Positions 1 to 64,000 of a stretch of 64,000 bases of DNA are shown here, piece after piece. Source of the stretch: Tenuifilum sp. 4138str. GTDB taxonomy: Bacteria > Bacteroidota > Bacteroidia > Bacteroidales > Tenuifilaceae. The first letter of the stretch is position 1, and each line of letters begins with the position of its first letter. The notes below the pieces were generated by a model. The model was not told where the DNA came from. It saw only the letters and a program-made list of their open reading frames with translations, and did no database searches. Location: the NCBI RefSeq assembly GCF_041102575.1, contig NZ_JBGCUE010000011.1:1-64000 (forward strand), written 5' to 3'. The position numbers and the translations under genes are program-made.

Positions 1-27
1 TGCTATTTAAATGCAATTAAAATTATT

Positions 28-67
28 TTTGCACAATTTGATTTATATTTTTTGCACAATTTGATTT
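28..67. repeat. 17-bp direct repeat, 23-bp period
   Basis: TTTGCACAATTTGATTT occurs at 28-44 and again at 51-67. The repeat abuts a piece of protein-like sequence that has no start codon (65-229), so it may mark a deletion or duplication scar. Chance is possible in such AT-rich DNA. Confidence 0.5.
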
Positions 68-229
68 GACGATTATAAAAGGGATAGCTACCGTTCCCAA
101 GCGCCTGTGCTTGCACAAAGAATTGAAAACGACTTTGGAATAAATAAAACAACCCATAGAATAATTGAGGTTTACTCAAGCACCCTAAAATCAAGAGGTT
201 TGCCTAACAGCAAACAGTTATACTCTTAA
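65..229 (+). pseudogene. possible C-terminal remnant of a protein-coding gene
   Basis: From position 65 one plus-strand frame stays open to TAA at 227-229 and reads like real protein: it begins FDDYKRDSYRSQAPVLAQRI and ends SRGLPNSKQLYS. The frame is closed by TGA at 62-64 and has no usable start codon after it, so an intact gene is not present. The end resembles the C-terminal helices of some family 4 glycosyltransferases, but the match is weak and from memory. It lies just downstream of a 23-bp-period direct repeat. It could be a decayed gene or coincidental open sequence. Confidence 0.3.
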
Positions 230-268
230 AAATCAGTATGTAAAAATAGTTCAACTTATAAAGACCGT

Positions 269-730
269 CTACAACTCATACTTGTAGGTTTGCTTTGATT
301 CGGACATAACAAATGAGCTGTAAAACTGAGTAATATTCTTTATCACTGAAAATTTGTGTATCACAAAGTTATGGTAGTCCTCCATGTCGTTACACTGCAC
401 TTTTAGCAGGAAATCCCAGTTGCCGGAAACGTAGTAACACTCCATAACCTCGGGTAGCTTTTTAACTTCATGCTCAAAGGCATCAACCACCTCCTTGGTG
501 TGACTCGAAAGCGATACCGAGATGAAAACCGTAAGCTTTTTTCCTAATGCCTTAGGGTCGAGCAGCGTGATATACCGCTTAATGTAACCATTCTTTTCCA
601 ACTTTTTAATTCGCTCATGGATGGGTGTTGTTGAAAGGTGTAGCCTTTCAGAAAGCTCGCGAATGGTAACACGGCTATTGTCCTGCAAAATGTTCAGAAG
701 CTTGCGGTCTATTTCGTCAATATTTCTCAT
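269..730 (-). CDS. Lrp/AsnC family transcriptional regulator
   Basis: A 153-residue protein with the classic Lrp/AsnC layout. Residues 1-60 form the winged helix-turn-helix, opening with IDEIDRKLLNILQDN and containing LSERLHLSTTPIHERIKKLE. Residues about 65-145 form the RAM ligand-binding/oligomerisation domain, with the expected GNWDFLLKV stretch. Family members sense amino acids or related small molecules and act as local or global regulators. It is transcribed away from the first PLP-enzyme gene across an AT-rich 190-bp gap, so it is the obvious candidate regulator of the purine-degradation cluster, probably sensing an amino-acid-like intermediate. That role is inferred from position only. 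The start is the ATG at 730. Confidence 0.9.
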   Translation of the reverse strand: MRNIDEIDRKLLNILQDNSRVTIRELSERLHLSTTPIHERIKKLEKNGYIKRYITLLDPKALGKKLTVFISVSLSSHTKEVVDAFEHEVKKLPEVMECYYVSGNWDFLLKVQCNDMEDYHNFVIHKFSVIKNITQFYSSFVMSESKQTYKYEL

Positions 731-804
731 ATTTAGTTAAGTTTTAGGTTAAAAAATCAGTAAATTGCAATACTATTTTTCTTATTAGATAGTATTATCT
801 TTTG

Positions 805-812
805 CAAATATA
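805..812 (-). promoter_or_regulatory. putative -7 promoter element of the Lrp-type gene
   Basis: CAAATATA is the reverse complement of the Bacteroidota -7 consensus TAnnTTTG. It lies 75 bp upstream of the Lrp-type start codon in the divergent intergenic region. No clear -33 element is visible. Confidence 0.4.
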
Positions 813-918
813 ATATATTTCTATAAAAAACAATATATCTAACAATATTTTCTATATTTTAAGAAATACCTAGAAATTTAAGACAGAGTTATTACTTTTA
901 TTGAAAATTTTAAAGGCT

Positions 919-2397
919 ATGATTGAAATTATTGATAGAATTACAAACCCCAAGGCACTAGAGAATGCCGTAAAGCGTTTTCGTGAAAAGGGTATTATTC
1001 TACCCACCTTTCACCAGCAGCAGAATCCAGATCAAGTTCCCGATAAAATCAAGGTAAACCTAAAAGATGTTGGGTTATGGGAGATAAACCCAGTAAACCT
1101 TTTCCGAATCACATGGAAGAACGAGCCAAAGGAAAAAGGAGGATTATTCGGCAAGGTTAATTACATTGAACTACCCAAGGAGCTAACCGGGGTAAATGCC
1201 CGAATTATACTACTGCTTGGCAAATGGTTTCCAACAGGTGCGCACAAGGTTGGTGCTGCATACGGATGCCTTGCACCCCGCATTATTACTGGTGGCTTTG
1301 ACCCTACAACCCAAAAAGCGGTGTGGCCATCAACCGGCAACTACTGCAGGGGCGGAGCATTCGATTCTAAGCTAATGGGGACTGAGTCGGTGGCAATACT
1401 ACCCGAGGAGATGAGCCGTGAACGCTTTACCTGGCTGCGCGACTATGTGGGATCTGAGGTTATTGCAACCCCCGGTTGCGAGTCGAACGTTAAGGAGATA
1501 TATGATAAGTGCTGGGAAATTCGTAGAACAAAACCCGATTACGCTATTTTTAACCAGTTCGATGAGTTTGGCAATGCCGCATGGCACTATAATATCACAG
1601 GGAAAGCCATTGAGGAGGTATTTAACGAGCTGGGCGGAAAGTCAAATCTTGCCGCGTACGTTTCGGCAACCGGCTCTGCAGGAACCATTGCCGCAGGCGA
1701 CTACCTGCGAACCTTAGCGCCACACATCAAGGTGGTAGCCTCAGAGGCAAAACAGTGCCCTACCATTCTGATGAATGGCTTTGGTGGCCACCGCATCGAG
1801 GGAATTGGCGATAAGCATGTACCCTGGATTCATAATGTTAAGAACACCGATGTTATAACCGCTATCGACGACGAGGATTGCATGCGAATTTTCAGGCTCT
1901 TCAATGAACCAGAAGGTGTAAAATACCTTGTAGAATCGGGAGTACCTGTAGAAATTGCCAATAACCTGAAACTTCTGGGTATATCGGGCATTAGCAATAT
2001 GCTCTCGGCTATTAAAACAGCCAAATTCTTTGAGATGACTTCAGAGGATGTGATATTCACCATAGCAACGGATTCGGCCGATATGTATGGATCGAGGCTT
2101 GAGGAGTTAAGGGAGGAACGCGGTAGCTATAGCCAAACCCAAGCCATAAAGGACTTTGAGAAATGTATCCTAGGTGCTACTACCGACTGGATGAGGGAGC
2201 TAACCTACCACGACCGCAAAGCCATTCATAACCTGAAATACTTTACCTGGGTTGAACAACAGGGCAAAGAAATTGACGATTTGAACAGGCTCTGGAACGA
2301 CAGGGAGCTTTGGCCTAAACTCTTTAGCCAGGTTAAACGGTGGGACGAACTTATTGATGAATTTAACGATCGGGTTGGTCTGCTTAAATCGCTATAA
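919..2397 (+). CDS. fold-type II PLP-dependent enzyme, cysteine synthase/TrpB-like
   Basis: About 492 residues, longer than typical cysteine synthases (about 310) or diaminopropionate ammonia-lyase (about 400). The PLP lysine is in GAHKVGAAYG, as in TrpB-type enzymes; a glycine-rich phosphate loop (SATGSAGTIAAG) and a Ser/Thr-Gly-Asn motif (WPSTGNYCRGG) fit a beta-elimination or beta-replacement lyase. The substrate is unknown. It is the first gene of the purine cluster, 11 nt ahead of a second PLP enzyme, where YgeX would be expected. The C-terminal 100 residues are helical and charged and lie outside the catalytic core. I prefer the ATG at 919 (AAAGG just upstream); an in-frame TTG at 901 would add six residues. 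Confidence 0.8.
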   Translation: MIEIIDRITNPKALENAVKRFREKGIILPTFHQQQNPDQVPDKIKVNLKDVGLWEINPVNLFRITWKNEPKEKGGLFGKVNYIELPKELTGVNARIILLLGKWFPTGAHKVGAAYGCLAPRIITGGFDPTTQKAVWPSTGNYCRGGAFDSKLMGTESVAILPEEMSRERFTWLRDYVGSEVIATPGCESNVKEIYDKCWEIRRTKPDYAIFNQFDEFGNAAWHYNITGKAIEEVFNELGGKSNLAAYVSATGSAGTIAAGDYLRTLAPHIKVVASEAKQCPTILMNGFGGHRIEGIGDKHVPWIHNVKNTDVITAIDDEDCMRIFRLFNEPEGVKYLVESGVPVEIANNLKLLGISGISNMLSAIKTAKFFEMTSEDVIFTIATDSADMYGSRLEELREERGSYSQTQAIKDFEKCILGATTDWMRELTYHDRKAIHNLKYFTWVEQQGKEIDDLNRLWNDRELWPKLFSQVKRWDELIDEFNDRVGLLKSL

Positions 2398-2408
2398 ATC
2401 AATTTTCT

Positions 2409-3644
2409 ATGAACGGAAAGTTCATACTTACCTGCTCGGGCTGTGGCAAAACCTTTGCGCCATCGCCTGAGCTTTACCTTTGCCCGGATTGCAGCAGGAA
2501 TAATGATACCGTAAACCCACCAAAGGGAGTGCTAAAAGCAGTATACGACTATGAAATCCTGAGTAAACATAAGGAAGAGGTAATCACAGGAAATTTTTGG
2601 GATCTAATCCCGCTGCTTAAAAAGGAATCGTTACCCAAGCTAAGAATTGGCGAAACACCATTGTATAGGTTTGATAGAATTGATGGTGAAACGCTTACAT
2701 TTGAGCTATACCTGAAGGATGATTCGCAAAACCCAACCTTTTCGTTTAAGGATAGGGCATCGGCGGTGGTATCGGCCTATGCCAGGGAAAATGGCATTAG
2801 CACAATAGTTGCTGCATCAACCGGAAACGCAGGCTCTTCCCTTGCCGGTATATGTGCTTCGCAGGAGCAAAAAGCCATTATTATTGTGCCCAAGAGCGCA
2901 CCACATGCTAAGCTCACCCAAATTGTGATGTACGGAGCCACAATTGTTCCGGTAAACGGCACCTACGATATGGCTTTTGACCTTAGCATGGAGGCAACCA
3001 AAGAGTTTGGCTGGTATAACCGAAACACAGCCTTTAACCCGCTAACCATTGAGGGGAAAAAGACCGTTTCGTTTGAGCTGTTTAAACAGCTCAGCAGGGC
3101 TATACCCGATTATATCTTTGTTCCCGTTGGCGATGGTGTAATTATTTCGGGGGTTTACAAGGGATACGAAGATTTGCTCAAAGTAGGGTTGATTGATCGT
3201 ATGCCCACCGTTGTTGCAGTTCAGGCAGCCGGCAGCTCAAATCTAATCGAAAATATTGGAAAACCCGATTTTACCATAAAACCCAGCAATACCCTTGCCG
3301 ACTCCATCTCTGTAGATATTCCACGAAATTTCTTTATGGCTCAATACTACCTGCTCCAATACAAGGGTGAATGGCTCTCAGTAACCGATGATGATATTGT
3401 AAATGCTTCAAAGATCCTTGCGCGTAACACTGGAATTTTTGCTGAACCTGCAGCTTCAACAGCCTTTGCTGGAATGCTTTGCTACCAAAAGAATCAAAAA
3501 TTGCTTTCAAAGCAAAGGGTAGTTGTGTTGCTTACCGGGAGCGGTTTAAAGGACCTCAAAGCCGTTTCATCGGTTATTAATATTCCAAATGCCATTGACC
3601 CTACCGTTGATTCGTTGAGGAAAAACGAGTGGATTAAATTTTAG
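2409..3644 (+). CDS. threonine synthase-like PLP enzyme with N-terminal zinc ribbon
   Basis: 411 residues. The N-terminus has a CSGC...CPDC zinc-ribbon pattern (residues about 9-29), then a threonine-synthase-type fold-type II PLP domain with the lysine in FSFKDRAS (about residue 117), the STGNAGSS loop and the phosphate-binding TGSGLKD near the C-terminus. Relatives include threonine synthase, cysteate synthase and other beta-lyases. Its place between another PLP enzyme and the xanthine dehydrogenase-like gene suggests a catabolic lyase, perhaps acting on 2,3-diaminopropionate or a related product, rather than threonine synthesis. That reassignment is inference. It is probably co-transcribed with the upstream PLP gene (11-nt gap). 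Confidence 0.85.
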   Translation: MNGKFILTCSGCGKTFAPSPELYLCPDCSRNNDTVNPPKGVLKAVYDYEILSKHKEEVITGNFWDLIPLLKKESLPKLRIGETPLYRFDRIDGETLTFELYLKDDSQNPTFSFKDRASAVVSAYARENGISTIVAASTGNAGSSLAGICASQEQKAIIIVPKSAPHAKLTQIVMYGATIVPVNGTYDMAFDLSMEATKEFGWYNRNTAFNPLTIEGKKTVSFELFKQLSRAIPDYIFVPVGDGVIISGVYKGYEDLLKVGLIDRMPTVVAVQAAGSSNLIENIGKPDFTIKPSNTLADSISVDIPRNFFMAQYYLLQYKGEWLSVTDDDIVNASKILARNTGIFAEPAASTAFAGMLCYQKNQKLLSKQRVVVLLTGSGLKDLKAVSSVINIPNAIDPTVDSLRKNEWIKF

Positions 3645-3735
3645 AATTTGAAATCCTTTAGGTATAAGTTAATGGTGTTTTGTGTATAGAATCCTGAAAT
3701 CTGTTTTGCGACTTCTACCCTATTCCAAAACATTT

Positions 3736-3743
3736 TACCTTTG
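3736..3743 (+). promoter_or_regulatory. -7 promoter element, near-leaderless start of the xdh gene
   Basis: TACCTTTG matches the Bacteroidota -7 consensus TAnnTTTG exactly and ends 8 nt before the ATG at 3752. Transcription would begin almost at the start codon. It gives the xdh-ssnA pair a promoter of its own within the cluster. Confidence 0.5.
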
Positions 3744-3751
3744 TAAATACT

Positions 3752-6310
3752 ATGATACGATTCAACTTAAACGGTAAAACGGTAGAGTATAATGGCGATA
3801 TAAATCGTTCGTTACTCGAGTATTTGCGGAACGACTTGCACCTAACCGCAGCTAAGGATGGCTGCTCAGGTCAAGGGGTGTGCGGTGCATGCTCGGTAGA
3901 GGTTAACGGTAGCATTAAAATGGCTTGCCGCATAAAAATGTCCGACCTAAGTGAGGCTATCGTATACACCCTGGAGGGGCTGCCAAATAATTTCCGCGAA
4001 ATACTAGCCCACCACTTTGCCACCCAGGGAGCAGTTCAGTGCGGATTCTGCTCGCCTGGTATGATAATGCGTGCCAGAGGGTTATGGTTATCGAACCCAA
4101 AAGCAACACGCAGCGATATCATCAGGGCTATCGCGCCAAATCTTTGCAGGTGCACAGGCTATGTCAAAATAATTGATGCCATTCAGCATGCCTTTGCCGA
4201 GCTAAATGGCCAAGCTTTGCCAAAGAATAATACAGGAGCCAGGATTGGCGAACGCTATCCAAAATATCAAGCCAAGGAAACAGCCCTAGGCCAAAGGCCT
4301 TTTGTTGACGATATGTTTGTTGATGGGATGTTATACGGAGCCTTAAAGTTTTCCGACCATCCACGAGCAAAGGTTTTAAAAATTGATACCTCTAAAGCCT
4401 TGTCGGTGCAGGGTGTGGTAAAGGTAATAACCGCAACGGATATTCCGGGTGAACGCTACATTGGGCTGATTTTTCAGGATTGGCCTGTAATGGTTGCCCA
4501 GGGCGAGGTTACTCATTACATCGGTGATGTTATAGCCGGAGTGGTGGCAACATCGGAGGATATAGCCAGGTATGCCGCTTCATTAATCGAGGTTGAATAC
4601 GAGGTATTAGAGCCTGTTACCGATATCCATCAGGCCATAAAACCCGATTCGCCCCAGGTTCATCCAAATCGGTCAAATGTGTTGGAAACATGCACAATTC
4701 GGTTTGGTGAAGTTGATAAGGCTTTTGCTGAAGCAGCTTACGTTTCGTCCGATATCTACGAAACCCAGCGTATTGAACATGCATTTCTGGAAACAGAAGC
4801 TGCACTTGCCCTACCCAATGGCGATGGCATAAAAGTTTTCAGCCAGGGACAGGGTGTTTACGTTGACCGAAAGCAAATAGCAAAAATCCTAAACCTACCC
4901 GAAAGTAAGGTTAATGTGGTTCAGGTTCAAAACGGTGGTGGGTTCGGTGGAAAAGAGGACTTAACTGTTCAGGGCCATGCAGCTCTAATGAGCTATATTA
5001 CCCAAATGCCCGTAAAGGTTCACCTTACCCGCGATGAAAGCATAAGAATGCACCCCAAGAGGCATCCGGTTTGGATGAAAATGAGCCTTGCCTGCAACTC
5101 CGAGGGGAAATTTACTGCTCTTAAACTTGAGGCCATAGGCGATACAGGAGCATATGCATCGGTAGGGACTAAGGTGATGGAGCGTGTGGTTGGACATGCC
5201 ACGGGTGGCTACACCGTTCCCGCTGTAGATATCTCGGCTAAAACCGTTTATACAAACAATATCCCATGTGGAGCCATGCGTGGTTTTGGTGTTCCACAGG
5301 TTACCTTTGCCATTGAAAGCTGTATCGACGACCTTTGCCGTCAGGGTGGTTTTGACCGCTGGCAAATTCGCTACGATAACGCCCTTGAGGAAGGCGCCAA
5401 AACTGCAACCGGTCAGGAACTACATGGGGTTGGACTAAAGAAAACCCTTATTGCAGTAAAGGAGCAATTTAAGTCGGCCAAGTATGCAGGCATAGCCTGC
5501 GGCCTAAAGAATACCGGTGTTGGTAACGGAATGGTTGACGATAGCGAGGTTATAATCAAGGTTGTTAGCCCAACCAGAGTTGAAATTCACCACGGATGGA
5601 CGGAAATGGGTCAAGGCGTTCACACCATGGCCATTCAAACGCTTCACCATGAAACCGGTATTGAACCAAGCTGTATAGAGGTGATAGTTGATACCGATGC
5701 GGAGATTCCAACTGGTATGACCACTTCGTCAAGGGCTACAGCCCTGGTTGCCAATGCCCTTATCAACGCTTCGCGTCCCCTGAGAGAAGATTTAAAGACG
5801 GCCAAACTCGAGAAACTGGTAGGCCGGGTTTACCGTGGTAAATTTGTTTGCGATTGGACATGCAAGCCCGGCGCTAAAACTGATAAACCGGTAATACACT
5901 TTGCCTATGGCTATGCCACACAGGTTGCCATTCTTAACGAACAGGGCAAGCTATCGAAAATAATTGCTGCCCACGATGCGGGCAAAATCATGAATCAGAT
6001 GCTTTTCGAGGGTCAAATTGAGGGTGCTGTGCATATGGGAATGGGATATGCACTAACAGAGGATTTACCCATGGAGAATGGCTTTCCCGTTAGCTTTAAG
6101 TTTAAGGATATTGGGATTATCCGCGCCAACCAAATGCCCGAAATTGAAGTTATTGGAATTGAAGAGCCCGACCCAATCGGCCCATTCGGTGCAAAGGGTA
6201 TTGGCGAAATAGGCATGGTGCCAACCGCTGCAGCCATAGCCAATGCGCTTTGGACTTTTGACGGTGTAAAGCGAACACGCCTACCCATGATGAGGAGCAA
6301 GTCAGAATAA
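3752..6310 (+). CDS. xanthine dehydrogenase-like Mo hydroxylase, Fe-S/molybdopterin fusion
   Basis: 852 residues joining a two-[2Fe-2S] subunit (residues 1-155) to a molybdopterin subunit (about 170-850), with no FAD domain. The first cluster uses C38, C44, C47 and C59; the second C97, C100, C132 and C134 (CGFCSPGM, CRCTGY). Moco-site motifs are intact: GGGFGGKE (about 395-402), the arginine of MRGFG (about 510) and the base Glu in GAKGIGE (about 816-819). Size and domain order match XdhD and the family annotated as selenium-dependent xanthine dehydrogenase; selenium itself cannot be read from sequence. It probably hydroxylates or reduces purines in the cytoplasm, passing electrons through the clusters to an unknown partner. 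The first motif is C-x5-C rather than the usual C-x4-C. ssnA follows after 25 nt. Confidence 0.9.
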   Translation: MIRFNLNGKTVEYNGDINRSLLEYLRNDLHLTAAKDGCSGQGVCGACSVEVNGSIKMACRIKMSDLSEAIVYTLEGLPNNFREILAHHFATQGAVQCGFCSPGMIMRARGLWLSNPKATRSDIIRAIAPNLCRCTGYVKIIDAIQHAFAELNGQALPKNNTGARIGERYPKYQAKETALGQRPFVDDMFVDGMLYGALKFSDHPRAKVLKIDTSKALSVQGVVKVITATDIPGERYIGLIFQDWPVMVAQGEVTHYIGDVIAGVVATSEDIARYAASLIEVEYEVLEPVTDIHQAIKPDSPQVHPNRSNVLETCTIRFGEVDKAFAEAAYVSSDIYETQRIEHAFLETEAALALPNGDGIKVFSQGQGVYVDRKQIAKILNLPESKVNVVQVQNGGGFGGKEDLTVQGHAALMSYITQMPVKVHLTRDESIRMHPKRHPVWMKMSLACNSEGKFTALKLEAIGDTGAYASVGTKVMERVVGHATGGYTVPAVDISAKTVYTNNIPCGAMRGFGVPQVTFAIESCIDDLCRQGGFDRWQIRYDNALEEGAKTATGQELHGVGLKKTLIAVKEQFKSAKYAGIACGLKNTGVGNGMVDDSEVIIKVVSPTRVEIHHGWTEMGQGVHTMAIQTLHHETGIEPSCIEVIVDTDAEIPTGMTTSSRATALVANALINASRPLREDLKTAKLEKLVGRVYRGKFVCDWTCKPGAKTDKPVIHFAYGYATQVAILNEQGKLSKIIAAHDAGKIMNQMLFEGQIEGAVHMGMGYALTEDLPMENGFPVSFKFKDIGIIRANQMPEIEVIGIEEPDPIGPFGAKGIGEIGMVPTAAAIANALWTFDGVKRTRLPMMRSKSE

Positions 6311-6335
6311 TGTTTAACCTCCAAATTCTTACCCT

Positions 6336-7601
6336 ATGATTTTACTTTCCAATGCCACCTATATCGACTATCAAACGCTGGAAATCAAGAATTGCGATAT
6401 ACTGGTTACCAAAGGTAATATTGAATTCCATCCACCCAAAACATACAGGGGCAAAGCCACTGAAACCATCAACTGTTCCGGAAAGCTGGTTACGCATTCG
6501 TTTATTGTTGGCCATCACCATGCATACTCAGCATTAGCCCGAGGAATGGGTGCACCCAAAAAATCACCTGAAAATTTTTACGAAATCCTTAAATATATTT
6601 GGTGGACACTCGATAAATGCCTCACCACCGAAATGGTAGAGTATAGCGGTTTGGTTACCGCTATGGCTTGTGCAAAGGCTGGGGCTACATTTGTTATTGA
6701 CCACCATGCTTCCCCTTATGCGGTAAAAGGTTCACTTGAGACACTTGCCAAAGCATTTGAAAGGGTTGGCCTATCGCACCTACTCTGCTACGAGATTAGC
6801 GACAGGGATGGTGATGAAATTGCCCAACAAGGACTTGAGGAAACCGATAGCTACCTGAAAAACTATCAGGGACTGGTTGGCCTACACGCATCGTTCACCC
6901 TAAGCGATAGAACCTTACAGGCAGCAGCAGAACTAACGCAGAAGCACAATTCGGGTGTTCATATCCATGTAGCTGAGGACAAATACGACCAACAACATTG
7001 CCATGAAACCTATGGTAAAACTGTGATTGAAAGGCTTAACGACTTTAACTTCCTAAACTCTAGCAAATCGATTCTGGTGCATTGCCTGCACCTTTCCGAA
7101 AAGGAACGTAACCTTATTGGTCAATCGCCCTGCTGGGTAGCACAAAACACTGATAGTAACCTGAACAACAACGTTGGTTATTTCAGCAGTAAAAATCTGG
7201 GTGAAAATATCATGCTGGGCACTGATGGTATGCACAGCGATATGCTACAAAGCATGAAATCGGCTTACTTTGTTGGCCAAAACCTTGATCCCATGAGCCC
7301 TGCGCAAGCATACAAACGACTAAGAAATGCTCACCACTACATAGCCCAAAATGGCTTCAGCGGCGATGGCCCCGATAACCTTGTGGTTCTCGATTACGAT
7401 TCCCCCACACCCGTTACCGCTGAAAATATTCCTGGACACTTTATTTATGGCATCAATCAGTCGCATATAGAACATGTTATTTCCAATGGAAAACTCATAG
7501 TCAAAAGCAGAGCGATAACCACCGTTGATCAGGAAATCATTCTTAAAGAATCGCAAAAATTAGCGCTAGAGCTTTGGAAAAGGATGAGAGGGGAAGGATA
7601 A
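6336..7601 (+). CDS. ssnA: putative aminohydrolase SsnA
   Basis: 421 residues, an amidohydrolase-superfamily metal enzyme related to guanine deaminase and chlorohydrolases. Visible metal-site motifs are GHHHAYSAL (about residue 58), HIHVAED (about 210), VHCLHL (about 249) and LGTDGM (about 294). SsnA accompanies selenium-linked molybdenum hydroxylases and the YgeW/YgeY/HyuA set in enterobacteria and clostridia, and is implicated in opening or deaminating a purine-derived ring; its exact reaction is not settled. It follows the hydroxylase gene by 25 nt, presumably in one transcript. The coding end runs into a GGATAAA heptamer repeat (about 7596-7610). Confidence 0.9.
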   Translation: MILLSNATYIDYQTLEIKNCDILVTKGNIEFHPPKTYRGKATETINCSGKLVTHSFIVGHHHAYSALARGMGAPKKSPENFYEILKYIWWTLDKCLTTEMVEYSGLVTAMACAKAGATFVIDHHASPYAVKGSLETLAKAFERVGLSHLLCYEISDRDGDEIAQQGLEETDSYLKNYQGLVGLHASFTLSDRTLQAAAELTQKHNSGVHIHVAEDKYDQQHCHETYGKTVIERLNDFNFLNSSKSILVHCLHLSEKERNLIGQSPCWVAQNTDSNLNNNVGYFSSKNLGENIMLGTDGMHSDMLQSMKSAYFVGQNLDPMSPAQAYKRLRNAHHYIAQNGFSGDGPDNLVVLDYDSPTPVTAENIPGHFIYGINQSHIEHVISNGKLIVKSRAITTVDQEIILKESQKLALELWKRMRGEG

Positions 7602-7925
7602 AGGATAAAGGTTTAAGGTTGACCCGTGACCCGACGTGAAATATTGGGATAGACTCCACCAAAGCATTTCTTTATCATGCTAAGCTCACAGAGGCATCTC
7701 TTTGCTCATTTTTCCACTTGGCCTTGCATGAGATCCCGCGCACTTCTTGGTGTGATAAATGGAGTTGATGGTTGATTGTCATAAAATAGAACGCATATTA
7801 CCCTGATTAAATTGATTTACAAAGGTTAAATTAACCAAACACCAAGCACTAACCACTAAGCACTAAACACAATCACCCCTATACACTTCACACTGAACAC
7901 TGTAAGCTAAGAATATGTACTTTCG
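7602..7925. other. gene-free stretch with degenerate repeats
   Basis: No convincing reading frame. It holds a short GGATAAA repeat at the end of ssnA, a decayed REP-like palindrome (about 7640-7760, with GGGATAGACT and AGGCATCTCTTTGCTCA blocks also found near 22.3 kb), and a run of CACTAA/CACTGAACAC-type degenerate repeats (about 7840-7905). These resemble other intergenic repeats in this window. Confidence 0.5.
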
Positions 7926-8029
7926 GGCGTAATGGACAAAATTCAGGCTATTTTTTAGGTAGTTTGTTCTAATTGACATTTTTCAGGCTTTTTATTTTAA
8001 TGTTTTTCGAAAGAAGCAAATAGTATTAA

Positions 8030-8037
8030 TAGATTTG
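8030..8037 (+). promoter_or_regulatory. -7 promoter element inside the MITE-like element
   Basis: TAGATTTG matches TAnnTTTG exactly. Transcription would start near 8043, at the 5' end of the hairpin series that ends in the terminator at 8113-8136. Confidence 0.45.
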
Positions 8038-8042
8038 TATGT

Positions 8043-8136
8043 CAGGTAAGCAGAAACAGGCTCTGCTGGAGAGCAACCTGTCAGGAATATCCTGACCGAC
8101 TGGAATGGTCATAAAGGCTGACACTCGTCAGCCTTT
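8043..8136 (+). ncRNA. candidate structured small RNA
   Basis: Between a -7 promoter match (8030-8037) and a strong terminator lie nested and consecutive stems: CAGGT 8043-8047 with ACCTG 8076-8080, enclosing AGCAGA 8049-8054 with TCTGCT 8062-8067; GTCAGGA 8080-8086 with TCCTGAC 8090-8096; then the 10-bp terminator stem. GTCAGG at 8041-8046 could instead pair with CCTGAC at 8091-8096, so two folds compete. It matches no RNA family I recognise. A short minus-strand frame also runs through this stretch, so a coding or transposon-internal origin is not excluded. Confidence 0.4.
8113..8136. terminator. bidirectional Rho-independent terminator
   Basis: AAAGGCTGAC (8113-8122), loop ACTC, GTCAGCCTTT (8127-8136): a perfect 10-bp stem followed by a T-rich tail. 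It ends the candidate small RNA, and in reverse the short minus-strand frame. Confidence 0.8.
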
Positions 8137-8278
8137 ATTTATTGACAATTCCAAGAGCAGATGCCTTCGAAAACTCATTTAATAGTTTTTTTTCAGCTTG
8201 ACACTTTGCAAAAAAAGCAAATTTTCCATTCAAGGCTTTCAAATTCTCCAAAGTTCGATATTTATTGGAGTTAAACAC
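8135..8278 (-). CDS. possible 47-residue ORF inside the MITE-like element
   Basis: From a GTG at 8278 a frame reads 47 residues with protein-like composition (starts VFNSNKYRTLENLKALNGKF, ends ALGIVNK) and stops in the arm of the terminator. The open frame continues upstream through the terminal repeat without a better start, so it may be the C-terminal leftover of a transposon gene. I do not recognise it. Confidence 0.2.
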   Translation of the reverse strand: MFNSNKYRTLENLKALNGKFAFFAKCQAEKKLLNEFSKASALGIVNK

Positions 8279-8448
8279 TATGCCAGCCTGAAAAATGTCT
8301 ATTAAGCCTACTTTCGCTATACTAAGGATGACAGAAAAGATTGATAACCGATGGTTGATTGTTGCACGTAAAAACTGACAATATAATCATAATTATCATT
8401 TTAGTTATCCAACAACATTACCGAGCAATAAATTCCTCTTTTTATGCT

Positions 8449-8456
8449 TATATTTG
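8449..8456 (+). promoter_or_regulatory. -7 promoter element upstream of the membrane-GNAT gene
   Basis: TATATTTG matches TAnnTTTG and ends 19 nt before the ATG at 8476, a typical Bacteroidota spacing for a short leader. It would drive the membrane-GNAT gene and probably hyuA. Confidence 0.5.
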
Positions 8457-8475
8457 CCCTTTAAAACAAATTTAG

Positions 8476-9099
8476 ATGAATCAACAAGTATTGGAATGGA
8501 TTGGGTATAGCGCTTCGGTAATCATTGCGCTATCAATGACGATGAGTTCGATAGTTAAGTTCCGTTGGATAAATCTAACAGGAGCATTGATGTTCTCAAT
8601 TTACGGTTTTCTGATTGGAGCATGGCCTGTGGGCATTTTAAACGGTTTTATTGTGCTTACCGATGCTTACTACCTTTTTCAAATCTATTCGAAAAAAGAG
8701 GTGTTTGAGATACTTGAGGTTCGCCCCGAGAACCGTTACCTGATGCGTTTCCTTGATTTTCATCAAAAGGATATACATCGTTTCTTTCCTGGTTTTGTCT
8801 ATACCCCCACTGAAAATACAGTTAGTTTCCTCATACTGCGTAACATGGCAATTGCGGGGGTATTCATTGCCCAACGCAACGAAACAAAAGCGCTTGAGGT
8901 AGAGCTTGATTACGTTTTACCTGAATACCGCGACTTTAAGAATGGCAAGTTTGTTTACTACTGGCTTAGCCAGAAATTTACCGAAACCGGATATACCCGG
9001 GTGTGGGCAAAGGCATGCAATAAGAGCCACAAAAAATACTTGCAACATTTGGGCTTTACTGAATCGGGCGGTAACCATTTTCTGAAAATACTTGAATAA
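8476..9099 (+). CDS. YgjV-like membrane domain fused to GNAT-like acetyltransferase domain
   Basis: 207 residues. The first 75 form about three hydrophobic segments (residues about 8-26, 31-48 and 50-70) resembling the YgjV/PnuC-like small inner-membrane family. Residues about 85-207 look like a GNAT fold: an IAGVFIAQRN strand, then YRDFKNGKFVYYWLSQ, a GYTRVWAKACNKSHKKYLQHLGF core and a final strand. Such a protein would place an acyltransferase at the cytoplasmic face of the inner membrane. The substrate is unknown. It sits 9 nt before hyuA, so it is probably co-transcribed with the hydantoinase and may serve purine uptake or degradation, though no functional link is established. Confidence 0.6.
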   Translation: MNQQVLEWIGYSASVIIALSMTMSSIVKFRWINLTGALMFSIYGFLIGAWPVGILNGFIVLTDAYYLFQIYSKKEVFEILEVRPENRYLMRFLDFHQKDIHRFFPGFVYTPTENTVSFLILRNMAIAGVFIAQRNETKALEVELDYVLPEYRDFKNGKFVYYWLSQKFTETGYTRVWAKACNKSHKKYLQHLGFTESGGNHFLKILE

Positions 9100-9108
9100 G
9101 AGTAGGAA

Positions 9109-10539
9109 TTGAGAATATTAATTACAAACGGTAGGATTGTAACATCGGTTGGCGAGCAAATTGCCGACCTGTTGGTTGTTGATGGGAAGATAGCGGCCAT
9201 TGGTAACCAGTTAGAAGCTAATGCTGAAACCACAATCAACGCACAGGGTATGCTAGTGCTGCCTGGGGGTATCGACCCACATGTTCATTTGCACCTACCT
9301 ACACCCGCCGGTTTTTCATCGGACGACTTTCATTCGGGCAGCATTGCTGCCCTTATGGGCGGAACAACAACCATTATCGATTTTGTGACCCCATCACGGG
9401 GTCAATCAATGGTTGAAGCGCTAAAAGCACGAATGGATGAGGCTGCTTGCTCGCTAGTTGATTACACATTTCATGTGAGCCCTATTGAATGGAATAAAAA
9501 TACTCCCAAAGAGATTGAGGAATGCATTGAAATGGGATTTCCATCGTTTAAAGTTTACATGGCCTATAAAAGTTCCGTTGGAATTGATGACAATGCCTTA
9601 TACCATGTAATGCATACAGTGGCTCAGAATGGTGGTATGGTTACTGCTCACTGTGAGATGGGTGATGATATCGATACTTTAAGAGATTTTTATGCCAGTC
9701 AGGGTCTTACAGCCCCAAAGTACCACATGCTCTCGCGTCCACCTCGATTTGAAGCATTAGCTGTTAAACGTGCTATCGATCTTGCCGATCAAACCCAGTG
9801 CCCCCTTTACATTGTTCACGTTTCGGCGGCTGAATCGGTTAAACATATTATTCAAGCCCAAAAAAGTGGCCAACCGCTTTATGCCGAAACCTGCCCTCAG
9901 TATCTTCTACTCGATGAAGCCCTGTACGATTCCACTTTGCCCGAAGCAATAAAGTATGTTATAAGCCCACCGCTCAGGCAAAGTATTGACAGAGATACCC
10001 TCTGGAATGCCATCAATAATGGAAATATACTAACGGTTGGAACTGATCATTGCCCTTTCAGTCTTGAGCAAAAGATGGTGGGCAAGGACGATTTCCGCAA
10101 AATACCAAACGGAGCAGGCGGGATTGAACATAGGCTTGCGCTACTATACACTTTTGGTGCATTAACCGGTAAGCTAAGCCTTAGCAAATTGGTTGATGTT
10201 TTTGCAACACAACCGGCTAAAATATTTGGACTATACCCTCAAAAGGGTGAACTTGCCATTGGTGCCGATGCCGATATTGTGATTTGGAATCCAAACGTAA
10301 AAGGCTCAATTTCTTCAAGTAAACATCACTCAAAGTCCGACATAAGCATTTATGAAGGCTTTGAGACTACTGGTGAGGTTGCTTTTGTAATCAAAAGCGG
10401 AATTATTGCAGTTTATAACGGAAAATTGAGCAAAAATCTGCCCAGCGGTCAGTTACTTAAACGCCGGTCGACGAAAACAACAGGCCACTACTACAAAAGA
10501 ATGGATAATTCAGGTTCCTACAATTGTGGTAGGGTTTGA
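9109..10539 (+). CDS. hyuA: dihydropyrimidinase / D-hydantoinase HyuA
   Basis: 476 residues, cyclic amidohydrolase family. Metal and active-site motifs are complete: DPHVHLHL (about residue 58), the carbamylated lysine in KVYMAYK (about 149), AHCE (about 182), YIVHVSAAE (about 238) and GTDHCPF (about 311). It opens cyclic ureides such as hydantoins or dihydropyrimidines; in uric-acid clusters HyuA is proposed to open a purine-derived ring. The start is TTG at 9109, supported by AGTAGGAA just upstream and by MRILITNGRIV, which aligns with the usual N-terminus of the family. The last 20 residues (ending YNCGRV) look unusual and may reflect drift. Confidence 0.93.
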   Translation: MRILITNGRIVTSVGEQIADLLVVDGKIAAIGNQLEANAETTINAQGMLVLPGGIDPHVHLHLPTPAGFSSDDFHSGSIAALMGGTTTIIDFVTPSRGQSMVEALKARMDEAACSLVDYTFHVSPIEWNKNTPKEIEECIEMGFPSFKVYMAYKSSVGIDDNALYHVMHTVAQNGGMVTAHCEMGDDIDTLRDFYASQGLTAPKYHMLSRPPRFEALAVKRAIDLADQTQCPLYIVHVSAAESVKHIIQAQKSGQPLYAETCPQYLLLDEALYDSTLPEAIKYVISPPLRQSIDRDTLWNAINNGNILTVGTDHCPFSLEQKMVGKDDFRKIPNGAGGIEHRLALLYTFGALTGKLSLSKLVDVFATQPAKIFGLYPQKGELAIGADADIVIWNPNVKGSISSSKHHSKSDISIYEGFETTGEVAFVIKSGIIAVYNGKLSKNLPSGQLLKRRSTKTTGHYYKRMDNSGSYNCGRV

Positions 10540-10549
10540 AACAGGTTAA

Positions 10550-11091
10550 TTAAAGCCAAGTTATAAGATACTCATCAAACTCAGCACCTTTGCTTTCCTC
10601 CTTAACTAAGTTAACCTGAACCCCATACACCTTGCATTTTCTCACTAGGGTATCGAGCAACCCCACCTGAATATGCGTGTTAAATAGTTGGGTTTTTCCA
10701 TTTGAATGGACTTATCAGTGTGTGAAACTATTTCCCAACCTCTCCGTTTAGGATCTTTTACACCTTTCTGCGCTAGCAAAACCAACGCTTTCAATACATC
10801 CAACGGCTTACTTTCGGTATTAACCATGTTGGTTTCAAGCATTAGACTGTAGGTTGATTCACCAATCCGGCGGCCAATTTTAATTAGGTTAAATTGTCCC
10901 AGCTTCTTTTCAATCCAGCTACATAGCTCCACGTAAACCTTGAATGGAATTTTGTTGGTAGGTTTCGACAGGTCATAACCACTAACTATCTGAAATAAAT
11001 CGGGGTAATCGGCTTTTTTATCCTGATAACAGCTAATTATATCATTGATAGCCCATGCATCAATGAATATCTCCTCAATCAACTCTTTCAT
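10550..11091 (-). pseudogene. frameshifted V4R/heme-NO-binding-like small protein
   Basis: The frame from ATG 11091 stops at 10645 after 148 residues, but its normal C-terminus continues in another frame: after ...SIQMEK, the reading QLFNTHIQVGLLDTLVRKCK and onward to DEYLITWL stops at TAA 10550-10552. One extra A in the five-A tract at 10693-10697 (minus-strand sense) would restore a single protein of about 180 residues. The restored C-terminal pattern (hydrophobic segment, VGLLDTL, final strand ending in W) recalls V4R/heme-NO-binding-like sensor folds; this is a weak assignment. It could be a real mutation, a phase-variable tract or a sequencing error. It lies between hyuA and ygeW. Confidence 0.6.
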
Positions 11092-11305
11092 TTTTATATC
11101 TTTTTATCACAATAAAAATAATACATGGCATAGTTTAATACCAACATTCACATCATTTTTAGAAATTATAAACAATAATTAATTAGTCTTTAGAATATTC
11201 AAACAAATGATTAGTCAAAAGTATAATTCTAAAAGATATACCTGAAGGGAAAGGCATTTTTAGCATAACATTTATTCTGTTAAAATACATAATAAAGCAA
11301 AAAAA

Positions 11306-11327
11306 AGCAGCACCTTAAGGTGCTGCT
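11306..11327. terminator. terminator downstream of ygeW
   Basis: AGCAGCACCTT-AAGGTGCTGCT is a perfect 22-bp palindrome preceded on its left by an A-tract, which reads as a U-tract on the minus strand. It lies 18 bp past the ygeW stop codon. Confidence 0.8.
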
Positions 11328-11345
11328 TAAATATAAAATGGGTTA

Positions 11346-12533
11346 CTACTTTATAACTCTTGGTGTGTTCCTTTCAATAAGTTTCATTAGAATATCAGCG
11401 GGATTTTGGAACCTATTGGTAAGCATCAGAGCAGCAATAATATACGGTTTGAAACCCGCTTCCTGGTAAGTTTTAATGCGGTAACGCTCAAAGGTTTCCT
11501 TACTTACCTCACCCTGAATGCACGATTCGCCCGAAATATCGGCTGGTAGGCAGTGCATGTAAAGAGCATCAGAATTCCTTGTTACCTTGCGAACCTGCTC
11601 ATTGTACTCCCAATCCTTGTACTTGGCATTGTTAGCCAGGCAAACCTGCTCGAGCTCTTTAAGGCCATTCTTATCGCCATTCATAAGCAGCTGAGTGCGT
11701 TGCTGCATGATGTGGAATGGCGCCCAGCTTTTTGGGTAAACAATATCGGCATCGCGCATGGCATCGGTCATGCTGTGGCTAACCTTAAAGCTACCTCCGC
11801 TTTGAGTGGCATTTTTTCTGGCAATTTCAACAATTTCAGGAATAAGGTCGTAGCCCTCTGGGTAGGCTAACTCCACATTCATGCCAAAACGGGTCATCAG
11901 AGCAATAATACCCTGTGGAACCGATAGTGGTTTGCCATAGCTGGGCGAGTATGCCCAGCTCATCACAATCTTTTTGCCACGCAAAGCATCCAGTGAACCA
12001 TACTCATTGGCAAGGTGAAGCAGGTCAGCCATCGACTGGGTTGGGTGATCCATATCGCATTGCAGGTTCACAATACCAGGCCTAACAGGCAAAACCCCCT
12101 TAGTAAAACCTTCATCGAGTGCTTCGCCAACCTGGCGCATATACTTGTTTCCTTCACCCAGGAACATGTCATCGCGAATACCAATGAAATCGGAAAGGAA
12201 CGAAATCATGTTAGCGGTTTCACGAACGGTTTCGCCGTGCGAAATCTGCGATTTCTCCTCATCCAACTCCTGAACTGCAAGTCCCAACAGGTTTGCAGCC
12301 GAAGCAAACGAAAAACGAGTTCTTGTGGACTTATCCCTAAAGTTTGAAATAGCCAGGCCTGAATCGAATATGCGGGGTGAAATGTTTTCCTTACGCATCT
12401 CTTTAAGAATGGACGCAACCTGTAGCACAACCTTAAGGTCGTCGTCGCTCTTCTCCCATGTGAGTAAAAAATCTTTACCGCTAAGGTCTGATTTGTAGTG
12501 ATTTAACTCCGCTATTTTCTTGATTAAATCCAT
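11346..12533 (-). CDS. ygeW: knotted carbamoyltransferase YgeW
   Basis: 395 residues of the aspartate/ornithine carbamoyltransferase superfamily. The carbamoyl-phosphate motif is STRTRFSF (about residue 71), followed by DHPTQSMADL (about 161) and MHCLPAD (about 328). Length and motifs fit YgeW, the branch found in selenium/purine clusters and thought to handle a carbamoylated 2,3-diaminopropionate-type intermediate, running in the catabolic direction to yield carbamoyl phosphate. Here it is on the minus strand, convergent with the hyuA arm, with its own promoter and terminator, so the cluster is not one operon. Together with YgeY it is the strongest marker identifying the locus. Confidence 0.93.
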   Translation of the reverse strand: MDLIKKIAELNHYKSDLSGKDFLLTWEKSDDDLKVVLQVASILKEMRKENISPRIFDSGLAISNFRDKSTRTRFSFASAANLLGLAVQELDEEKSQISHGETVRETANMISFLSDFIGIRDDMFLGEGNKYMRQVGEALDEGFTKGVLPVRPGIVNLQCDMDHPTQSMADLLHLANEYGSLDALRGKKIVMSWAYSPSYGKPLSVPQGIIALMTRFGMNVELAYPEGYDLIPEIVEIARKNATQSGGSFKVSHSMTDAMRDADIVYPKSWAPFHIMQQRTQLLMNGDKNGLKELEQVCLANNAKYKDWEYNEQVRKVTRNSDALYMHCLPADISGESCIQGEVSKETFERYRIKTYQEAGFKPYIIAALMLTNRFQNPADILMKLIERNTPRVIK

Positions 12534-12586
12534 ATTTCAAAGTTTTTATTCGGTTTTAACTATGTTAGCTAATTAGGCGTTGGTAA

Positions 12587-12594
12587 CAAATTTA
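12587..12594 (-). promoter_or_regulatory. -7 promoter element of ygeW
   Basis: CAAATTTA is the reverse complement of TAAATTTG (TAnnTTTG) and lies 53 bp upstream of the ygeW start codon. Confidence 0.45.
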
Positions 12595-12678
12595 AAATGA
12601 AGTTACAGCTTATTTTGTAAATCAACAATCGAAAAACCTGAATCAATGTCGTTTGGATAATAAGTCGGACTCTCCCTT

Positions 12679-12751
12679 TGTCATCCTGAGCGAAACAAAG
12701 GATCTCGATTTATCTATTGTTTTGAGATGTTTCGCTCCGCTCAACATGACA
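12679..12751. repeat. REP-like palindromic element
   Basis: The two ends, TGTCATCCTGAGCG... and ...CGCTCAACATGACA, are inverted copies around an ATC-rich centre (GGATCTC ... GAGATG). The same family occurs at 22276-22412, 22440-22489, 22903-22972 and 23023-23111. Confidence 0.75.
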
Positions 12752-12812
12752 ATTAACCTTAACTAAACGACTTTGATTCCTGATTCACAATTCAATTTTT
12801 GCAATACGAATC

Positions 12813-14000
12813 CTAAATCTCATATGCGAAGGCGGCATAAAAGGCAGCAGCTGCCACCAAATCGCTAATGGGAACCTTCTCATTGGGAGCATGAGCTAAC
12901 ACCTCATTGCCTGGGCCAAAACCAATTGTAGGAATTTTATAGGTTCCACAGGTCATAATACCATTTGTGGAAAAGGTCCACTTATCAACCTTTGGAGCAT
13001 TGCCAAAAAGCTTCTGGTAGGTGCTTACGCCTTTCTGCACAATCTCACTGTCCTCAGGCATTTTCCACGTTGGGTAGTATTTTTCCATGCCGTATTCCAG
13101 TCCTGTATAAGCCTTCTCGCTATAGTTTAGCACTTCCACCTTGGCATTCATGCCTTTAATCAGCTCTTCAATCTCGGCAACAGCGCTCTCCTTGGTTTCG
13201 CCCCAGGTAAGGCGACGGTCGAGGTGAATGCGGGCATAGTCGGAAACTGCGCATAGCGAAGGACTACTGGAGGTGAACTCCGTAACAGTGATGCTTCCCT
13301 TTCCCAGAAACTCATCGAATTTTAGTCGTTCGTTTAGTTTTTCTACCTCCAAGGCCACCTTTGAGGCCATGTAAATGGCATTTTTCCCTCTTTCGGGTGC
13401 TGAGCCATGAGCGGAAACACCGTAAAAATGAACCTGCATTTCCATTCTACCGCGGTGACCCCTGTAAATATTGAGGTTTGTAGGTTCAGTGCTTATAACA
13501 AAATCGGGTCTTATTTTATCCTCCTCCACAATGTACTTCCAGCAAAGTCCGTCGCAATCCTCTTCCATCACGCTACCTACAAAGTATATGGTTAAATCCC
13601 TGTTAAAGCCAAGTTCCTTAAGTATTTTGCCAGCCGTCACAAATGCAGCAGGGCCACCTTTCTGGTCAACTGTTCCGCGACCATGTACATACCCATCGCG
13701 AATTTCGCCTCCCAAGGGATCGAACTCCCAGTTATCCTTATTGCCAATATCAACCGTATCCATGTGGCCATCGATGGCAAGAATACGTTTTCCGTTTCCA
13801 ATACGACCAATTACATTCCCAAGCCCATCGATAAAAACCTCGTCAAATCCAGCCTCTTCCATTTGCTTCTTTAGCTCCAGCTGCACGTCGCGCTCCTGCG
13901 CACTCAAGGATTTAATCTGAACCAATCGGGACAGATTACGTGCAGTATAATCGGCATATTTCTCCGATAACTCCTTTATCTTACTATATACGTCGCTCAT
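12813..14000 (-). CDS. ygeY: YgeY family M20 peptidase-like hydrolase
   Basis: 395 residues, M20/ArgE/DapE metallohydrolase fold. Metal-site motifs are DGHMDTVD (about residue 77), the GTVDQKGG aspartate (about 112), MEEDCDGL (about 146) and the C-terminal HAPNEKV histidine (about 375). A dimerisation insert lies around residues 180-290. YgeY accompanies YgeW, SsnA and selenium-linked xanthine dehydrogenases; it probably removes an acyl, formyl or carbamoyl group from an open-chain intermediate before the PLP lyase step. The 279-bp gap to ygeW contains a REP-like repeat and a promoter, so ygeY and ygeW may be transcribed separately although both are on the minus strand. Confidence 0.93.
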   Translation of the reverse strand: MSDVYSKIKELSEKYADYTARNLSRLVQIKSLSAQERDVQLELKKQMEEAGFDEVFIDGLGNVIGRIGNGKRILAIDGHMDTVDIGNKDNWEFDPLGGEIRDGYVHGRGTVDQKGGPAAFVTAGKILKELGFNRDLTIYFVGSVMEEDCDGLCWKYIVEEDKIRPDFVISTEPTNLNIYRGHRGRMEMQVHFYGVSAHGSAPERGKNAIYMASKVALEVEKLNERLKFDEFLGKGSITVTEFTSSSPSLCAVSDYARIHLDRRLTWGETKESAVAEIEELIKGMNAKVEVLNYSEKAYTGLEYGMEKYYPTWKMPEDSEIVQKGVSTYQKLFGNAPKVDKWTFSTNGIMTCGTYKIPTIGFGPGNEVLAHAPNEKVPISDLVAAAAFYAAFAYEI

Positions 14001-14020
14001 TTTACTTAGATTTTAGTACT

Positions 14021-14028
14021 CAAAATTA
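14021..14028 (-). promoter_or_regulatory. -7 promoter element of ygeY
   Basis: CAAAATTA is the reverse complement of TAATTTTG (TAnnTTTG), 20 bp upstream of the ygeY ATG. Confidence 0.4.
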
Positions 14029-14213
14029 TTTTTAATTCTACACATTAAAGCATTGAGTATTGATAATTTTTGTGATACCAATTAAATATAGATATTTTTT
14101 CTACATATTACAAAATTATTATACCATTAATCTTCGATATAACTAAATTGAAAGATATTTTTGCCTAAAAAATTCCTTACAGAATATCTTAATAAATTTA
14201 CAAAAAATTTAAC

Positions 14214-15173
14214 ATGGGTATGATTTGGCAATTTATACACTCAAAAATTCAGCAGAATATTGACGTTTACCTAATTACCGTTGCCGAAACACAGGGAAGC
14301 AGTCCAGGCAAGGTTGGGTTTAAAATGGCTGTTGCCGCCGATGGTAGCCTTTACGGCTCAATAGGTGGAGGTGTAATGGAGTTTAACCTGGTAGAAATGG
14401 CACGCAAGAACCTGGCACAGGGAAATAAACAAAACTTCTTGAAGCGGCAGGTTCACTCACACGATGCAGCTGAAGATAAATCGGGGATGATATGTTCCGG
14501 GGAGCAAACACAAATCTTCAGCCTTTTCTCAAAAGCCGATTCAGAGCTTTTAGCTAAGGTTATTGAGCTTGAAAGCGAAAACCGTCCGGGAAAAATAGTT
14601 TTATCATCCAGTGGCGCGGAGGTATACGAGGGTGAATCGCATATTGGTATTAAAGGAATTGAGTTTCAAAAAAGCGATTCAAGCTTCCGCTACAGCGAGC
14701 CTTTAGGGGTAAAAGAAACTGTTTACATATTTGGTGCCGGTCATATAAGCGTTCCGCTTTCGCAAATTCTCGGTCTGCTTGACTTTAGGGTTGAACTGTT
14801 CGATAACAGGCAGGGGTTAACCACCTTTGAGGGTAATACCTGGGCCCACAAAAAACAGATTGTTGACTACAAGCAGGTATCACACCTTTTACCTGGAAAC
14901 AATAGAAGTTACGTTGTGATAATGACCTTTGGGCATAAGTTCGACGAGATAGTACTAAAGCAGCTAATCGGTAAGCCTTTGAAGTACATTGGTATGATAG
15001 GCAGCAAAAGCAAGGTGAAAACCATATTTGAGAGCCTTATTGCGGAAGGTTATGGCAAGGAGAATGTGGAAAGGGTTTGCTCACCCATTGGATTACCCAT
15101 TGGTGGACAAACCCCTGCAGAGATTGCTGTGAGCATTGCTGCCCAAATAGTTGAATGGCGCAACAAACGTTAA
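14214..15173 (+). CDS. xdhC: XdhC/CoxI family molybdenum-hydroxylase maturation protein
   Basis: 319 residues. The N-terminal XdhC_CoxI domain (about 1-110) has AETQGSSPGKVG, SIGGGVMEFNLVEMA and the MICSGEQ cysteine; the C-terminal XdhC Rossmann domain (about 160-310) has FGAGHISVPL, YIGMIGSKSKV and IGLPIGGQTPAEIAVSIAAQI. XdhC binds Moco and promotes its sulfuration before insertion into xanthine dehydrogenase, so its likely client is the hydroxylase encoded at 3752. It is divergent from ygeY and closes the cluster. The short N-terminal domain and lack of a CoxF/MobA fusion are ordinary. The start is the ATG at 14214; a second ATG two codons on is possible. Confidence 0.92.
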   Translation: MGMIWQFIHSKIQQNIDVYLITVAETQGSSPGKVGFKMAVAADGSLYGSIGGGVMEFNLVEMARKNLAQGNKQNFLKRQVHSHDAAEDKSGMICSGEQTQIFSLFSKADSELLAKVIELESENRPGKIVLSSSGAEVYEGESHIGIKGIEFQKSDSSFRYSEPLGVKETVYIFGAGHISVPLSQILGLLDFRVELFDNRQGLTTFEGNTWAHKKQIVDYKQVSHLLPGNNRSYVVIMTFGHKFDEIVLKQLIGKPLKYIGMIGSKSKVKTIFESLIAEGYGKENVERVCSPIGLPIGGQTPAEIAVSIAAQIVEWRNKR

Positions 15174-15175
15174 AT

Positions 15176-15853
15176 TTACTGCTCAATAATGGTGGCGCCA
15201 ACCAGTGTTTTAATCTTTTTCTGTTCAGGACTTCCGGTATAGGTTAGGCTCCCACCGGTGCTAACATTAGCTTCAAGGACCTTTGATGCGTAAACCTTAG
15301 CGCTAGCACCTGTATTTACTTTTACATATGTTTTTAGAGCAATTAGGTCTATTGCCGTTAAAACTCCTCCGGTGTTAACTTTTGCCTCATAGCTGCTTAC
15401 GCTGCCCCTTATGCGTAGGATTGAACCCTGTCCAACAGTTAAATCGGCAGTCTCAGCCAATACTGCGCCATCAAACTCGGAGCTGGTATTAATGTTAATT
15501 GAAATATTAGTTGCTTTGAGGGTATCCTGAAGGCTTACTGCAGCCGCTGCCGATACCGATATCTCTCTTAACTCCCTGTAGGTTAAGTAAACAGTGGCGT
15601 TTACCCTATCATAAAGTTTTCCTTTGAGTTTCACCTCAAGTGTATTGCCATTTACATCTAGCGCAATGTCCGATGCAGGAATGCCTTGTGTTTCAACCTT
15701 GGCATTAAGGGAATCGCCTTTAACAAGAAATACCTTAAATTCACCCCACACCCGAAGTTTATTGAACTCCTTTAACGAGTAAACTGCGGTTTGCTGTGCA
15801 TAACCTATTGCCGAAACCAGTAAAACACTCAGGGCTAGAAATATTTTTTTCAT
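15176..15853 (-). CDS. GIN-domain (DUF2807) exported protein
   Basis: 225 residues. A signal peptide (MKKIFLALSVLLVSAIGYAQ) is followed by a repetitive beta-rich body typical of the 'putative auto-transporter adhesin head GIN' domain: alternating short strands such as VKVNTGASAKVYASK and ANVSTGGSLTYTG, with asparagine/glycine turns. Such proteins are common in Bacteroidota and form beta-helical folds in the periplasm or at the outer membrane; their role is unknown. It is convergent with xdhC, with stops 2 nt apart. Apart from position I see no link to purine metabolism. Confidence 0.85.
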   Translation of the reverse strand: MKKIFLALSVLLVSAIGYAQQTAVYSLKEFNKLRVWGEFKVFLVKGDSLNAKVETQGIPASDIALDVNGNTLEVKLKGKLYDRVNATVYLTYRELREISVSAAAAVSLQDTLKATNISININTSSEFDGAVLAETADLTVGQGSILRIRGSVSSYEAKVNTGGVLTAIDLIALKTYVKVNTGASAKVYASKVLEANVSTGGSLTYTGSPEQKKIKTLVGATIIEQ

Positions 15854-15878
15854 AGTTATTTGTTTTAATCCATTTTGT

Positions 15879-15886
15879 CAAAAATA
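15879..15886 (-). promoter_or_regulatory. -7 promoter element of the GIN-domain gene
   Basis: CAAAAATA is the reverse complement of TATTTTTG (TAnnTTTG), 25 bp upstream of the GIN-domain start codon. Confidence 0.4.
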
Positions 15887-15978
15887 GCAATCAAATTCCA
15901 TTCCAAATAGCAATTAACCTTTTTTATCGGTCGAACAAAAGGAGACTATTTATTGTTTTTATCAAAAGACTAAACAAA

Positions 15979-16440
15979 GTGAAAGCTTACATATCAATAT
16001 TGATTACACTAATTTCATTAAGCGCTTGCGCTCAAAACATTAAGGATAGTACGATGAAAAGTGATGATTTACGTAATAAATTAACCGATATACAGTTTTA
16101 CGTAACCCAGCAAAAGGGAACTGAAAGGCCATTTACTGGCGAGTACTGGAATCATTTTGAACCGGGTTTATATGTATGCGTTTGCTGTGGGGCTGAGCTT
16201 TTCCAGAGCGACACAAAATTTCATTCCAGCTGCGGGTGGCCAAGTTTCTTTGATAGCAAGTTTTTAGATAATATAAAGTTTCAGAAAGATTTAAGCCATG
16301 GTATGGTGCGAACCGAAGTGCTTTGCAAAAATTGCGGTGCACACCTGGGGCATGTATTCAACGATGGCCCAGAGCCAACCGGTATTAGGTACTGCATCAA
16401 CTCGGCTTCGTTAAAATTTGTACCTAATAAAAAAGAATAG
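15979..16440 (+). CDS. msrB: peptide-methionine (R)-S-oxide reductase MsrB, lipoprotein form
   Basis: 153 residues. The catalytic cysteine lies in RYCINSASL near the C-terminus; structural-zinc cysteines are CVCCGAE and CKNCGAH; CGWPSF and GHVFNDGP are family signatures. It reduces methionine-R-sulfoxide in oxidised proteins. The N-terminus (GTG start, then a hydrophobic run ending LSACAQN) is a lipoprotein signal, so the enzyme should be anchored in the periplasm, where it would need a membrane electron donor. The 25 residues after the lipobox are a linker. A LON-domain gene follows after 3 nt, probably in the same transcript. Confidence 0.93.
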
Positions 16441-16443
16441 TTC

Positions 16444-17046
16444 ATGGGCAGCACCACAAAATATATGGCAATGTTTCCACTTCCGGTGTTTCTTCTACCA
16501 GGTGAGGAAATTCCGTTGCGTATCTTTGAACCCCGTTACAAGCAGTTGATTAATGAATGCAATGAAACTGGCGACACTTTTGGCATACCATACGTGAGTA
16601 ACGACAATATTAAATCCTACGGTAGCGAGGTTGAACTGGTTAACATTGTAGCCAAGAATAGCCTAGGTGAGATGGTTATTCTTATTAAGGCAATCGCAAA
16701 CTTTCACCTTTTAAACCTAAAGGAGAAACTACCCAATAAACTTTATGGTGGTGGAATAATTGAGTATATTGACGATAGGTTCACTACAACCAATCCAGAG
16801 CTGGTAGTACTTGTTAAGAAGCTGAACCTTAACCTTGACCCTGTAATGGGATCGCTTATTACTGAGGACTCAGTAAACCTTATGAATGTTGCAAAGGCCA
16901 TACAACTCGATTCTGACGAAAAATTCGCATTTTACTCCCTACGAAACGAGAAGCAAATGGTTAACTACCTGATAAAAAGGTTAAAGTTCATTGAGCATAT
17001 TCAATTGCAGGAAAAATTGCTGGAAAATAATTTTAGCCTAAACTAA
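16444..17046 (+). CDS. LON substrate-binding-domain protein (PF02190-like)
   Basis: 200 residues without the AAA+ or protease parts of Lon. It opens with the diagnostic MFPLPVFLLPGEEIPLRIFEPRYKQLI followed by the beta-barrel and helical bundle of the LON N-terminal domain. Stand-alone versions are widespread in bacteria and their role is unclear; substrate recruitment or adaptor activity is assumed. It lies 3 nt after msrB and overlaps the convergent beta-lactamase-like gene by 4 bp, so the two transcripts must run into each other unless a hidden terminator is present. Confidence 0.85.
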   Translation: MGSTTKYMAMFPLPVFLLPGEEIPLRIFEPRYKQLINECNETGDTFGIPYVSNDNIKSYGSEVELVNIVAKNSLGEMVILIKAIANFHLLNLKEKLPNKLYGGGIIEYIDDRFTTTNPELVVLVKKLNLNLDPVMGSLITEDSVNLMNVAKAIQLDSDEKFAFYSLRNEKQMVNYLIKRLKFIEHIQLQEKLLENNFSLN

Positions 17047-18362
17047 TATTTTCCTTTATCTACATTCAGCAGGTTATGGTCTGGAATGGATTTAATATAC
17101 TTGTTAAAAATCCTCATTAAGGATCTATCGACAACATAAGGGAAACGGGCACCTTTCCAGTGACTCTGATTGGAAGTAAATGTTAAGGTGTAGCCATCGG
17201 GGCGCGAAATAACAAGTGCCGATGTGCCTGCCATGGAACCTGAGCGCCATAGCGTTCCATCCTTCCTAACCCAACGCCAACCCAACGGCTGAAACTTCCC
17301 ATTGTATGTTTCCTTCATGATATCGACAGACTGCTTTGAGAGAATGTCAGGAAAATCGGTTCTGCCATCAACAGCCATTACAAACCGGGTTAAGCTAATG
17401 GGCGAAATCACCCAGCCTCCGGCTGCACCCAGTGCACGCACATCGTTTCCGCCCCTCGATTTTAGAACACTCTGCTTTGAGCCATCAAAGGAAATTACCT
17501 TTTCAGCCTCTGGCACCTCGTAGTATCTAGCTTCGTTATCGTACTTTAAACTATCCCAGTTATTGGCCAAATGGGCATCGTAAATATTTAATGGTTTAAA
17601 AATTTCATTCTTTACATAGCTCTCATAATCCATTCCCGAGGCCTTTTCAATTACCCTTTGCAGTATTACAAATCCAATATTACTATATGAGCTACGGCTT
17701 CCGGGCTGAAAGTGAAGTCGTTTTGATAGGGCAAATACAATATAGTCATCAACATCCAAAGGTAAATCCTTATGAAGCTCGCGAGCAATAACATCTTTAA
17801 TAAAAAGGTGATCGCCCCACCGGGGAGTCCATCCGCCCGAGTGATTTAGAAGGTTATGAACGGTTATCTCCTCTACCCTCTTATCCTTATAGCTCAGGAA
17901 CTTTTCATCGTTTAGAATACCATCAGGGCCAAAAACCCTGTCATTAAGCCTCAGCTTACCCTCCTCAACAAGTTTCATAACTGCTGTAGCCGTTATAAGT
18001 TTGGAAACGCTAGCCACACGCATAGTATGGTAAGGCTGCATAGCCAGGCCTTCCTCTTTATTAGCCATGCCAAAACCACGTGCGTAAATAATCTTACCCT
18101 TATGGGCTATGCAAAAGGTTGCACCAACCAAATCCCATTTGTTCACAAACTGCTCAAACTGGCGATTGATAGATGAATACTCATTGGTGTTTGTAAGAGC
18201 ATTGTTTACACTCAGCAAATCAACCTTTGCGTATTTTGATGACTCAGCAATTGGTAAAGCCAGAGTCCTATTATTTTTTTTCAGGTAGATACTAAAGGAA
18301 AGAGCTAAGAAAACAATCAGAATTGCCGAAAGCAGGATTATCAATTTCCTTTTGTTAACCAT
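17043..18362 (-). CDS. class C beta-lactamase-like serine hydrolase
   Basis: 439 residues. An N-terminal membrane anchor (ILLSAILIVFLALSFSIYL) is followed by a serine beta-lactamase/DD-peptidase domain. The active-site motifs are SVSK (S-x-x-K, about residue 118) and YSN (in SRSSYSNIGF, about 233); a third box is probably the WRSGSMAGTS region (about 380). Proteins of this family include esterases, DD-carboxypeptidases and peptidases; antibiotic resistance should not be assumed. It is probably a periplasmic, membrane-tethered cell-wall or ester hydrolase. Single-gene transcript. Confidence 0.85.
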   Translation of the reverse strand: MVNKRKLIILLSAILIVFLALSFSIYLKKNNRTLALPIAESSKYAKVDLLSVNNALTNTNEYSSINRQFEQFVNKWDLVGATFCIAHKGKIIYARGFGMANKEEGLAMQPYHTMRVASVSKLITATAVMKLVEEGKLRLNDRVFGPDGILNDEKFLSYKDKRVEEITVHNLLNHSGGWTPRWGDHLFIKDVIARELHKDLPLDVDDYIVFALSKRLHFQPGSRSSYSNIGFVILQRVIEKASGMDYESYVKNEIFKPLNIYDAHLANNWDSLKYDNEARYYEVPEAEKVISFDGSKQSVLKSRGGNDVRALGAAGGWVISPISLTRFVMAVDGRTDFPDILSKQSVDIMKETYNGKFQPLGWRWVRKDGTLWRSGSMAGTSALVISRPDGYTLTFTSNQSHWKGARFPYVVDRSLMRIFNKYIKSIPDHNLLNVDKGKY

Positions 18363-18412
18363 TACTATTTATATGAAACTTTGCGCTGCGAAGATATAAA
18401 AAACATATTAGT

Positions 18413-18480
18413 TGATGGTTGACAGTTGATAGTTGATGGTTGACAGTTGATGGTTGGCAGTTGATAGTTAAAGGTTGAAA
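18413..18480. repeat. degenerate 7/14-bp tandem repeat (GTTGAYR units)
   Basis: About nine imperfect copies of GTTGATG / GTTGACA / GTTGATA lie in the gap between the beta-lactamase-like and threonine-aldolase genes, followed by CACCAA/CACTAA-type repeats to about 18590. They resemble intergenic heptamer tracts elsewhere in the window. Confidence 0.7.
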
Positions 18481-18616
18481 TTGATAAAAATCAATCCTCA
18501 TTGCTCATATATAAATGATTACCACATGTTTGGAGTTTGCATAACACCAATCACTATACACCAAACGCTAAACACGAAACACTCCCCCCCCTGATCACAG
18601 AACTCCCAATGCTTTA

Positions 18617-19657
18617 CTATCGCTTAACAGTTCGCATAAGCTCTTCAAGTAGCTCGCAAAACCGGTCAATATCCTGTTCGGTAGTGTCCCATGAGGTCAT
18701 CCAACGCACCTCGGAACGATCCTCGTCCCAAACATAAAAGAAGTATTCACTTTGAAGGGGATGGATGAGTTCAGGTGGAACGATTGCAAAAACTGCGTTG
18801 GCCTGAACAGGCTGTGTGATTGTAACACCCTGTATAGCCGAAACCTTTTTGGCGAGCAGCTGAGCCATAGCATTTGCATGACGAGCGGTTGAGTCCCACT
18901 GACCATCCTCAAGGTAGGCTAGGAACTGGGCCGATATATATCTCATTTTCGAGGCCAACTGTAAGCCCTGCTTGCGGGTGTACATGAAATCATGCGCTAA
19001 CTGTTGATTGAAAAAGACAATGGCCTCGCCATACATCATGCCATTCTTGGTTCCTCCAAAGGAGAGAACATCAACGCCTGCATCGCGTGTAAATTCCCTG
19101 AAACCCTTCCCGAGCGATACAGCAGCATTTGCCAAACGAGCACCATCCATATGCAAAAGCATGTTATGGGAGTGAGCAAAATCGGCCAGGGTCTTTATCT
19201 CATCAACGGTATAAACAGTTCCAAGCTCACTAACCTGCGATATAGAAATAACTTTAGGTTGAGAGTGATGTTGAAAACCGAAACCGTGCATATGCTTTTT
19301 AATACCGTCAATGGTTAACTTACCGTTTACGGTTGGAACGCTTAACAGCTTACACCCGGTAAACCTTTCAGGTGCACCACACTCATCTACGTTGATATGG
19401 GCAGTTTCAGCGCAAATTATGGCATTGTGGGGTTGGGTTACAGCCTTTAGTCCAAGAACATTAGCCGCAGAGCCAATGAACACAAAGAAAACCTCAATAT
19501 CGTTGCCAAAAATCTGCTTGAATCTATCAATTGCTTTCTGCGTAATTGGATCATCACCATAAGCAATGGTGTGACCATGATTTACATCGTTAATTGCTTC
19601 AAGAATCCTAGGGTGTACACCCGAATTATTATCGCTAGCAAATCCTCGTGAAAACAT
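18617..19657 (-). CDS. ltaE: low-specificity L-threonine aldolase
   Basis: 346 residues, fold-type I PLP enzyme. It starts with the family signature FASDNNSGVHPRILEAI and contains the PLP aspartate in LHMDGARLANA and the Schiff-base lysine in SFGGTKNGM. It cleaves L-threonine or L-allo-threonine to glycine and acetaldehyde in the cytoplasm, and can supply glycine. It stands alone on the minus strand, 49 bp upstream of the DUF5916 gene end. Confidence 0.93.
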   Translation of the reverse strand: MFSRGFASDNNSGVHPRILEAINDVNHGHTIAYGDDPITQKAIDRFKQIFGNDIEVFFVFIGSAANVLGLKAVTQPHNAIICAETAHINVDECGAPERFTGCKLLSVPTVNGKLTIDGIKKHMHGFGFQHHSQPKVISISQVSELGTVYTVDEIKTLADFAHSHNMLLHMDGARLANAAVSLGKGFREFTRDAGVDVLSFGGTKNGMMYGEAIVFFNQQLAHDFMYTRKQGLQLASKMRYISAQFLAYLEDGQWDSTARHANAMAQLLAKKVSAIQGVTITQPVQANAVFAIVPPELIHPLQSEYFFYVWDEDRSEVRWMTSWDTTEQDIDRFCELLEELMRTVKR

Positions 19658-19705
19658 AATGTAGATTTTTTCGGTAAAGTTAACTTTTTTATGGGTTAGC
19701 AGCCA

Positions 19706-22141
19706 TTACGATTTGAATTTTCGGATCATTTGGTAATCAATATAGTATAGAATTTTGATGGAAAAACTATTATTCTGTGGACTATTCCAAATCCCTTCAA
19801 TGTTTTTAAAATAGCGGTACTGGGGATTATCTAACAGCTCTTCGGCCTGATTTTTCCATGCAAAAACCAGTTCGCTACCCGGTGCAAAGTGCCATTGGTA
19901 AAACATATCGATATTGAAAAGGTTATAGTTGCGGTTTTCCGGATTGGTTATTGAATTGGTTTGCTCTAGCAAGCCGTCATTTTTTAAGGTAAAAAACTCA
20001 TTGTACTTGAAATGCCTTATGTAGTGGCGAGCCCTTATGCTTAGGAACGATTTAGCTGTAAATGCAAACTGAATACTTAATGTATTTGTAATAGTAACCA
20101 GTTTACGGCTACCAAAAAATATGTTAGAACCATCGTAATCGTAGTATCCAATGTTGTTGCGTTCCGACTGATATGCCCAGCTGTAGATGGTTAAGAGTTT
20201 ATCGGAAAATCTTATTCGAGGGCTAATGCTGTACATGTAACCCTTTTGATTGTACATATCGGCGTACCAAAACGAGAATCTATGATCCAGTGCAAATGTC
20301 TTGCGATAATCGGGTGAACCCCACCATTGCAACCATAAAACATGAGGTGTTAGAAATTTGCGACCCTCAACCCTTGGTTCATAGTAATCATAACCATAAC
20401 GGGGATTATACGATGCATTAAAACCTCCAGTAAAGTTGTTGGTGTTCGTAAACTTTGCCTGAAACTCTATTTCTTGGCTCTGGAAAACTTTAGGATTGTA
20501 TAACCGGCTGTTTGAGAACTCAAGACGAGCCTCCAGGTTCAACAACTTCCAGAATGGCTCAAAAACTTTATAAACAAGGGCCGCTCCTGAAGAAATCTCA
20601 TTGGGGCTACGCAGATAACCTAAATCATTTGGGTTATAGTGCTCACTCTCAATGTTTGCCCAAATATACCCCTGAATATTTCCACTAATTTTTGAAATTG
20701 ACAGGTTAGTCTTGAATCCATGCTGAACAGAATCGATAAAACGTTGGCTTAGTGCCCCAACCCCACTAATGCCAAAGGATTGCTTTTTATTTTTTAGATT
20801 AAACTCCGTAGCAGTAACATTTGAAGTAAAGCTATCGACAGGTCGGTAAACATTGGTATTTATTAAGCTTACATACGAGTTATTCGGTAAATTCTGGTCG
20901 AGTACGGTAATGTTATAGTTGGTGAAACCCTGTGTTAATAGCTTTCTCCTATTACCTGAAACAGTATCGAGTATTTCAGCATAGGTATTTTCAGTCATGG
21001 CATTGAAAAAACCAAAACCAAGGCCATTGGCAAAACGCCCCGATAGCTTACTGGCATTAACCATTTTGGTCTCAAGTGGATTCTTATCAACAATCTCGTT
21101 TGTTTTCAGCGAATCGTAAGCTGTATCGTAAAAGGCAGGGGTTCCGCCTATACGTCGGGAGTAGAAAATGCCTGCCTTCCCAAAAAGTTCAGTTCCCTCA
21201 GTAAAGAACTGACGGGCCTCATCGTACTTAACCTCAAAAGGGGTAAGGTTTAGCACCTTATCGTCGGAACGGACCTGGCCAAAATCAGGAATGAGGGTTA
21301 CATCAAGGGTGAAACTCTGGGCCAAGCCCAACTTTAAGTCCATGCCACCCGAAACTCTTGAGTCCAATCCCTTTGTACCTGCATACTGGTCAACATAACC
21401 GGAAATATAGGGCAGAAACGACAAACGAAGTGGTGGTTTCACCCCCGAAATCCCTTTAAGAATGCCAGACTGGGTTATAAAACCCGCTTGAGTTTTGTCA
21501 ACAAAGTTCCAGGTGCTTACTTCATTTTTACGCTTGATTAACCGTGAAAAATTGATTCCCCATACCTGATTAATATTCTTTGAGAATCGTAAAGCACTGT
21601 AAGGTATTTTCATCTCAACGATCCAGCCCAAGCTATCGAAACCTACAGCACTTTCCCAAACCGCATTCCAGTTCCTATCGCTTTGGTTTGAGGTAATTTT
21701 AATATCGGTTTGAACGCCCGAAGCCGAAACAGTGAACTGTAAATAGTTTACTCCATCGTTATATGTACTCAGGTAAACACTGAAAGCATCGGAACGCAAC
21801 CTATCGCTGTTATCGCGCTGCCCAAGTTCCCTGAAAATGCTATCGGGAGAGGTATCGTAAAGTCGGGCTCCAATGTATATGGCAAAATCGTCGTATAGTA
21901 CACTAACCTCTGTCTGTTGGAATGCCTTTAGCCCATTGTATGGCTCATAAATGGTAAAATTGTTGGCAAAGTCGGATTTGCCCCAAACATTTTCATCGAG
22001 CCTACCATTAATATAAATGTGTTCAGTAGCCCTAATGGCATAAATTTCACGTGTAATCCTTAACGAGTCCTTATTACGACCTCCTAAAGCAATATTTCCC
22101 ACTATAAAAGAAAGGGAAAAAAGCAAAATCCACCTTTTCAT
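19706..22141 (-). CDS. DUF5916 protein with N-terminal CBM9-like domain
   Basis: 811 residues with a signal peptide (about 1-20). Residues about 40-220 match the CBM9-like module common ahead of DUF5916 (RLDENVWGKSDFANNFTIYEPYNG, then DDFAIYIGARLYD). The rest is a beta-rich, tyrosine/tryptophan-rich DUF5916 body with repeated aromatic strands, likely an outer-membrane barrel. The function is unknown; members are frequent in Bacteroidota and often near glycan or peptide systems. It ends in an aromatic-basic tail (YYIDYQMIRKFKS). A terminator at 22218-22236 separates it from the lacI side. Confidence 0.85.
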   Translation of the reverse strand: MKRWILLFSLSFIVGNIALGGRNKDSLRITREIYAIRATEHIYINGRLDENVWGKSDFANNFTIYEPYNGLKAFQQTEVSVLYDDFAIYIGARLYDTSPDSIFRELGQRDNSDRLRSDAFSVYLSTYNDGVNYLQFTVSASGVQTDIKITSNQSDRNWNAVWESAVGFDSLGWIVEMKIPYSALRFSKNINQVWGINFSRLIKRKNEVSTWNFVDKTQAGFITQSGILKGISGVKPPLRLSFLPYISGYVDQYAGTKGLDSRVSGGMDLKLGLAQSFTLDVTLIPDFGQVRSDDKVLNLTPFEVKYDEARQFFTEGTELFGKAGIFYSRRIGGTPAFYDTAYDSLKTNEIVDKNPLETKMVNASKLSGRFANGLGFGFFNAMTENTYAEILDTVSGNRRKLLTQGFTNYNITVLDQNLPNNSYVSLINTNVYRPVDSFTSNVTATEFNLKNKKQSFGISGVGALSQRFIDSVQHGFKTNLSISKISGNIQGYIWANIESEHYNPNDLGYLRSPNEISSGAALVYKVFEPFWKLLNLEARLEFSNSRLYNPKVFQSQEIEFQAKFTNTNNFTGGFNASYNPRYGYDYYEPRVEGRKFLTPHVLWLQWWGSPDYRKTFALDHRFSFWYADMYNQKGYMYSISPRIRFSDKLLTIYSWAYQSERNNIGYYDYDGSNIFFGSRKLVTITNTLSIQFAFTAKSFLSIRARHYIRHFKYNEFFTLKNDGLLEQTNSITNPENRNYNLFNIDMFYQWHFAPGSELVFAWKNQAEELLDNPQYRYFKNIEGIWNSPQNNSFSIKILYYIDYQMIRKFKS

Positions 22142-22217
22142 TCGTAAAAAAATCCCAGTTTGTTTCTTACATGTAAGAGTATAAAAGGTAAAAATGGTTT
22201 AAGTCATTACAAAAAAA

Positions 22218-22236
22218 ATACCCCATAATGGGGTAT
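22218..22236. terminator. terminator facing the minus strand
   Basis: ATACCCCA-TAA-TGGGGTAT with an A-tract on its left (22211-22218), which reads as a U-tract on the minus strand. It would block read-through from lacI into the DUF5916 gene. Confidence 0.7.
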
Positions 22237-22275
22237 TGCTATTAGGAGTATCAATGTTGTTTAGTTAAAGTTATT

Positions 22276-22412
22276 TGTCATGTTGCGCGCAAGCGAAACA
22301 TGACGCTGCCGTGTTGAGTCCCGATTTATAGGGATAGACTTCACCGAAGCATCTCATTGCTCTTTTCTCTACAATCCTTTGAAGAGATCCCTCGACTTTG
22401 CTCGGCATGACA
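22276..22412. repeat. REP-like palindromic element
   Basis: Begins TGTCATGTTGCGCGCAAGCG and ends CTTTGCTCGGCATGACA, inverted relative to each other. The middle contains a second hairpin, CCCGATTTATAGGG, and GAGATCCC blocks. Confidence 0.7.
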
Positions 22413-22439
22413 AAAACCCTATCTTCCTTACTGCTCCCT

Positions 22440-22489
22440 TGTCATGCTGAGTCCCGATATTTCGGGATAGACTTTGTCGAAGCATCTCT
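22440..22489 (+). repeat. REP-like half element
   Basis: TGTCATGCTGAGTCCCGATA leads into a TCCCGATATTTCGGGA hairpin and ends GAAGCATCTC. It repeats the 22276-22412 element's second half (GTTGAGTCCCGAT...GAAGCATCTC). Confidence 0.65.
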
Positions 22490-22560
22490 TTGTATTTTCA
22501 TTCCTTATGTTAATGAAATTCCTCAACCCAAAAGGAATGATATTAGCAGAGGCATAAAAG

Positions 22561-22750
22561 CCTGACCCGGCAATGGGTCGGGGGTGGAACGTGGCGGTGG
22601 GCCTAGTAAGCGATACCATATGAGCCACGCTGCAGGTGTGGCGAATTGTATCGCGTGGCAGTTCCACCCGTGGGGTACCCATCGGGTCGGGCTTTTCAGC
22701 CTTGATTTTCTTTGGTTCTTTCTTGTATCAAGACAAGAAAGAACATGTAA
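22561..22750. repeat. long nested-hairpin element (structured, possibly mobile or RNA)
   Basis: Several stems are nested: GTGGAAC (22584-22590) with GTTCCAC (22661-22667); inside it GCGATAC (22610-22616) with GTATCGC (22648-22654); inside that GCCAC (22624-22628) with GTGGC (22638-22642). A separate GACCC/GGGTC stem lies at 22564-22579 and a perfect 12-bp stem with a 6-nt loop at 22715-22744. Open frames on both strands here have no protein-like features and are by-products. I recall similar sequences recurring in other Bacteroidota genomes but cannot confirm it here. Confidence 0.6.
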
Positions 22751-22902
22751 ACCGCTCTTTGCCATGCTACTTTGGTGCGATGCAAAGTTACAGGGTCGTG
22801 CTTAGGAAAAGGTATTGCGTGCATCGCAATACATGTGGGAGTAGCCATGGAGTTACAAATATTTAGCCCCTACGGGGCTGGAAGCGTAGTTTGTGAAACT
22901 AT

Positions 22903-22972
22903 TGTCATGTTGAGCACAAGCGAAACGTCGCATGGGGTCGATTAGAGATCCTTCGCTATGCTCAGGATGACA
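22903..22972. repeat. REP-like palindromic element
   Basis: TGTCATGTTGAGCACAAGCG ... CTTCGCTATGCTCAGGATGACA, inverted ends around AGAGATCC. With the leader GTGAAACTAT it forms a near-tandem pair with the copy at 23023-23111. Confidence 0.75.
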
Positions 22973-23022
22973 AATGAAGTCATTCGTGTAAGTTACTCGA
23001 TGTTCGTTGTTCATGAAGCTAT

Positions 23023-23111
23023 TGTCATGTTGAACTATAAGAAACGTCTCATGAGGCCGATTAGAGATCCTTCGCTCCCCGCTAGGGCGGGACAGGCCGC
23101 TCAGGATGACA
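23023..23111. repeat. REP-like palindromic element, extended copy
   Basis: TGTCATGTTGAACTATAAG ... CTCAGGATGACA, like the copy at 22903-22972 but with a GC-rich insertion (CCCCGCTAGGGCGGGACAGG) in its second half. Confidence 0.75.
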
Positions 23112-23172
23112 GTCATGTATATTTTTGTTAACTATACGACATTGATTAGGTGTATTACTAAGTAAATGGGTT

Positions 23173-24189
23173 TTACTTTACTCTGGATGATTCCCTTACA
23201 ATAAGTTGAGTTTTGAGTATTTCAGTGACAGGAGGTTCAGGTTTTGACTGGGTAATCCTACGGATAAGCTGCTCCATGGCCTTTTTACCCATCTCAAATC
23301 CGGGTTGGTTAACAGTGGTAAGAGTGGGCTCAACCATCAGTGAAGTTTGATCGTCGCCAAAACCAACAACAGCAATATCAGTTGGAATCTTATACCCGTT
23401 ACGCAGTAACACCTTCATGGCTCCTGCAGCTGTAAAGTCATTTACAGTGAAAATTGAGTCGAACTTTAACCCGCTATCAATAAGCTTTTGGGTTTCAACA
23501 AGGGCCGATTGAAAGGTGTCGCATGGAATAATGAGTCGCTCGTCAATAACTACCCCATTGTCGCGCATGGCTTTTAAATAACCGTTAAGGCGATTTTGAC
23601 CAATCAACCTGTTTTGCGGTCCTGCAAAATGAACAATTTTACGACGGCCCTGAACAATGAGGTGTTCAGTAGCCTGGTAAGCGCCATCAAAATCATCAAT
23701 AATTATCTTATCGGCCAGGATTTCATCAACAGCCCTGTCGAAAAAGACAATGGGGATACCCTCCTCCTCAAACCTATGGAAGTGGTCGTAGTTAGCCGTT
23801 TCCTTTGATACCGAAACTAAAATACCATCAATAATGCCATTTAGGAAAGTATCGCATGCAGCTACCTCGCGGTTATAGTCCTCAACAGATTGACTAATCA
23901 TAACGCTGTAACCATGTTCGTTAGCCACCTCTTCAATACCACTGATAACCGATGAAAAAAAGTAGTGCACAATTTCAGGAATAATAACCCCAATTACGTT
24001 GCTACGCTGATTGCGAAGGCTGAGGGCAATAATGTTAGGTTTGTAGTTGTACTTTGCGGCAAGCTCGTTAACCAACCGCTTGGTTTCCTGGCTGATGTCG
24101 GGGTGGTCCTTTAGGGCACGCGAAACGGTTGATGGGCTAATTCCCAACTCGCGGGCAATGTCCTTGATGGTAACCTGGCTCGATTTCAT
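23173..24189 (-). CDS. LacI family transcriptional regulator of the sus locus
   Basis: About 338 residues. An N-terminal LacI helix-turn-helix (VTIKDIARELGISPSTVSRA, residues about 6-25, and hinge to about 60) precedes a periplasmic-binding-protein-like sensor domain (about 60-330) with GIIDGILVSVS and VVGFGDDQTSLMVEP. It is divergent from susC across 250 bp that contain a CAAACGTTTG operator, so it probably represses, or acts as a maltose-responsive activator of, the adjacent starch locus as MalR-type LacI proteins do in other Bacteroidota. The ATG at 24189 is preferred over the TTG two codons upstream. Confidence 0.92.
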   Translation of the reverse strand: MKSSQVTIKDIARELGISPSTVSRALKDHPDISQETKRLVNELAAKYNYKPNIIALSLRNQRSNVIGVIIPEIVHYFFSSVISGIEEVANEHGYSVMISQSVEDYNREVAACDTFLNGIIDGILVSVSKETANYDHFHRFEEEGIPIVFFDRAVDEILADKIIIDDFDGAYQATEHLIVQGRRKIVHFAGPQNRLIGQNRLNGYLKAMRDNGVVIDERLIIPCDTFQSALVETQKLIDSGLKFDSIFTVNDFTAAGAMKVLLRNGYKIPTDIAVVGFGDDQTSLMVEPTLTTVNQPGFEMGKKAMEQLIRRITQSKPEPPVTEILKTQLIVRESSRVK

Positions 24190-24256
24190 TTTCAAAGCAT
24201 TTGAACTAATTGATAAATAGGTTGTTATTTACTTATTGCTATTGTTACATTCCTAA

Positions 24257-24264
24257 CAAATATA
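24257..24264 (-). promoter_or_regulatory. -7 promoter element of the lacI-type gene
   Basis: CAAATATA is the reverse complement of TATATTTG (TAnnTTTG), 67 bp upstream of the regulator's ATG. Confidence 0.45.
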
Positions 24265-24322
24265 CTACTAAAAACAAGCAATAAAAGCCACTCGCCCAAT
24301 GTAATATTTTTTTATCAAAATA

Positions 24323-24345
24323 CAAACGTTTGCGGTATCGTTTGC
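24323..24345. promoter_or_regulatory. LacI-type operator in the lacI-susC divergent region
   Basis: CAAACGTTTG (24323-24332) is a perfect palindrome with the central CG typical of LacI-family sites. A further half-site, ATCGTTTGC, follows at 24337-24345. It lies about 100 bp upstream of susC. Confidence 0.6.
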
Positions 24346-24446
24346 ATGTTTTTTTGGTTCAAAATCGCTAAAAATCACATAAGGTAGAGTTAACATTTAA
24401 TAACTTTCAGGTGGAAAATTTTAACCTAACCATAAACATAATTTAT

Positions 24447-27407
24447 ATGAAAAACAAAAGTTTTTTGAGATCTATGTTTGTCATGTTGACCCTTTTAATC
24501 TATCAAGGGTTAGCATTTGGACAAGGCCTAACGGTGACAGGAACCGTTACCGATGCGGCCACAAAAGAACCCCTGCCAGGGGTATCGGTATTTGTTAAAG
24601 GTACTACAATTGGAACAACTACCGATCTTGCTGGTAAATATTCCATTAAACCACAATCGGCTAACGATGTGTTGGTTTTCAGTTTCGTTGGGTACGAAAC
24701 ATTTGAAGCACCAATTAACGGTCGTTCAACAATAGATGTTGAACTAGTTGTATCCACAAAGGTGATTGATGAAGTTGTGGTAATTGGCTACGGTACCGTA
24801 AAGAAAACTGACTTAACCGCCTCGGTAGCATCGGTTAGCTCCAAAGATTTTAACAAGGGTGCTATTACCTCGCCCCAGGAATTACTTGTTGGTAAGGCTG
24901 CTGGTGTTGTGATTACCACAAGCAGTGGTGCGCCAGGAAGCGGAGCCACCATTAGGATTCGTGGAGGATCATCTCTCAACGCATCAAACGATCCATTGCT
25001 AATTATTGATGGTGTACCCATTGATAATAACAATGTTTCAGGTAGTAGCAACCTGCTTTCATTCTTGAATCCAAACGATATTGAAACAGTAACCATACTT
25101 AAGGATGCTGCTTCGGCTTCAATTTATGGTTCAAGGGCATCAAACGGTGTAATTCTTATCACTACTAAGAAAGCAAAAGAAGGATCACCTTTCAGGGTTT
25201 CGTACAACGTTAACACCTCTCTTTCCAGTGCAATCAAATTCATCGACGTATATTCAGGTGATGAGATAAGGCAGATTGCTTACGCCAATCGTGATCTCTA
25301 CGGTGCCGATAAGTTACTGCTTCTGGGTTCTGAAAATACAAACTGGCAGAAAGAACTTTTCAGGACTGCCTTTTCGCAGGACCATAGTATTGCTGTAAGT
25401 GGTTCTACTAAGTTTTTGCCCTACCAAGCAACAATAGGTTACACAAACCAGAGCGGTATCATGAAGAATACCGACATGCAGCGTGCAACCGGTTCAATTA
25501 CTTTAAATCCATCGTTCCTAAATAACACCCTAAACATTACTGTTAACGCTAAGGGTATGTCGACCAAGCATAATTTTGGCGATGAGGGCGCGCTTGGTTC
25601 AGCCTTGAACATGGACCCCACACAACCCATATACGATGGCAATGAACTATCAAAGGGATACTACCAGTGGGAAAACTATGGTGCTAACCTTGGAACTCCA
25701 AACCCCGTTCAACAGCTAATGGATGTTGATAATAAATCCGATGTAGTTCGCTTCATGGGTAACTTCCAGGTCAACTATAAGCTTCCATTTATTGAAGGAT
25801 TACAGGCCAACTTAAATATGGCTACCGACTACAATAAGGGGGAAGGACACAACAATAGGCCTTACTATTCACCTAACACCCTTCGTGGTCAGTACCTTGG
25901 TAGGCTAAACGATTACAGCAGTACTAATAAGAATAACCTGTTAGACTTTTACCTTAACTATAATACTGAGCTAGGATTCCTGAGTAGCAAACTTGATGCT
26001 ACCGCCGGTTACTCATGGCAGCATTTTGAGAGAGAGGGTGACTCGTTCACACGAAGCCAGCTAGTTACCCCTTCATGGCCATATAAGGAAGAAAAGAGTT
26101 CATACATCACTGAGAATTACCTTGTTTCTTTCTTTGGTCGCGTTAACTACTCAATCCTTGACAGATACTTACTAACTGCAACCGTTCGTTACGACGGTTC
26201 ATCGCGTTTTGCCGAAGGAAACCGTTGGGGTTTATTCCCATCAGCAGCTTTTGCATGGAAAATCAAGGAAGAGTCGTTCCTGAAAAATGTTGACCTAATC
26301 TCTGACTTAAAATTCCGTTTAAGCTGGGGTGTAACCGGTCAACAGGATATTTTCAATGATTACCCTGCACAGGCTAGGTATATCGCTTCATCTGAAGGAT
26401 CATACTACCCAATTGATGGCGAATTCCGTCCAACTTTAAGACCAAACGCCTACGACCCCGATATTAAATGGGAAGAAACAACTACTCAGAACGTTGGTAT
26501 CGACTTTGGTTTCATGAATAACAGAATCAATGGTTCATTTGATCTCTACAAACGCGAAACTAAAGATATGCTCAATGTAGTTGATATACCTAGCGGTAGC
26601 AACTTCTCAAACGTTCTTCTAACAAACGTAGGTAGTCTTGAAAATAAAGGTTTTGAAGTAGCCCTAAACGTTGTTCCTGTATCAACAAAGGACATGAACC
26701 TGACCATCGGTTTCAACCTAACCTACAATAAGAACAAGATTACCAAACTTTTAATGTCCGATGATCCAAGCTTCATTGGTATACTATACGGCGATGCCTT
26801 TACAGGTCAAAAACAGGTTACACGTGTGGGATACCCTGCCTACTCATTCTTTGTAAATAAACAGGTTTACGATGCTAACGGAAATCCTATCGAGGGTCTT
26901 TACGTTGACCTTTCAGGTGAAGGTGGTGTAGTAAACGGCGACAATGCTGATAAGTATATCTACCATAACCCTAGCCCCGATTACCTAATGGGATTCAACA
27001 TCCGCTTCAGCTACAAGAATTTCGACATTTCAACCTCGAGCCGTGCTAGCATAGGTAACTATGTTTACAATGGTTTAGCTGCAGGTGCATCGTACGACCA
27101 AATGTACCAAATTGGATACTGGAAGAATTTCACCACTCAGCTTAGCGACACTCGCTTTGTAAAACGTCAGTTCACCAGCGATTACTTTGTTGAAAATGCC
27201 TCGTTCCTGAAGGTTGATCATATTACAGCAGGATACAATTTCAACAACATTCTTAACAAGGTTAACCTCCGTGTTAGCTTCACTGTTCAAAATGCTTTGA
27301 CTTTTACAAAGTATAAAGGAATTGATCCTGAGGTAAATGGTGGTGTTGACTATAGTTTTTACCCAAGACCTCGCACTTTCATGTTAGGACTTGGTTTCAC
27401 ATTTTAA
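24447..27407 (+). CDS. susC: SusC/RagA family TonB-linked outer-membrane transporter
   Basis: About 986 residues. A signal peptide ends near GLAFGQ, followed by a carboxypeptidase-like CBM domain (VTGTVTDAATKEPLPGVSVF), the SusC TonB-box/plug transition (VVIGYGTVKKTDLTASV), the plug with LRIRGGSSLNASNDPLLIID-like sequence, and a long TonB-dependent barrel ending in LGLGFTF. It imports oligosaccharides across the outer membrane with SusD as the lid. The linked GH13 enzyme and SusE/F-like proteins indicate starch or maltodextrin as substrate. The first ATG with a good signal peptide is 24447; a GTG 36 bp upstream would add 12 non-signal residues. susD follows after 20 nt. Confidence 0.95.
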   Translation: MKNKSFLRSMFVMLTLLIYQGLAFGQGLTVTGTVTDAATKEPLPGVSVFVKGTTIGTTTDLAGKYSIKPQSANDVLVFSFVGYETFEAPINGRSTIDVELVVSTKVIDEVVVIGYGTVKKTDLTASVASVSSKDFNKGAITSPQELLVGKAAGVVITTSSGAPGSGATIRIRGGSSLNASNDPLLIIDGVPIDNNNVSGSSNLLSFLNPNDIETVTILKDAASASIYGSRASNGVILITTKKAKEGSPFRVSYNVNTSLSSAIKFIDVYSGDEIRQIAYANRDLYGADKLLLLGSENTNWQKELFRTAFSQDHSIAVSGSTKFLPYQATIGYTNQSGIMKNTDMQRATGSITLNPSFLNNTLNITVNAKGMSTKHNFGDEGALGSALNMDPTQPIYDGNELSKGYYQWENYGANLGTPNPVQQLMDVDNKSDVVRFMGNFQVNYKLPFIEGLQANLNMATDYNKGEGHNNRPYYSPNTLRGQYLGRLNDYSSTNKNNLLDFYLNYNTELGFLSSKLDATAGYSWQHFEREGDSFTRSQLVTPSWPYKEEKSSYITENYLVSFFGRVNYSILDRYLLTATVRYDGSSRFAEGNRWGLFPSAAFAWKIKEESFLKNVDLISDLKFRLSWGVTGQQDIFNDYPAQARYIASSEGSYYPIDGEFRPTLRPNAYDPDIKWEETTTQNVGIDFGFMNNRINGSFDLYKRETKDMLNVVDIPSGSNFSNVLLTNVGSLENKGFEVALNVVPVSTKDMNLTIGFNLTYNKNKITKLLMSDDPSFIGILYGDAFTGQKQVTRVGYPAYSFFVNKQVYDANGNPIEGLYVDLSGEGGVVNGDNADKYIYHNPSPDYLMGFNIRFSYKNFDISTSSRASIGNYVYNGLAAGASYDQMYQIGYWKNFTTQLSDTRFVKRQFTSDYFVENASFLKVDHITAGYNFNNILNKVNLRVSFTVQNALTFTKYKGIDPEVNGGVDYSFYPRPRTFMLGLGFTF

Positions 27408-27427
27408 AAATCAAAAACATTATAGAT

Positions 27428-29071
27428 ATGAAGAGAGTTAAAATATTGTTCGGAATCTTTCTAGCATCGTTAGTAATTACCGCATGTGTGAAAGATCTTG
27501 ATGTGAAGCCTAAGGATCCCAATACAATTCTTTCAGGGAACCTTGGCGATGACCCTGTCTACATGAAACAAGTTCTAGGTAAAATTTATGCTAGCTACAT
27601 AATTGCAGGTCAAGGTGCAAATGGTGGTGCTGATATTAGTGCCCCTGACGAGAACTTCTTTACTACTTGCCGTGCACTTTGGAATCTACAGGAAATTACT
27701 ACTGACGAAGCAATTTGTGCTTGGGGTGATGTGGGTATTGCTGACCTTAATACACAAACCTGGAGCGCTCAGAACCCATTCCTTACAGCTCTGTATCAAC
27801 GCTTGAGCTTAACAATTACTTACGCTAACGATTTTATCAAGTTAACTAAAGGTAGTTCCGATCCCGATGTTCAACGCTACAACGCTGAGGCTCGTTTTCT
27901 AAGGGCACTTGCCTACTACTACCATATGGATCTTTTTGGTAATCCTCCCTTCACTACCGATAAGGATGGCGTTGGTAAGTATTACCCAAAACAGCTTGAT
28001 GAAAATGTAGTTGAAGCACGTAAAAAACTGTTTAACTACATTGTATCTGAACTTAAAGCAATTTCACCCAAGCTATCAGCTCCCGGTGGTGTTTCCACAC
28101 AGGCTAACCGTGCTGCTGCATGGATGTTGCTGGCCCGCACTTACCTTAACTCCGAGGTCTATACAGGAACAGCAAAGTGGGACAGCTGTAAAATGTATTG
28201 CGACAGCGTAATTTCATCAGGTGCCTACTCATTAGCTTCAAACTACCGTCAAAACTTTAGTGCAGATAATAATTTTCCTGCAAATCCGGAGATGATTCTT
28301 GCATGGGAACAAGATGGTATTAATACCCAGGGTTATGTTGGCACAACTTTCATTATTGAATCGAGCAGCGATGCTACTTACATCAGAGCTGAAGATTATC
28401 ATGGTTTAACATCAAATACCAACTGGAATGGCAATCGCGCTCGTTTGCAATTTGTTGAAAACATGTTGGGAATTTCTGACCCGGGTTGGAGCGAAGGAGA
28501 AGATCTTCGTGCACTTTACCCTGCCGATACCCGTGTTTACCTTAAGGTTAAAAAGCAAACCGACATACCAGCTGCTTCATCTAGCGGTGACTATGGCATT
28601 GGCGTTTACAAGTTCACAGCACTAAATGTTGATGGTTCTCAGCCTGCAAATTATAACCCAGCTTTTGCCTGCACTGATTTCCCTGTATTCCGCCTTGCCG
28701 ATGCTTATATGATGCGTGCTGAAGCCAATTTCCACTTAGGTAGTACTGCTGCTGCACTTGATGATATTAACTATATTCGCGACCGGGCTTATCAAGGAGG
28801 TGACTTTGGTGCTACACCAACTAATACCTACCGTTTAACCTCACTTACACTTGATGATATCTTAAAAGAAAGAGGACGTGAGTTTTACTACGAAGCTCAA
28901 CGTCGTACGGACTTGATCCGTTTCGGTAAGTTCACAGGTGGATCATATGTATGGCAATGGAAGGGTGGTGTTAAGGAAGGTACTGCTACCCCTGATCACT
29001 TAAACCTTTTCCCAATTCCTGCTGCTGAAGTTTCAGCTAACCCATACATTAAACAAAACCCCAATTACTAA
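27428..29071 (+). CDS. susD: SusD/RagB family surface glycan-binding lipoprotein
   Basis: 547 residues. A lipoprotein signal (SLVITACVKD, Cys at about residue 20) is followed by the alpha-helical SusD fold with TPR-like helices; AEARFLRALAYYYHMDLFGN and the C-terminal ILKERGREFYYEAQRRTDLIRFG and LFPIPAAEVSANPYIKQNPNY are diagnostic. It caps the SusC barrel and delivers maltooligosaccharides. It lies second in the operon. Confidence 0.95.
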   Translation: MKRVKILFGIFLASLVITACVKDLDVKPKDPNTILSGNLGDDPVYMKQVLGKIYASYIIAGQGANGGADISAPDENFFTTCRALWNLQEITTDEAICAWGDVGIADLNTQTWSAQNPFLTALYQRLSLTITYANDFIKLTKGSSDPDVQRYNAEARFLRALAYYYHMDLFGNPPFTTDKDGVGKYYPKQLDENVVEARKKLFNYIVSELKAISPKLSAPGGVSTQANRAAAWMLLARTYLNSEVYTGTAKWDSCKMYCDSVISSGAYSLASNYRQNFSADNNFPANPEMILAWEQDGINTQGYVGTTFIIESSSDATYIRAEDYHGLTSNTNWNGNRARLQFVENMLGISDPGWSEGEDLRALYPADTRVYLKVKKQTDIPAASSSGDYGIGVYKFTALNVDGSQPANYNPAFACTDFPVFRLADAYMMRAEANFHLGSTAAALDDINYIRDRAYQGGDFGATPTNTYRLTSLTLDDILKERGREFYYEAQRRTDLIRFGKFTGGSYVWQWKGGVKEGTATPDHLNLFPIPAAEVSANPYIKQNPNY

Positions 29072-29092
29072 TTTTTACAAAAAGTGAATGCT

Positions 29093-30145
29093 ATGAGAAA
29101 TAAATTAATAAAATATTTTGGGATAGTTGGATTGCTGGGCTTATTGGCCAGCTGTGAGAAAGATGGTGAAAAGATTACCATGCTATCCGATCCAAATCCT
29201 CCAACTATCGTTTCCATGCCCGAAATGAAATTCTACCGTACAGGAGACCCTAATCAAGTTGTTGAATTTAGGTGCACTCCTGTAGATCCAGGCTTTAATG
29301 CTTCAGCCACCTACTTTCTGGAAATTGCTCCTGCCGGTAGTGCATTTGCAAATCCAGTTCAACTTTACTCCGGTCCACAGGATACGCTAATTACATTCAA
29401 AGTAAGCGAGCTAAACGCTAAACTATTAAGTGTATTTGATGGCGATGTTGAAACGAATGCTGAAGTTAGAGTTAGAGCTATTCTAACTGTTGACGCAGGT
29501 ACAGGGGCTCCAGGAACAGGGGCTAATGCCTTTGCATATACATCTGCTTCTTCAGCTACAGTTGTTAGACCATACGGTTTACCTCGTCTTGACCTTATTG
29601 GCACAAGCTTTGCAAACTGGATTGAATCACCCAATGCCGACGGAATTTACAGTGGGTTCGTAAAGCTAAGTTCATCTGAACCCTTTACCCTCAAAAACCC
29701 CGACGACAATAAGGTATATGGCTTAAATGCTGGGGGTACTGCTTTCGAAGAAAATGGTAGCAATAGCCTAACTTCGCCCGACAATGGTTGGTATAAGTTG
29801 ACAGTAAACCTTAACGACGGATCCTTCTCACTTGATGCTCACATGTATGGTGTTGTTGGATCAGCTACTCCAAATGGTTGGGGCTCTCCTGACATAAAAA
29901 TGGATTACAATCGGAAAAAGGGTTACTGGGAGGTTACCACTGATCTTAATGAAGGCGAAATTAAGTTCCGCAAGAATGATGGTTGGGCCTGGAACCTTGG
30001 TCTGGATGGAACTGAAGGTAAGTTGAAGCACGATGGTCCTAATATTCCTGTTACAAGTGCTGGTAGTTATTACATAACCCTAACAATTACAGAATACGAA
30101 GGACCAAACGAAGCTGGTGTTTATACAATGACTAAACTTAACTAA
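29093..30145 (+). CDS. susE: SusE-like starch-binding outer-membrane lipoprotein
   Basis: About 350 residues. A lipoprotein signal (LGLLASCEKD) is followed by an immunoglobulin-like SusE domain (residues about 30-155) and two SusE/F-type carbohydrate-binding modules; the second is clearest, with YGVVGSATPNGWGSPDIKM and GEIKFRKNDGWAWNLGLDG. It binds starch at the cell surface together with the SusCD complex. The ATG at 29093 is the start that yields a clean signal peptide; the upstream GTG at 29084 is less likely. Confidence 0.88.
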   Translation: MRNKLIKYFGIVGLLGLLASCEKDGEKITMLSDPNPPTIVSMPEMKFYRTGDPNQVVEFRCTPVDPGFNASATYFLEIAPAGSAFANPVQLYSGPQDTLITFKVSELNAKLLSVFDGDVETNAEVRVRAILTVDAGTGAPGTGANAFAYTSASSATVVRPYGLPRLDLIGTSFANWIESPNADGIYSGFVKLSSSEPFTLKNPDDNKVYGLNAGGTAFEENGSNSLTSPDNGWYKLTVNLNDGSFSLDAHMYGVVGSATPNGWGSPDIKMDYNRKKGYWEVTTDLNEGEIKFRKNDGWAWNLGLDGTEGKLKHDGPNIPVTSAGSYYITLTITEYEGPNEAGVYTMTKLN

Positions 30146-30160
30146 TTTAAATTGGTACCG

Positions 30161-31684
30161 ATGAAACGAAATATAATTACAAAATTATCTGCCCTCGCTT
30201 TAGTACTTGCTACAATTGGTTTTGTAGCCTGTACCGAGGAAACATCAGATAATAGGTTAGCCCCAAATCTTGCCACTACTCAGGTAATTGATGTTACTAG
30301 TAATTCTGCAACTGTTGTGGGCTACATAATTGCTGGAACTGAAAAATTCTCTGAAAGGGGTGTTTGCTACAGCACAAGCCCTGACCCAACCATTGATAAT
30401 GATACCATTCATTGGATTGACAATGGCGAAAAGAAAGCAACATTCCAGGTTACAATTAGCGGGTTAACCCATGTAACTACATACTATGCAAAGGCCTACG
30501 CTAAACTAGGTAGTGAGGTTAAGTATGGCGAAGAACTTTCGTTCACAACTCTACCTATTCCACCAACGGTTACCACAGCCGATATTACCGATATTACCAG
30601 TTCATCGGCTAAGGGTGGTGGTAATGTAACCGATAATGGTGGTGCCACTGTAACTGCCAGAGGCGTTTGCTGGTCAACATCACAAAATCCAACCATTGCC
30701 AATGCAAAAACTACCGATGGAAACGGTGATGGCTCCTATAATAGCACTATTACTGGTTTGATGCCCAACACTACTTACTATGTAAGAGCATACGCAACTA
30801 ATAGCGCAGGGACCTCTTACGGTGAACAAAAAGAGTTTACCACCCTTAACATCACTAAGTTCTGGGTAGTAGGCGACTATAACGGATGGGATAATTCCGA
30901 TAATGCCAAGTATATCATTTCCTCATTAACTAGCGGAAACCAGGCCGAAGGTTATGTTTACCTTACTGCTGGCGGTATTAAACTGGTGACCGACCATAGC
31001 TGGAGCGACCCTGCTACTTTTGGCGATGATGGTACAAATACCGGCAAACTAGCAAATCCAGGTAATAACATTACAGTAGCATCGGATGGCTATTACCGTA
31101 TCCGCGGTAATAGGGTTGATATGGCCTACGAATTGCTAAAAACTGACTGGGGTGTAATTGGTAGCGCAACACCACTTGGATGGGGCGACGAAACTCCTCT
31201 CCAGTATAACCAAACCTTAAGCCAGTGGATTGGTGCAATACACCTCACCAACGCTGAATTAAAATTCAGAGCTAACCACAGCTGGGACTACAACCTTGGC
31301 GGCGACAAAAATGCATTATCGTACGGTGGCGACAATATAGCAGTTGACCTTGAAGATGATTATGCTATTACACTTGATTTGAGTACACCAAACGAGTATA
31401 AGTGTAGCATAAACCGTTGGGGCATTATTGGCAGTGCAACTGCCGGTGGTTGGGGTTCCGACCAAAATATGGCATGGGATGCTGTTAATAGTGTATTTAA
31501 AGCAACTATTGATTTAGTTGTTGGTGAGATAAAGTTCAGGGCTAACGACGATTGGGCTGTAAACTTTGGTGGACCTCTTAATGCCCTTGAACCCGGTGGA
31601 GCTAATATTCCAATCAATGAAGCAGGCAACTACACCATAACCCTTAATCCATGGACTAAGGTTGCTACAATTACTAAGAACTAA
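30161..31684 (+). CDS. SusF-like starch-binding lipoprotein with N-terminal Fn3-like repeats
   Basis: About 507 residues. A lipoprotein signal (TIGFVACTEE) is followed by two fibronectin-III-like repeats (about 35-230), each with an ARGVCWST / SERGVCYST motif and TTYYAKAYA / TTYYVRAYA strand, then three SusE/F-type modules (WVVGDYNGWDN, WGVIGSATPLGWGDE, WGIIGSATAGGWGSD, each followed by KFRAN). Classic SusF lacks the Fn3-like pair. It is likely a long starch-binding arm on the cell surface. A strong terminator follows at 31701. Confidence 0.85.
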   Translation: MKRNIITKLSALALVLATIGFVACTEETSDNRLAPNLATTQVIDVTSNSATVVGYIIAGTEKFSERGVCYSTSPDPTIDNDTIHWIDNGEKKATFQVTISGLTHVTTYYAKAYAKLGSEVKYGEELSFTTLPIPPTVTTADITDITSSSAKGGGNVTDNGGATVTARGVCWSTSQNPTIANAKTTDGNGDGSYNSTITGLMPNTTYYVRAYATNSAGTSYGEQKEFTTLNITKFWVVGDYNGWDNSDNAKYIISSLTSGNQAEGYVYLTAGGIKLVTDHSWSDPATFGDDGTNTGKLANPGNNITVASDGYYRIRGNRVDMAYELLKTDWGVIGSATPLGWGDETPLQYNQTLSQWIGAIHLTNAELKFRANHSWDYNLGGDKNALSYGGDNIAVDLEDDYAITLDLSTPNEYKCSINRWGIIGSATAGGWGSDQNMAWDAVNSVFKATIDLVVGEIKFRANDDWAVNFGGPLNALEPGGANIPINEAGNYTITLNPWTKVATITKN

Positions 31685-31700
31685 TTAATTCAGAAACCAT

Positions 31701-31729
31701 AAGGCTGCCTCTAACTTTGAGGCAGCCTT
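31701..31729 (+). terminator. terminator or attenuator between susF-like gene and amylase gene
   Basis: AAGGCTGCCTC, loop TAACTTT, GAGGCAGCCTT, then ATTTATAAT: an 11-bp perfect stem. The amylase ATG follows only 16 bp later, so read-through would set the enzyme-to-binding-protein ratio. Confidence 0.75.
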
Positions 31730-31744
31730 ATTTATAATCAAACT

Positions 31745-34537
31745 ATGAAAAGGTTTTATTTATCTATTCTTTTTATTTATTCGGCATTAGGCCTTATGGC
31801 CCAACCCATTACCGTTACCCCTGCTCTCCCTACCGATGCCGATGCGGTAACAATTGTTTTTGATGCAACAAAGGCTACCCGAAGCGATCTGGTAGGATAT
31901 ACAGGCGAGGTATACACCCACACCGGTGTTAAGGTTGAAGGTAACCCTGACTGGCAGTATGTTATTGGAACATGGGGAAATAATACTACTCAGCCCAAGC
32001 TAACCCGTACGGGTACAAACACTTACCAGCTAACCATTTCGCCAAGCATTAGACAGTTTTATGGAGTGCCTGACGATAAAAAGATAACCCAGATGTGCTT
32101 TGTGTTCAGAAGTGCCGACGCCACAAAGCAGACCGAGGATATCTTCTACAATGTTTATGAACAAGGTCTTTCGGTTAGCATAACTAACCCCTCGCAAACA
32201 AAGCCTATATATGAGCTAAACGACAATATCAGCATACAGGTTTCGGCAAATAGTTCAACCTCACTAAAGCTTTACATCGATAATGCTGAGGTTGCCAGTA
32301 CAAATCAAACAGCAATATCTTTCCCCTACACTGCCGATACATACGGTAAGCATTGGATTAAAGCCGAAGCATCGGATGGAACAACAACCAAATACGATTC
32401 AGTTTATATCTTGGTACGCACGCCTGTAGATGTTGCAACCCTACCAAATGGCATGCGCCCAGGAGTAAACATCTTGAATGATAATTCTGTTACCATAGTT
32501 CTATATGATCCTCCTGCAAAAAAGAATTATACTTACCTTGTAGGTAGCTTTTCCGATTGGTTGCCCGATGAGCAGTACTACATGAAACGCACGCCTGATG
32601 GTAAGTATCACTGGTTAACACTCAACGGACTTGAACCAAATAAGGAATATGCATTCCAGTTCCTAATTGATGGATACCTACGTATTGCTGACCCATTCAC
32701 TAACAAAACACTTGACCCAAACGACCAGTATATACCCTCCTCAGTGTATCCTAACCTGATGGCATACCCAACCGGAAAAACAAATGGAATTGCATCGGTA
32801 TTCTCAACCAACCCAACCACCTATAGCTGGCAAACAGCTACTTTCACACCTCCAACAAAGGAAAACCTTGTTATTTACGAGTTACATATTCGCGATTTTG
32901 TAGGCGATTCCTATATTCAAACAGTTAGAGATTCGCTCAGCTACCTGAAAAAGTTAGGGATTAATGCAGTAGAGCTCATGCCAATCAATGAGTTCGAGGG
33001 CAACGATAGCTGGGGATATAATCCATCCTTTTACTTTGCCACCGATAAGGCCTACGGCAAACCCAATGATTACAAAGAATTTATTGATGAAGCCCACAGC
33101 ATGGGCATGGCAGTAATTATAGATATGGTACTAAACCATTCATTTGGCCAATCGCCACTGGTGCAGATGTACTCCACTTCCGATGGTTCAACCCTAGGCA
33201 CTCCAACAGCCGATAATCCCTGGTACAATACTACATGTCCTCACCCGCCCTACTGTTGGGGATACGATTTTAACCACGAAAGTGCCGAAACTCAAAAGTT
33301 TGTCGATTCGGTTCTCACATACTGGCTAACCGAGTATAAAGTAGATGGATTCCGTTTTGACTTCACAAAAGGGTTTACCAATACTCCCAATGCAGGATCG
33401 GCATACGATGCTGCACGTATTGCGATTCTGAAACGCATTGCCGACAAAATTTGGTCAATTAACCCCAACGCTTATATCATTCTTGAACATTTCTGTGATA
33501 ACAGCGAAGAAATGGCACTTGCTGAGTATCGTAGTAGCGAAGGGAAAGGTATGCTAATATGGGGTAACATGAACTACGCCTATGGCGAGGCAACTATGGG
33601 TTGGGTTTCAACATCCGATATATCGTGGGTTGCAGCCAAACAACGTGGTTGGAGCGTGCCACATGTTGTAGGATACATGGAAAGTCATGATGAGGAGCGG
33701 TTGATGTACAAAAACCTTCAGTTCGGCAACTCGAGCAACTCAGATCATAACGTGAAAACATTGCCAATTGCCTTAATGCGAATGCAAACCGCAGCAAACC
33801 TATTTATTCCATTTCCCGGACCTAAAATGATTTGGCAGTTTGGTGAACTTGGTTACGATGTAAGCATAGACTATAACGGTCGCCTTGGCCGAAAACCATT
33901 ACACTGGGAATACTATCAGGACGATAATCGCAGAGAGATATTCAACACCTTTGCCCACCTAAACAGGCTTAAGCAACAGTATGAGGTTTTTAAAACAGAT
34001 AACTACGATTATAACCTCTCCGGAGCAATTAAGTGGCTAAAACTAAATAGTAGTGCAATGGATGTGGTAATTGCTGGTAATTTTGATGTAAACCAGAAGA
34101 GTACTACTATCACCTTTAACAATACGGGTTGGTGGTACGAATACTACAGTGGCGATTCCGTTCAACTATCAACAACAAGCTACCAGTTAACCCTTAATCC
34201 AGCGGAATACCGCATGTTTACTTCTAAAAGGATTAAACGCAACGATATATACGTTGGCATAAATCAACCCAAATCAAGCAAAGCAGAGATAATGGTTTGG
34301 CCTAATCCTGCCTCTGAAAATATCTTCATAAAATACTTCCAACCCAGCAATGGCCAAGTAAAGGTTGATATGTACAACTTAACCGGTCAGCTTGTTTATA
34401 GCGAGACGAGGCATAACTTTTCAGGAGAAAATACAATCGGAATTAATATTCCAAATGAATTACCCAGGGGGCTATACATTCTCCGAATATCGTCAAATGG
34501 GTTTGTAAATTCATCAAAAGTAGCCATTGAGCAGTAG
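31745..34537 (+). CDS. susG: GH13 alpha-amylase-family enzyme with T9SS sorting domain
   Basis: 930 residues: signal peptide; N-terminal beta domains (to about 330), including a glycogen-branching/pullulanase-like early set (YLVGSFSDWLPDEQYYMKR); the GH13 TIM barrel (about 375-750); and a C-terminal Por secretion-system domain (about 850-930: VWPNPASENIFI ... LPRGLYILRIS). GH13 boxes are present: MVLNH, GFRFDF with nucleophile D539, acid/base E581 and MESHDE with D649. It should cleave starch or alpha-glucans at the surface. It occupies the SusG position, but the N-terminus is a normal signal peptide, not a lipobox, and export would be through T9SS. Confidence 0.93.
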   Translation: MKRFYLSILFIYSALGLMAQPITVTPALPTDADAVTIVFDATKATRSDLVGYTGEVYTHTGVKVEGNPDWQYVIGTWGNNTTQPKLTRTGTNTYQLTISPSIRQFYGVPDDKKITQMCFVFRSADATKQTEDIFYNVYEQGLSVSITNPSQTKPIYELNDNISIQVSANSSTSLKLYIDNAEVASTNQTAISFPYTADTYGKHWIKAEASDGTTTKYDSVYILVRTPVDVATLPNGMRPGVNILNDNSVTIVLYDPPAKKNYTYLVGSFSDWLPDEQYYMKRTPDGKYHWLTLNGLEPNKEYAFQFLIDGYLRIADPFTNKTLDPNDQYIPSSVYPNLMAYPTGKTNGIASVFSTNPTTYSWQTATFTPPTKENLVIYELHIRDFVGDSYIQTVRDSLSYLKKLGINAVELMPINEFEGNDSWGYNPSFYFATDKAYGKPNDYKEFIDEAHSMGMAVIIDMVLNHSFGQSPLVQMYSTSDGSTLGTPTADNPWYNTTCPHPPYCWGYDFNHESAETQKFVDSVLTYWLTEYKVDGFRFDFTKGFTNTPNAGSAYDAARIAILKRIADKIWSINPNAYIILEHFCDNSEEMALAEYRSSEGKGMLIWGNMNYAYGEATMGWVSTSDISWVAAKQRGWSVPHVVGYMESHDEERLMYKNLQFGNSSNSDHNVKTLPIALMRMQTAANLFIPFPGPKMIWQFGELGYDVSIDYNGRLGRKPLHWEYYQDDNRREIFNTFAHLNRLKQQYEVFKTDNYDYNLSGAIKWLKLNSSAMDVVIAGNFDVNQKSTTITFNNTGWWYEYYSGDSVQLSTTSYQLTLNPAEYRMFTSKRIKRNDIYVGINQPKSSKAEIMVWPNPASENIFIKYFQPSNGQVKVDMYNLTGQLVYSETRHNFSGENTIGINIPNELPRGLYILRISSNGFVNSSKVAIEQ

Positions 34538-34568
34538 TTGGTTTAGGTTTTAGGTTTACATTTTTGGT

Positions 34569-34599
34569 GTAACCTACTCGGATTATTCGGGTAGGTTAC
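34569..34599 (+). terminator. terminator after the amylase gene
   Basis: GTAACCTACTCG, loop GATTATT, CGGGTAGGTTAC, followed by TTATTTTT: a 12-bp stem with one G-T pair. It closes the sus locus. Confidence 0.75.
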
Positions 34600-34611
34600 T
34601 TATTTTTGGAT

Positions 34612-35724
34612 ATGTTTAGAGTAAGATTTCACTATATCACCCTTTTAATTCTACTTTGTTTGGGTTTTGAATTAGATGCTCAGAACGCTGAACATTGGGC
34701 AAACATTTATAGTTCATCCTTGTCAGGTTTTATGGGGAAAGTATTAGCACACAGCGATACCCTTAAGCCTCTAACTAATGGCATTGTAAAAGGATTTCGA
34801 TTTTCAGTATCACAGAAAGCTAATGGGGGAAAAGCTTGGCACAACCGCCATGGAATGCCTTATGTTGGAATTGCTTTAACCGGTATCGATTTAGGGAATA
34901 AAAGGGTTCTGGGAAATGCCTGGGGAATACAACCCTTTATTTCGTACCAACTACTTCAATTTAAAAATTTCTCAGTTAGAACCGATTTTGGGTTAGGGTT
35001 GGCTTACATAACCCGGAAATACTCCCCTGCCCATAATCCAACCAATGTGGCAATATCAACCTCCATTAATTACTGGGCAACAGCAAATCTGACATCTACC
35101 TTCAAATTCTCAAACCGATTCAACCTTACTGCAGGCATTGAGTCCAATCATTTCTCAAACGGAGCAATAAAAAAACCTAACTATGGTTTAAACATTGTTG
35201 GGTTTTCGTTTGGCTTTACCTATACACCTGAAAGGGATAAGATAGATAATTGTAAGAAAGATGTCAACCTTGAGAATTCAGACGGTAAATCGCAACTAGG
35301 AATAGTAATTTTAGCGGGAATCAAGGAGACTGGTCCTGCAGGCGGGGAAAAGTACTACCCCTTTTCAATATCCATAGAATACCTAATGCCACTAGCCCAA
35401 AGCTACCCTTTGATGGCTGGATTAGATATTATGTTCGACAAATCAGCACGGTTTCACATCGAGCTAAGCGGAATGCACTATAGCCCTGTTAATGACGATT
35501 TTCAGGTGGGTATAAAAACAGGACTGCTAATTCCTTTCAACCGATTATCGCTACATGGGCATTTTGGATGGTACCTTTACAACAAAAACCCACGTTTACC
35601 GCTATACTACCAGAAGTTAGGAATCCGCTACCGGCTTTCAAGAACCTCTCAAGTACTGCTAGAGCTAAAAACCCACCTCAACACAGCCGACCATGTTGGG
35701 GTGGGTTACATTTTTACCCTCTAA
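34612..35724 (+). CDS. acyloxyacyl hydrolase, PagL-like lipid A 3-O-deacylase
   Basis: About 370 residues with a signal peptide ending near LDAQ. The middle of the protein carries ESNHFSNGAIKKPNYGLN (H182, S184 in the longer numbering), the histidine-serine signature of PagL-type lipid A deacylases; the body is an outer-membrane beta-barrel. PagL itself is about 150 residues, whereas Bacteroidota members are 350-400 with a doubled barrel. It would trim acyl chains from lipid A. The ATG at 34612 is used; a TTG lies two codons upstream. Confidence 0.8.
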   Translation: MFRVRFHYITLLILLCLGFELDAQNAEHWANIYSSSLSGFMGKVLAHSDTLKPLTNGIVKGFRFSVSQKANGGKAWHNRHGMPYVGIALTGIDLGNKRVLGNAWGIQPFISYQLLQFKNFSVRTDFGLGLAYITRKYSPAHNPTNVAISTSINYWATANLTSTFKFSNRFNLTAGIESNHFSNGAIKKPNYGLNIVGFSFGFTYTPERDKIDNCKKDVNLENSDGKSQLGIVILAGIKETGPAGGEKYYPFSISIEYLMPLAQSYPLMAGLDIMFDKSARFHIELSGMHYSPVNDDFQVGIKTGLLIPFNRLSLHGHFGWYLYNKNPRLPLYYQKLGIRYRLSRTSQVLLELKTHLNTADHVGVGYIFTL

Positions 35725-35834
35725 ACCAATTCGTCAATTTAATCTCCTCTAAAAATGTTTCTGTATCCACATTTTTATTTGCCTGGTTGTATATGTTAAT
35801 GCATAGACATGGTTTAGCCGTTCACTTTTTGCTA

Positions 35835-35935
35835 TTCCTCTAACTTCCTCTAGCTCCCTCTAACTCCATCATATTCTGTCTATTCCGACACATTCCGATT
35901 CATTCCGACTCATTCCTCTAAAATTAGCCCGGTTG
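35835..35935. repeat. degenerate heptamer tract (CTCTAACT / ATTCCGA units)
   Basis: CTAACTTCCTCTAGCTCCCTCTAACTCC passes into TATTCCGACACATTCCGATTCATTCCGACTCATTCC, imperfect units of about 7-14 bp between two convergent genes. Confidence 0.65.
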
Positions 35936-35969
35936 TATTTGTTAAATCATGGAACTTCGGTTAAATTAT

Positions 35970-38900
35970 TTAGTATTTCATGTAATGGCCAAAAACTTTG
36001 CCATTTGAGTATTGCAACCAAACTGAGCAGTAACTGCTTCCATCCTCAATTCCAAAATGAATTTCCATACCCTGGCCATTTGCAGTAAAAGGAGTTAGGT
36101 CCTGGTAGCTGCCAACAGGATTATTAACCACAATTGAATTACCAGTTAGAGTTGAACCCTGCTGAGCTTGCCACCAAAGGTGTACATAAGTGCCAGTATT
36201 ATTGGTTAGCCTCAACTGTCCTCCTGTTTTGGTAAGTACAATATTTCCATTAGCCGCAGTAATTACTGTACCATCGCCTGAAAGATATATCTTACCTAAA
36301 ACTACACCTCCTATATTACCTGCACTTCCTGAAACATTTCCTGTTACATCGCCGGTGACGTTCCCGGTAACGTTAGCATTTATGCCAGAAGCCATAATTG
36401 TTCCTGATACGGTTAAATCACCACCCACATTAAGAGTACTGGTAAGGGCTTGGGTATTTATTCCGAGTTTTTTAGAGGTAAAATCCCCGTAAATCAATGG
36501 TGGGTTTGTGCTGCTATTAGCAATATATAGCTTGCCGGTTGCATTAGTTTCTGAATATCCCGCCCTGTATCCTATAAAAACGTTATCGTTTCCTGTAAGC
36601 AGATTACGTCCGGCTTGGCAACCTAAAAAAGTATTCCTAAAAGTAGAGTATCCATGATAATTATTTGGGTCATCGCCACCTCCTCTACCTGCATCGATAC
36701 CCACTATGGTGTTAGAGTTACCGCTCTCAAGCATATAGCCTGCATTGGTGCCAAGAAAAAGGTTTTCCTTACTCGATTGAATCTTGTATCCGGCATTAAT
36801 ACCTACAAATGTATTAAACGAACCATCCCAGCCCAATGAATTCAATCTGTACCCTGCAGATGTTCCAATCATTACATTATACTCCTGATTAGTATGATTA
36901 AATCCAGCGCTGGTTCCAATCAGGGTATTGTTATTACCAGTTGTTAAGTTGAACCCTGCACTTTCGCCAATTGCGATATTGTTGTTACCTGTTGTGTTTG
37001 AACGACCTGCCGCTACTCCTAAAAATATGTTTTTCCCCCCAGTTGTATTTGAGTAACCTGATTCATACCCTATAGCAATATTCTTTGAACCGTTCATTGA
37101 ATAACCCGCTGACTCGCCAATCAGCACATTCTGTTCGCCATTAGGGGCATTTGCACCAGCCTTACTGCCAATATATACATTTCCCCCTTTATTCTGATGG
37201 ATCAGACCAGCCTGATAGCCTATGAAAGTGTTGTCGCTCCCTGTATTATTTAATCCAGCTTGATAACCTAAAAACGTATTCCAATTACCTGCATCGTTAC
37301 TTTTGCCTGACTGAAAACCAAGAAATGAGTTATATAAACCGGTTGTTATTGATTTACCGGCCTCATAGCCAATAAGGTAGTTCTCTTTTGTTAGTTGAAT
37401 AAGTTGTGCGGTACTTTTTCCGTTAGTGAGTCCACCTACTGCGAAGCCGCCCTTAGCGCCCTTACCTGGGTTCTCGTTGATGTAAATTCTAGCCGAGTCA
37501 GGATTGACAAAGAGTAGATCCTGCGATACAATCTCTTTGGCTCCGGTCAATCCTCCCACAGCAAAGCCACCCTTTGCGCCCTTGATACCTGTGTTCTGAT
37601 TGATGTATATCCTAGCACTATCAGGTGTTATTCGCAGGTATTCTATTTGCCCTCCCTTTGCACCGGTCAGGCCACCAACTGCAAATCCCCCTTTAGCACC
37701 TTTGATTTGGCTATCGGCGATATTAATCCGTACTCCTTCCTGATAAACACCAAAAATTACATCGCCATTGCTGTTCTTCACCTCAAATATGGGGTCGTCG
37801 GGGTTTGCGGTTGGATTTCCTTGAACTACTAGGCTATTACTGAATGTTAAGTTGGGCAATGCTGTTAAAGAGGTGGATCCATTCCAAATAGCCATATTAC
37901 CTGAAGTTCCACTACCGGTTGTCCAGTCGGGTGTTTCCCAAACAACACCGCTCGAACCTCGCTTAAGTACTTGCCCCAAAGTTCCAGATGAATTACTGTA
38001 ATCAAACATATAACCCGACAATCGCATATTTCCATTTACATGTAGAAGCTGTGTAGGTGATGTTGTATTTATTCCAATCATAGAACCATCGTTAAAGAGA
38101 GTGCTGCTTGCCACCCATGTTGTTCCATCATGCCGAAGTGTTTGCCCCGTTGTTCCAGATACTTGGGGACCCGGAGGCCCCTGTTCGCCATCCTGTGCCA
38201 GTATCTCCCACGAGTCACCATCCCATACAAACGATTTTTTCTCAACTGAGTGGTAAAAAGCTTGATTTAGCTGAGGGCTGCCCGGATACGTAGTGTATGT
38301 TCCTAACCATTGAACCGATATTCCCGGATCACCTTTAGGGCCTTGAGGAGCCTCAAATTCTATCCAGTTGGAACTATCCTCGCGGGGTGGTACAGTGGAA
38401 ACTATTGAATCGGATGCCTGCATGATCCACATGGTATTTCCCGTTTGAGCGGTGTTCTCCGCAAAAACGTAGTCGTTGGGGCCATACTTTGTTCCTGCAA
38501 CCCAGTCCCCCTGGTTGTTCAAACCTGTTCCTGCAGGCCCCTGAGGTCCTTCTGGTCCTACTGGACCTTGAGGCCCAGGTATTCCATCCTGCGAAATTAT
38601 CTCCCATGAGTCACCATCCCAAATGTACGAAACCTTTGACAATGTATTGTAATACCCCTGGTTAAGCAGTGGATTAGAAGGAGGAGTACTAAGGCTACCC
38701 AGCCATTGAATAGATATTCCATTTGTCCCCGCAGGGCCAACCTCGCCCTGGTCGCCTTTTTCACCCTTTCTCCCAACTATAGGAATGGGGGTTGTGTAAC
38801 TGGTTTGGTCGGTAAAGTTAAGGGTTAAGGTGCTATCTGAATTAAGCACTGCATCGGCAATTCCCACTCCCTGTTCGCCCTTATTCCCATCCTTAGCAAA

Positions 38901-39272
38901 AAGCGCATAGGGAACTGAAAGTAATTCTTTTGACCCTAAGTCAACCCATTGGGAATTTTCTTTAATCTCCATTTTTAAATAAACGCTCCCACTTTCCCAA
39001 CGAATAGCATCAAAACTGCCCTGGGTATTTGCACCATTGCCTAACTCTACACTAACCAATCCAAACTGATTGGTTTGGACAGCATGCTCTTCAACATAGT
39101 AAACCGTGCTACCCTGTTGATTGGTAAAACTAAACTTAAGTTCAACATTTGTATTAGCCCTTACATTACCCTGAGCATCGCGAACTACTGCCTGGTAACC
39201 CATTTTATTGGGTTGTGACTTAACAGCAGTAGCTATAAGCAATAAAGTAATTAGGTAGATTAACTTTTTCAT
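35970..39272 (-). CDS. large collagen-like and YadA-head-like repeat surface protein
   Basis: 1100 residues with a signal peptide. Order: an N-terminal domain common to such Bacteroidota fibres (about 20-130, MGYQAVVRDAQGNVRANTNVEL...VPYALFAKDG); collagen-like G-x-y runs (about 161-183, 228-248, 310 and 360-368) separated by two near-identical QWLGS/T...WDGDSWEI modules; three GAKGGFAVGGLTGAKG repeats with PDSARIYIN spacers (about 515-615); then about 17 copies of a 15-25-residue NTFIGYQAG/NNNIAIGESAG repeat (about 630-920), as in trimeric autotransporter heads; and a unique beta-rich C-terminus. It is likely a trimeric surface fibre or adhesin. No T9SS or YadA anchor is seen, so attachment is unclear. 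Confidence 0.8.
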   Translation of the reverse strand: MKKLIYLITLLLIATAVKSQPNKMGYQAVVRDAQGNVRANTNVELKFSFTNQQGSTVYYVEEHAVQTNQFGLVSVELGNGANTQGSFDAIRWESGSVYLKMEIKENSQWVDLGSKELLSVPYALFAKDGNKGEQGVGIADAVLNSDSTLTLNFTDQTSYTTPIPIVGRKGEKGDQGEVGPAGTNGISIQWLGSLSTPPSNPLLNQGYYNTLSKVSYIWDGDSWEIISQDGIPGPQGPVGPEGPQGPAGTGLNNQGDWVAGTKYGPNDYVFAENTAQTGNTMWIMQASDSIVSTVPPREDSSNWIEFEAPQGPKGDPGISVQWLGTYTTYPGSPQLNQAFYHSVEKKSFVWDGDSWEILAQDGEQGPPGPQVSGTTGQTLRHDGTTWVASSTLFNDGSMIGINTTSPTQLLHVNGNMRLSGYMFDYSNSSGTLGQVLKRGSSGVVWETPDWTTGSGTSGNMAIWNGSTSLTALPNLTFSNSLVVQGNPTANPDDPIFEVKNSNGDVIFGVYQEGVRINIADSQIKGAKGGFAVGGLTGAKGGQIEYLRITPDSARIYINQNTGIKGAKGGFAVGGLTGAKEIVSQDLLFVNPDSARIYINENPGKGAKGGFAVGGLTNGKSTAQLIQLTKENYLIGYEAGKSITTGLYNSFLGFQSGKSNDAGNWNTFLGYQAGLNNTGSDNTFIGYQAGLIHQNKGGNVYIGSKAGANAPNGEQNVLIGESAGYSMNGSKNIAIGYESGYSNTTGGKNIFLGVAAGRSNTTGNNNIAIGESAGFNLTTGNNNTLIGTSAGFNHTNQEYNVMIGTSAGYRLNSLGWDGSFNTFVGINAGYKIQSSKENLFLGTNAGYMLESGNSNTIVGIDAGRGGGDDPNNYHGYSTFRNTFLGCQAGRNLLTGNDNVFIGYRAGYSETNATGKLYIANSSTNPPLIYGDFTSKKLGINTQALTSTLNVGGDLTVSGTIMASGINANVTGNVTGDVTGNVSGSAGNIGGVVLGKIYLSGDGTVITAANGNIVLTKTGGQLRLTNNTGTYVHLWWQAQQGSTLTGNSIVVNNPVGSYQDLTPFTANGQGMEIHFGIEDGSSYCSVWLQYSNGKVFGHYMKY

Positions 39273-39386
39273 AGCAGTAATATTTTAAAATAATAATCAA
39301 GTTACTGCAACAAAAAAGTATAAATCAAGTTAATGCGTAAATTTTTGATAAACGAATTAAATATGACTCCTAAAATACATTTTTTG

Positions 39387-40214
39387 TCAATCAATCTTAT
39401 AGTCAAACAGATAGGCCTTAACTGCTCCTATCAGGATTTTTGCTTCAACTACAATGGGAATCTTTTTTTCATCGCGCGAAACCCATACAATCATATCTTC
39501 ACCACCCTTGAAAATAGTACCCTCAACCAGTTTAACACTAAACTTATAGGTGTCATATGAATTGCCATTGCGGTGCTTTATGTTTTCTGGGCCCAGGTAA
39601 CGAATATACAAGTTGTAAACTCCATCATCAACAGCCATTGTCAACGGAACTAAATCGCCCTTATTCAATCTTTTAAAATCGATAGTTCTACAGTAATAAA
39701 TGGCAGTTAGAACATCGAAAATGGGTTTATCAATGGTGAAAGTATTCTGTTTATATGGGCGGTTGGAAGTATAGCTATCAATAACCAGCTTAGAGTTGCT
39801 ATAGCTAAAGCTATACCGGTTGAATACTTTGTAGCCACCCTCATAGCTTTCGCGTATAAACCATAATGGTGCAAGGCTCTCCTTTTTTGCTATTGATTCA
39901 AACCTTTCCCGTACCTTAAAAAACCAGTCGTAACTATTAAGCGAAGCTCCTAGCGATTTGAAATGGTAAGCCGGTACTCCATTAACCAATGTGTCGTTTA
40001 TGTAAAATTCTGCAGTCCCGGCATTTAGCCAAACAAACTGCCAGTTGTAGTAGGCGTTGTATTTAACTACCTCACCCACACGGAACGGATACACCAAGGG
40101 TTTTTCCTGAGCATATACACCACATGAAACGATAAAAAAAATGAAAAGGATTGCTTTTACCTTATTTGGTAATAGCAATCCCTTATAACCAACAATTTTA
40201 GTTTTACAAACCAA
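39387..40214 (-). CDS. DUF3108 exported protein
   Basis: 275 residues as drawn, with a signal peptide (VKAILFIFFIVSCGVYAQ) and a DUF3108-type body beginning YPFRVGEVVKYNAYYNWQFVWLNAGTAEF. Function unknown; the domain is common in Gram-negative bacteria as a periplasmic beta-structure. The start drawn is a TTG at 40214 that overlaps the upstream gene's stop by 11 bp; a TTG at 40178 would remove the overlap and keep the signal peptide. It is last in the comA-popT-DUF3108 operon, which links it to envelope lipid-carrier cycling only by position. Confidence 0.8.
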   Translation of the reverse strand: MVCKTKIVGYKGLLLPNKVKAILFIFFIVSCGVYAQEKPLVYPFRVGEVVKYNAYYNWQFVWLNAGTAEFYINDTLVNGVPAYHFKSLGASLNSYDWFFKVRERFESIAKKESLAPLWFIRESYEGGYKVFNRYSFSYSNSKLVIDSYTSNRPYKQNTFTIDKPIFDVLTAIYYCRTIDFKRLNKGDLVPLTMAVDDGVYNLYIRYLGPENIKHRNGNSYDTYKFSVKLVEGTIFKGGEDMIVWVSRDEKKIPIVVEAKILIGAVKAYLFDYKID

Positions 40215-41178
40215 GTTTCTCTCTTAAATCAACCTCCTTAGTAACAGGTTTAGAAAAGAAACGTTCAAATAGAACAATAATTATTGCACCAAGTATGGCA
40301 AAACCGATAGCACCAAGAAGGTATGGCTCGGCCTTATTTTCAATAAGATAGGTAGATGGTAAAACATTTTTCTCGATCAGTGGACGAACGTTACCCTGAG
40401 CATCAATAAAGGTTTGGGTGGCCACTTTCCATGGCCATACTTTATTTAGTGAACCAAGCATAAAACCAGCAAGAACAGCAATAGTAGCAGCATGGAAATG
40501 GTGGAGTAACCACGATAAAAAGTTTGAAAAGGCCAAAATGCCAATTGCAGCACCCACCAAGAAAACCAAAATTATTGGAAAATTAAAACTGCTGAGAGCC
40601 GACATCATGTAGATGTACTTTCCCATAAGAAGAAGAATAAAACTTCCGGAAATTCCAGGTAAGATCATTGCACAAATAGCCACGGCACCGCAAATAAAAA
40701 TAAACCACAAATCATTAGGAGTTTCGGTTGGGGTTATGGTAGTAATGGCAAAGCCAAGAATAATACCAATAATAAAAAACAAGTATGTTGAAACATTCCA
40801 TTTCTCAATAATCTTGGCCACAAACCAAACCGATGCCAAAATGAGCCCGAAAAAGAACGACCAAACAAAAATGGGATGATTGGTCAATAGGTACTGCATC
40901 AGCTTGGCCAGTGAGAGAAAACTAATAGCAATACCACCAATTACAGCCAAAAGAAAATCGGCGTTTATGGCTTTAAAATAGCTAAGTAGTGAGAGTGACT
41001 TAAGGTATTTTAATGATTCAGGCGCAACTGCGCTTTTAATTGAATCGATAAGTTCTTCATAAATACCTGTAATAAAGGCTATTGTACCACCCGACACTCC
41101 AGGGATTACATCGGCAGCCCCCATTCCAATTCCCTTTAAAACTAAAAGGATGTAATCCTTTATTCCTCGCTTTGTCAT
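40204..41178 (-). CDS. popT: DUF368 polyprenyl-phosphate translocase (PopT type)
   Basis: 324 residues, about eight to nine membrane segments. The N-terminal GIGMGAADVIPGVSGGTIAFITGIYEEL and the internal AMILPGISGSFILLLMGKY are the inverted-repeat half-motifs of DUF368. Members flip undecaprenyl phosphate back across the cytoplasmic membrane for wall and O-antigen synthesis. It begins 10 nt after comA and its stop overlaps the next gene as drawn, so the three genes are almost certainly co-transcribed. Confidence 0.92.
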   Translation of the reverse strand: MTKRGIKDYILLVLKGIGMGAADVIPGVSGGTIAFITGIYEELIDSIKSAVAPESLKYLKSLSLLSYFKAINADFLLAVIGGIAISFLSLAKLMQYLLTNHPIFVWSFFFGLILASVWFVAKIIEKWNVSTYLFFIIGIILGFAITTITPTETPNDLWFIFICGAVAICAMILPGISGSFILLLMGKYIYMMSALSSFNFPIILVFLVGAAIGILAFSNFLSWLLHHFHAATIAVLAGFMLGSLNKVWPWKVATQTFIDAQGNVRPLIEKNVLPSTYLIENKAEPYLLGAIGFAILGAIIIVLFERFFSKPVTKEVDLREKLGL

Positions 41179-41188
41179 ATTTAATCAA

Positions 41189-41959
41189 CTATTTTAGCTC
41201 GTCAGGTAGAAACTGGAAGAATGTATCGCCTCGTAATCCAAGCCTTAGGGTTTCCAGAGAAATAACTTCGTTTGGAGCTATATTCCCAAGGTTAACGTTA
41301 GCGCCTAGCATCTTTATAAACCAAGCCTGTTGGCTTTTAAGTGGGGCTTCCCAAATTACATTTTCAACCTTTACATGCCTAACAATATCGTCAATTAGCT
41401 TTGTGTTGGCTGAATGGTCCTGGTTGTAAATGCCAATGTTTCCACTTTCGCGCGCCTCGGCAATAACCTTCCAGCTACCAGCCGAAAGCTCATGCTTCAT
41501 CATGTTTATCCACTCCTCGTCAGGAATGTGAACATCGGCACGCTTTGATCCTACCTCCGAAATAACAGTATACCGTTTGGCTAGCTTACTGATATAATCG
41601 CACTTAACATGATTATCAAGCTCCATTGAGCCATCGGAAACCTCAACCAGGTCGAGCTCAAGCTCATCGACAAACTTTACAAAGTCGTCGAACATACCCC
41701 TAATGATAAAGATTTCGAATAGAGTACCTCCAAGGTAAGGCCGAAGGCCTGCATTCTTATAAAGCTTTACTTTCTCCTTCAAATTATTAGTTACCAGCGA
41801 TGTTCCAAAACCTAACTTCACAAAATCGACATATTGACCGCTACTTTCAATCAGGCTTTGTGCCTCGGACATACTTAAACCCTTATCCATTACCATGGTT
41901 AACCCGTATTCACGGGGCTTTGGGGTTCGAGCTGGAATGAACGATAAGTTATAATTCAT
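41189..41959 (-). CDS. comA: phosphosulfolactate synthase
   Basis: 256 residues, TIM-barrel ComA family; PREYGLTMVMDKGLS, FVKLGFGTS, PYLGGTLFE, EVSDGSMEL and VIAEARESG are conserved. It adds sulfite to phosphoenolpyruvate to give (2R)-phosphosulfolactate, known from coenzyme M synthesis in methanogens; in bacteria it feeds sulfolactate and possibly cysteate for sulfonates. Bacteroidota that make sulfonolipids need cysteate, so that is a reasonable but unproven role. The ATG at 41959 fits the family start; the longer frame to 42016 crosses the terminator hairpin and promoter and is rejected. Confidence 0.93.
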   Translation of the reverse strand: MNYNLSFIPARTPKPREYGLTMVMDKGLSMSEAQSLIESSGQYVDFVKLGFGTSLVTNNLKEKVKLYKNAGLRPYLGGTLFEIFIIRGMFDDFVKFVDELELDLVEVSDGSMELDNHVKCDYISKLAKRYTVISEVGSKRADVHIPDEEWINMMKHELSAGSWKVIAEARESGNIGIYNQDHSANTKLIDDIVRHVKVENVIWEAPLKSQQAWFIKMLGANVNLGNIAPNEVISLETLRLGLRGDTFFQFLPDELK

Positions 41960-41982
41960 AGCAAAAATTTTTTGTTTAAAGC

Positions 41983-41990
41983 CAAATGTA
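41983..41990 (-). promoter_or_regulatory. -7 promoter element of the comA-popT-DUF3108 operon
   Basis: CAAATGTA is the reverse complement of TACATTTG (TAnnTTTG), 23 bp upstream of the ATG at 41959. Confidence 0.5.
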
Positions 41991-42009
41991 TGATTTTTAA
42001 AATAAAAAA

Positions 42010-42027
42010 GCTGCATTTACATGCAGC
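42010..42027 (-). terminator. terminator after the TPR gene
   Basis: GCTGCAT-TTAC-ATGCAGC with an A-tract on the left (a U-tract on the minus strand). It separates the TPR gene from the comA promoter. Confidence 0.75.
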
Positions 42028-42081
42028 AAATTATTAACAATACTTTTTCAACGGAAAAGTTAACTTCCGTAAAGGTATGAT

Positions 42082-43482
42082 TTAAAGTTTATTGATATTT
42101 TCAATGAATTCCTTATCGGCGTCAGGATTAACCAGGTTTATGAAGTCGTCGATTGATGAGGGGTCGATACTTTTTGCATCCTTGAGAATATCAAGAGCTT
42201 CCTTGGGCCTATGCGATAGGTACAGGGCAGCCGCATTGATTATTTTGATTGAGACATTTGAGTCAAACTTGTTGCCCAGGCCATCAATGAGTTGCTCAAC
42301 CTCCGTAAATCGTTCCTCGTAAAGTAAAACCTCGGCAAGTGATAGGTATGCATCGGGCAAATCGGGGTTTAGGCTTGTTGCCTCACGGTAAGCCTTTAGG
42401 GAGTTCTCAAAATCGTTTGTTTCAAAGTAAACCCTACCCAATCCCAACCAAAAATCGTACTCTTCAGGGTTTAAAGTGATAGCCCTCCTAATGAAATTGA
42501 GGCTAAGGTCATACTTTTTACGTGCTGCCAGCACAACCCCTATGCCATAATACCCCTCAGCAAAATCAGGATCAATTACTATTGATTTATTGTAGGCCTC
42601 AAGGGCTTTGTCGAACTGCTCAAGTTTCTCGTAACACTCGCCAATTAGCGCAAACACCCTTGGGTTTTCGGACTCAAGTTCTGCTAACTCATTAAATACC
42701 TTTAAAGCATCGGCATATTTTTCCAGCGAGGCAAGTGTATTACCCTTATTATGAAACGCTGAAGAGTACTGTGGATCAACGGCAATACAAAAATCGTAAC
42801 ACTCAATGGCCTTATCAAATTCACCGAGCTTGGTATGAACTATTCCTAAGTTGTACCAAGCAGGAGCTGAAAATGGGTTAATATCGAGGTACTCATTATA
42901 GTACTTGACACTTTTATCGAGCTCATTTAATCGCTCAAAACAGTAACCCATGTCAAAAAGAACGGCTAAATTGTTCTTCTCCTTGTTGTATGATATCAAT
43001 AAGTATTTCAGCGCAAGATTTATTTCCTCGTTTTCCAGGAAATAGGTTGAAATGCGATGTAGGAGCTCAATATTATCGTCAGCGTCAGCTGTAACAGCTT
43101 TATCGAAACACTCCACGGCAGCATTTAACCTTCCGAGTTCAAAAAGCACTTCGCCTTTTACGTATAACAGGTCTGCATTAAATTTTTCAATTTTTTCAAC
43201 CTCAAGAATGAGCTCAAGGGCTTTTTCATTGTCTCCGGTAAAATGGTAGTACTCCGCCCACTTGTATTTAATTTCAATTGAACCAGGGTAAATATTCTCA
43301 GCATGTTTTAATGCGACCAGTGCCTTTTCATCGTCCTCATGAGCGATGTAAAAATCAATAAGTTCAACAAACTCATGAACATCGAAAAACTGAGCCCGCC
43401 CGCTTTGAATACTTTCATCAAAACGTTCAACCAAATTAAATAGTTCCTCAAAACTCAGATAATCGCTGCTCTCGTCCTTCAT
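42082..43482 (-). CDS. tetratricopeptide-repeat protein
   Basis: 466 acidic residues made of about 11-12 TPR units without signal peptide or other domain; typical units are AWYNLGIVHTKLGEFDKAIE, AFHNKGNTLASLEKYADALK and VFALIGECYEKLEQFDKALE. It should be a cytoplasmic scaffold binding other proteins; the partners are unknown. It starts 42 nt after a charged, glutamate-rich leader segment (DYLSFEELFNLVERF) that may be a separate docking helix. Monocistronic, with promoter and terminator visible. Confidence 0.85.
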   Translation of the reverse strand: MKDESSDYLSFEELFNLVERFDESIQSGRAQFFDVHEFVELIDFYIAHEDDEKALVALKHAENIYPGSIEIKYKWAEYYHFTGDNEKALELILEVEKIEKFNADLLYVKGEVLFELGRLNAAVECFDKAVTADADDNIELLHRISTYFLENEEINLALKYLLISYNKEKNNLAVLFDMGYCFERLNELDKSVKYYNEYLDINPFSAPAWYNLGIVHTKLGEFDKAIECYDFCIAVDPQYSSAFHNKGNTLASLEKYADALKVFNELAELESENPRVFALIGECYEKLEQFDKALEAYNKSIVIDPDFAEGYYGIGVVLAARKKYDLSLNFIRRAITLNPEEYDFWLGLGRVYFETNDFENSLKAYREATSLNPDLPDAYLSLAEVLLYEERFTEVEQLIDGLGNKFDSNVSIKIINAAALYLSHRPKEALDILKDAKSIDPSSIDDFINLVNPDADKEFIENINKL

Positions 43483-43503
43483 GCCGTAAAAATAATTAAC
43501 CTA

Positions 43504-43511
43504 CAAACATA
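43504..43511 (-). promoter_or_regulatory. -7 promoter element of the TPR gene
   Basis: CAAACATA is the reverse complement of TATGTTTG (TAnnTTTG), 21 bp upstream of the TPR start codon. Confidence 0.45.
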
Positions 43512-43684
43512 CTAATAAAATGAATGTCGCCCTTAGTAAAGTTAGTTAAATTAAGTGTAAATACCTAAAATAATCACCCAAAAAGGGTAATAACTTATCA
43601 ACACCAAATGTATCTTATGAACACGGTTGATTAAACCATGCAAAATGCAATAGATAATGGTGAAATAAAGGTTAAAAAGGGGAA

Positions 43685-44671
43685 CTAAAGATCATGAAAG
43701 TACTTCATGAATTGTACCCTTTCAAAAGCAGCAGGATTGTATGTTTTTTTCTGGCTCATCTTGCCACGGAATTCGTCAATAGTTTTATATCCATTAGAAT
43801 TCATCCACTCCTCAAACTGGCGAATGATAAATGAGGCTTGTTCCTTGCCATTACGATAAAAAGTTGAACATGCCTGAACAGCATTAGCACCAGCCAGAAT
43901 TTGCTTGACCATTGCATTGCCATCGTGTACACCGGTTGATGCAGCAATATCGCAGCTAACCCTACCGGACATAATAGCTACCCAACGGAGCGAGGTGGAA
44001 ATCTCTGAAGGAGTGCTAAAAACACTCGCCGGAGTGAACTCCAAGGTGTTTACATCAAAGTCGGGATTATAGAACCTGTTAAACAGAACCAATGCTTTTA
44101 TTGGAGTACTACTCAACCTCACAAGGAAGTTTGCTAGCGCCCCATTGAAGTAACCAACTTTCATGGCTACCGGTAGCTTAACAACACTAGTAACACGTTC
44201 AGCAATTTCAAAGTAAATACGCTCATTCTCTTCGGCTGAACGGTCAGGGTCAGAAGGCAATGAGAAGACATTCAATTCAAGTCCGTCTACCCCAGTATCC
44301 TCAATGCGTTTGGCAAAATCGATCCAACCCTCGGATGTAACACAATTGATGCTGGCAAAAATGGGTATAGATGTTTCTCTTTTAACCTTTCTCAGGAAAT
44401 CAAGATAGTTAGATATGGGGTCTTCCATACTGTCATAATCAAAATACTCCATGGTTTCGGGGTAAATGAATCCTGATGCCTGCATCTTGTTAAGATTATC
44501 ATGGGCTTTGGCAATAATCTCCTCCTCAAAAATTGATTTAATTACAACAGCTCCAGCACCACGCGCTTCAAACTCAACTATATCATCGATATTTTCAGTT
44601 AAACCTGAACTTGCAACTATTAATGGATTGCGCAGGTTTAAGCCCATGTAGGTTGTTGATAGATTTGCCAT
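43685..44671 (-). CDS. dihydroorotate dehydrogenase-like flavoprotein
   Basis: 328 residues, TIM barrel of the DHOD family. It starts LSTTYMGLNLRNPLIVASSGLT and has the FMN-binding KSIFEEEI, SINCVTSEGW and LPVAMKVGYF elements, with GANAVQACSTFYRNG near the C-terminus. It belongs to the 'dihydroorotate dehydrogenase-like' branch, which usually occurs beside a true PyrD, so its substrate is unproven. Cytoplasmic. A single gene upstream of the TPR gene (200-bp gap). Confidence 0.85.
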   Translation of the reverse strand: MANLSTTYMGLNLRNPLIVASSGLTENIDDIVEFEARGAGAVVIKSIFEEEIIAKAHDNLNKMQASGFIYPETMEYFDYDSMEDPISNYLDFLRKVKRETSIPIFASINCVTSEGWIDFAKRIEDTGVDGLELNVFSLPSDPDRSAEENERIYFEIAERVTSVVKLPVAMKVGYFNGALANFLVRLSSTPIKALVLFNRFYNPDFDVNTLEFTPASVFSTPSEISTSLRWVAIMSGRVSCDIAASTGVHDGNAMVKQILAGANAVQACSTFYRNGKEQASFIIRQFEEWMNSNGYKTIDEFRGKMSQKKTYNPAAFERVQFMKYFHDL

Positions 44672-44755
44672 AGCCGAAAGATTTAATTAGTAGTTGACTA
44701 ACAATAAATTTTTTAAAGAGTTCACTAAATGTAAGGCAAATTAATTAATAAAGCA

Positions 44756-44782
44756 AAAAGGGAAGCATGTGGCTTCCCTTTT
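44756..44782. terminator. terminator after dapA
   Basis: AAAAGGGAAGC, loop ATGTG, GCTTCCCTTTT: an 11-bp stem 20 bp past the dapA stop, with A/T tracts usable in both directions. Confidence 0.8.
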
Positions 44783-44801
44783 ATTCAATCAGAAAGGTTG
44801 A

Positions 44802-45686
44802 TTATAGCTTTTCAATTTCCTTTTTAATCTTATCGTAGGTTGAATCGCTTACAGGCGCAAGGGGCAGACGAAGCACATTTTCAATTAGGCCCAGTGCATT
44901 AAGTGCAGCCTTCACTCCACCAGGGTTACCCTCAACAAAAAGTAAATCTATAAGCTCAATCAAACCCAGGTGTAATTTAGCTGCATCGGTAAAGTTGCCC
45001 TGAAGGGCAAGGTTAACCATCCGTGAGAACTTAGCAGGAGCGCAGTTGCCTAAAACCGAGATTACGCCATCGGCTCCCATTGATATTTGCGGTAGCGTTA
45101 AGCCGTCGTCGCCAGAAAGGACTAGGAAGTTGGAAGGCCTATCGCGGAGAATATAACCCATTTGGGTTAGGTTGCCCGATGCTTCCTTAACCGCAACAAT
45201 TTTACCCTGGAACTCATGGGCAAGCTTAAGGGTGGTTTCGGCTGTCATATTCACACCAGTTCTACCGGGAACGTTGTACACAATAATGGGTAAGTGGGTA
45301 TTTTGAGCAATGGTTTTAAAGTGAAGGTATATTCCCTTCTGCGTGGGTTTATTGTAGTATGGTGTTACTGAAAGAATAGCATCGATTCCGGTTAAATCAA
45401 ACTTTGCGTAAGCTTCAATTACTTTATGGGTATCGTTACCACCAATACCTAAAACAATGGGTACCCGGCCATTTACCTTTTTAACAACGTAATTGGCCAA
45501 CTGGCGCTTTTCAGAATCGGAAAGGGTTGCCGTTTCGGCAGTTGTTCCCTGAACTACAAGGTAGTTAACCCCATTGCCAATTAAAAACTCAATAAGCTTA
45601 TCGAGTGCAGGGTAATCAATTTGATAGTTGGAACTGAAAGGGGTAACCATTGCCACCCCAAGACCTCTGAGTTTAGCGGTGTCCAT
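44802..45686 (-). CDS. dapA: 4-hydroxy-tetrahydrodipicolinate synthase
   Basis: 294 residues, class I aldolase fold. Signatures are GTTAETATLSDSEK, YYNKPTQKGIYLHF (catalytic tyrosine), YNVPGRTGVN and the Schiff-base lysine in IVAVKEASGN. It condenses pyruvate with aspartate semialdehyde in the lysine and meso-diaminopimelate pathway. The ATG at 45686 is preferred; the longer frame to 45716 overlaps the upstream DUF6913 gene. It is last in ligA-DUF6913-dapA. Confidence 0.95.
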   Translation of the reverse strand: MDTAKLRGLGVAMVTPFSSNYQIDYPALDKLIEFLIGNGVNYLVVQGTTAETATLSDSEKRQLANYVVKKVNGRVPIVLGIGGNDTHKVIEAYAKFDLTGIDAILSVTPYYNKPTQKGIYLHFKTIAQNTHLPIIVYNVPGRTGVNMTAETTLKLAHEFQGKIVAVKEASGNLTQMGYILRDRPSNFLVLSGDDGLTLPQISMGADGVISVLGNCAPAKFSRMVNLALQGNFTDAAKLHLGLIELIDLLFVEGNPGGVKAALNALGLIENVLRLPLAPVSDSTYDKIKKEIEKL

Positions 45687-45696
45687 AAAAATATTT

Positions 45697-46254
45697 TTAA
45701 ACTGTTTGTTGGGCAAAACGGTTATTTAAAACCTCAAGGGTGTTATAAATCTGTTGAGTGAGGTACTCTAAACCCAACGATTTATCGACTGTTACTATCA
45801 GGTCAAAAGGGTTATTGAAGTAATTTAAAGCACCAACCTTGAACTTAGCTTTGGAAAGCGATGAAACCCACCGGAGCGGTAAAACCTCATCCTGGGTTAA
45901 ATCAATTAGAATATCAAAGTCTTTTGCTACAAACTCCGATACGACTGGTGATTGGGGCTTTTTATACCAATTAAGTTCACCCATTGAGAAAACCTTTATT
46001 CCCTTTTCCATGGTATAAAGCTGTGGTACCTCCTTATCGTTAAAGTAACCAACTGCTTCCACAGTAATGGGAATGCGTTCAAGTATGGACTTAAATCCAA
46101 CCACTACATCAAAAACCTTAGAATCGGTAAGGTTGAAAACTATACCAACATGGCGGGCAGTAGTTAAATTGTACATCTGTCGTTGGCGTTTCAGGAATTT
46201 AGTTAGCTTGCCAAGCTCCTTTAACGACTTATTATACTTGAGATTATCGAACAT
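45697..46254 (-). CDS. DUF6913-like conserved Bacteroidota protein
   Basis: 185 residues, no signal peptide. A helical basic N-terminus (YNKSLKELGKLTKFLKRQRQM) precedes an alpha/beta body with VGIVFNLTDSKVFDVVVGF and FDILIDLTQDEVLPLRWVSSLSKAKFKVG. It resembles a conserved protein family usually next to dapA or ligA in Bacteroidota; function unknown. Its stop lies 10 nt before the preferred dapA ATG, so translation is probably coupled. Confidence 0.75.
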   Translation of the reverse strand: MFDNLKYNKSLKELGKLTKFLKRQRQMYNLTTARHVGIVFNLTDSKVFDVVVGFKSILERIPITVEAVGYFNDKEVPQLYTMEKGIKVFSMGELNWYKKPQSPVVSEFVAKDFDILIDLTQDEVLPLRWVSSLSKAKFKVGALNYFNNPFDLIVTVDKSLGLEYLTQQIYNTLEVLNNRFAQQTV

Positions 46255-46322
46255 CTATCTAGGTTTATGTTGAAACGCAATTTTACAAAAAAAACAGTGT
46301 AAATCAAAAAAAAGCTTATAGC

Positions 46323-48332
46323 CTACCCCTCAATAATCCTAAAAAATTCTTCCTCATCAATAATTTTTATTCCCAGCTTTGTGGCCTTCTCGAGTTTTGC
46401 CGGTCCCATATTTTCACCTGCCACAAGAAGCGATGTGGAGGCTGAAATGGAGCTAACATTTTTACCGCCATGCCTAGCAATTAACTCCTTAAGCTCATCG
46501 CGTGAAACTCGGGAAAATGTGCCTGAAATCACGATTGACATTCCCTTAAGCCTATCGGACAACAGGCTAGTATCAGCAGAGCTAACAGCCATTTGAACAC
46601 CTGCTGCCTTTAACTTATCGATGAGCATTCGGTTACGTTCATCGCTGAAAAACTCTATAATACTCAAAGCAATACGGTCGCCAACATCCTCAACTTCAAC
46701 AAGTTGTTCAACGGTAGCAGTAGCAATAGCATCGATACTTCCAAAGTGTTGCGCAAGCTTTTTTGCGGTGGTTTCACCAACGTATCGTATTCCAATGCCA
46801 AAAAGAACTCGCGGAAAAGGAACTGACTTTGATTTTTCAATGCTCATAATTGCATTATCGGCCGATTTATCGGCAAACCTATCCAATGCTAAAAGTTGTT
46901 CGCGGGTAAGCGAGTATAGGTCGGCAGCATCGCGAATAAGGTTGTTATCGAAGAGCAAGGCAACCGTTTCCTCACCTAAACCATCGATATTCAATGCTTT
47001 TCGGCTGATAAAGTGTTCAATCCTACCCTTTATTTGCGGTGGACAGCCATACTGGTTCGGGCAGAAATGGCGGGCTTCACCCTCAGGCCTAACCAATGTA
47101 GTTCCACATTCAGGACACGCACCCGGAAAATCGATTGGTTTACTGAAAAGTGACCTTTTCGATTGGTCAACACCAACAATTTTGGGAATTATTTCACCAC
47201 CCTTTTCAACAAAAACCCAATCGCCAACTCTAATATCAAGCAGCTGAATTTGGTCGGCATTATGGAGCGAGGCGCGCTTAACCGTGGTTCCAGCCAGCTT
47301 TACCGGCTTTAGGTTGGCAACGGGCGTTACAGCACCAGTTCGTCCAACCTGAAAATCGACCGAAAGCAATGCGGTTGAAACCCTTTCAGGCTTATACTTG
47401 AAAGCAACAGCCCACCTTGGTGTTTTTGCAGTAAGGCCCAGTAGGTTTTGCTGCCGATAGCTGTTGATCTTAATAACAACCCCATCGGTATCAAAGGGCA
47501 ATTTCTTCCGCGCCTTATCCCAGTGCTCAATGAAATGCTGAACTTCTGTTAAATTCTTGCAAAGGGTCATATGATCCGACACCTTAAAGCCCCATTCCTT
47601 GGCCTTAAGCATATTCTCGTAATGGTTGTCGGCAGGAAGGTTCTCGCCCAATAGGAAATAAAGAGTACAATCGAGCTTACGGCGAGCCACCTCAGCAGAG
47701 TTGAGTAACTTTAATGTGCCGGCAGCTGCATTCCGTGGGTTGGCAAAGGGTGTTTCACCAATATCCTCGCGTTCACGGTTAATTTCTTCAAAAACATTTC
47801 GGGGCATAAATATTTCGCCCCTTATTTCGAACTCCTCGGGGAAATCGGCCCCATGTAACTCAAGGGGAATGGTTCTAATGGTTCGAACATTAACGGTAAC
47901 ATCGTCGCCCATAGTTCCATCGCCACGAGTTACGGCCTGAACTAATCGCCCATTCTTATAGGTAAGACCAATGGCAACCCCATCGAACTTTAGTTCGCAA
48001 ACGTACTGAAAAGGTTCCGGTAATGCCTTACGGATACGGTTATCGAAATCAGTCAGTTCAGAGTATGAATATGCGTTGGCCAATGATAGCATTGGATATT
48101 TGTGCCTTACCTGAACGAACTCCTGCGAGATATCGCTACCCACCCTACGCGATGGAGAATTGGGATCGTCAAATTCAGGGAATTGCTTTTCTAAATCAAT
48201 TAGTTCGCGCAGGAGCTGATCGTAATCGTAATCGCTAATTTCAGGCTGCGCCTTCACATAGTAAAGGTAATTATGCCTATTCAATTCATTTCGCAAAAAT
48301 CTGATTCGCTCCAAAGCCCTTTGACTATCCAT
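46323..48332 (-). CDS. ligA: NAD-dependent DNA ligase LigA
   Basis: 669 residues, full length. Domains in order: Ia NAD-binding ([21 protein letters not shown]), adenylation with catalytic K115 in CELKFDG, OB fold, four-cysteine zinc finger (CPECG ... CPNQYGC), helix-hairpin-helix repeats and a C-terminal BRCT domain (about 590-669, [18 protein letters not shown]). It seals nicks in replication and repair using NAD+. It is the first gene of the ligA-DUF6913-dapA operon. Confidence 0.97.
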
Positions 48333-48352
48333 TTTTAAATAGTTTATGAATT

Positions 48353-48360
48353 CAAATTTA
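48353..48360 (-). promoter_or_regulatory. -7 promoter element of ligA
   Basis: CAAATTTA is the reverse complement of TAAATTTG (TAnnTTTG), 20 bp upstream of the ligA start codon. Confidence 0.45.
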
Positions 48361-48443
48361 GGCTGAAAATTGATTGAATGAACTAGGACAGTATCTGAGT
48401 TATTAACAAAATTGATTTATGCAAAAAAACTTTGGACTAGACA

Positions 48444-48502
48444 TCCTTTATCCTTTATCCTTTATCCTTTATCCTTTATCCATTACCCTTTACCCTTTCA
48501 AT
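48444..48502. repeat. CCTTTAT heptamer tandem repeat
   Basis: Five perfect CCTTTAT units (48445-48479) are followed by drifting copies (CCATTACCCTTTACCC). The same heptamer appears in reverse at the end of ssnA (about 7596-7610) and near 50845-50870. Confidence 0.85.
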
Positions 48503-48561
48503 ATCCCCTTGCAATAGATTAACTAAATGTCGTATTTTTATGGAAAAGCAAATTAGGGCAG

Positions 48562-50739
48562 ATGAAAAACAATGATTTGAATTTCAAGGCATTCGAATTA
48601 TCCAAGAGTTCGTTATTGAAGAGCATACAGGAACTTCAACCTGACAGTAAGGCCAATCAGGTTGTTGAGGCTCTTGATATGGCAAAATCGATTTATGAAA
48701 AACATGGAGAGTGGACCGATTCTATTGCTACACATCTTGTTAACGTTGCCCAAATCTGCTTGAATGAAATTGGACTTGGTACTACTAGCTCAATTGCCGC
48801 GTTGTTACACGAAACTATTGAACGCAAATGGTTAACCCCGGTTGAGATTGAGAAAAAGTTTGGAAAAGCAGTTGCCTCAATAGTGTTGAATTTTACTCAA
48901 ATTTCAGGGCTCGACCCAAAAGATCCAAAAACACAAGCAGAGCTTTTCAGACAAATGCTAATCAGCCTATCGTCCGATGCACGGGTGATACTGATAAAAT
49001 TAGCCGACAGGCTCGATACCATGCGAAGCCTTAGCAAGGAGCAGCCCGATGTCAGGCTAAAACGTTCATGGGAAACATTTCATCTCTATGCCCCACTTGC
49101 ACACCGCCTTGGCTTATACAGGCTAAAGTCCGAAATGGAGGATTTAGCCATGAAGCACATCTACCCCAAGGAGTACAAGTACATTATAAAAAGATTACAA
49201 GAAACCACAGCCAGTCGGAACAGATTCCTACAAAGCTTTATGGCTCCTATTGAGGAAGAGCTCAGAAGGAGGGGGTTTACATTCACCATAAAGGGAAGAA
49301 CCAAATCCATATACTCCATTTTCAGAAAGATGCAAAATCAGGAGGTTGATTTTGATGAGGTTCACGACATTTTTGCCATCAGGATTATACTTGATACCAA
49401 ACCCGAGAACGAAAAATCCGATTGCTGGCAGGTTTACTCCATTATTACCGATAAGTACACACCCAATACGGAACGCTTGCGCGATTGGATTTCGGTTCCT
49501 AAAAGTAATGGTTACGAAAGCCTTCATATCACAGTACTTGGACCCGAAAACAAGTGGATAGAGGTTCAAATCCGTACTGTGCGAATGGACGAAATAGCCG
49601 AAAAAGGTCTTGCGGCACACTGGAAATATAAAGGAATAAGGCAGGAACAGGGAATTGACGAATGGGTTGCCCGCGTTAGGGAAATACTGGAATCGCCCGA
49701 TACTTCGCCAGAGGATAAGGTTGAGCAATTCCAGATGAACCTTACCAGCAGCGATATCTATGTTTTTACACCTAAGGGTGATATACGAAAACTACCTGCA
49801 AAATCGACGGTGCTTGACTTTGCCTTCGATATTCATACCGAAGTTGGCTCGCAGTGTATTGGAGCCATTGTAAACGGTAAGAATACCACTATCAAGCAGG
49901 AACTGCAAAACGGCGATGTGGTTGAAATCCTTACCTCAAAGAGGCAAAAGCCCAAAAAGGACTGGCTAACATTTGTCATCACCTCAAAAGCTAAAAGTAG
50001 GATAAAGCAGCAGCTCCGCGATATTGAGAATAGTGAAATACAGGAAGGGAAAGAAATACTGCTACGTAGGCTAAAGAACTGGAAAATTGATGATGTTGAT
50101 GAGGCTTTACGAAAGGTAAACAAACATCTTAAGCTAAAGAAACCTACCGATATCTTTATACTCATTGCCCAAGGTAAAGTTGACCTAACGGCCATTAAGA
50201 CCCTACTAACCGCCGAGGAGGAAAAGCCTGCCGTTAAGGAAGATATCCCAAAGCCCGAAGCCGAAAAGGCTGAGGTAAAGGAAAGTTCCGATTACCTTGT
50301 AATTGACGAAAAACTGGTGAACATTGAGTATAAACTTGCCAAATGCTGCAACCCAATATTTGGTGACGATATTTTTGGCTTTGTGACAGTAAACGAGGGA
50401 ATAAAGATACACCGAACGTCATGCCCAAATGCGGGTCAGCTAAACCAGCGTTGGCCATACCGTGTGGTAAAAGCACGGTGGAAAGGCTCGTCAAAAGCAG
50501 GTGCATTTCAAACAACCATTAAGGTTACCGGAACCGATGAAATTGGAATTTTGAACCGTATATCGGAAGTTATCAGTAAAGATTTACGGGTAAACATGCG
50601 TAACCTGAATGTTAGCTCCCGCGATGGTCTGTTTGAAGCTCAAATACAACTATACGTAGAGGACACCAAGCATCTTGAAATGCTGCTATATCGTCTTGGC
50701 AGAGTGCAGGGTGTACACAAAGCAATTAGAATGAAATGA
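48562..50739 (+). CDS. rel: long RelA/SpoT homologue with degenerate hydrolase domain
   Basis: 725 residues: HD region (about 20-190), ppGpp synthetase (about 220-380; GRTKSIYSIFRKM, YESLHITVLGP, EVQIRT...AAHWKYK), TGS (about 395-455), helical and zinc-finger region with KCCNPIFGDD, and C-terminal ACT (about 650-725). The synthetase motifs look intact. In the HD domain the usual HD, ED and HN residues read H83-E84, E87-R88 and D152-T153, so hydrolysis is probably lost and the protein likely acts as a ribosome-linked (p)ppGpp synthetase like RelA. A second, hydrolase-competent homologue would be expected elsewhere. Promoter unclear; it is divergent from ligA. Confidence 0.93.
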   Translation: MKNNDLNFKAFELSKSSLLKSIQELQPDSKANQVVEALDMAKSIYEKHGEWTDSIATHLVNVAQICLNEIGLGTTSSIAALLHETIERKWLTPVEIEKKFGKAVASIVLNFTQISGLDPKDPKTQAELFRQMLISLSSDARVILIKLADRLDTMRSLSKEQPDVRLKRSWETFHLYAPLAHRLGLYRLKSEMEDLAMKHIYPKEYKYIIKRLQETTASRNRFLQSFMAPIEEELRRRGFTFTIKGRTKSIYSIFRKMQNQEVDFDEVHDIFAIRIILDTKPENEKSDCWQVYSIITDKYTPNTERLRDWISVPKSNGYESLHITVLGPENKWIEVQIRTVRMDEIAEKGLAAHWKYKGIRQEQGIDEWVARVREILESPDTSPEDKVEQFQMNLTSSDIYVFTPKGDIRKLPAKSTVLDFAFDIHTEVGSQCIGAIVNGKNTTIKQELQNGDVVEILTSKRQKPKKDWLTFVITSKAKSRIKQQLRDIENSEIQEGKEILLRRLKNWKIDDVDEALRKVNKHLKLKKPTDIFILIAQGKVDLTAIKTLLTAEEEKPAVKEDIPKPEAEKAEVKESSDYLVIDEKLVNIEYKLAKCCNPIFGDDIFGFVTVNEGIKIHRTSCPNAGQLNQRWPYRVVKARWKGSSKAGAFQTTIKVTGTDEIGILNRISEVISKDLRVNMRNLNVSSRDGLFEAQIQLYVEDTKHLEMLLYRLGRVQGVHKAIRMK

Positions 50740-50960
50740 TTTGCACAAAACCATTAACTAAAAAAGTACCACAGAGTTACACTGAGTACAACAGCGTTGC
50801 AAAGTGTCAAACCCTTTGTATTCACTATCAACCATTAACCTATTCTTTAACCTTTATCCTTTATCCCTTTTTCACCTTTCCCCTAAACTTTTTTTAACCA
50901 ACCCCATTTATTGTTTTCGCATTTTTTGCATTATATTGGTGGCAGGAAATTTTAAAGGTT

Positions 50961-51578
50961 ATGAGAAAGATTTTTTTAACAGCAGCAATAGCATTATATG
51001 CGATAAATTCTTTGCAGGCACAGCTTGTTCAGGATTTATACAGAATTTACGAGCCGGTTTATAGAAGTTCTGAGACCGACTCAACTGCTGTGTTTACCCC
51101 ATTTGGAATAGTTAAGCCCGGAATAAATTACGGTTTAAGCATGGGAACAGGCTATTCCTTTTTGGGCAACGGGATTGGTATGTCCGGGAGCTATATAGCC
51201 CCAAGTGTAACCTACTCAAATAACCGCTTACAGGTAGTTGCAGGTGTTACTCTCTCACACACAAATATGCATGGATTAAGACCCGATGGTGCCAATTTTG
51301 CTCAACCTTATAGCGGTGCAAATCCATATCAGGCATGGGCATACACTCAATACCAATTCTCAAACCGTTTTAGCGTGTATGCCATGGGAGCGGTATCGCA
51401 AAACCAAACCTTATTCTCACCCTTTAATAGCTATATGGGAACTTTTAATAGCCAACAATTTGGTGTTGGATTTAATTACCGTTTAGGTAGTAAAACAACA
51501 ATAGGAGCTAGCTTTAACTTTGTTAACCGCAATCCGAACAATCTCTTCTTTAACCCAAATTCTCCTTTTGGTTGGTAG
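50961..51578 (+). CDS. small outer-membrane beta-barrel-like protein
   Basis: 205 residues with a signal peptide (IALYAINSLQAQ) and repeated amphipathic strands with aromatic girdles (YAMGAVSQNQTLF, QQFGVGFNYRLGSKTTIGASFNFV). It ends in NPNSPFGW with no standard C-terminal barrel signal. No family recognised; perhaps a Bacteroidota-specific envelope protein. A bidirectional terminator separates it from the convergent peptidase gene. Confidence 0.7.
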   Translation: MRKIFLTAAIALYAINSLQAQLVQDLYRIYEPVYRSSETDSTAVFTPFGIVKPGINYGLSMGTGYSFLGNGIGMSGSYIAPSVTYSNNRLQVVAGVTLSHTNMHGLRPDGANFAQPYSGANPYQAWAYTQYQFSNRFSVYAMGAVSQNQTLFSPFNSYMGTFNSQQFGVGFNYRLGSKTTIGASFNFVNRNPNNLFFNPNSPFGW

Positions 51579-51635
51579 AGTATAGAAACTCATATTTTGG
51601 GAATACTTAAAAATTTTTCATCGAAACATATTGTA

Positions 51636-51664
51636 AAAAAGGCTGCTCGCTGAGCAGCCTTTTT
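51636..51664. terminator. bidirectional terminator between convergent genes
   Basis: AAAAAGGCTGCTC, loop GCT, GAGCAGCCTTTTT: a strong stem with tails on both sides, between the outer-membrane protein and the M3 peptidase gene. Confidence 0.85.
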
Positions 51665-51682
51665 ATATTAACCCCAATATCG

Positions 51683-53788
51683 CTATTTCTTTAATCCGCT
51701 ACGTTTCAGTAACGCATCGATTGTTGGTTCCTGACCACGGAAACGCTTGTAAAGGGTCATCGGATGTTCGCTGCCACCTCTCGATAAAATATTCTCTCTG
51801 AAGCTCTGAGCAACCTCACGGTTAAATATTCCCTTTTCCTTAAAAAGCTCAAAAGCATCGGCATCGAGCACTTCGGCCCATTTGTAGCCGTAGTATCCGG
51901 CGGCATATCCACCCTCAAAGATATGGCCAAAGGTTACGCTCATATTTGTGCCTTTTACCGGGGGTAGAACATCCAGGGGATTAAGTACCTTTTTCTCAAA
52001 TCTGTCAACATCTTCAGTTACAGGCTTAGTAATGGTGTGCCATGCCATATCGAGTATTCCAAAACCTAACTGACGTAGCGAAAAGTAGCCTGCCTGAAAA
52101 TTACGGCTATCAATAATCTTTTGAACAAGCTCCTGCGGGATTTTCTCGCCGGTTTGGTAGTGTACCGCAAATAAGTCGAGGTATTCCTTTTCAACTGCAA
52201 AGTTCTCCATGATTTGTGATGGCAGTTCCACAAAATCCCTATAAACCGAGGTTCCGCTAAGCGATGAGTAGTTGCAATCGGTTAGCATACCATGCAGTGC
52301 ATGACCAAACTCATGAAGGAAGGTAGAAAACTCATAGAAAGTAAGCAACGATGGTTGTTTGTCGGTTGGTTTAGTAAAATTGGTAACAATTGAAACAATT
52401 GGGCGAATGTCCTTGCCTTTTTCACGGTACTGTGAACGGAACGAGGTCATCCATGCACCTCCACTCTTACCCTCGCGAGGGAAAAAGTCGAGGTATAGGA
52501 CTGACATGAAACGTCCGCTACCATCGTACACCTCGTATGCTTTTACATCGGGGTGGTAAACAGGGATGTTAGCGTTAGGTAAAAAAGTAAGTCCGTACAG
52601 CTTATTGGCCAGAAGGAAAACACCATCGATAACCTTCTCGAGCTGGAAATAAGGCTTTAGCTCCTCCTCGTTATAGCTATACTTTGCATTCTTAAGCTTT
52701 TCGGAGTAATACGACCAATCCCAACGTTCAAGTTTGCCCTTAAATCCCAGCTGGCGGGCAAATTCCTCAACCTCTTTAACCTCCTCGCGAGCAGCAGGCA
52801 ACGATGCGGCAACCAACTGGTCAAGGAATTGATTAACTCGCTCAGGAGTTTCGGCCATGCGGTTCTCAAGGACAAAGGTGGCGAAGTTTGGATAACCTAG
52901 AAGGTTTGCCAATTCTAACCTAAGATTTGCGATACGTTGAGCAATTTTTTGGTTATCGTACTCATTGCCCTTGAAACAACGATTACCGTAAGCCATATAG
53001 AGCTGTTTACGGAGTTCGCGGTTATCGGCATACTTCATAAATGGGCCATACATGGGGTAGTCAAGTGTAATAACCCAACCCTCGAGCCCTTTCTGTTTAG
53101 CTGTATAGGCAGCAGCATCAATAAGGCTTTGGGGTAAGCCCGCCAAATAGGCCTCATTGGTTATATGTAGCTTATAGCTGTTAGTTTCAGCCAATACGTT
53201 TTGGTTAAACTTTACTGTTAACTCGGAAAGTTCACGGCTAATGGCACGATACTTCTCCTTATCGGCCTCGCTTAGGTTGGCCCCATTACGCACAAAACCT
53301 TTATAGGTTTTATCGACAAGCATCATTTGTTCAGGAGTGAGCTTCAGGGAATCGCGCTTTTCCCAAACCGCCTTAACCCTTTTAAAGAGCTCAGGGTTAA
53401 GGTTGATGTCGTTGGAGAAATCGGTAAGCTTTGGTGAGGCCTCAATCACTATTTGCTGAAGAACGCTATCGGTTTCAGCCTCATTTAAATTGAATAGAAT
53501 ATTGGAAACATCGGCAAGCAGCTTACCGCTATGGTCAAGGGCCTCAATGGTATTCTCAAAGGTTGGTTCTTCGGTATTATTAACTATTGCATCAATCTCA
53601 CGACGAGCCACTGATATAGCCGAATCAAGCGCCGGCATGTAGTGCTCATGCTTTATCTTATCGAACGGTGGTGTCTGATACGGTGTATCAAACTTACTCA
53701 GTAATGGGTTCTTATCGGCTTTTTCCTGACACGATACTGCAAGTAATACTAACATAATGCCCAGAATTGATTTTGATTGTTTTAGCAT
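51683..53788 (-). CDS. dcp: M3 family oligopeptidase/peptidyl-dipeptidase, lipoprotein
   Basis: 701 residues. The N-terminus (LLAVSCQEKADKNP) is a lipoprotein signal; the rest is a thimet-oligopeptidase fold with zinc site HEFGH at H492-H496 and a second metal glutamate further on (about 521, in FVELPSQIMENF). Helical N-terminal half, then the catalytic domain. It removes dipeptides or cleaves short peptides; the lipobox places it in the periplasm rather than the cytoplasm, where E. coli Dcp also has a periplasmic role. It may work with the M1 peptidase gene nearby on peptides entering the cell. Confidence 0.93.
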   Translation of the reverse strand: MLKQSKSILGIMLVLLAVSCQEKADKNPLLSKFDTPYQTPPFDKIKHEHYMPALDSAISVARREIDAIVNNTEEPTFENTIEALDHSGKLLADVSNILFNLNEAETDSVLQQIVIEASPKLTDFSNDINLNPELFKRVKAVWEKRDSLKLTPEQMMLVDKTYKGFVRNGANLSEADKEKYRAISRELSELTVKFNQNVLAETNSYKLHITNEAYLAGLPQSLIDAAAYTAKQKGLEGWVITLDYPMYGPFMKYADNRELRKQLYMAYGNRCFKGNEYDNQKIAQRIANLRLELANLLGYPNFATFVLENRMAETPERVNQFLDQLVAASLPAAREEVKEVEEFARQLGFKGKLERWDWSYYSEKLKNAKYSYNEEELKPYFQLEKVIDGVFLLANKLYGLTFLPNANIPVYHPDVKAYEVYDGSGRFMSVLYLDFFPREGKSGGAWMTSFRSQYREKGKDIRPIVSIVTNFTKPTDKQPSLLTFYEFSTFLHEFGHALHGMLTDCNYSSLSGTSVYRDFVELPSQIMENFAVEKEYLDLFAVHYQTGEKIPQELVQKIIDSRNFQAGYFSLRQLGFGILDMAWHTITKPVTEDVDRFEKKVLNPLDVLPPVKGTNMSVTFGHIFEGGYAAGYYGYKWAEVLDADAFELFKEKGIFNREVAQSFRENILSRGGSEHPMTLYKRFRGQEPTIDALLKRSGLKK

Positions 53789-53817
53789 AACTAATTAATG
53801 TTTTTAAAATTTGGTGT

Positions 53818-53825
53818 CAAAAGTA
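53818..53825 (-). promoter_or_regulatory. -7 promoter element of the M3 peptidase gene
   Basis: CAAAAGTA is the reverse complement of TACTTTTG (TAnnTTTG), 29 bp upstream of the peptidase ATG. Confidence 0.45.
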
Positions 53826-53861
53826 ATTCTTTTTGTACAGATTAATCTTGATTTCGAGAAT

Positions 53862-54308
53862 TTAACCCTTGGTGATGTTTTCGAACAGCTGACCAAGCAT
53901 TCGGTTTAACTCAATAACCTCAATTGGCTTAAGGTTATGCATGACCATCCCTACTGCTTGTAAGACTATCCTCTCCCCCTCAGGTTTAAAGTTGATAGCA
54001 GTTTTTGTAGGTGAAATTAACTCCTTTCGTTTGTCGAACGGCTCTGCCATTTTAGTTACTAAGTCAATGCGTTCCATGCAGGCTATTGTTCGGGAAAGCG
54101 AAGCCCTATCGCGATTGGTTAGCTCAGCTAAACGACCTTGTGTTAAAGGATTCTCCTTAAAAAGGTGATTCATAATGAACCAGTAATCGGCAGTAAACTC
54201 CTCGCCAAATGCCTCGGTTAACCTTCTTGTAATTTCCCCCCTTATGGCTATTGCAGCCCGGTATAAGTTTTCGGGCAGATTTAGTATCTCAACATTAAAT
54301 TCATTCAT
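53862..54308 (-). CDS. MarR family transcriptional regulator
   Basis: About 148 residues. A winged helix-turn-helix (residues about 45-100, PLTQGRLAELTNRDRASLSRTIACMERIDLVTKMA) sits between dimerisation helices, as in MarR. It regulates nearby or unlinked genes in response to small molecules; its neighbours are two peptidase genes, so they are candidate targets. ATG at 54308 is used; a GTG one codon upstream exists. Confidence 0.88.
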   Translation of the reverse strand: MNEFNVEILNLPENLYRAAIAIRGEITRRLTEAFGEEFTADYWFIMNHLFKENPLTQGRLAELTNRDRASLSRTIACMERIDLVTKMAEPFDKRKELISPTKTAINFKPEGERIVLQAVGMVMHNLKPIEVIELNRMLGQLFENITKG

Positions 54309-54331
54309 CACAGAATAATTTTTTGGTAGTG

Positions 54332-54339
54332 CAAAAATA
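54332..54339 (-). promoter_or_regulatory. -7 promoter element of the marR-type gene
   Basis: CAAAAATA is the reverse complement of TATTTTTG (TAnnTTTG), 23 bp upstream of the regulator's ATG. Confidence 0.4.
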
Positions 54340-54411
54340 AACCTTAAGCTTTTCCGTTAACACAAATTAAGTATTTTCGCAAAAGTTTTGCATTTTAGTA
54401 ATTGTAAATAA

Positions 54412-56934
54412 ATGAACCGCAAATTAGCCTTACTATCTATATTTGGATTATTACTTCTTTTGGCTTGTAAGGAAAAGATTGAACCTGGTGTAAGCCAACA
54501 GCTTGCCAACCAACGTAAACAAACCCTTTCAAATATTGAGTATAACATTTATATTGATATCCCTGAAAGCGAAAATGCTCCAGTTCCCGGACGTGTTGAG
54601 TTGATGTTTGAACTAAATGAGCGCTACAACCTACCAATCGATTTCAGGAATGCCGATAGCTGCCTTTTAAATTTAACCGTTAACTATCGCCAGATTAGTG
54701 CCAGGGTAAATAATGGTCATGTTATAATTCCTAAAAGTTACCTTTACCAAGGGCAAAATAAAATTGCAATCGACTTTTTGGCTGGAAAAACCTCACTCAA
54801 CCGCAAAGGCGATTACCTTTTCAGCTTACTGGTGCCCGACAGGGCATCAACCGTTTTCCCTTGCTTTGACCAACCCAACCTGAAAGCAAGTTACAACCTA
54901 ACCCTCCAAACCCCTAAGGATTGGGTAGCCGTGAGCAATTCCCCTGTAATTAACAAAATGGAAACTGACACCTCTACCCTTTGGATATTTGACAAGACCT
55001 ACCCTATCAGCACTTACCTTTTTGCCTTTGCAGCCGGCAAGTTTAAAGCTATTGACTTTGTAGCGGATAGTTTTAAAATGACCATTTACCATCGCGAGAC
55101 CGATACCCAAAAGGTAGCCAGAAATATCAAAAAAGTGTTTGAGTTGCACCAAAGCGCTATCAAATGGCTCGAAGACTATACCAGAATCAATTACCCCTTC
55201 CAGAAGCTCGATGTGGTTCTGATTCCCGATTTTCCATACAGCGGCATGGAGCATCCGGGAGCAATATTTTACAGGGATAGCCGTATTTTACTCGACGAAA
55301 ATCCCTCGGTTACCCAACAGCTAAACCAGGCGAACCTAATTGCTCACGAGGTTTCGCACCAGTGGTTTGGGAATCTGGTTACCATGAACTGGTTCAACGA
55401 TGTTTGGCTTAAGGAGGTATTTGCCGGACTTATGGCCGATAAAATTGTTAACCCTCAATACCCCAGGCTAAATCATCAGCTCAGCTTTGTACTCTCACAT
55501 TACCCCAGAGCCTACTCGGTGGACAGAACAGGCGGCGCAAACCCTATCCGCCAAAACCTCGACAACCTTATGCTTGCCGGGACACTTTACGGCGATATCA
55601 TCTACCATAAAGCACCCATTGCCCTCCAGCAGCTTGAGCTGATGCTAGGTGAAAATAAATTCAGGGAAGGCCTAAATATCTACCTGAAAAAGTATGCATA
55701 CAGTAATGCCGGTTGGAATGAATTGATTGAGATTTTCGATAACCTCTCGTCCGATGATATTAAATCGTGGAGCAAACGTTGGATTGATGCACCTGGGATG
55801 CCTGCCATATATGTTGATATGGTGAGCGATGTAATCAATATTAGCCAAACCGACAACTGGCTCCCCATGGAGTTTGAGGTTATGATACCTACCACTGCAG
55901 GATACCAGACAGAGAAAGTTAGGCTTAATGAAAAGCATACCGAAATTCCGATGCCAAAAAATTTCACGGGGTTAAAAGCAATCATTCCTAACAGTAATGG
56001 TTTGGGGTATGGACTTTTCGTTTCTACCGATCGCGATCTAACTCTTTTACAGCTCAATGAATTAGCAAACAACGATGTGGCTCGCGCTTCATTCTTCATC
56101 AACCTACATGAGCTTTTTCTAAATCATTTAGTTGATACCGATACATACTTCCGTTTCCTGGCCAATGCCCTTAGCCGAGAAAAAGACCCTCAAATAAGAA
56201 ACTACCTACTAGGCAATCTGGAAACTGTGTGGTGGCAATTCCTTGACCACACAAACCAAATTATACTTTCGCAAACCCTGCAGGAAGCCTTACTGGGAAT
56301 ATTTAACAACCCAAAAATACCTGCCGATGAGCGCAAACCTGCTTTCCTAACCTATTGCAGAACGTCTATCACTCCTGAGGCTGTTGAATTCATTGAAAAT
56401 ATTTGGGCAGGTAGAGTTCAAATCAAAGGGATTTCAATAAGTGAAAACGACTTCATAGACCTTTCGTTCCAGCTTGCGGTAAGGGAAGTTCACAATGCCG
56501 ATAGCATTCTGCAGGTGCAGGAGGAAAGAATTCAGAATGCCGATAGGTTAGCCAAGTTCAGGTTTGTAAGGCGTGCTGCCACACCCGACGAAGCCCTACG
56601 CGACGACTTTTTCCACAGCTTGCTGATTGCTCAAAACCGTAGGCCTGAGCCATGGGTTGCCGAAGGGCTGCGACTCTTTTTTCATCCCCTTCGAGCCAAC
56701 CATTCCATCCATTACCTAAGCGCTGCACTTGACCTACTGCCCGAAATACAGCAAACCAACGATATATTCTTTCCAAAAATTTGGCTCGATGCGGTGCTTT
56801 ACGGTCATAGCTCTACCGAAGCAGCAAAAATTGTAACAAAGTGGATTCAGGAACACCCACAACTATCGCCCAACCTAAAAGGCAAGCTAATGCAATCGGC
56901 CGACCTGCTTTTCAGAGCTGCAGGTAGCAAGTAA
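54412..56934 (+). CDS. M1 family aminopeptidase lipoprotein with unusual exopeptidase motif
   Basis: 840 residues with a lipoprotein signal (LLLLACKEKI, Cys about 19). N-terminal beta domain, catalytic domain with zinc site H312-E313-x-x-H316 and E335 (exact 18-residue spacing), and a helical C-terminal domain. The usual GxMEN exopeptidase motif reads YSGMEHPG, and the NEGFA after the zinc glutamate reads KEVFA. So it is a real M1 metalloprotease, probably periplasmic, but N-terminal recognition may be altered. It ends 1 bp before the convergent methyltransferase stop. Confidence 0.9.
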   Translation: MNRKLALLSIFGLLLLLACKEKIEPGVSQQLANQRKQTLSNIEYNIYIDIPESENAPVPGRVELMFELNERYNLPIDFRNADSCLLNLTVNYRQISARVNNGHVIIPKSYLYQGQNKIAIDFLAGKTSLNRKGDYLFSLLVPDRASTVFPCFDQPNLKASYNLTLQTPKDWVAVSNSPVINKMETDTSTLWIFDKTYPISTYLFAFAAGKFKAIDFVADSFKMTIYHRETDTQKVARNIKKVFELHQSAIKWLEDYTRINYPFQKLDVVLIPDFPYSGMEHPGAIFYRDSRILLDENPSVTQQLNQANLIAHEVSHQWFGNLVTMNWFNDVWLKEVFAGLMADKIVNPQYPRLNHQLSFVLSHYPRAYSVDRTGGANPIRQNLDNLMLAGTLYGDIIYHKAPIALQQLELMLGENKFREGLNIYLKKYAYSNAGWNELIEIFDNLSSDDIKSWSKRWIDAPGMPAIYVDMVSDVINISQTDNWLPMEFEVMIPTTAGYQTEKVRLNEKHTEIPMPKNFTGLKAIIPNSNGLGYGLFVSTDRDLTLLQLNELANNDVARASFFINLHELFLNHLVDTDTYFRFLANALSREKDPQIRNYLLGNLETVWWQFLDHTNQIILSQTLQEALLGIFNNPKIPADERKPAFLTYCRTSITPEAVEFIENIWAGRVQIKGISISENDFIDLSFQLAVREVHNADSILQVQEERIQNADRLAKFRFVRRAATPDEALRDDFFHSLLIAQNRRPEPWVAEGLRLFFHPLRANHSIHYLSAALDLLPEIQQTNDIFFPKIWLDAVLYGHSSTEAAKIVTKWIQEHPQLSPNLKGKLMQSADLLFRAAGSK

Positions 56935-58089
56935 TTATGCTTGCATAAACAGCTGCTTGGCAAGAAACTCAACCACCTTTACGTTTACGGCATTGCCAAA
57001 CTGTTTATAGGCTTGCTGGGCGTTGCTGTTTATGATGTAATTTTCAGGGAAACTCTGAAGGTTAGCCACCTCACGCGGCGTTAGCCTGCGTTTTTCCCAC
57101 CCAACAACCGGGATATGCACCATGGCTACCAGTGCTGGAAATTCCGTAGGACGCTTAACCCTTATACCCGAAGGGCGAAACTGAATTATTCCCTTCCAAA
57201 CCGTATCGATATGTTCACCGGCTTGCCACTCAAACTTGGTGTGGGTTTGAACAAACTCCGAAAGGTAATTGTACTTTTTCAACCATTTATCGATAAAAAC
57301 TTTGTTTTGGCTGTAAAGCATGCGGTTCTTCTGTACAAAACCAGCCTTCCATGTGGGCAAATTGCTTAAATCATAGACTTTTCCAAACTCATTGGCCCAA
57401 ATGGGAAAGCCAAGCTTAAGTCTGCCTACACCTTGAATAAATTCATCCCATGCCGATAGCACATACTCCTCGTAATTGCTGATAGCAAACCGTCTATCGG
57501 CCTTGCCGTTCAGCACTATTGCCCCATCTGTTTGATTACGATGCGATGGAGGTATTTCAAAATGTAGTTTCCTTAGTTTTGTGGCTGACGAGTGAATCCC
57601 AAGGATGAAAACCCTCTCGCGAAGCTGGGGAACCCCAACCTGATGCGGACTAACAATGAGCGGCTTTTCAGTGATGATATAGCCTAATTCCTTTAAATTT
57701 TCCGAAATCACTTTCCAAGTCCTTCCCCCATCGTGCGATGCAAGATTGCGAACATTCTCAAGCACAATGTATTTGGGTCGATGATGCTTCAGAATACGCT
57801 TTATTTCAAAAAATAGCGTACCCCGGGTATCGTCAAATCCCTGTTGTTTACCTGCTTTTGAAAAGGCTTGACAAGGAAATCCGGCACATAGCACATCGTG
57901 CTGTGGGATTGAGCTTGCGTCAACTTCACGAATATCACACAAAGGGTCGAATCCAAAATTGATTCTGTATGTTTCAGCAGCGCTTGGGTCAATTTCCGAT
58001 GCAAAAACACACTTACCTCCCAACCTGCCCATGGCAATATGAAAACCACCTACTCCGGCAAAAAGATCGATAAACCGAAAACTGCTCAT
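56935..58089 (-). CDS. DNA (cytosine-5) methyltransferase, solitary
   Basis: 384 residues, C5-MTase fold. Motif I is FIDLFAGVGGFHIAMG, the catalytic cysteine C73 is in GFPCQAF (motif IV), ENVRNL is motif VI, and QLRERVFILG motif VIII; motif X is KQFGNAVNVKVVEFLA. The target-recognition region lies about 230-310. It should methylate a specific site, not predictable here. No restriction endonuclease or Vsr gene is adjacent: one neighbour is an M1 peptidase, the other an AlkD-like gene. It may be an orphan epigenetic or anti-restriction enzyme. Confidence 0.93.
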   Translation of the reverse strand: MSSFRFIDLFAGVGGFHIAMGRLGGKCVFASEIDPSAAETYRINFGFDPLCDIREVDASSIPQHDVLCAGFPCQAFSKAGKQQGFDDTRGTLFFEIKRILKHHRPKYIVLENVRNLASHDGGRTWKVISENLKELGYIITEKPLIVSPHQVGVPQLRERVFILGIHSSATKLRKLHFEIPPSHRNQTDGAIVLNGKADRRFAISNYEEYVLSAWDEFIQGVGRLKLGFPIWANEFGKVYDLSNLPTWKAGFVQKNRMLYSQNKVFIDKWLKKYNYLSEFVQTHTKFEWQAGEHIDTVWKGIIQFRPSGIRVKRPTEFPALVAMVHIPVVGWEKRRLTPREVANLQSFPENYIINSNAQQAYKQFGNAVNVKVVEFLAKQLFMQA

Positions 58090-58104
58090 TCTAAAAATTT
58101 ATGC

Positions 58105-58112
58105 CAAAAATA
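58105..58112 (-). promoter_or_regulatory. -7 promoter element of the methyltransferase gene
   Basis: CAAAAATA is the reverse complement of TATTTTTG (TAnnTTTG), 15 bp upstream of the methyltransferase ATG. Confidence 0.45.
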
Positions 58113-58232
58113 GCATTTGTTTGGCTACATTTATTTTACTCCTTGGTTTTATAACCCTTTTTATCATATCTACACACTTAAGGGGTTCCAAACCAATTTA
58201 TTACTTTAATTTCAAAACCATTGAATTAAGAA

Positions 58233-58240
58233 TATCTTTG
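58233..58240 (+). promoter_or_regulatory. -7 promoter element of the AlkD-like gene
   Basis: TATCTTTG matches TAnnTTTG and ends 20 nt before the ATG at 58261. Confidence 0.5.
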
Positions 58241-58260
58241 TAAAATCAAACATAATAGAA

Positions 58261-58971
58261 ATGGATAATTTAATTGATAGCATCCGTAGCGACCTAAAAA
58301 GCCAAGCAACCGAGCAGAACCGAATTGCGGGCGAAAGATTCTTTAAAGAGAATGTAAAACTTTATGGGCTTAAAGCCGCACAGGTTCAAACCATTGCCAA
58401 AAATTACTACAGCAGCCAGGTAAAAATGATGAGTAAAAGCGAGATGCTTGCTCTGTGCGAACAGCTTTGGCAATCGGGATTCATGGAAGAAACCTTTATT
58501 GCATGCTACTTTACAGAGCGATTTGTAAAACATTTCTCGCCTGAGGACTTTGTAACCCTTGAAGAGTGGGTAAAAAAATACATTAACAACTGGGCGTCGT
58601 GCGATACCTTTTGCAACCATACAATTGGCGATATGCTTATGTTGCATCCGCAACTAATTGAAAAGGTAAAGCTATGGGCAAAATCCAACAACCGATGGGT
58701 TCGGAGAGCAGCGGCAGTTAGCTTTATCGTTCCTGCCCGTAAGGGCTTATTTCACAATCATATTGTTGATATTGCTACCATGCTCCTTACCGATTCCGAC
58801 GATATGGTTCAAAAGGGTTACGGATGGATGTTAAAGGCCACGAGCCAATCAAATCAGGAACTTGTATTCAATTTCGTGATGTCGAATAAAGCTAAAATGC
58901 CTCGAACCGCTTTAAGATATGCCATTGAAAAAATGCCACCGGAACTTAAAGCTAAAGCAATGGCTAAATAG
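58261..58971 (+). CDS. AlkD-like DNA alkylation repair protein
   Basis: 236 residues of HEAT-like alpha-helical repeats, PF08713 family. Diagnostic parts are NRIAGERFFKE, LWQSGFMEETFIACY, WASCDTFCNHTIG (tryptophan and aspartate of the DNA-binding cleft) and NRWVRRAAAVSFIVPA, MVQKGYGWMLKATS. AlkD-type enzymes remove N3- and N7-alkylpurines without base flipping; many family members are unproven. It is divergent from the methyltransferase gene and has its own -7 promoter. Confidence 0.88.
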   Translation: MDNLIDSIRSDLKSQATEQNRIAGERFFKENVKLYGLKAAQVQTIAKNYYSSQVKMMSKSEMLALCEQLWQSGFMEETFIACYFTERFVKHFSPEDFVTLEEWVKKYINNWASCDTFCNHTIGDMLMLHPQLIEKVKLWAKSNNRWVRRAAAVSFIVPARKGLFHNHIVDIATMLLTDSDDMVQKGYGWMLKATSQSNQELVFNFVMSNKAKMPRTALRYAIEKMPPELKAKAMAK

Positions 58972-59069
58972 TTACACCCTAACGTTTTACCTTTTACATT
59001 GAAAATTTTCTACCCATTTCAACGATTTTTAAAGTGCATTTTACCAAATTTGCGCAAAAATTTTCTGAG

Positions 59070-60305
59070 ATGAAAAAATCACTGTTTATTACTGCATTTT
59101 CTGTTTTTACTGCATTTATTTCAGTAGCACAGGAACAAACCCAAAAACCTAAAATTGAGGTTAAACCTTACGGTTACGTAGCATGGGAAACCATTTTTGA
59201 TACCTATAAGTCAGTCGATACTCGCGATGGCGAGCTTTACCTCTATCCCTTAAAGCCAAATATCGATGCTAACGGAACCGATGTTAACAAAAAGCATCAG
59301 CTTCAAATGCTTTCGCTAACAACACGTTTGGGATTAAAAATATCCGGGCCCGATATACTAGGCGCTAAAACTAGCGCAATGGTTGAAACCGATTTTTATG
59401 CCACTGCAAGTGAATATACACGCTTACTGAGAGTTAGACATGCCATAATGACCCTTAAATGGCAGCATTCCGAGCTCATAATGGGACACTACTGGCATCC
59501 GATTATTGTAAACGAAGTAATTCCCTCAACCCTTGCCTTTGGTGCAGGGGCTCCCTTCCACTCACTGAATCGTTCCCCTCAAATCCGTTTTACTTACTAC
59601 CCCATTGAAAAGGTAAGGTTATCGGCAACCGCGTTAACCCAAGGTTACCATAAATCGATGGGCCCAGCTGAGGCACAACGCAACTCCGGACTACCCGAAC
59701 TCATGGCACAGGCTGCATTCGTAAAAAACAAATCATTTATTTTTGGTTTGTCGGCCGGTTACAAGTGGCTTACTCCCCGACTCTATATTACCAGCTCTAA
59801 TACTGGCACACATAAAACTGTTGGTCAATACCTATTTAGTGTATTTACAGCAGCAAATATGGCTAAGACTAATATCAAGTTTGAAACAGTTTACGGCGAA
59901 AACCTTACTCACCTTATTATGATTGGTGGCTACGGTAGGGTTACTGAAACCAGTGCTGATAGCGATTACGACTACGCAAACCTGCGAACCCTCAGCACAT
60001 GGCTAGATGTTAACCATAAATTGGGAAAATGGAGCATTGGGGTTTTTGCCGGATACTCAAAGCTACTCGGTTCCAATAAGAATTACTCAACCATTGCCAG
60101 CTACCACCGTAACGACGATATGAATTATGTTTACCGTATCTCGCCACGTGTAAGCTACAAGGAAGAAAACTTAGTGCTAGGAATTGAATACATGTTAACC
60201 ACAGCGGTTTACGGTAAAACCTTCGACGCTCAGCATAAGGTTACCTCATCTCTCGACCCTGTAAGCAATAATCGTATTACAATTAGCGCAAAGTATTCCT
60301 TCTAG
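59070..60305 (+). CDS. porin-like outer-membrane protein
   Basis: About 411 residues with a signal peptide (SLFITAFSVFTAFISVAQ). The body resembles DcaP-like porins or phosphate-selective porins: it begins PYGYVAWETIFDTYKSVDTRDGE, then LGLKISGPDILGAKTSAMVETDFYA, and ends ISAKYSF, a typical terminal phenylalanine barrel strand. It should form an outer-membrane barrel; the solute is unknown. The first ATG with a good signal peptide, 59070, is used over a frame extension from 59034. Confidence 0.75.
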   Translation: MKKSLFITAFSVFTAFISVAQEQTQKPKIEVKPYGYVAWETIFDTYKSVDTRDGELYLYPLKPNIDANGTDVNKKHQLQMLSLTTRLGLKISGPDILGAKTSAMVETDFYATASEYTRLLRVRHAIMTLKWQHSELIMGHYWHPIIVNEVIPSTLAFGAGAPFHSLNRSPQIRFTYYPIEKVRLSATALTQGYHKSMGPAEAQRNSGLPELMAQAAFVKNKSFIFGLSAGYKWLTPRLYITSSNTGTHKTVGQYLFSVFTAANMAKTNIKFETVYGENLTHLIMIGGYGRVTETSADSDYDYANLRTLSTWLDVNHKLGKWSIGVFAGYSKLLGSNKNYSTIASYHRNDDMNYVYRISPRVSYKEENLVLGIEYMLTTAVYGKTFDAQHKVTSSLDPVSNNRITISAKYSF

Positions 60306-60386
60306 ATTGATTTAATACTAAAACAGATTCTTTGTATTTAATTGTGGCTTGCGTATTGGCAGGCCACTTTTTTATCACTTTATGGC

Positions 60387-60394
60387 TAACTTTG
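60387..60394 (+). promoter_or_regulatory. -7 promoter element of the transglycosylase gene
   Basis: TAACTTTG matches TAnnTTTG and ends 16 nt before the ATG at 60411. Confidence 0.5.
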
Positions 60395-60410
60395 CATAAA
60401 ATTAAAGGCG

Positions 60411-62351
60411 ATGGTTCTGGTAAAAAAGACTTTACGCATAGGTTTATTACTCCTGGTGTTAATTATTTCTCTTCTATTTCTTTCACGAAATCTTATTGTC
60501 AAAAAAATTTTTAGTAAAACCTCTGCAAGAATAAAAAACAGGTATGGTTTAACAGTTACTTCAAGCGCAGTTGAAGTTAAAGGTTTAAACACCCTTCAGC
60601 TACAAAACCTACTTATTGTTGATACAGATACTTTGCTTTGCTCTGAATCCTTTAGGATTAAGCTTAATCCGTTCCATTTGGTATTACTTAAAATCAATCC
60701 CAAGCAAATTGATATATCCAGAGCTACGATTAATATTGATAATTTGATTGCTCTAGCAAGCAAGCATACCCTTCAAAACTCAAATGAGAGAAAAAATGAA
60801 AGTTCGAGCAACAAAAGGCTATACCGTTTGGTTAAAGCCTTTTTTGGACTTTCAACCGCAACCTTCAATATTAATAACCTACACTTTACCTATTCCGATT
60901 CTGCTTATAACGGAAAAGTAACCATTGAAAAGTGGAGTTATTGCAACAATAACTTTACCTCAACGCTAACCCTAAACGATGGCGATAGAACTTCACGGGT
61001 AATTGTTACCGGAACAACCAGCAAGCGTAAAAATAGCCTTACCGCAACGGTCACAATCGACCAACCTGAAGCCTACATTCCCTTTACTACACCTGTTCTT
61101 GGTGTAAAAGCATCGTTCAAAAAAATCTTCCTTGATTTAAATGCTACCCATATTGAGCCCGGTAGAATAGAATTAAATTTAGTATCGAGCATTAATTCAC
61201 TTTTGCTGGATAGTAAGCGTATTGCGCAAAAGCCAGTTATAATTGATTCGTGCGGGGCAAACATGAAAATCAGGGTAATACCCAATAGTTTCGTTATTGA
61301 CTCTCTGTCAACAGTTAGCATTAATGGCTTCAAGGCAAAACTAGGGTTTGAGTATCGTCCACTACCAAGCCGCTATGTATGGTTTACACTCAACACTGGC
61401 GAAAACAGCTGGCAATCGCTCTTTGATGCCTTACCCAATGGGTTATTCACAAACCTATGGGGCATAAAGGTGAACGGAACTTTCAGCTACTCGCTTCAGG
61501 TTGGTGTTCCCCTCACAAACCCCGATAGCCTAACCATCGCACCAAACCTAAAATCGAAAGGATTTTATGTGCTATCGTACGGAAATACCAACCTTGCCAT
61601 GCTCGCCGATACCTTTACCCATAGGGCTTATATCGACAATATATATGTCAGAGATATTAAAGTTAACCCCAAAAGTGCAAGCTACGCTTCACTTGACCAA
61701 ATTAGTTCATACCTACAATGGGCTGTAATAACAAGCGAGGATGGTGGCTTTTACAACCATCGCGGGTTCAGCCTCGATGGTATAACCTATGCAATGGCAT
61801 GCAACATACGCGAAAAAAGGTTTGCTCGGGGTGGTAGCACTATTACCCAACAGCTTGTAAAAAATGTATTTCTAAATCAGAGTAAGAATATTGGACGTAA
61901 AGCCGAAGAAATTCTTATAACCTGGATTACGGAAGATAGCGGTGTAGTATCAAAGGAGAGAATGCTTGAGGTTTACCTGAATATCATTGAGTGGGGGCCC
62001 GATGTGTTCGGTATTCGTGAGGCAAGTCAATACTACTTTGGCAAAAAGCCCAGTTCACTTACGCTTCCCGAAGCTTTATTCCTTGCCTACATAATCCCCA
62101 GGCCAGCTAAGTTTCGTTACCTATTCGTTACCGAAGGGAAGCTTAAGCCCTTTGTAACTGAAAGCTTCATGTTTGTGGCAAATAAAATGCTAAACCGCGG
62201 AAACATCACTCAGCAAGACTATGATAATCTGGCCACCAATCCTCAGGTAACCCTTACTGGGCCGGCAAAAGATTTACTGAAAAAAGAGTCATCATCGGAA
62301 AATATCGATTCTGAAGCCAATTTTACTGAACAGGAAAAGGAAACAAATTAG
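60411..62351 (+). CDS. AsmA-like domain fused to a GT51 peptidoglycan glycosyltransferase
   Basis: 646 residues. One membrane segment (LRIGLLLLVLIISLLFL) is followed by about 370 residues of AsmA-like beta-rich repeats (VTSSAVEVKGLNTLQLQNL) and then a monofunctional GT51 domain (about 415-600): E443 in SEDGGFYNHRGF, RGGSTITQQLVKN, RKAEEIL and EVYLNIIEWG. No transpeptidase domain follows. GT51 enzymes polymerise lipid II glycan strands in the periplasm; AsmA-like proteins are linked to lipid transport between membranes. The active-site motifs look intact. The C-terminal tail is charged and low-complexity (SSSENIDSEANFTEQEKE). Confidence 0.88.
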   Translation: MVLVKKTLRIGLLLLVLIISLLFLSRNLIVKKIFSKTSARIKNRYGLTVTSSAVEVKGLNTLQLQNLLIVDTDTLLCSESFRIKLNPFHLVLLKINPKQIDISRATINIDNLIALASKHTLQNSNERKNESSSNKRLYRLVKAFFGLSTATFNINNLHFTYSDSAYNGKVTIEKWSYCNNNFTSTLTLNDGDRTSRVIVTGTTSKRKNSLTATVTIDQPEAYIPFTTPVLGVKASFKKIFLDLNATHIEPGRIELNLVSSINSLLLDSKRIAQKPVIIDSCGANMKIRVIPNSFVIDSLSTVSINGFKAKLGFEYRPLPSRYVWFTLNTGENSWQSLFDALPNGLFTNLWGIKVNGTFSYSLQVGVPLTNPDSLTIAPNLKSKGFYVLSYGNTNLAMLADTFTHRAYIDNIYVRDIKVNPKSASYASLDQISSYLQWAVITSEDGGFYNHRGFSLDGITYAMACNIREKRFARGGSTITQQLVKNVFLNQSKNIGRKAEEILITWITEDSGVVSKERMLEVYLNIIEWGPDVFGIREASQYYFGKKPSSLTLPEALFLAYIIPRPAKFRYLFVTEGKLKPFVTESFMFVANKMLNRGNITQQDYDNLATNPQVTLTGPAKDLLKKESSSENIDSEANFTEQEKETN

Positions 62352-62420
62352 TATCAACCCCTTTACATCGCCCTAAAAATTCATTAAATTTATGGGTGTA
62401 AACCAAATCGGATTGATGCT

Positions 62421-63089
62421 ATGAACACACAGGTATCAAAGAATATTGAAGCAGTTGCTGAAAGTATTCAATGGTTTGGGCAAGCAGCAGTAAAAATCAT
62501 GAACTGCGGAAAGGTAATATACATCGACCCATACCAAATAAAAGGGAACGATAAAGCCGATTTAATTCTAATAACTCACTCCCACTTTGACCACTTTTCG
62601 CCCGACGATATAAAAAAAATTGTAGCCCCACATTCGTGGATACTATGTCCATCCGATGTTGCCGATGAAGCCCAAAAATTTGGAGCAGCCAAGGTGATTT
62701 CAGTTCAGCCTGGCTTTAACGATGAATGGCATGGCATTGAAATTAAGACCGTTCCCATGTATAACGTAACTAAAACCGACAAGCACCCAAAATCAAAAAA
62801 TTGGGTGGGCTACCTGCTTAACCTATGCCATGTTTGGCTTTACCACACCGGCGATACTGAGCGTATTCCCGAGATGAAGAGCATTAAAACTGATATAATA
62901 CTGCTACCCTTAGGCCAAACCTACACCATGAACAGCGTTGACGATGCGGTTGCCGCCGTACTCGACACTGGCGCAAGTGTTGCTATCCCTATACATTACG
63001 GGATGTATGAGGGAACCACTGCCGATGTGGATAAGTTTAAGGAATTGCTTAAAGATAAAGTTGAAGTAATAGTGCTACCAAAATCCTAG
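62421..63089 (+). CDS. metallo-beta-lactamase fold hydrolase, UPF0173-like
   Basis: 222 residues, starting with a short helix and IQWFGQAAVKI. Metal-site motifs are THSHFDHFS, the HTGDTE aspartate and the C-terminal IPIHYGMYEGT histidine. Relatives include UPF0173 and UlaG-type lactonases; the substrate is unknown. Cytoplasmic. It follows the transglycosylase gene by 69 bp and is convergent with the phosphatase gene, whose stop is 4 bp away. Confidence 0.9.
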   Translation: MNTQVSKNIEAVAESIQWFGQAAVKIMNCGKVIYIDPYQIKGNDKADLILITHSHFDHFSPDDIKKIVAPHSWILCPSDVADEAQKFGAAKVISVQPGFNDEWHGIEIKTVPMYNVTKTDKHPKSKNWVGYLLNLCHVWLYHTGDTERIPEMKSIKTDIILLPLGQTYTMNSVDDAVAAVLDTGASVAIPIHYGMYEGTTADVDKFKELLKDKVEVIVLPKS

Positions 63090-63093
63090 CTTG

Positions 63094-63792
63094 TTAGTCG
63101 AGGCACTCCACAAACTCCAGCCTCCAGTTTTCAAGCTGGAGTGCTGTTAGGTATCCTGTTCCTGGAATGTAAAGTCCCTTGTAAACACAGCCAGCGTCCA
63201 AATCATAAAGCCGACGCTGAGTATCCTTAAACTCTTCTACTATTTTTGCTAATGCCCGTGGAGTATGGCCATGAATAATTTTATAGCCGGGCATAAAGCT
63301 GCTAGGGACTTCGGTTGGACGGTTCCACAGCATAGCATACTCATCGGCAAATGGATTTGGCAGCTCATAGTTAAAACCTCCATGAACCAGTAGATACTGA
63401 TTATCGACTACTACGTAAGGTTTTAGAGATGTAAAGAAATTCAAATGCCGTTTAGGCAAAAAACCATAATCTGTATCAATTGCTGTTACAATTGACTCGT
63501 ACTGATGCATAGTAGCAAAGCCTGAATTCATTAACCAGAGACTCATTTCGTAATCGCCCTTAATGCAGTCGAGCATCATTTGCTCGTGATTGCCCTTTAG
63601 GCAGGTAATATTAAAACCCTCATCAATTAAGTTTATGAGATATTCTATAACACCAGGTGTGTCAGGGCCTCTATCTATATAATCACCCAGAAAGAATAGC
63701 CTATCGGTTTTACAAACCGAAAGTTTTACCTCCAATAAAAATCGAAGGGTTTTTGAACAGCCATGAATGTCGGGGATTATAAAAGTTCTCAT
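63094..63792 (-). CDS. PPP-type metallophosphoesterase
   Basis: 232 residues, calcineurin-like phosphoesterase of the PPP family. Motifs: IPDIHGC (GDxHG type), [15 protein letters not shown] and [11 protein letters not shown], with VHGGFN and IHGHTPR supplying later metal ligands. Bacterial members dephosphorylate serine/threonine phosphoproteins or hydrolyse Ap4A; which is not clear. Cytoplasmic. Confidence 0.92.
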
Positions 63793-63825
63793 GGTAATGG
63801 TTTATATAAATTTAACACGAAAAAT

Positions 63826-63833
63826 TAACTTTG
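63826..63833 (+). promoter_or_regulatory. -7 promoter element of the ttcA-like gene
   Basis: TAACTTTG matches TAnnTTTG and ends 17 nt before the ATG at 63851. Confidence 0.5.
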
Positions 63834-63850
63834 CCAAGTTTTTTGTAGTT

Positions 63851-64000
63851 ATGGCAAGCGGATACATTATAAAAAAACTTCAAGGGAAAGTTAATCAGGC
63901 CATTTACGGTTATAATCTAATTGACCAGGGCGATAAAATCATGGTTGGTTTATCGGGTGGGAAGGATAGCTACGCTCTGCTGGACTTACTGGTAAACCGT
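63851..64000 (+). CDS. ttcA: TtcA-like tRNA 2-thiocytidine synthetase, partial (5' end)
   Basis: The first 50 codons, from ATG 63851, are present before the window ends. They give a basic helix ([17 protein letters not shown]), then [17 protein letters not shown], the PP-loop ATP-pyrophosphatase signature SGGKDS of the TtcA/MesJ group. TtcA thiolates cytidine 32 of tRNA with a 4Fe-4S cluster. The conserved spacing between the start and the PP-loop (about 34 residues) fits TtcA; the cysteines that would confirm it lie beyond the edge. Confidence 0.8.

Follow-up and report, generated by a model that had tools for sequence, protein, structure and literature searches.

The analysed window comprises the first 64,000 nt of contig C11 (NZ_JBGCUE010000011.1) of Tenuifilum sp. 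4138str. Two intact open reading frames encoding PLP enzymes, here termed PLP1 and PLP2, are located in tandem near its start and are separated by an 11-nt gap (2398-2408), as described in the original prediction (Table 1). The PLP1 reading frame opens at a TTG codon at position 901, while the ATG start at position 919 is matched by a close homologue (L137). Both products exceed the 35-bit cut-off of PF00291 (PLP1: 57.9 bits; PLP2: 229.5 bits). The divergently oriented Lrp/AsnC-family regulator occupies the same position at loci L137, L138, L139, L157, L158, L164 and L166. The pair had been placed at the head of the cluster and does come first in the window; this position falls, however, in the first kilobase of the contig, and the actual cluster probably continues upstream beyond the start of C11. 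In many relatives, ygfK precedes PLP1: of the eighteen loci with YgfK, eight have it immediately before PLP1 and three one ORF further away. In the present genome, YgfK is encoded close to the end of contig C12 (117873-120641 of 125047) and is succeeded by a gene homologous to the 362-aa one after YgfK in genome G138; we infer that C12 joins C11.

Table 1. Genes of the PLP enzyme pair and its surroundings in the window, with best family scores
Feature	Coordinates	Strand	Description
Lrp/AsnC-family regulator	269..730	-	PRK11169 125.6 bits, below cut-off 233; divergent from PLP pair
PLP1	919..2397	+	Cysteine-synthase/CBS-like PLP enzyme, N- and C-terminal extensions, 492 aa from ATG 919
PLP2	2409..3644	+	Threonine-synthase-like PLP enzyme, N-terminal zinc ribbon, 411 aa; proposed YgeX substitute
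Selenium-dependent xanthine dehydrogenase homologue (Se-XDH)	3752..6310	+	TIGR03311 895.7 bits, cut-off 830.45
SsnA-like aminohydrolase	6336..7601	+	PRK07203 394.4 bits, cut-off 444; TIGR03314 362.9 bits, cut-off 455.5
Conserved protein beside SsnA/HyuA	8476..9099	+	Homologues in L121, L137, L138, L158, L171
HyuA-type hydantoinase/dihydropyrimidinase	9109..10539	+	TIGR02033 521 bits, cut-off 393
YgeW knotted carbamoyltransferase	11346..12533	-	PRK07200 659.4 bits, cut-off 453; TIGR03316 617.6 bits, cut-off 500
YgeY hydrolase	12813..14000	-	PRK13004 543.1 bits, cut-off 321
XdhC-family maturation factor	14214..15173	+	NF045664 229.2 bits, below cut-off 350

The genome was searched for the components of a uricolytic cluster, and the XDH homologue, YgfK (TIGR03315; Bitscore: 890.8; cut-off: 835.3), HyuA, YgeW and YgeY are all present, each over its family cut-off. 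PRK07203 and TIGR03314 are the best families for the SsnA-like product, with both cut-offs unreached; the latter cut-off is passed by none of the 149 genomes of the window's order. The conserved protein encoded between the SsnA-like and HyuA genes has no match in NCBIfam (threshold 1e-5) or Pfam (threshold 0.001). The XDH homologue, YgfK, SsnA-like protein, HyuA, YgeW and YgeY are shared with the uricolytic clusters of E. coli and C. difficile, as these are presented in the relevant parts of Li et al. 2025 (PMC12507026). In contrast to those clusters, YgeX was not found in this genome with TIGR03528, as originally predicted, the best match being PLP2 itself (33.8 bits; cut-off: 532, a strict value passed by 0/149 genomes of the order), and PLP1 and PLP2 are present instead. 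On balance, the gene content points to a cluster for the reductive degradation of uric acid (purines), one with a different enzyme at the last step.

The two enzymes derive from different branches of fold type II, in agreement with the original prediction, PLP1 being cysteine-synthase-like and PLP2 threonine-synthase-like. By profile and structure comparison, PLP1 is nearest to cysteine synthase, cystathionine β-synthase (CBS) and β-cyanoalanine synthase. Of the earlier description as a TrpB/cysteine synthase-like enzyme with a C-terminal extension, the cysteine-synthase side and the extension are thus retained, the likeness to TrpB is not, and an N-terminal extension is to be added; the matched region covers residues 37-414 (approximately) of 492, with extensions of about 40 residues at the N-terminus and 80 at the C-terminus. 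The predicted structure (AF2; pLDDT: 90.9) has the core fold of the cysteine synthase, β-cyanoalanine synthase and CBS group, the best VIA structural match being 3vc3 (Z: 35.4; rmsd: 2.4 over 312 residues; 23% identity). The 50 entries listed have Z values of 31.5-35.4, which speaks for the general cysteine-synthase fold only, and the nearest folds are those of β-substituting enzymes, namely β-cyanoalanine synthase, O-acetylserine sulfhydrylase and O-ureidoserine synthase. Unlike the members of this group, PLP1 carries the two extensions and scores far under the cut-off of every named family matched, including cysK (TIGR01139; 105.1 bits; cut-off: 350.95), cystathionine β-synthase (TIGR01137; 66.8 bits; cut-off: 510) and SbnA (TIGR03945; 49.2 bits; cut-off: 350). 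The PLP lysine, Lys110, is invariant in 43/43 sequences. No hint of the substrate of PLP1 comes from the genes around it in Elusimicrobia, which encode a CpXC protein and a poly(A)-polymerase-like protein, or from those in Chloroflexi, where a family 2 glycosyltransferase and proteins of 192 and 534 aa are encoded. The latter two proteins had no match at the thresholds used.

PLP2 exceeds the cut-off of thrC (TIGR00260; Bitscore: 177.5; cut-off: 167.1), and its predicted structure (AF2; pLDDT: 95.0) shares the fold of the threonine synthases (ThrC) of T. thermophilus (1v7c; Z: 41.6) and A. thaliana (2c2b; Z: 43.7; rmsd: 2.4 over 370 residues), the latter being the best VIA structural match among the 50 listed. 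The PLP lysine, Lys114, lies in an SFKDR motif, which is shared with threonine synthase together with the STGN motif, and is kept in all 60 aligned PLP2 rows, which were chosen by BLAST identity (>34%) and length (>=400 aa) and not by signature. The predicted zinc ribbon is borne out by its cysteines, with C9, C12 and C25 found in 60/60 and C28 in 43/60 rows. Ten further rows, of the short and zinc-ribbon types, served for comparison, E. coli-type ThrC lying outside this alignment. Arg occupies column 213 in all ten of these rows but in none of the PLP2 rows; column 242 holds Asn in the ten and Asp in the 60; and column 298 holds Asp in 60/60 PLP2 rows as against 0/10, with Glu in one further PLP2 (L280, G167). 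PLP2 has therefore lost the conserved Arg and Asn, which in threonine synthases bind the substrate phosphate, and has gained Asp242 and Asp298-Ser299. An 812-aa open frame of G160 hinted at a fusion of PLP2, which was discarded because the extra part, as judged by eye, seems to be a wrong-frame read upstream of PLP2.

The 2,3-diaminopropionate ammonia-lyase YgeX (E. coli b2871) is, as is PLP2, a fold type II PLP enzyme, and the two can be aligned by profile (hhalign probability: 99.6; 20% identity over 306 columns). YgeX entries are absent from the 50 structural matches listed for PLP2, which is uninformative. PLP2 differs from YgeX in its zinc ribbon and in two active-site columns. Asp189 of YgeX, a catalytic residue and the base for the D isomer, aligns with Asn206 of PLP2. 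Furthermore, Asp120, which with Lys77 is given as catalytic in the cited part of PMC4000059, aligns with Thr138. The PLP lysine of YgeX thus has its counterpart in Lys114, whereas equivalents of both Asp residues are absent, and since these fall on Thr138 and Asn206 a common mechanism is not to be assumed.

The distribution of the two genes was surveyed in the 149 genomes of the order (PLP1: E<=1e-30; PLP2: E<=1e-60). Both occur together in 29 genomes, PLP1 alone in five, PLP2 alone in four (G044, G057, G070 and G089) and neither in 111 (Fisher p=1.5e-21, relatedness ignored). PLP2 thus accompanies PLP1 in 29/34 PLP1 genomes of the order and in 35/40 other genomes, chosen by the analyst from 80 PLP1 loci. 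These 35 were recognised by the residue signature (15) or by a PLP2 homologue in the PLP1 locus (20, with that of L187 checked); L280, L292 (Cys at 213; G160) and L276 (Ser at 213; G150) were counted among them, while L294 (G169) was left out. PLP1 and PLP2 lie within three ORFs of each other in 41 of 76 loci, four of the 80 having lost the PLP1 ORF to an overlapping longer frame. Co-occurrence of the pair with YgeW, which had been proposed as a check, is strong across the order, as it is with YgfK and SsnA. YgfK was counted in 39 of the 43 genomes found at E<=1e-100 (four dropped; best E: 2.8e-105 to 2.5e-101), SsnA in 37 of 45 at E<=1e-60 (eight dropped, G129 among them; E: 1e-61 to 1e-69), and YgeW, over its cut-off, in 33, with G099 passing only after two pieces were joined and the partial YgeW of G114 left out. 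G040 has PLP1 without YgfK, SsnA, YgeW or PLP2.

YgeX was counted in six genomes of the order (E<1e-80) out of 87 with a match at E<=0.001. In G026 the gene order is YgfK-PLP1-YgeX without PLP2, YgeX occupying the slot that PLP2 holds in the YgfK-PLP1-PLP2 order of others; this YgeX exceeds the PRK08206 and TIGR01747 cut-offs and lies under that of TIGR03528. The SAR324 locus L178 likewise reads YgeW-YgeY-YgeX-PLP1. YgeX is present and PLP2 absent in five PLP1 genomes (G026, G129, G149, G170 and G188). Among the 39 YgfK genomes of the order, YgeX is found in 3/7 without PLP2 vs 1/32 with it, and among the 40 chosen PLP1 genomes in 3/5 vs 3/35 (one split); pooled, the values are 6/12 and 4/67 (Fisher p=5e-4, relatedness ignored). 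In a PLP1 tree, where genomes carrying YgeX as well as PLP2 received the PLP2 label, the YgeX-only state requires four changes, at least two of them on starred branches, and this label is scattered much like shuffled labels (68/500 as low). PLP2 and YgeX occur together in G089, G156 and G171, and in G185 with a split gene, while neither was found in the YgfK genomes G061, G066, G084 and G130, of which three are 70-78% complete and G066 96%.

Because YgeX stands in the place of PLP2 in G026, and five PLP1 genomes carry YgeX without PLP2, PLP2 is likely the substitute for YgeX, the exchange being of PLP2 for YgeX, and PLP1 is a separate, extra enzyme beside it. From the families, the cluster, the exchange pattern and the residue changes, all read from sequence, we infer the substrates and reactions that follow. 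With PLP bound on Lys114, PLP2 would remove the β-amino group of 2,3-diaminopropionate to give 2-aminoacrylate and hence pyruvate and ammonia, filling the role of YgeX although not itself a YgeX. That the threonine-synthase Arg and Asn are lost, and Asp242 and Asp298 gained, would suit a substrate carrying a positively charged amino group instead of a phosphate. PLP1 would be a non-obligatory, cysteine-synthase-like catalyst of the same pathway, most likely performing a β-elimination or β-substitution on a related intermediate, such as the other-handed 2,3-diaminopropionate, or albizziin. Taken as a whole, a diaminopropionate lyase (PLP2) in the place of YgeX, with PLP1 as a separate pathway enzyme, is the best explanation and, in our judgement, a moderately probable one.

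The original prediction had the pair jointly replacing YgeX, and in its strict form this is contradicted by the coexistence of PLP1 with YgeX in other genomes, adjacent to it in G026 and L178, as well as by the genomes carrying PLP2 alone. In a looser form, PLP2 would act on one enantiomer of 2,3-diaminopropionate and PLP1 on the other, or PLP1 would racemise it, or the two would form a complex. Their frequent co-occurrence and proximity agree with this, as does Asn206 in PLP2 at the position of Asp189, the base for the D isomer. Furthermore, YgeX is active on both isomers according to the cited part of PMC12507026, and the handedness of the intermediates is described as an open question in that of PMC12990295. 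However, PLP1 also occurs together with YgeX proteins that retain both Asp residues (L117 and L178, as aligned), 4/33 PLP2 genomes of the order manage without it, and by sequence and fold it is of the cysteine-synthase and not the serine-racemase type, which makes a shared function rather unlikely. PLP1 might alternatively be a biosynthetic enzyme that draws on 2,3-diaminopropionate or albizziin for β-substitution, for example with sulfide to form cysteine, next to a catabolic PLP2. The β-substituting character of its nearest folds would suit such a role, but the genome encodes a separate CysK-like protein (L002, named by eye) and PLP1 is found among catabolic genes in many loci, and we consider this reading improbable.

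That PLP2 is simply the biosynthetic threonine synthase of the organism, its position in the cluster being incidental, would accord with its TIGR00260 score and with the presence of a homoserine dehydrogenase gene. A second threonine synthase was not found in this genome, one of two findings that were to count against the original prediction when combined. The other, a placement among the biosynthetic threonine synthases, was not obtained: in a quick tree with long-branch warnings, built from 74 collected rows after near-copies, far relatives and bad starts were left out, the PLP2 rows form their own group outside three threonine-synthase-like groups, several of whose members come from the same genomes. 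Support is 94 for the 41-row group, just under the starred value, and 95* for 42 rows including L263. A homoserine kinase of the usual type was not found in the genome (best TIGR00191 match: 37.4 bits; cut-off: 168.25), and the homoserine dehydrogenase is encoded in an apparent methionine operon, as judged by eye. Among the 33 PLP2 genomes of the order, nine also carry an E. coli-type ThrC, as do several of the genomes outside it, and fourteen have neither this nor a homoserine dehydrogenase. Because the tree places PLP2 outside and the homoserine kinase match lies under its cut-off, and given the replaced Arg and Asn, a threonine synthase was rejected as highly improbable. A cysteate synthase-like enzyme for sulfonolipids is hardly credible, since PLP2 falls short of the TIGR03844 cut-off (66.3 bits; cut-off: 324.9) and its purine-degradation neighbours recur in several phyla, despite its structural closeness to CapA2 of Alistipes finegoldii (9k3c; Z: 40.0; rmsd: 2.8 over 386 residues; 21% identity), a cysteate-making enzyme.

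With PLP2 as the diaminopropionate lyase, many bacteria with genes for anaerobic uric-acid breakdown seem, from their gene content, to have the known last enzyme swapped for a threonine synthase relative. More tentatively, the pair may represent a previously undescribed two-enzyme end of the reductive purine pathway in many phyla, in which PLP2 would be a threonine-synthase-derived diaminopropionate lyase with an evolutionary origin separate from YgeX, and PLP1 a novel cysteine-synthase-like class performing a step, so far unrecognised, on 2,3-diaminopropionate or albizziin, both hidden by the shared PF00291 domain taken as a YgeX marker. In the cited portion of a survey of uricolytic clusters (PMC12507026), YgeX is marked by PF00291 alone, and since both PLP1 and PLP2 match this domain they may have been counted there as YgeX. 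The legend of that survey names six phyla, Bacteroidota not among them, and 'bacteroid' is absent from its main text. A search of the open literature, mostly titles and the beginnings of abstracts, returned neither a threonine-synthase-like diaminopropionate lyase nor such a cluster variant. The breakdown of uric acid by bacteria is relevant to gout, and its pathway has been elucidated only in recent work (PMC12507026, 2025). Should PLP2 catalyse the last step in many bacteria, domain-based surveys of YgeX would miscount the endings of the pathway, and genomes without YgeX may still be pathway-complete. PLP1 would be a widely conserved enzyme tied to a single pathway, and hence easy to test, and together with PLP2 it could serve to probe the stereochemistry of the late intermediates.

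The tandem arrangement in the original prediction was borne out: the cysteine-synthase/CBS-like PLP enzyme (PLP1) and the threonine-synthase-like PLP enzyme with a zinc ribbon (PLP2) are both encoded by intact genes on one strand, with 11 nt spacing. Located 3′ of the pair are genes for a selenium-dependent xanthine dehydrogenase, an SsnA-like aminohydrolase, a hydantoinase, YgeW, YgeY and an XdhC-like factor. By comparison with the E. coli reductive uric acid set, as described in the available text of PMC12507026, the main enzymes are present with the exception of YgeX (2,3-diaminopropionate ammonia-lyase), the comparison covering xanthine dehydrogenase, YgfK, SsnA, hydantoinase, YgeW, YgeY and YgeX. 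The SsnA-like protein, which scores below its curated cut-offs, is the weak point of the set. In this 3.28 Mb, 99.5% complete genome, YgfK is encoded on a separate contig (C12), ~4 kb from the contig end, and the window opens at base 1 of its own contig (C11). The gene following ygfK on C12 is a homologue of that following ygfK in the sister genome G138, where the gene order is YgfK, this next gene, an Lrp regulator, PLP1 and PLP2.

The Lrp/AsnC-type regulator of the window is likewise found in seven related loci, and its signal could be an amino-acid-like pathway intermediate. The 207-aa protein appears by eye to combine a membrane-like N-terminal part with an acetyltransferase-like C-terminal part, gives no hit in NCBIfam or Pfam at the thresholds used, and is kept next to SsnA/HyuA in five other loci (L121, L137, L138, L158 and L171). 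The 148-aa protein within the cluster has no Pfam match at 0.001.

Coordinates of features in the window and in loci of compared genomes
Sequence	Positions	Feature	Strand	State
Window	269-730	Lrp/AsnC-type regulator	divergent from PLP1	
Window	919-2397	PLP1	same as PLP2	intact ORF
Window	2409-3644	PLP2	same as PLP1	intact ORF
Window	8476-9099	207-aa protein		
Window	10645-11091	148-aa protein		
L117 (G026)	2056-5385	YgfK		
L117 (G026)	5396-6877	PLP1		
L117 (G026)	6888-8048	YgeX		
L122 (G040)	132-8169	PLP1 and neighbours		
L221	9039-9968	protein represented by a family 2 glycosyltransferase		

The PLP1-PLP2 pair is a constant feature of genomes with this pathway set. Among 149 Bacteroidales genomes, with thresholds set by the author, PLP1 is present in 34, PLP2 in 33 and both in 29; YgfK occurs in 39, of which 33 carry PLP1 and 32 PLP2, while YgeW exceeds its cut-off in 33. 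Fisher values for co-occurrence are 1e-21 and smaller, with shared ancestry ignored. A scan of genome_contigs with the PLP1 alignment yielded at least 593 stretches, at least 588 of them confirmed, and 80 loci were kept, whose record titles, among the matches listed, include Bacteroidetes, Chloroflexi, Elusimicrobia, Planctomycetota, Ignavibacteria, Firmicutes and others. Among the matches listed, a PLP2 homologue lies within three ORFs of PLP1 in 41/76 loci, and genes within 10 kb on each side encode xanthine dehydrogenase (22), YgeW-like carbamoyltransferase (20), SsnA or 8-oxoguanine deaminase (19), YgfK (18), carbamate kinase (17; identified by a single representative) and HyuA (15), these being rough counts from BLAST-built neighbour clusters. 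The protein directly upstream of PLP1 in 13 of the loci listed is represented by a family 2 glycosyltransferase (L221). Both PLP1 and PLP2 match PF00291, the family by which YgeX is counted in a published survey of cluster variants (available text of PMC12507026). Neither is described in this role in the titles and abstract openings listed in searches of the open-access literature.

The proposal that the two enzymes jointly replace YgeX is not supported, as PLP1 accompanies YgeX itself in other genomes. In G026 the genes for YgfK, PLP1 and YgeX follow one another, no PLP2 was found, and YgeX exceeds the PRK08206 and TIGR01747 cut-offs while falling under TIGR03528. The order in the SAR324 locus L178 is YgeW-YgeY-YgeX-PLP1, and G129 encodes PLP1 and YgeX, with PLP2 not found. 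Since PLP1 pairs with either PLP2 or YgeX, we place it as an extra enzyme, putatively acting on a neighbouring intermediate. Locus L122 of G040 does not fit this placement: PLP1 there lies between xanthine dehydrogenase subunits, an XdhC-like factor and 8-oxoguanine deaminase, and YgfK, SsnA, YgeW and PLP2 were not found in this genome at the thresholds used. In the AF2 model of PLP1 (pLDDT 90.9), both ends extend beyond a cysteine-synthase/CBS core, and every family matched falls far below its cut-off. All of the aligned rows (43/43) carry Lys110 and the motif GIGDKH, whereas three aligned cysteine synthases have GIGAG at this stretch.

Among 40 further PLP1 genomes, chosen by the author from the genome_contigs loci, PLP2 (called by signature residues or as a neighbour of PLP1) is present in 35 and absent from G149, G169, G170, G186 and G188. 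YgeX exceeds PRK08206 in three of these five (G149, G170 and G188) and, among the 35, in G156 and G171, with a split copy in G185. Pooled with the order survey, YgeX occurs in 6/12 genomes without PLP2 versus 4/67 with it (Fisher p=5e-4, with relatedness ignored). The YgeX-only genomes require four changes on the PLP1 tree, at least two on starred branches, and the PLP2/YgeX swap thus probably happened more than once; the placement of these labels resembles that of shuffled labels (68/500 as low). G089, G156 and G171 hold both PLP2 and YgeX, which speaks against a strict either/or rule. YgeX without PLP1 or PLP2, as described for E. coli, occurs in G073.

PLP2 and YgeX are related by profile comparison (probability 99.6 over 306 columns). 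Their active sites differ: YgeX Asp120 corresponds to PLP2 Thr138, and Asp189, which we take to be the base for the D isomer, to Asn206. Lys77 and Asp120 of YgeX are named as catalytic in the available text of PMC4000059. The replacement of both aspartates suggests that PLP2 would be an independent solution to the YgeX step, perhaps restricted to one enantiomer.

PLP2 exceeds the thrC cut-off (177.5 vs 167.1 bits), and the nearest structures to its confident AF2 model (pLDDT 95.0) are threonine synthases. In function it is unlikely to be a threonine synthase. A quick tree of 74 proteins, which carries long-branch warnings, does not place PLP2 among biosynthetic threonine synthases, the placement that, with no other threonine synthase in the genome, would have spoken against the original prediction; the 41 PLP2 rows form a separate group (support 94; 95, starred, on adding L263) outside three sets of threonine-synthase-like proteins (E. 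coli-type, short, and long with a zinc ribbon), with several of these proteins deriving from the same genomes. Arg at column 213 and Asn at column 242, presumably the holders of the substrate phosphate in threonine synthase, occur in 10/10 short and long threonine-synthase-like proteins, while 0/60 PLP2 rows have this Arg and 60/60 have Asp at 242. Asp at column 298 (60/60 versus 0/10), Arg205 and Lys217 also distinguish these sets, and members added later share the pattern, the single exception being L280, which has Glu at column 298. Among the 33 PLP2 genomes of the order, homoserine dehydrogenase was not seen in 18, and neither this enzyme nor E. coli-type ThrC in 14. Neither an E. coli-type ThrC nor a GHMP homoserine kinase above its cut-off was recognized in the window's genome, and as such the organism may depend on supplied threonine. 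The homoserine dehydrogenase gene of this genome is flanked by what appear by eye to be methionine genes. Two further proteins of this genome, L004 and L005, are TrpB-like by eye.
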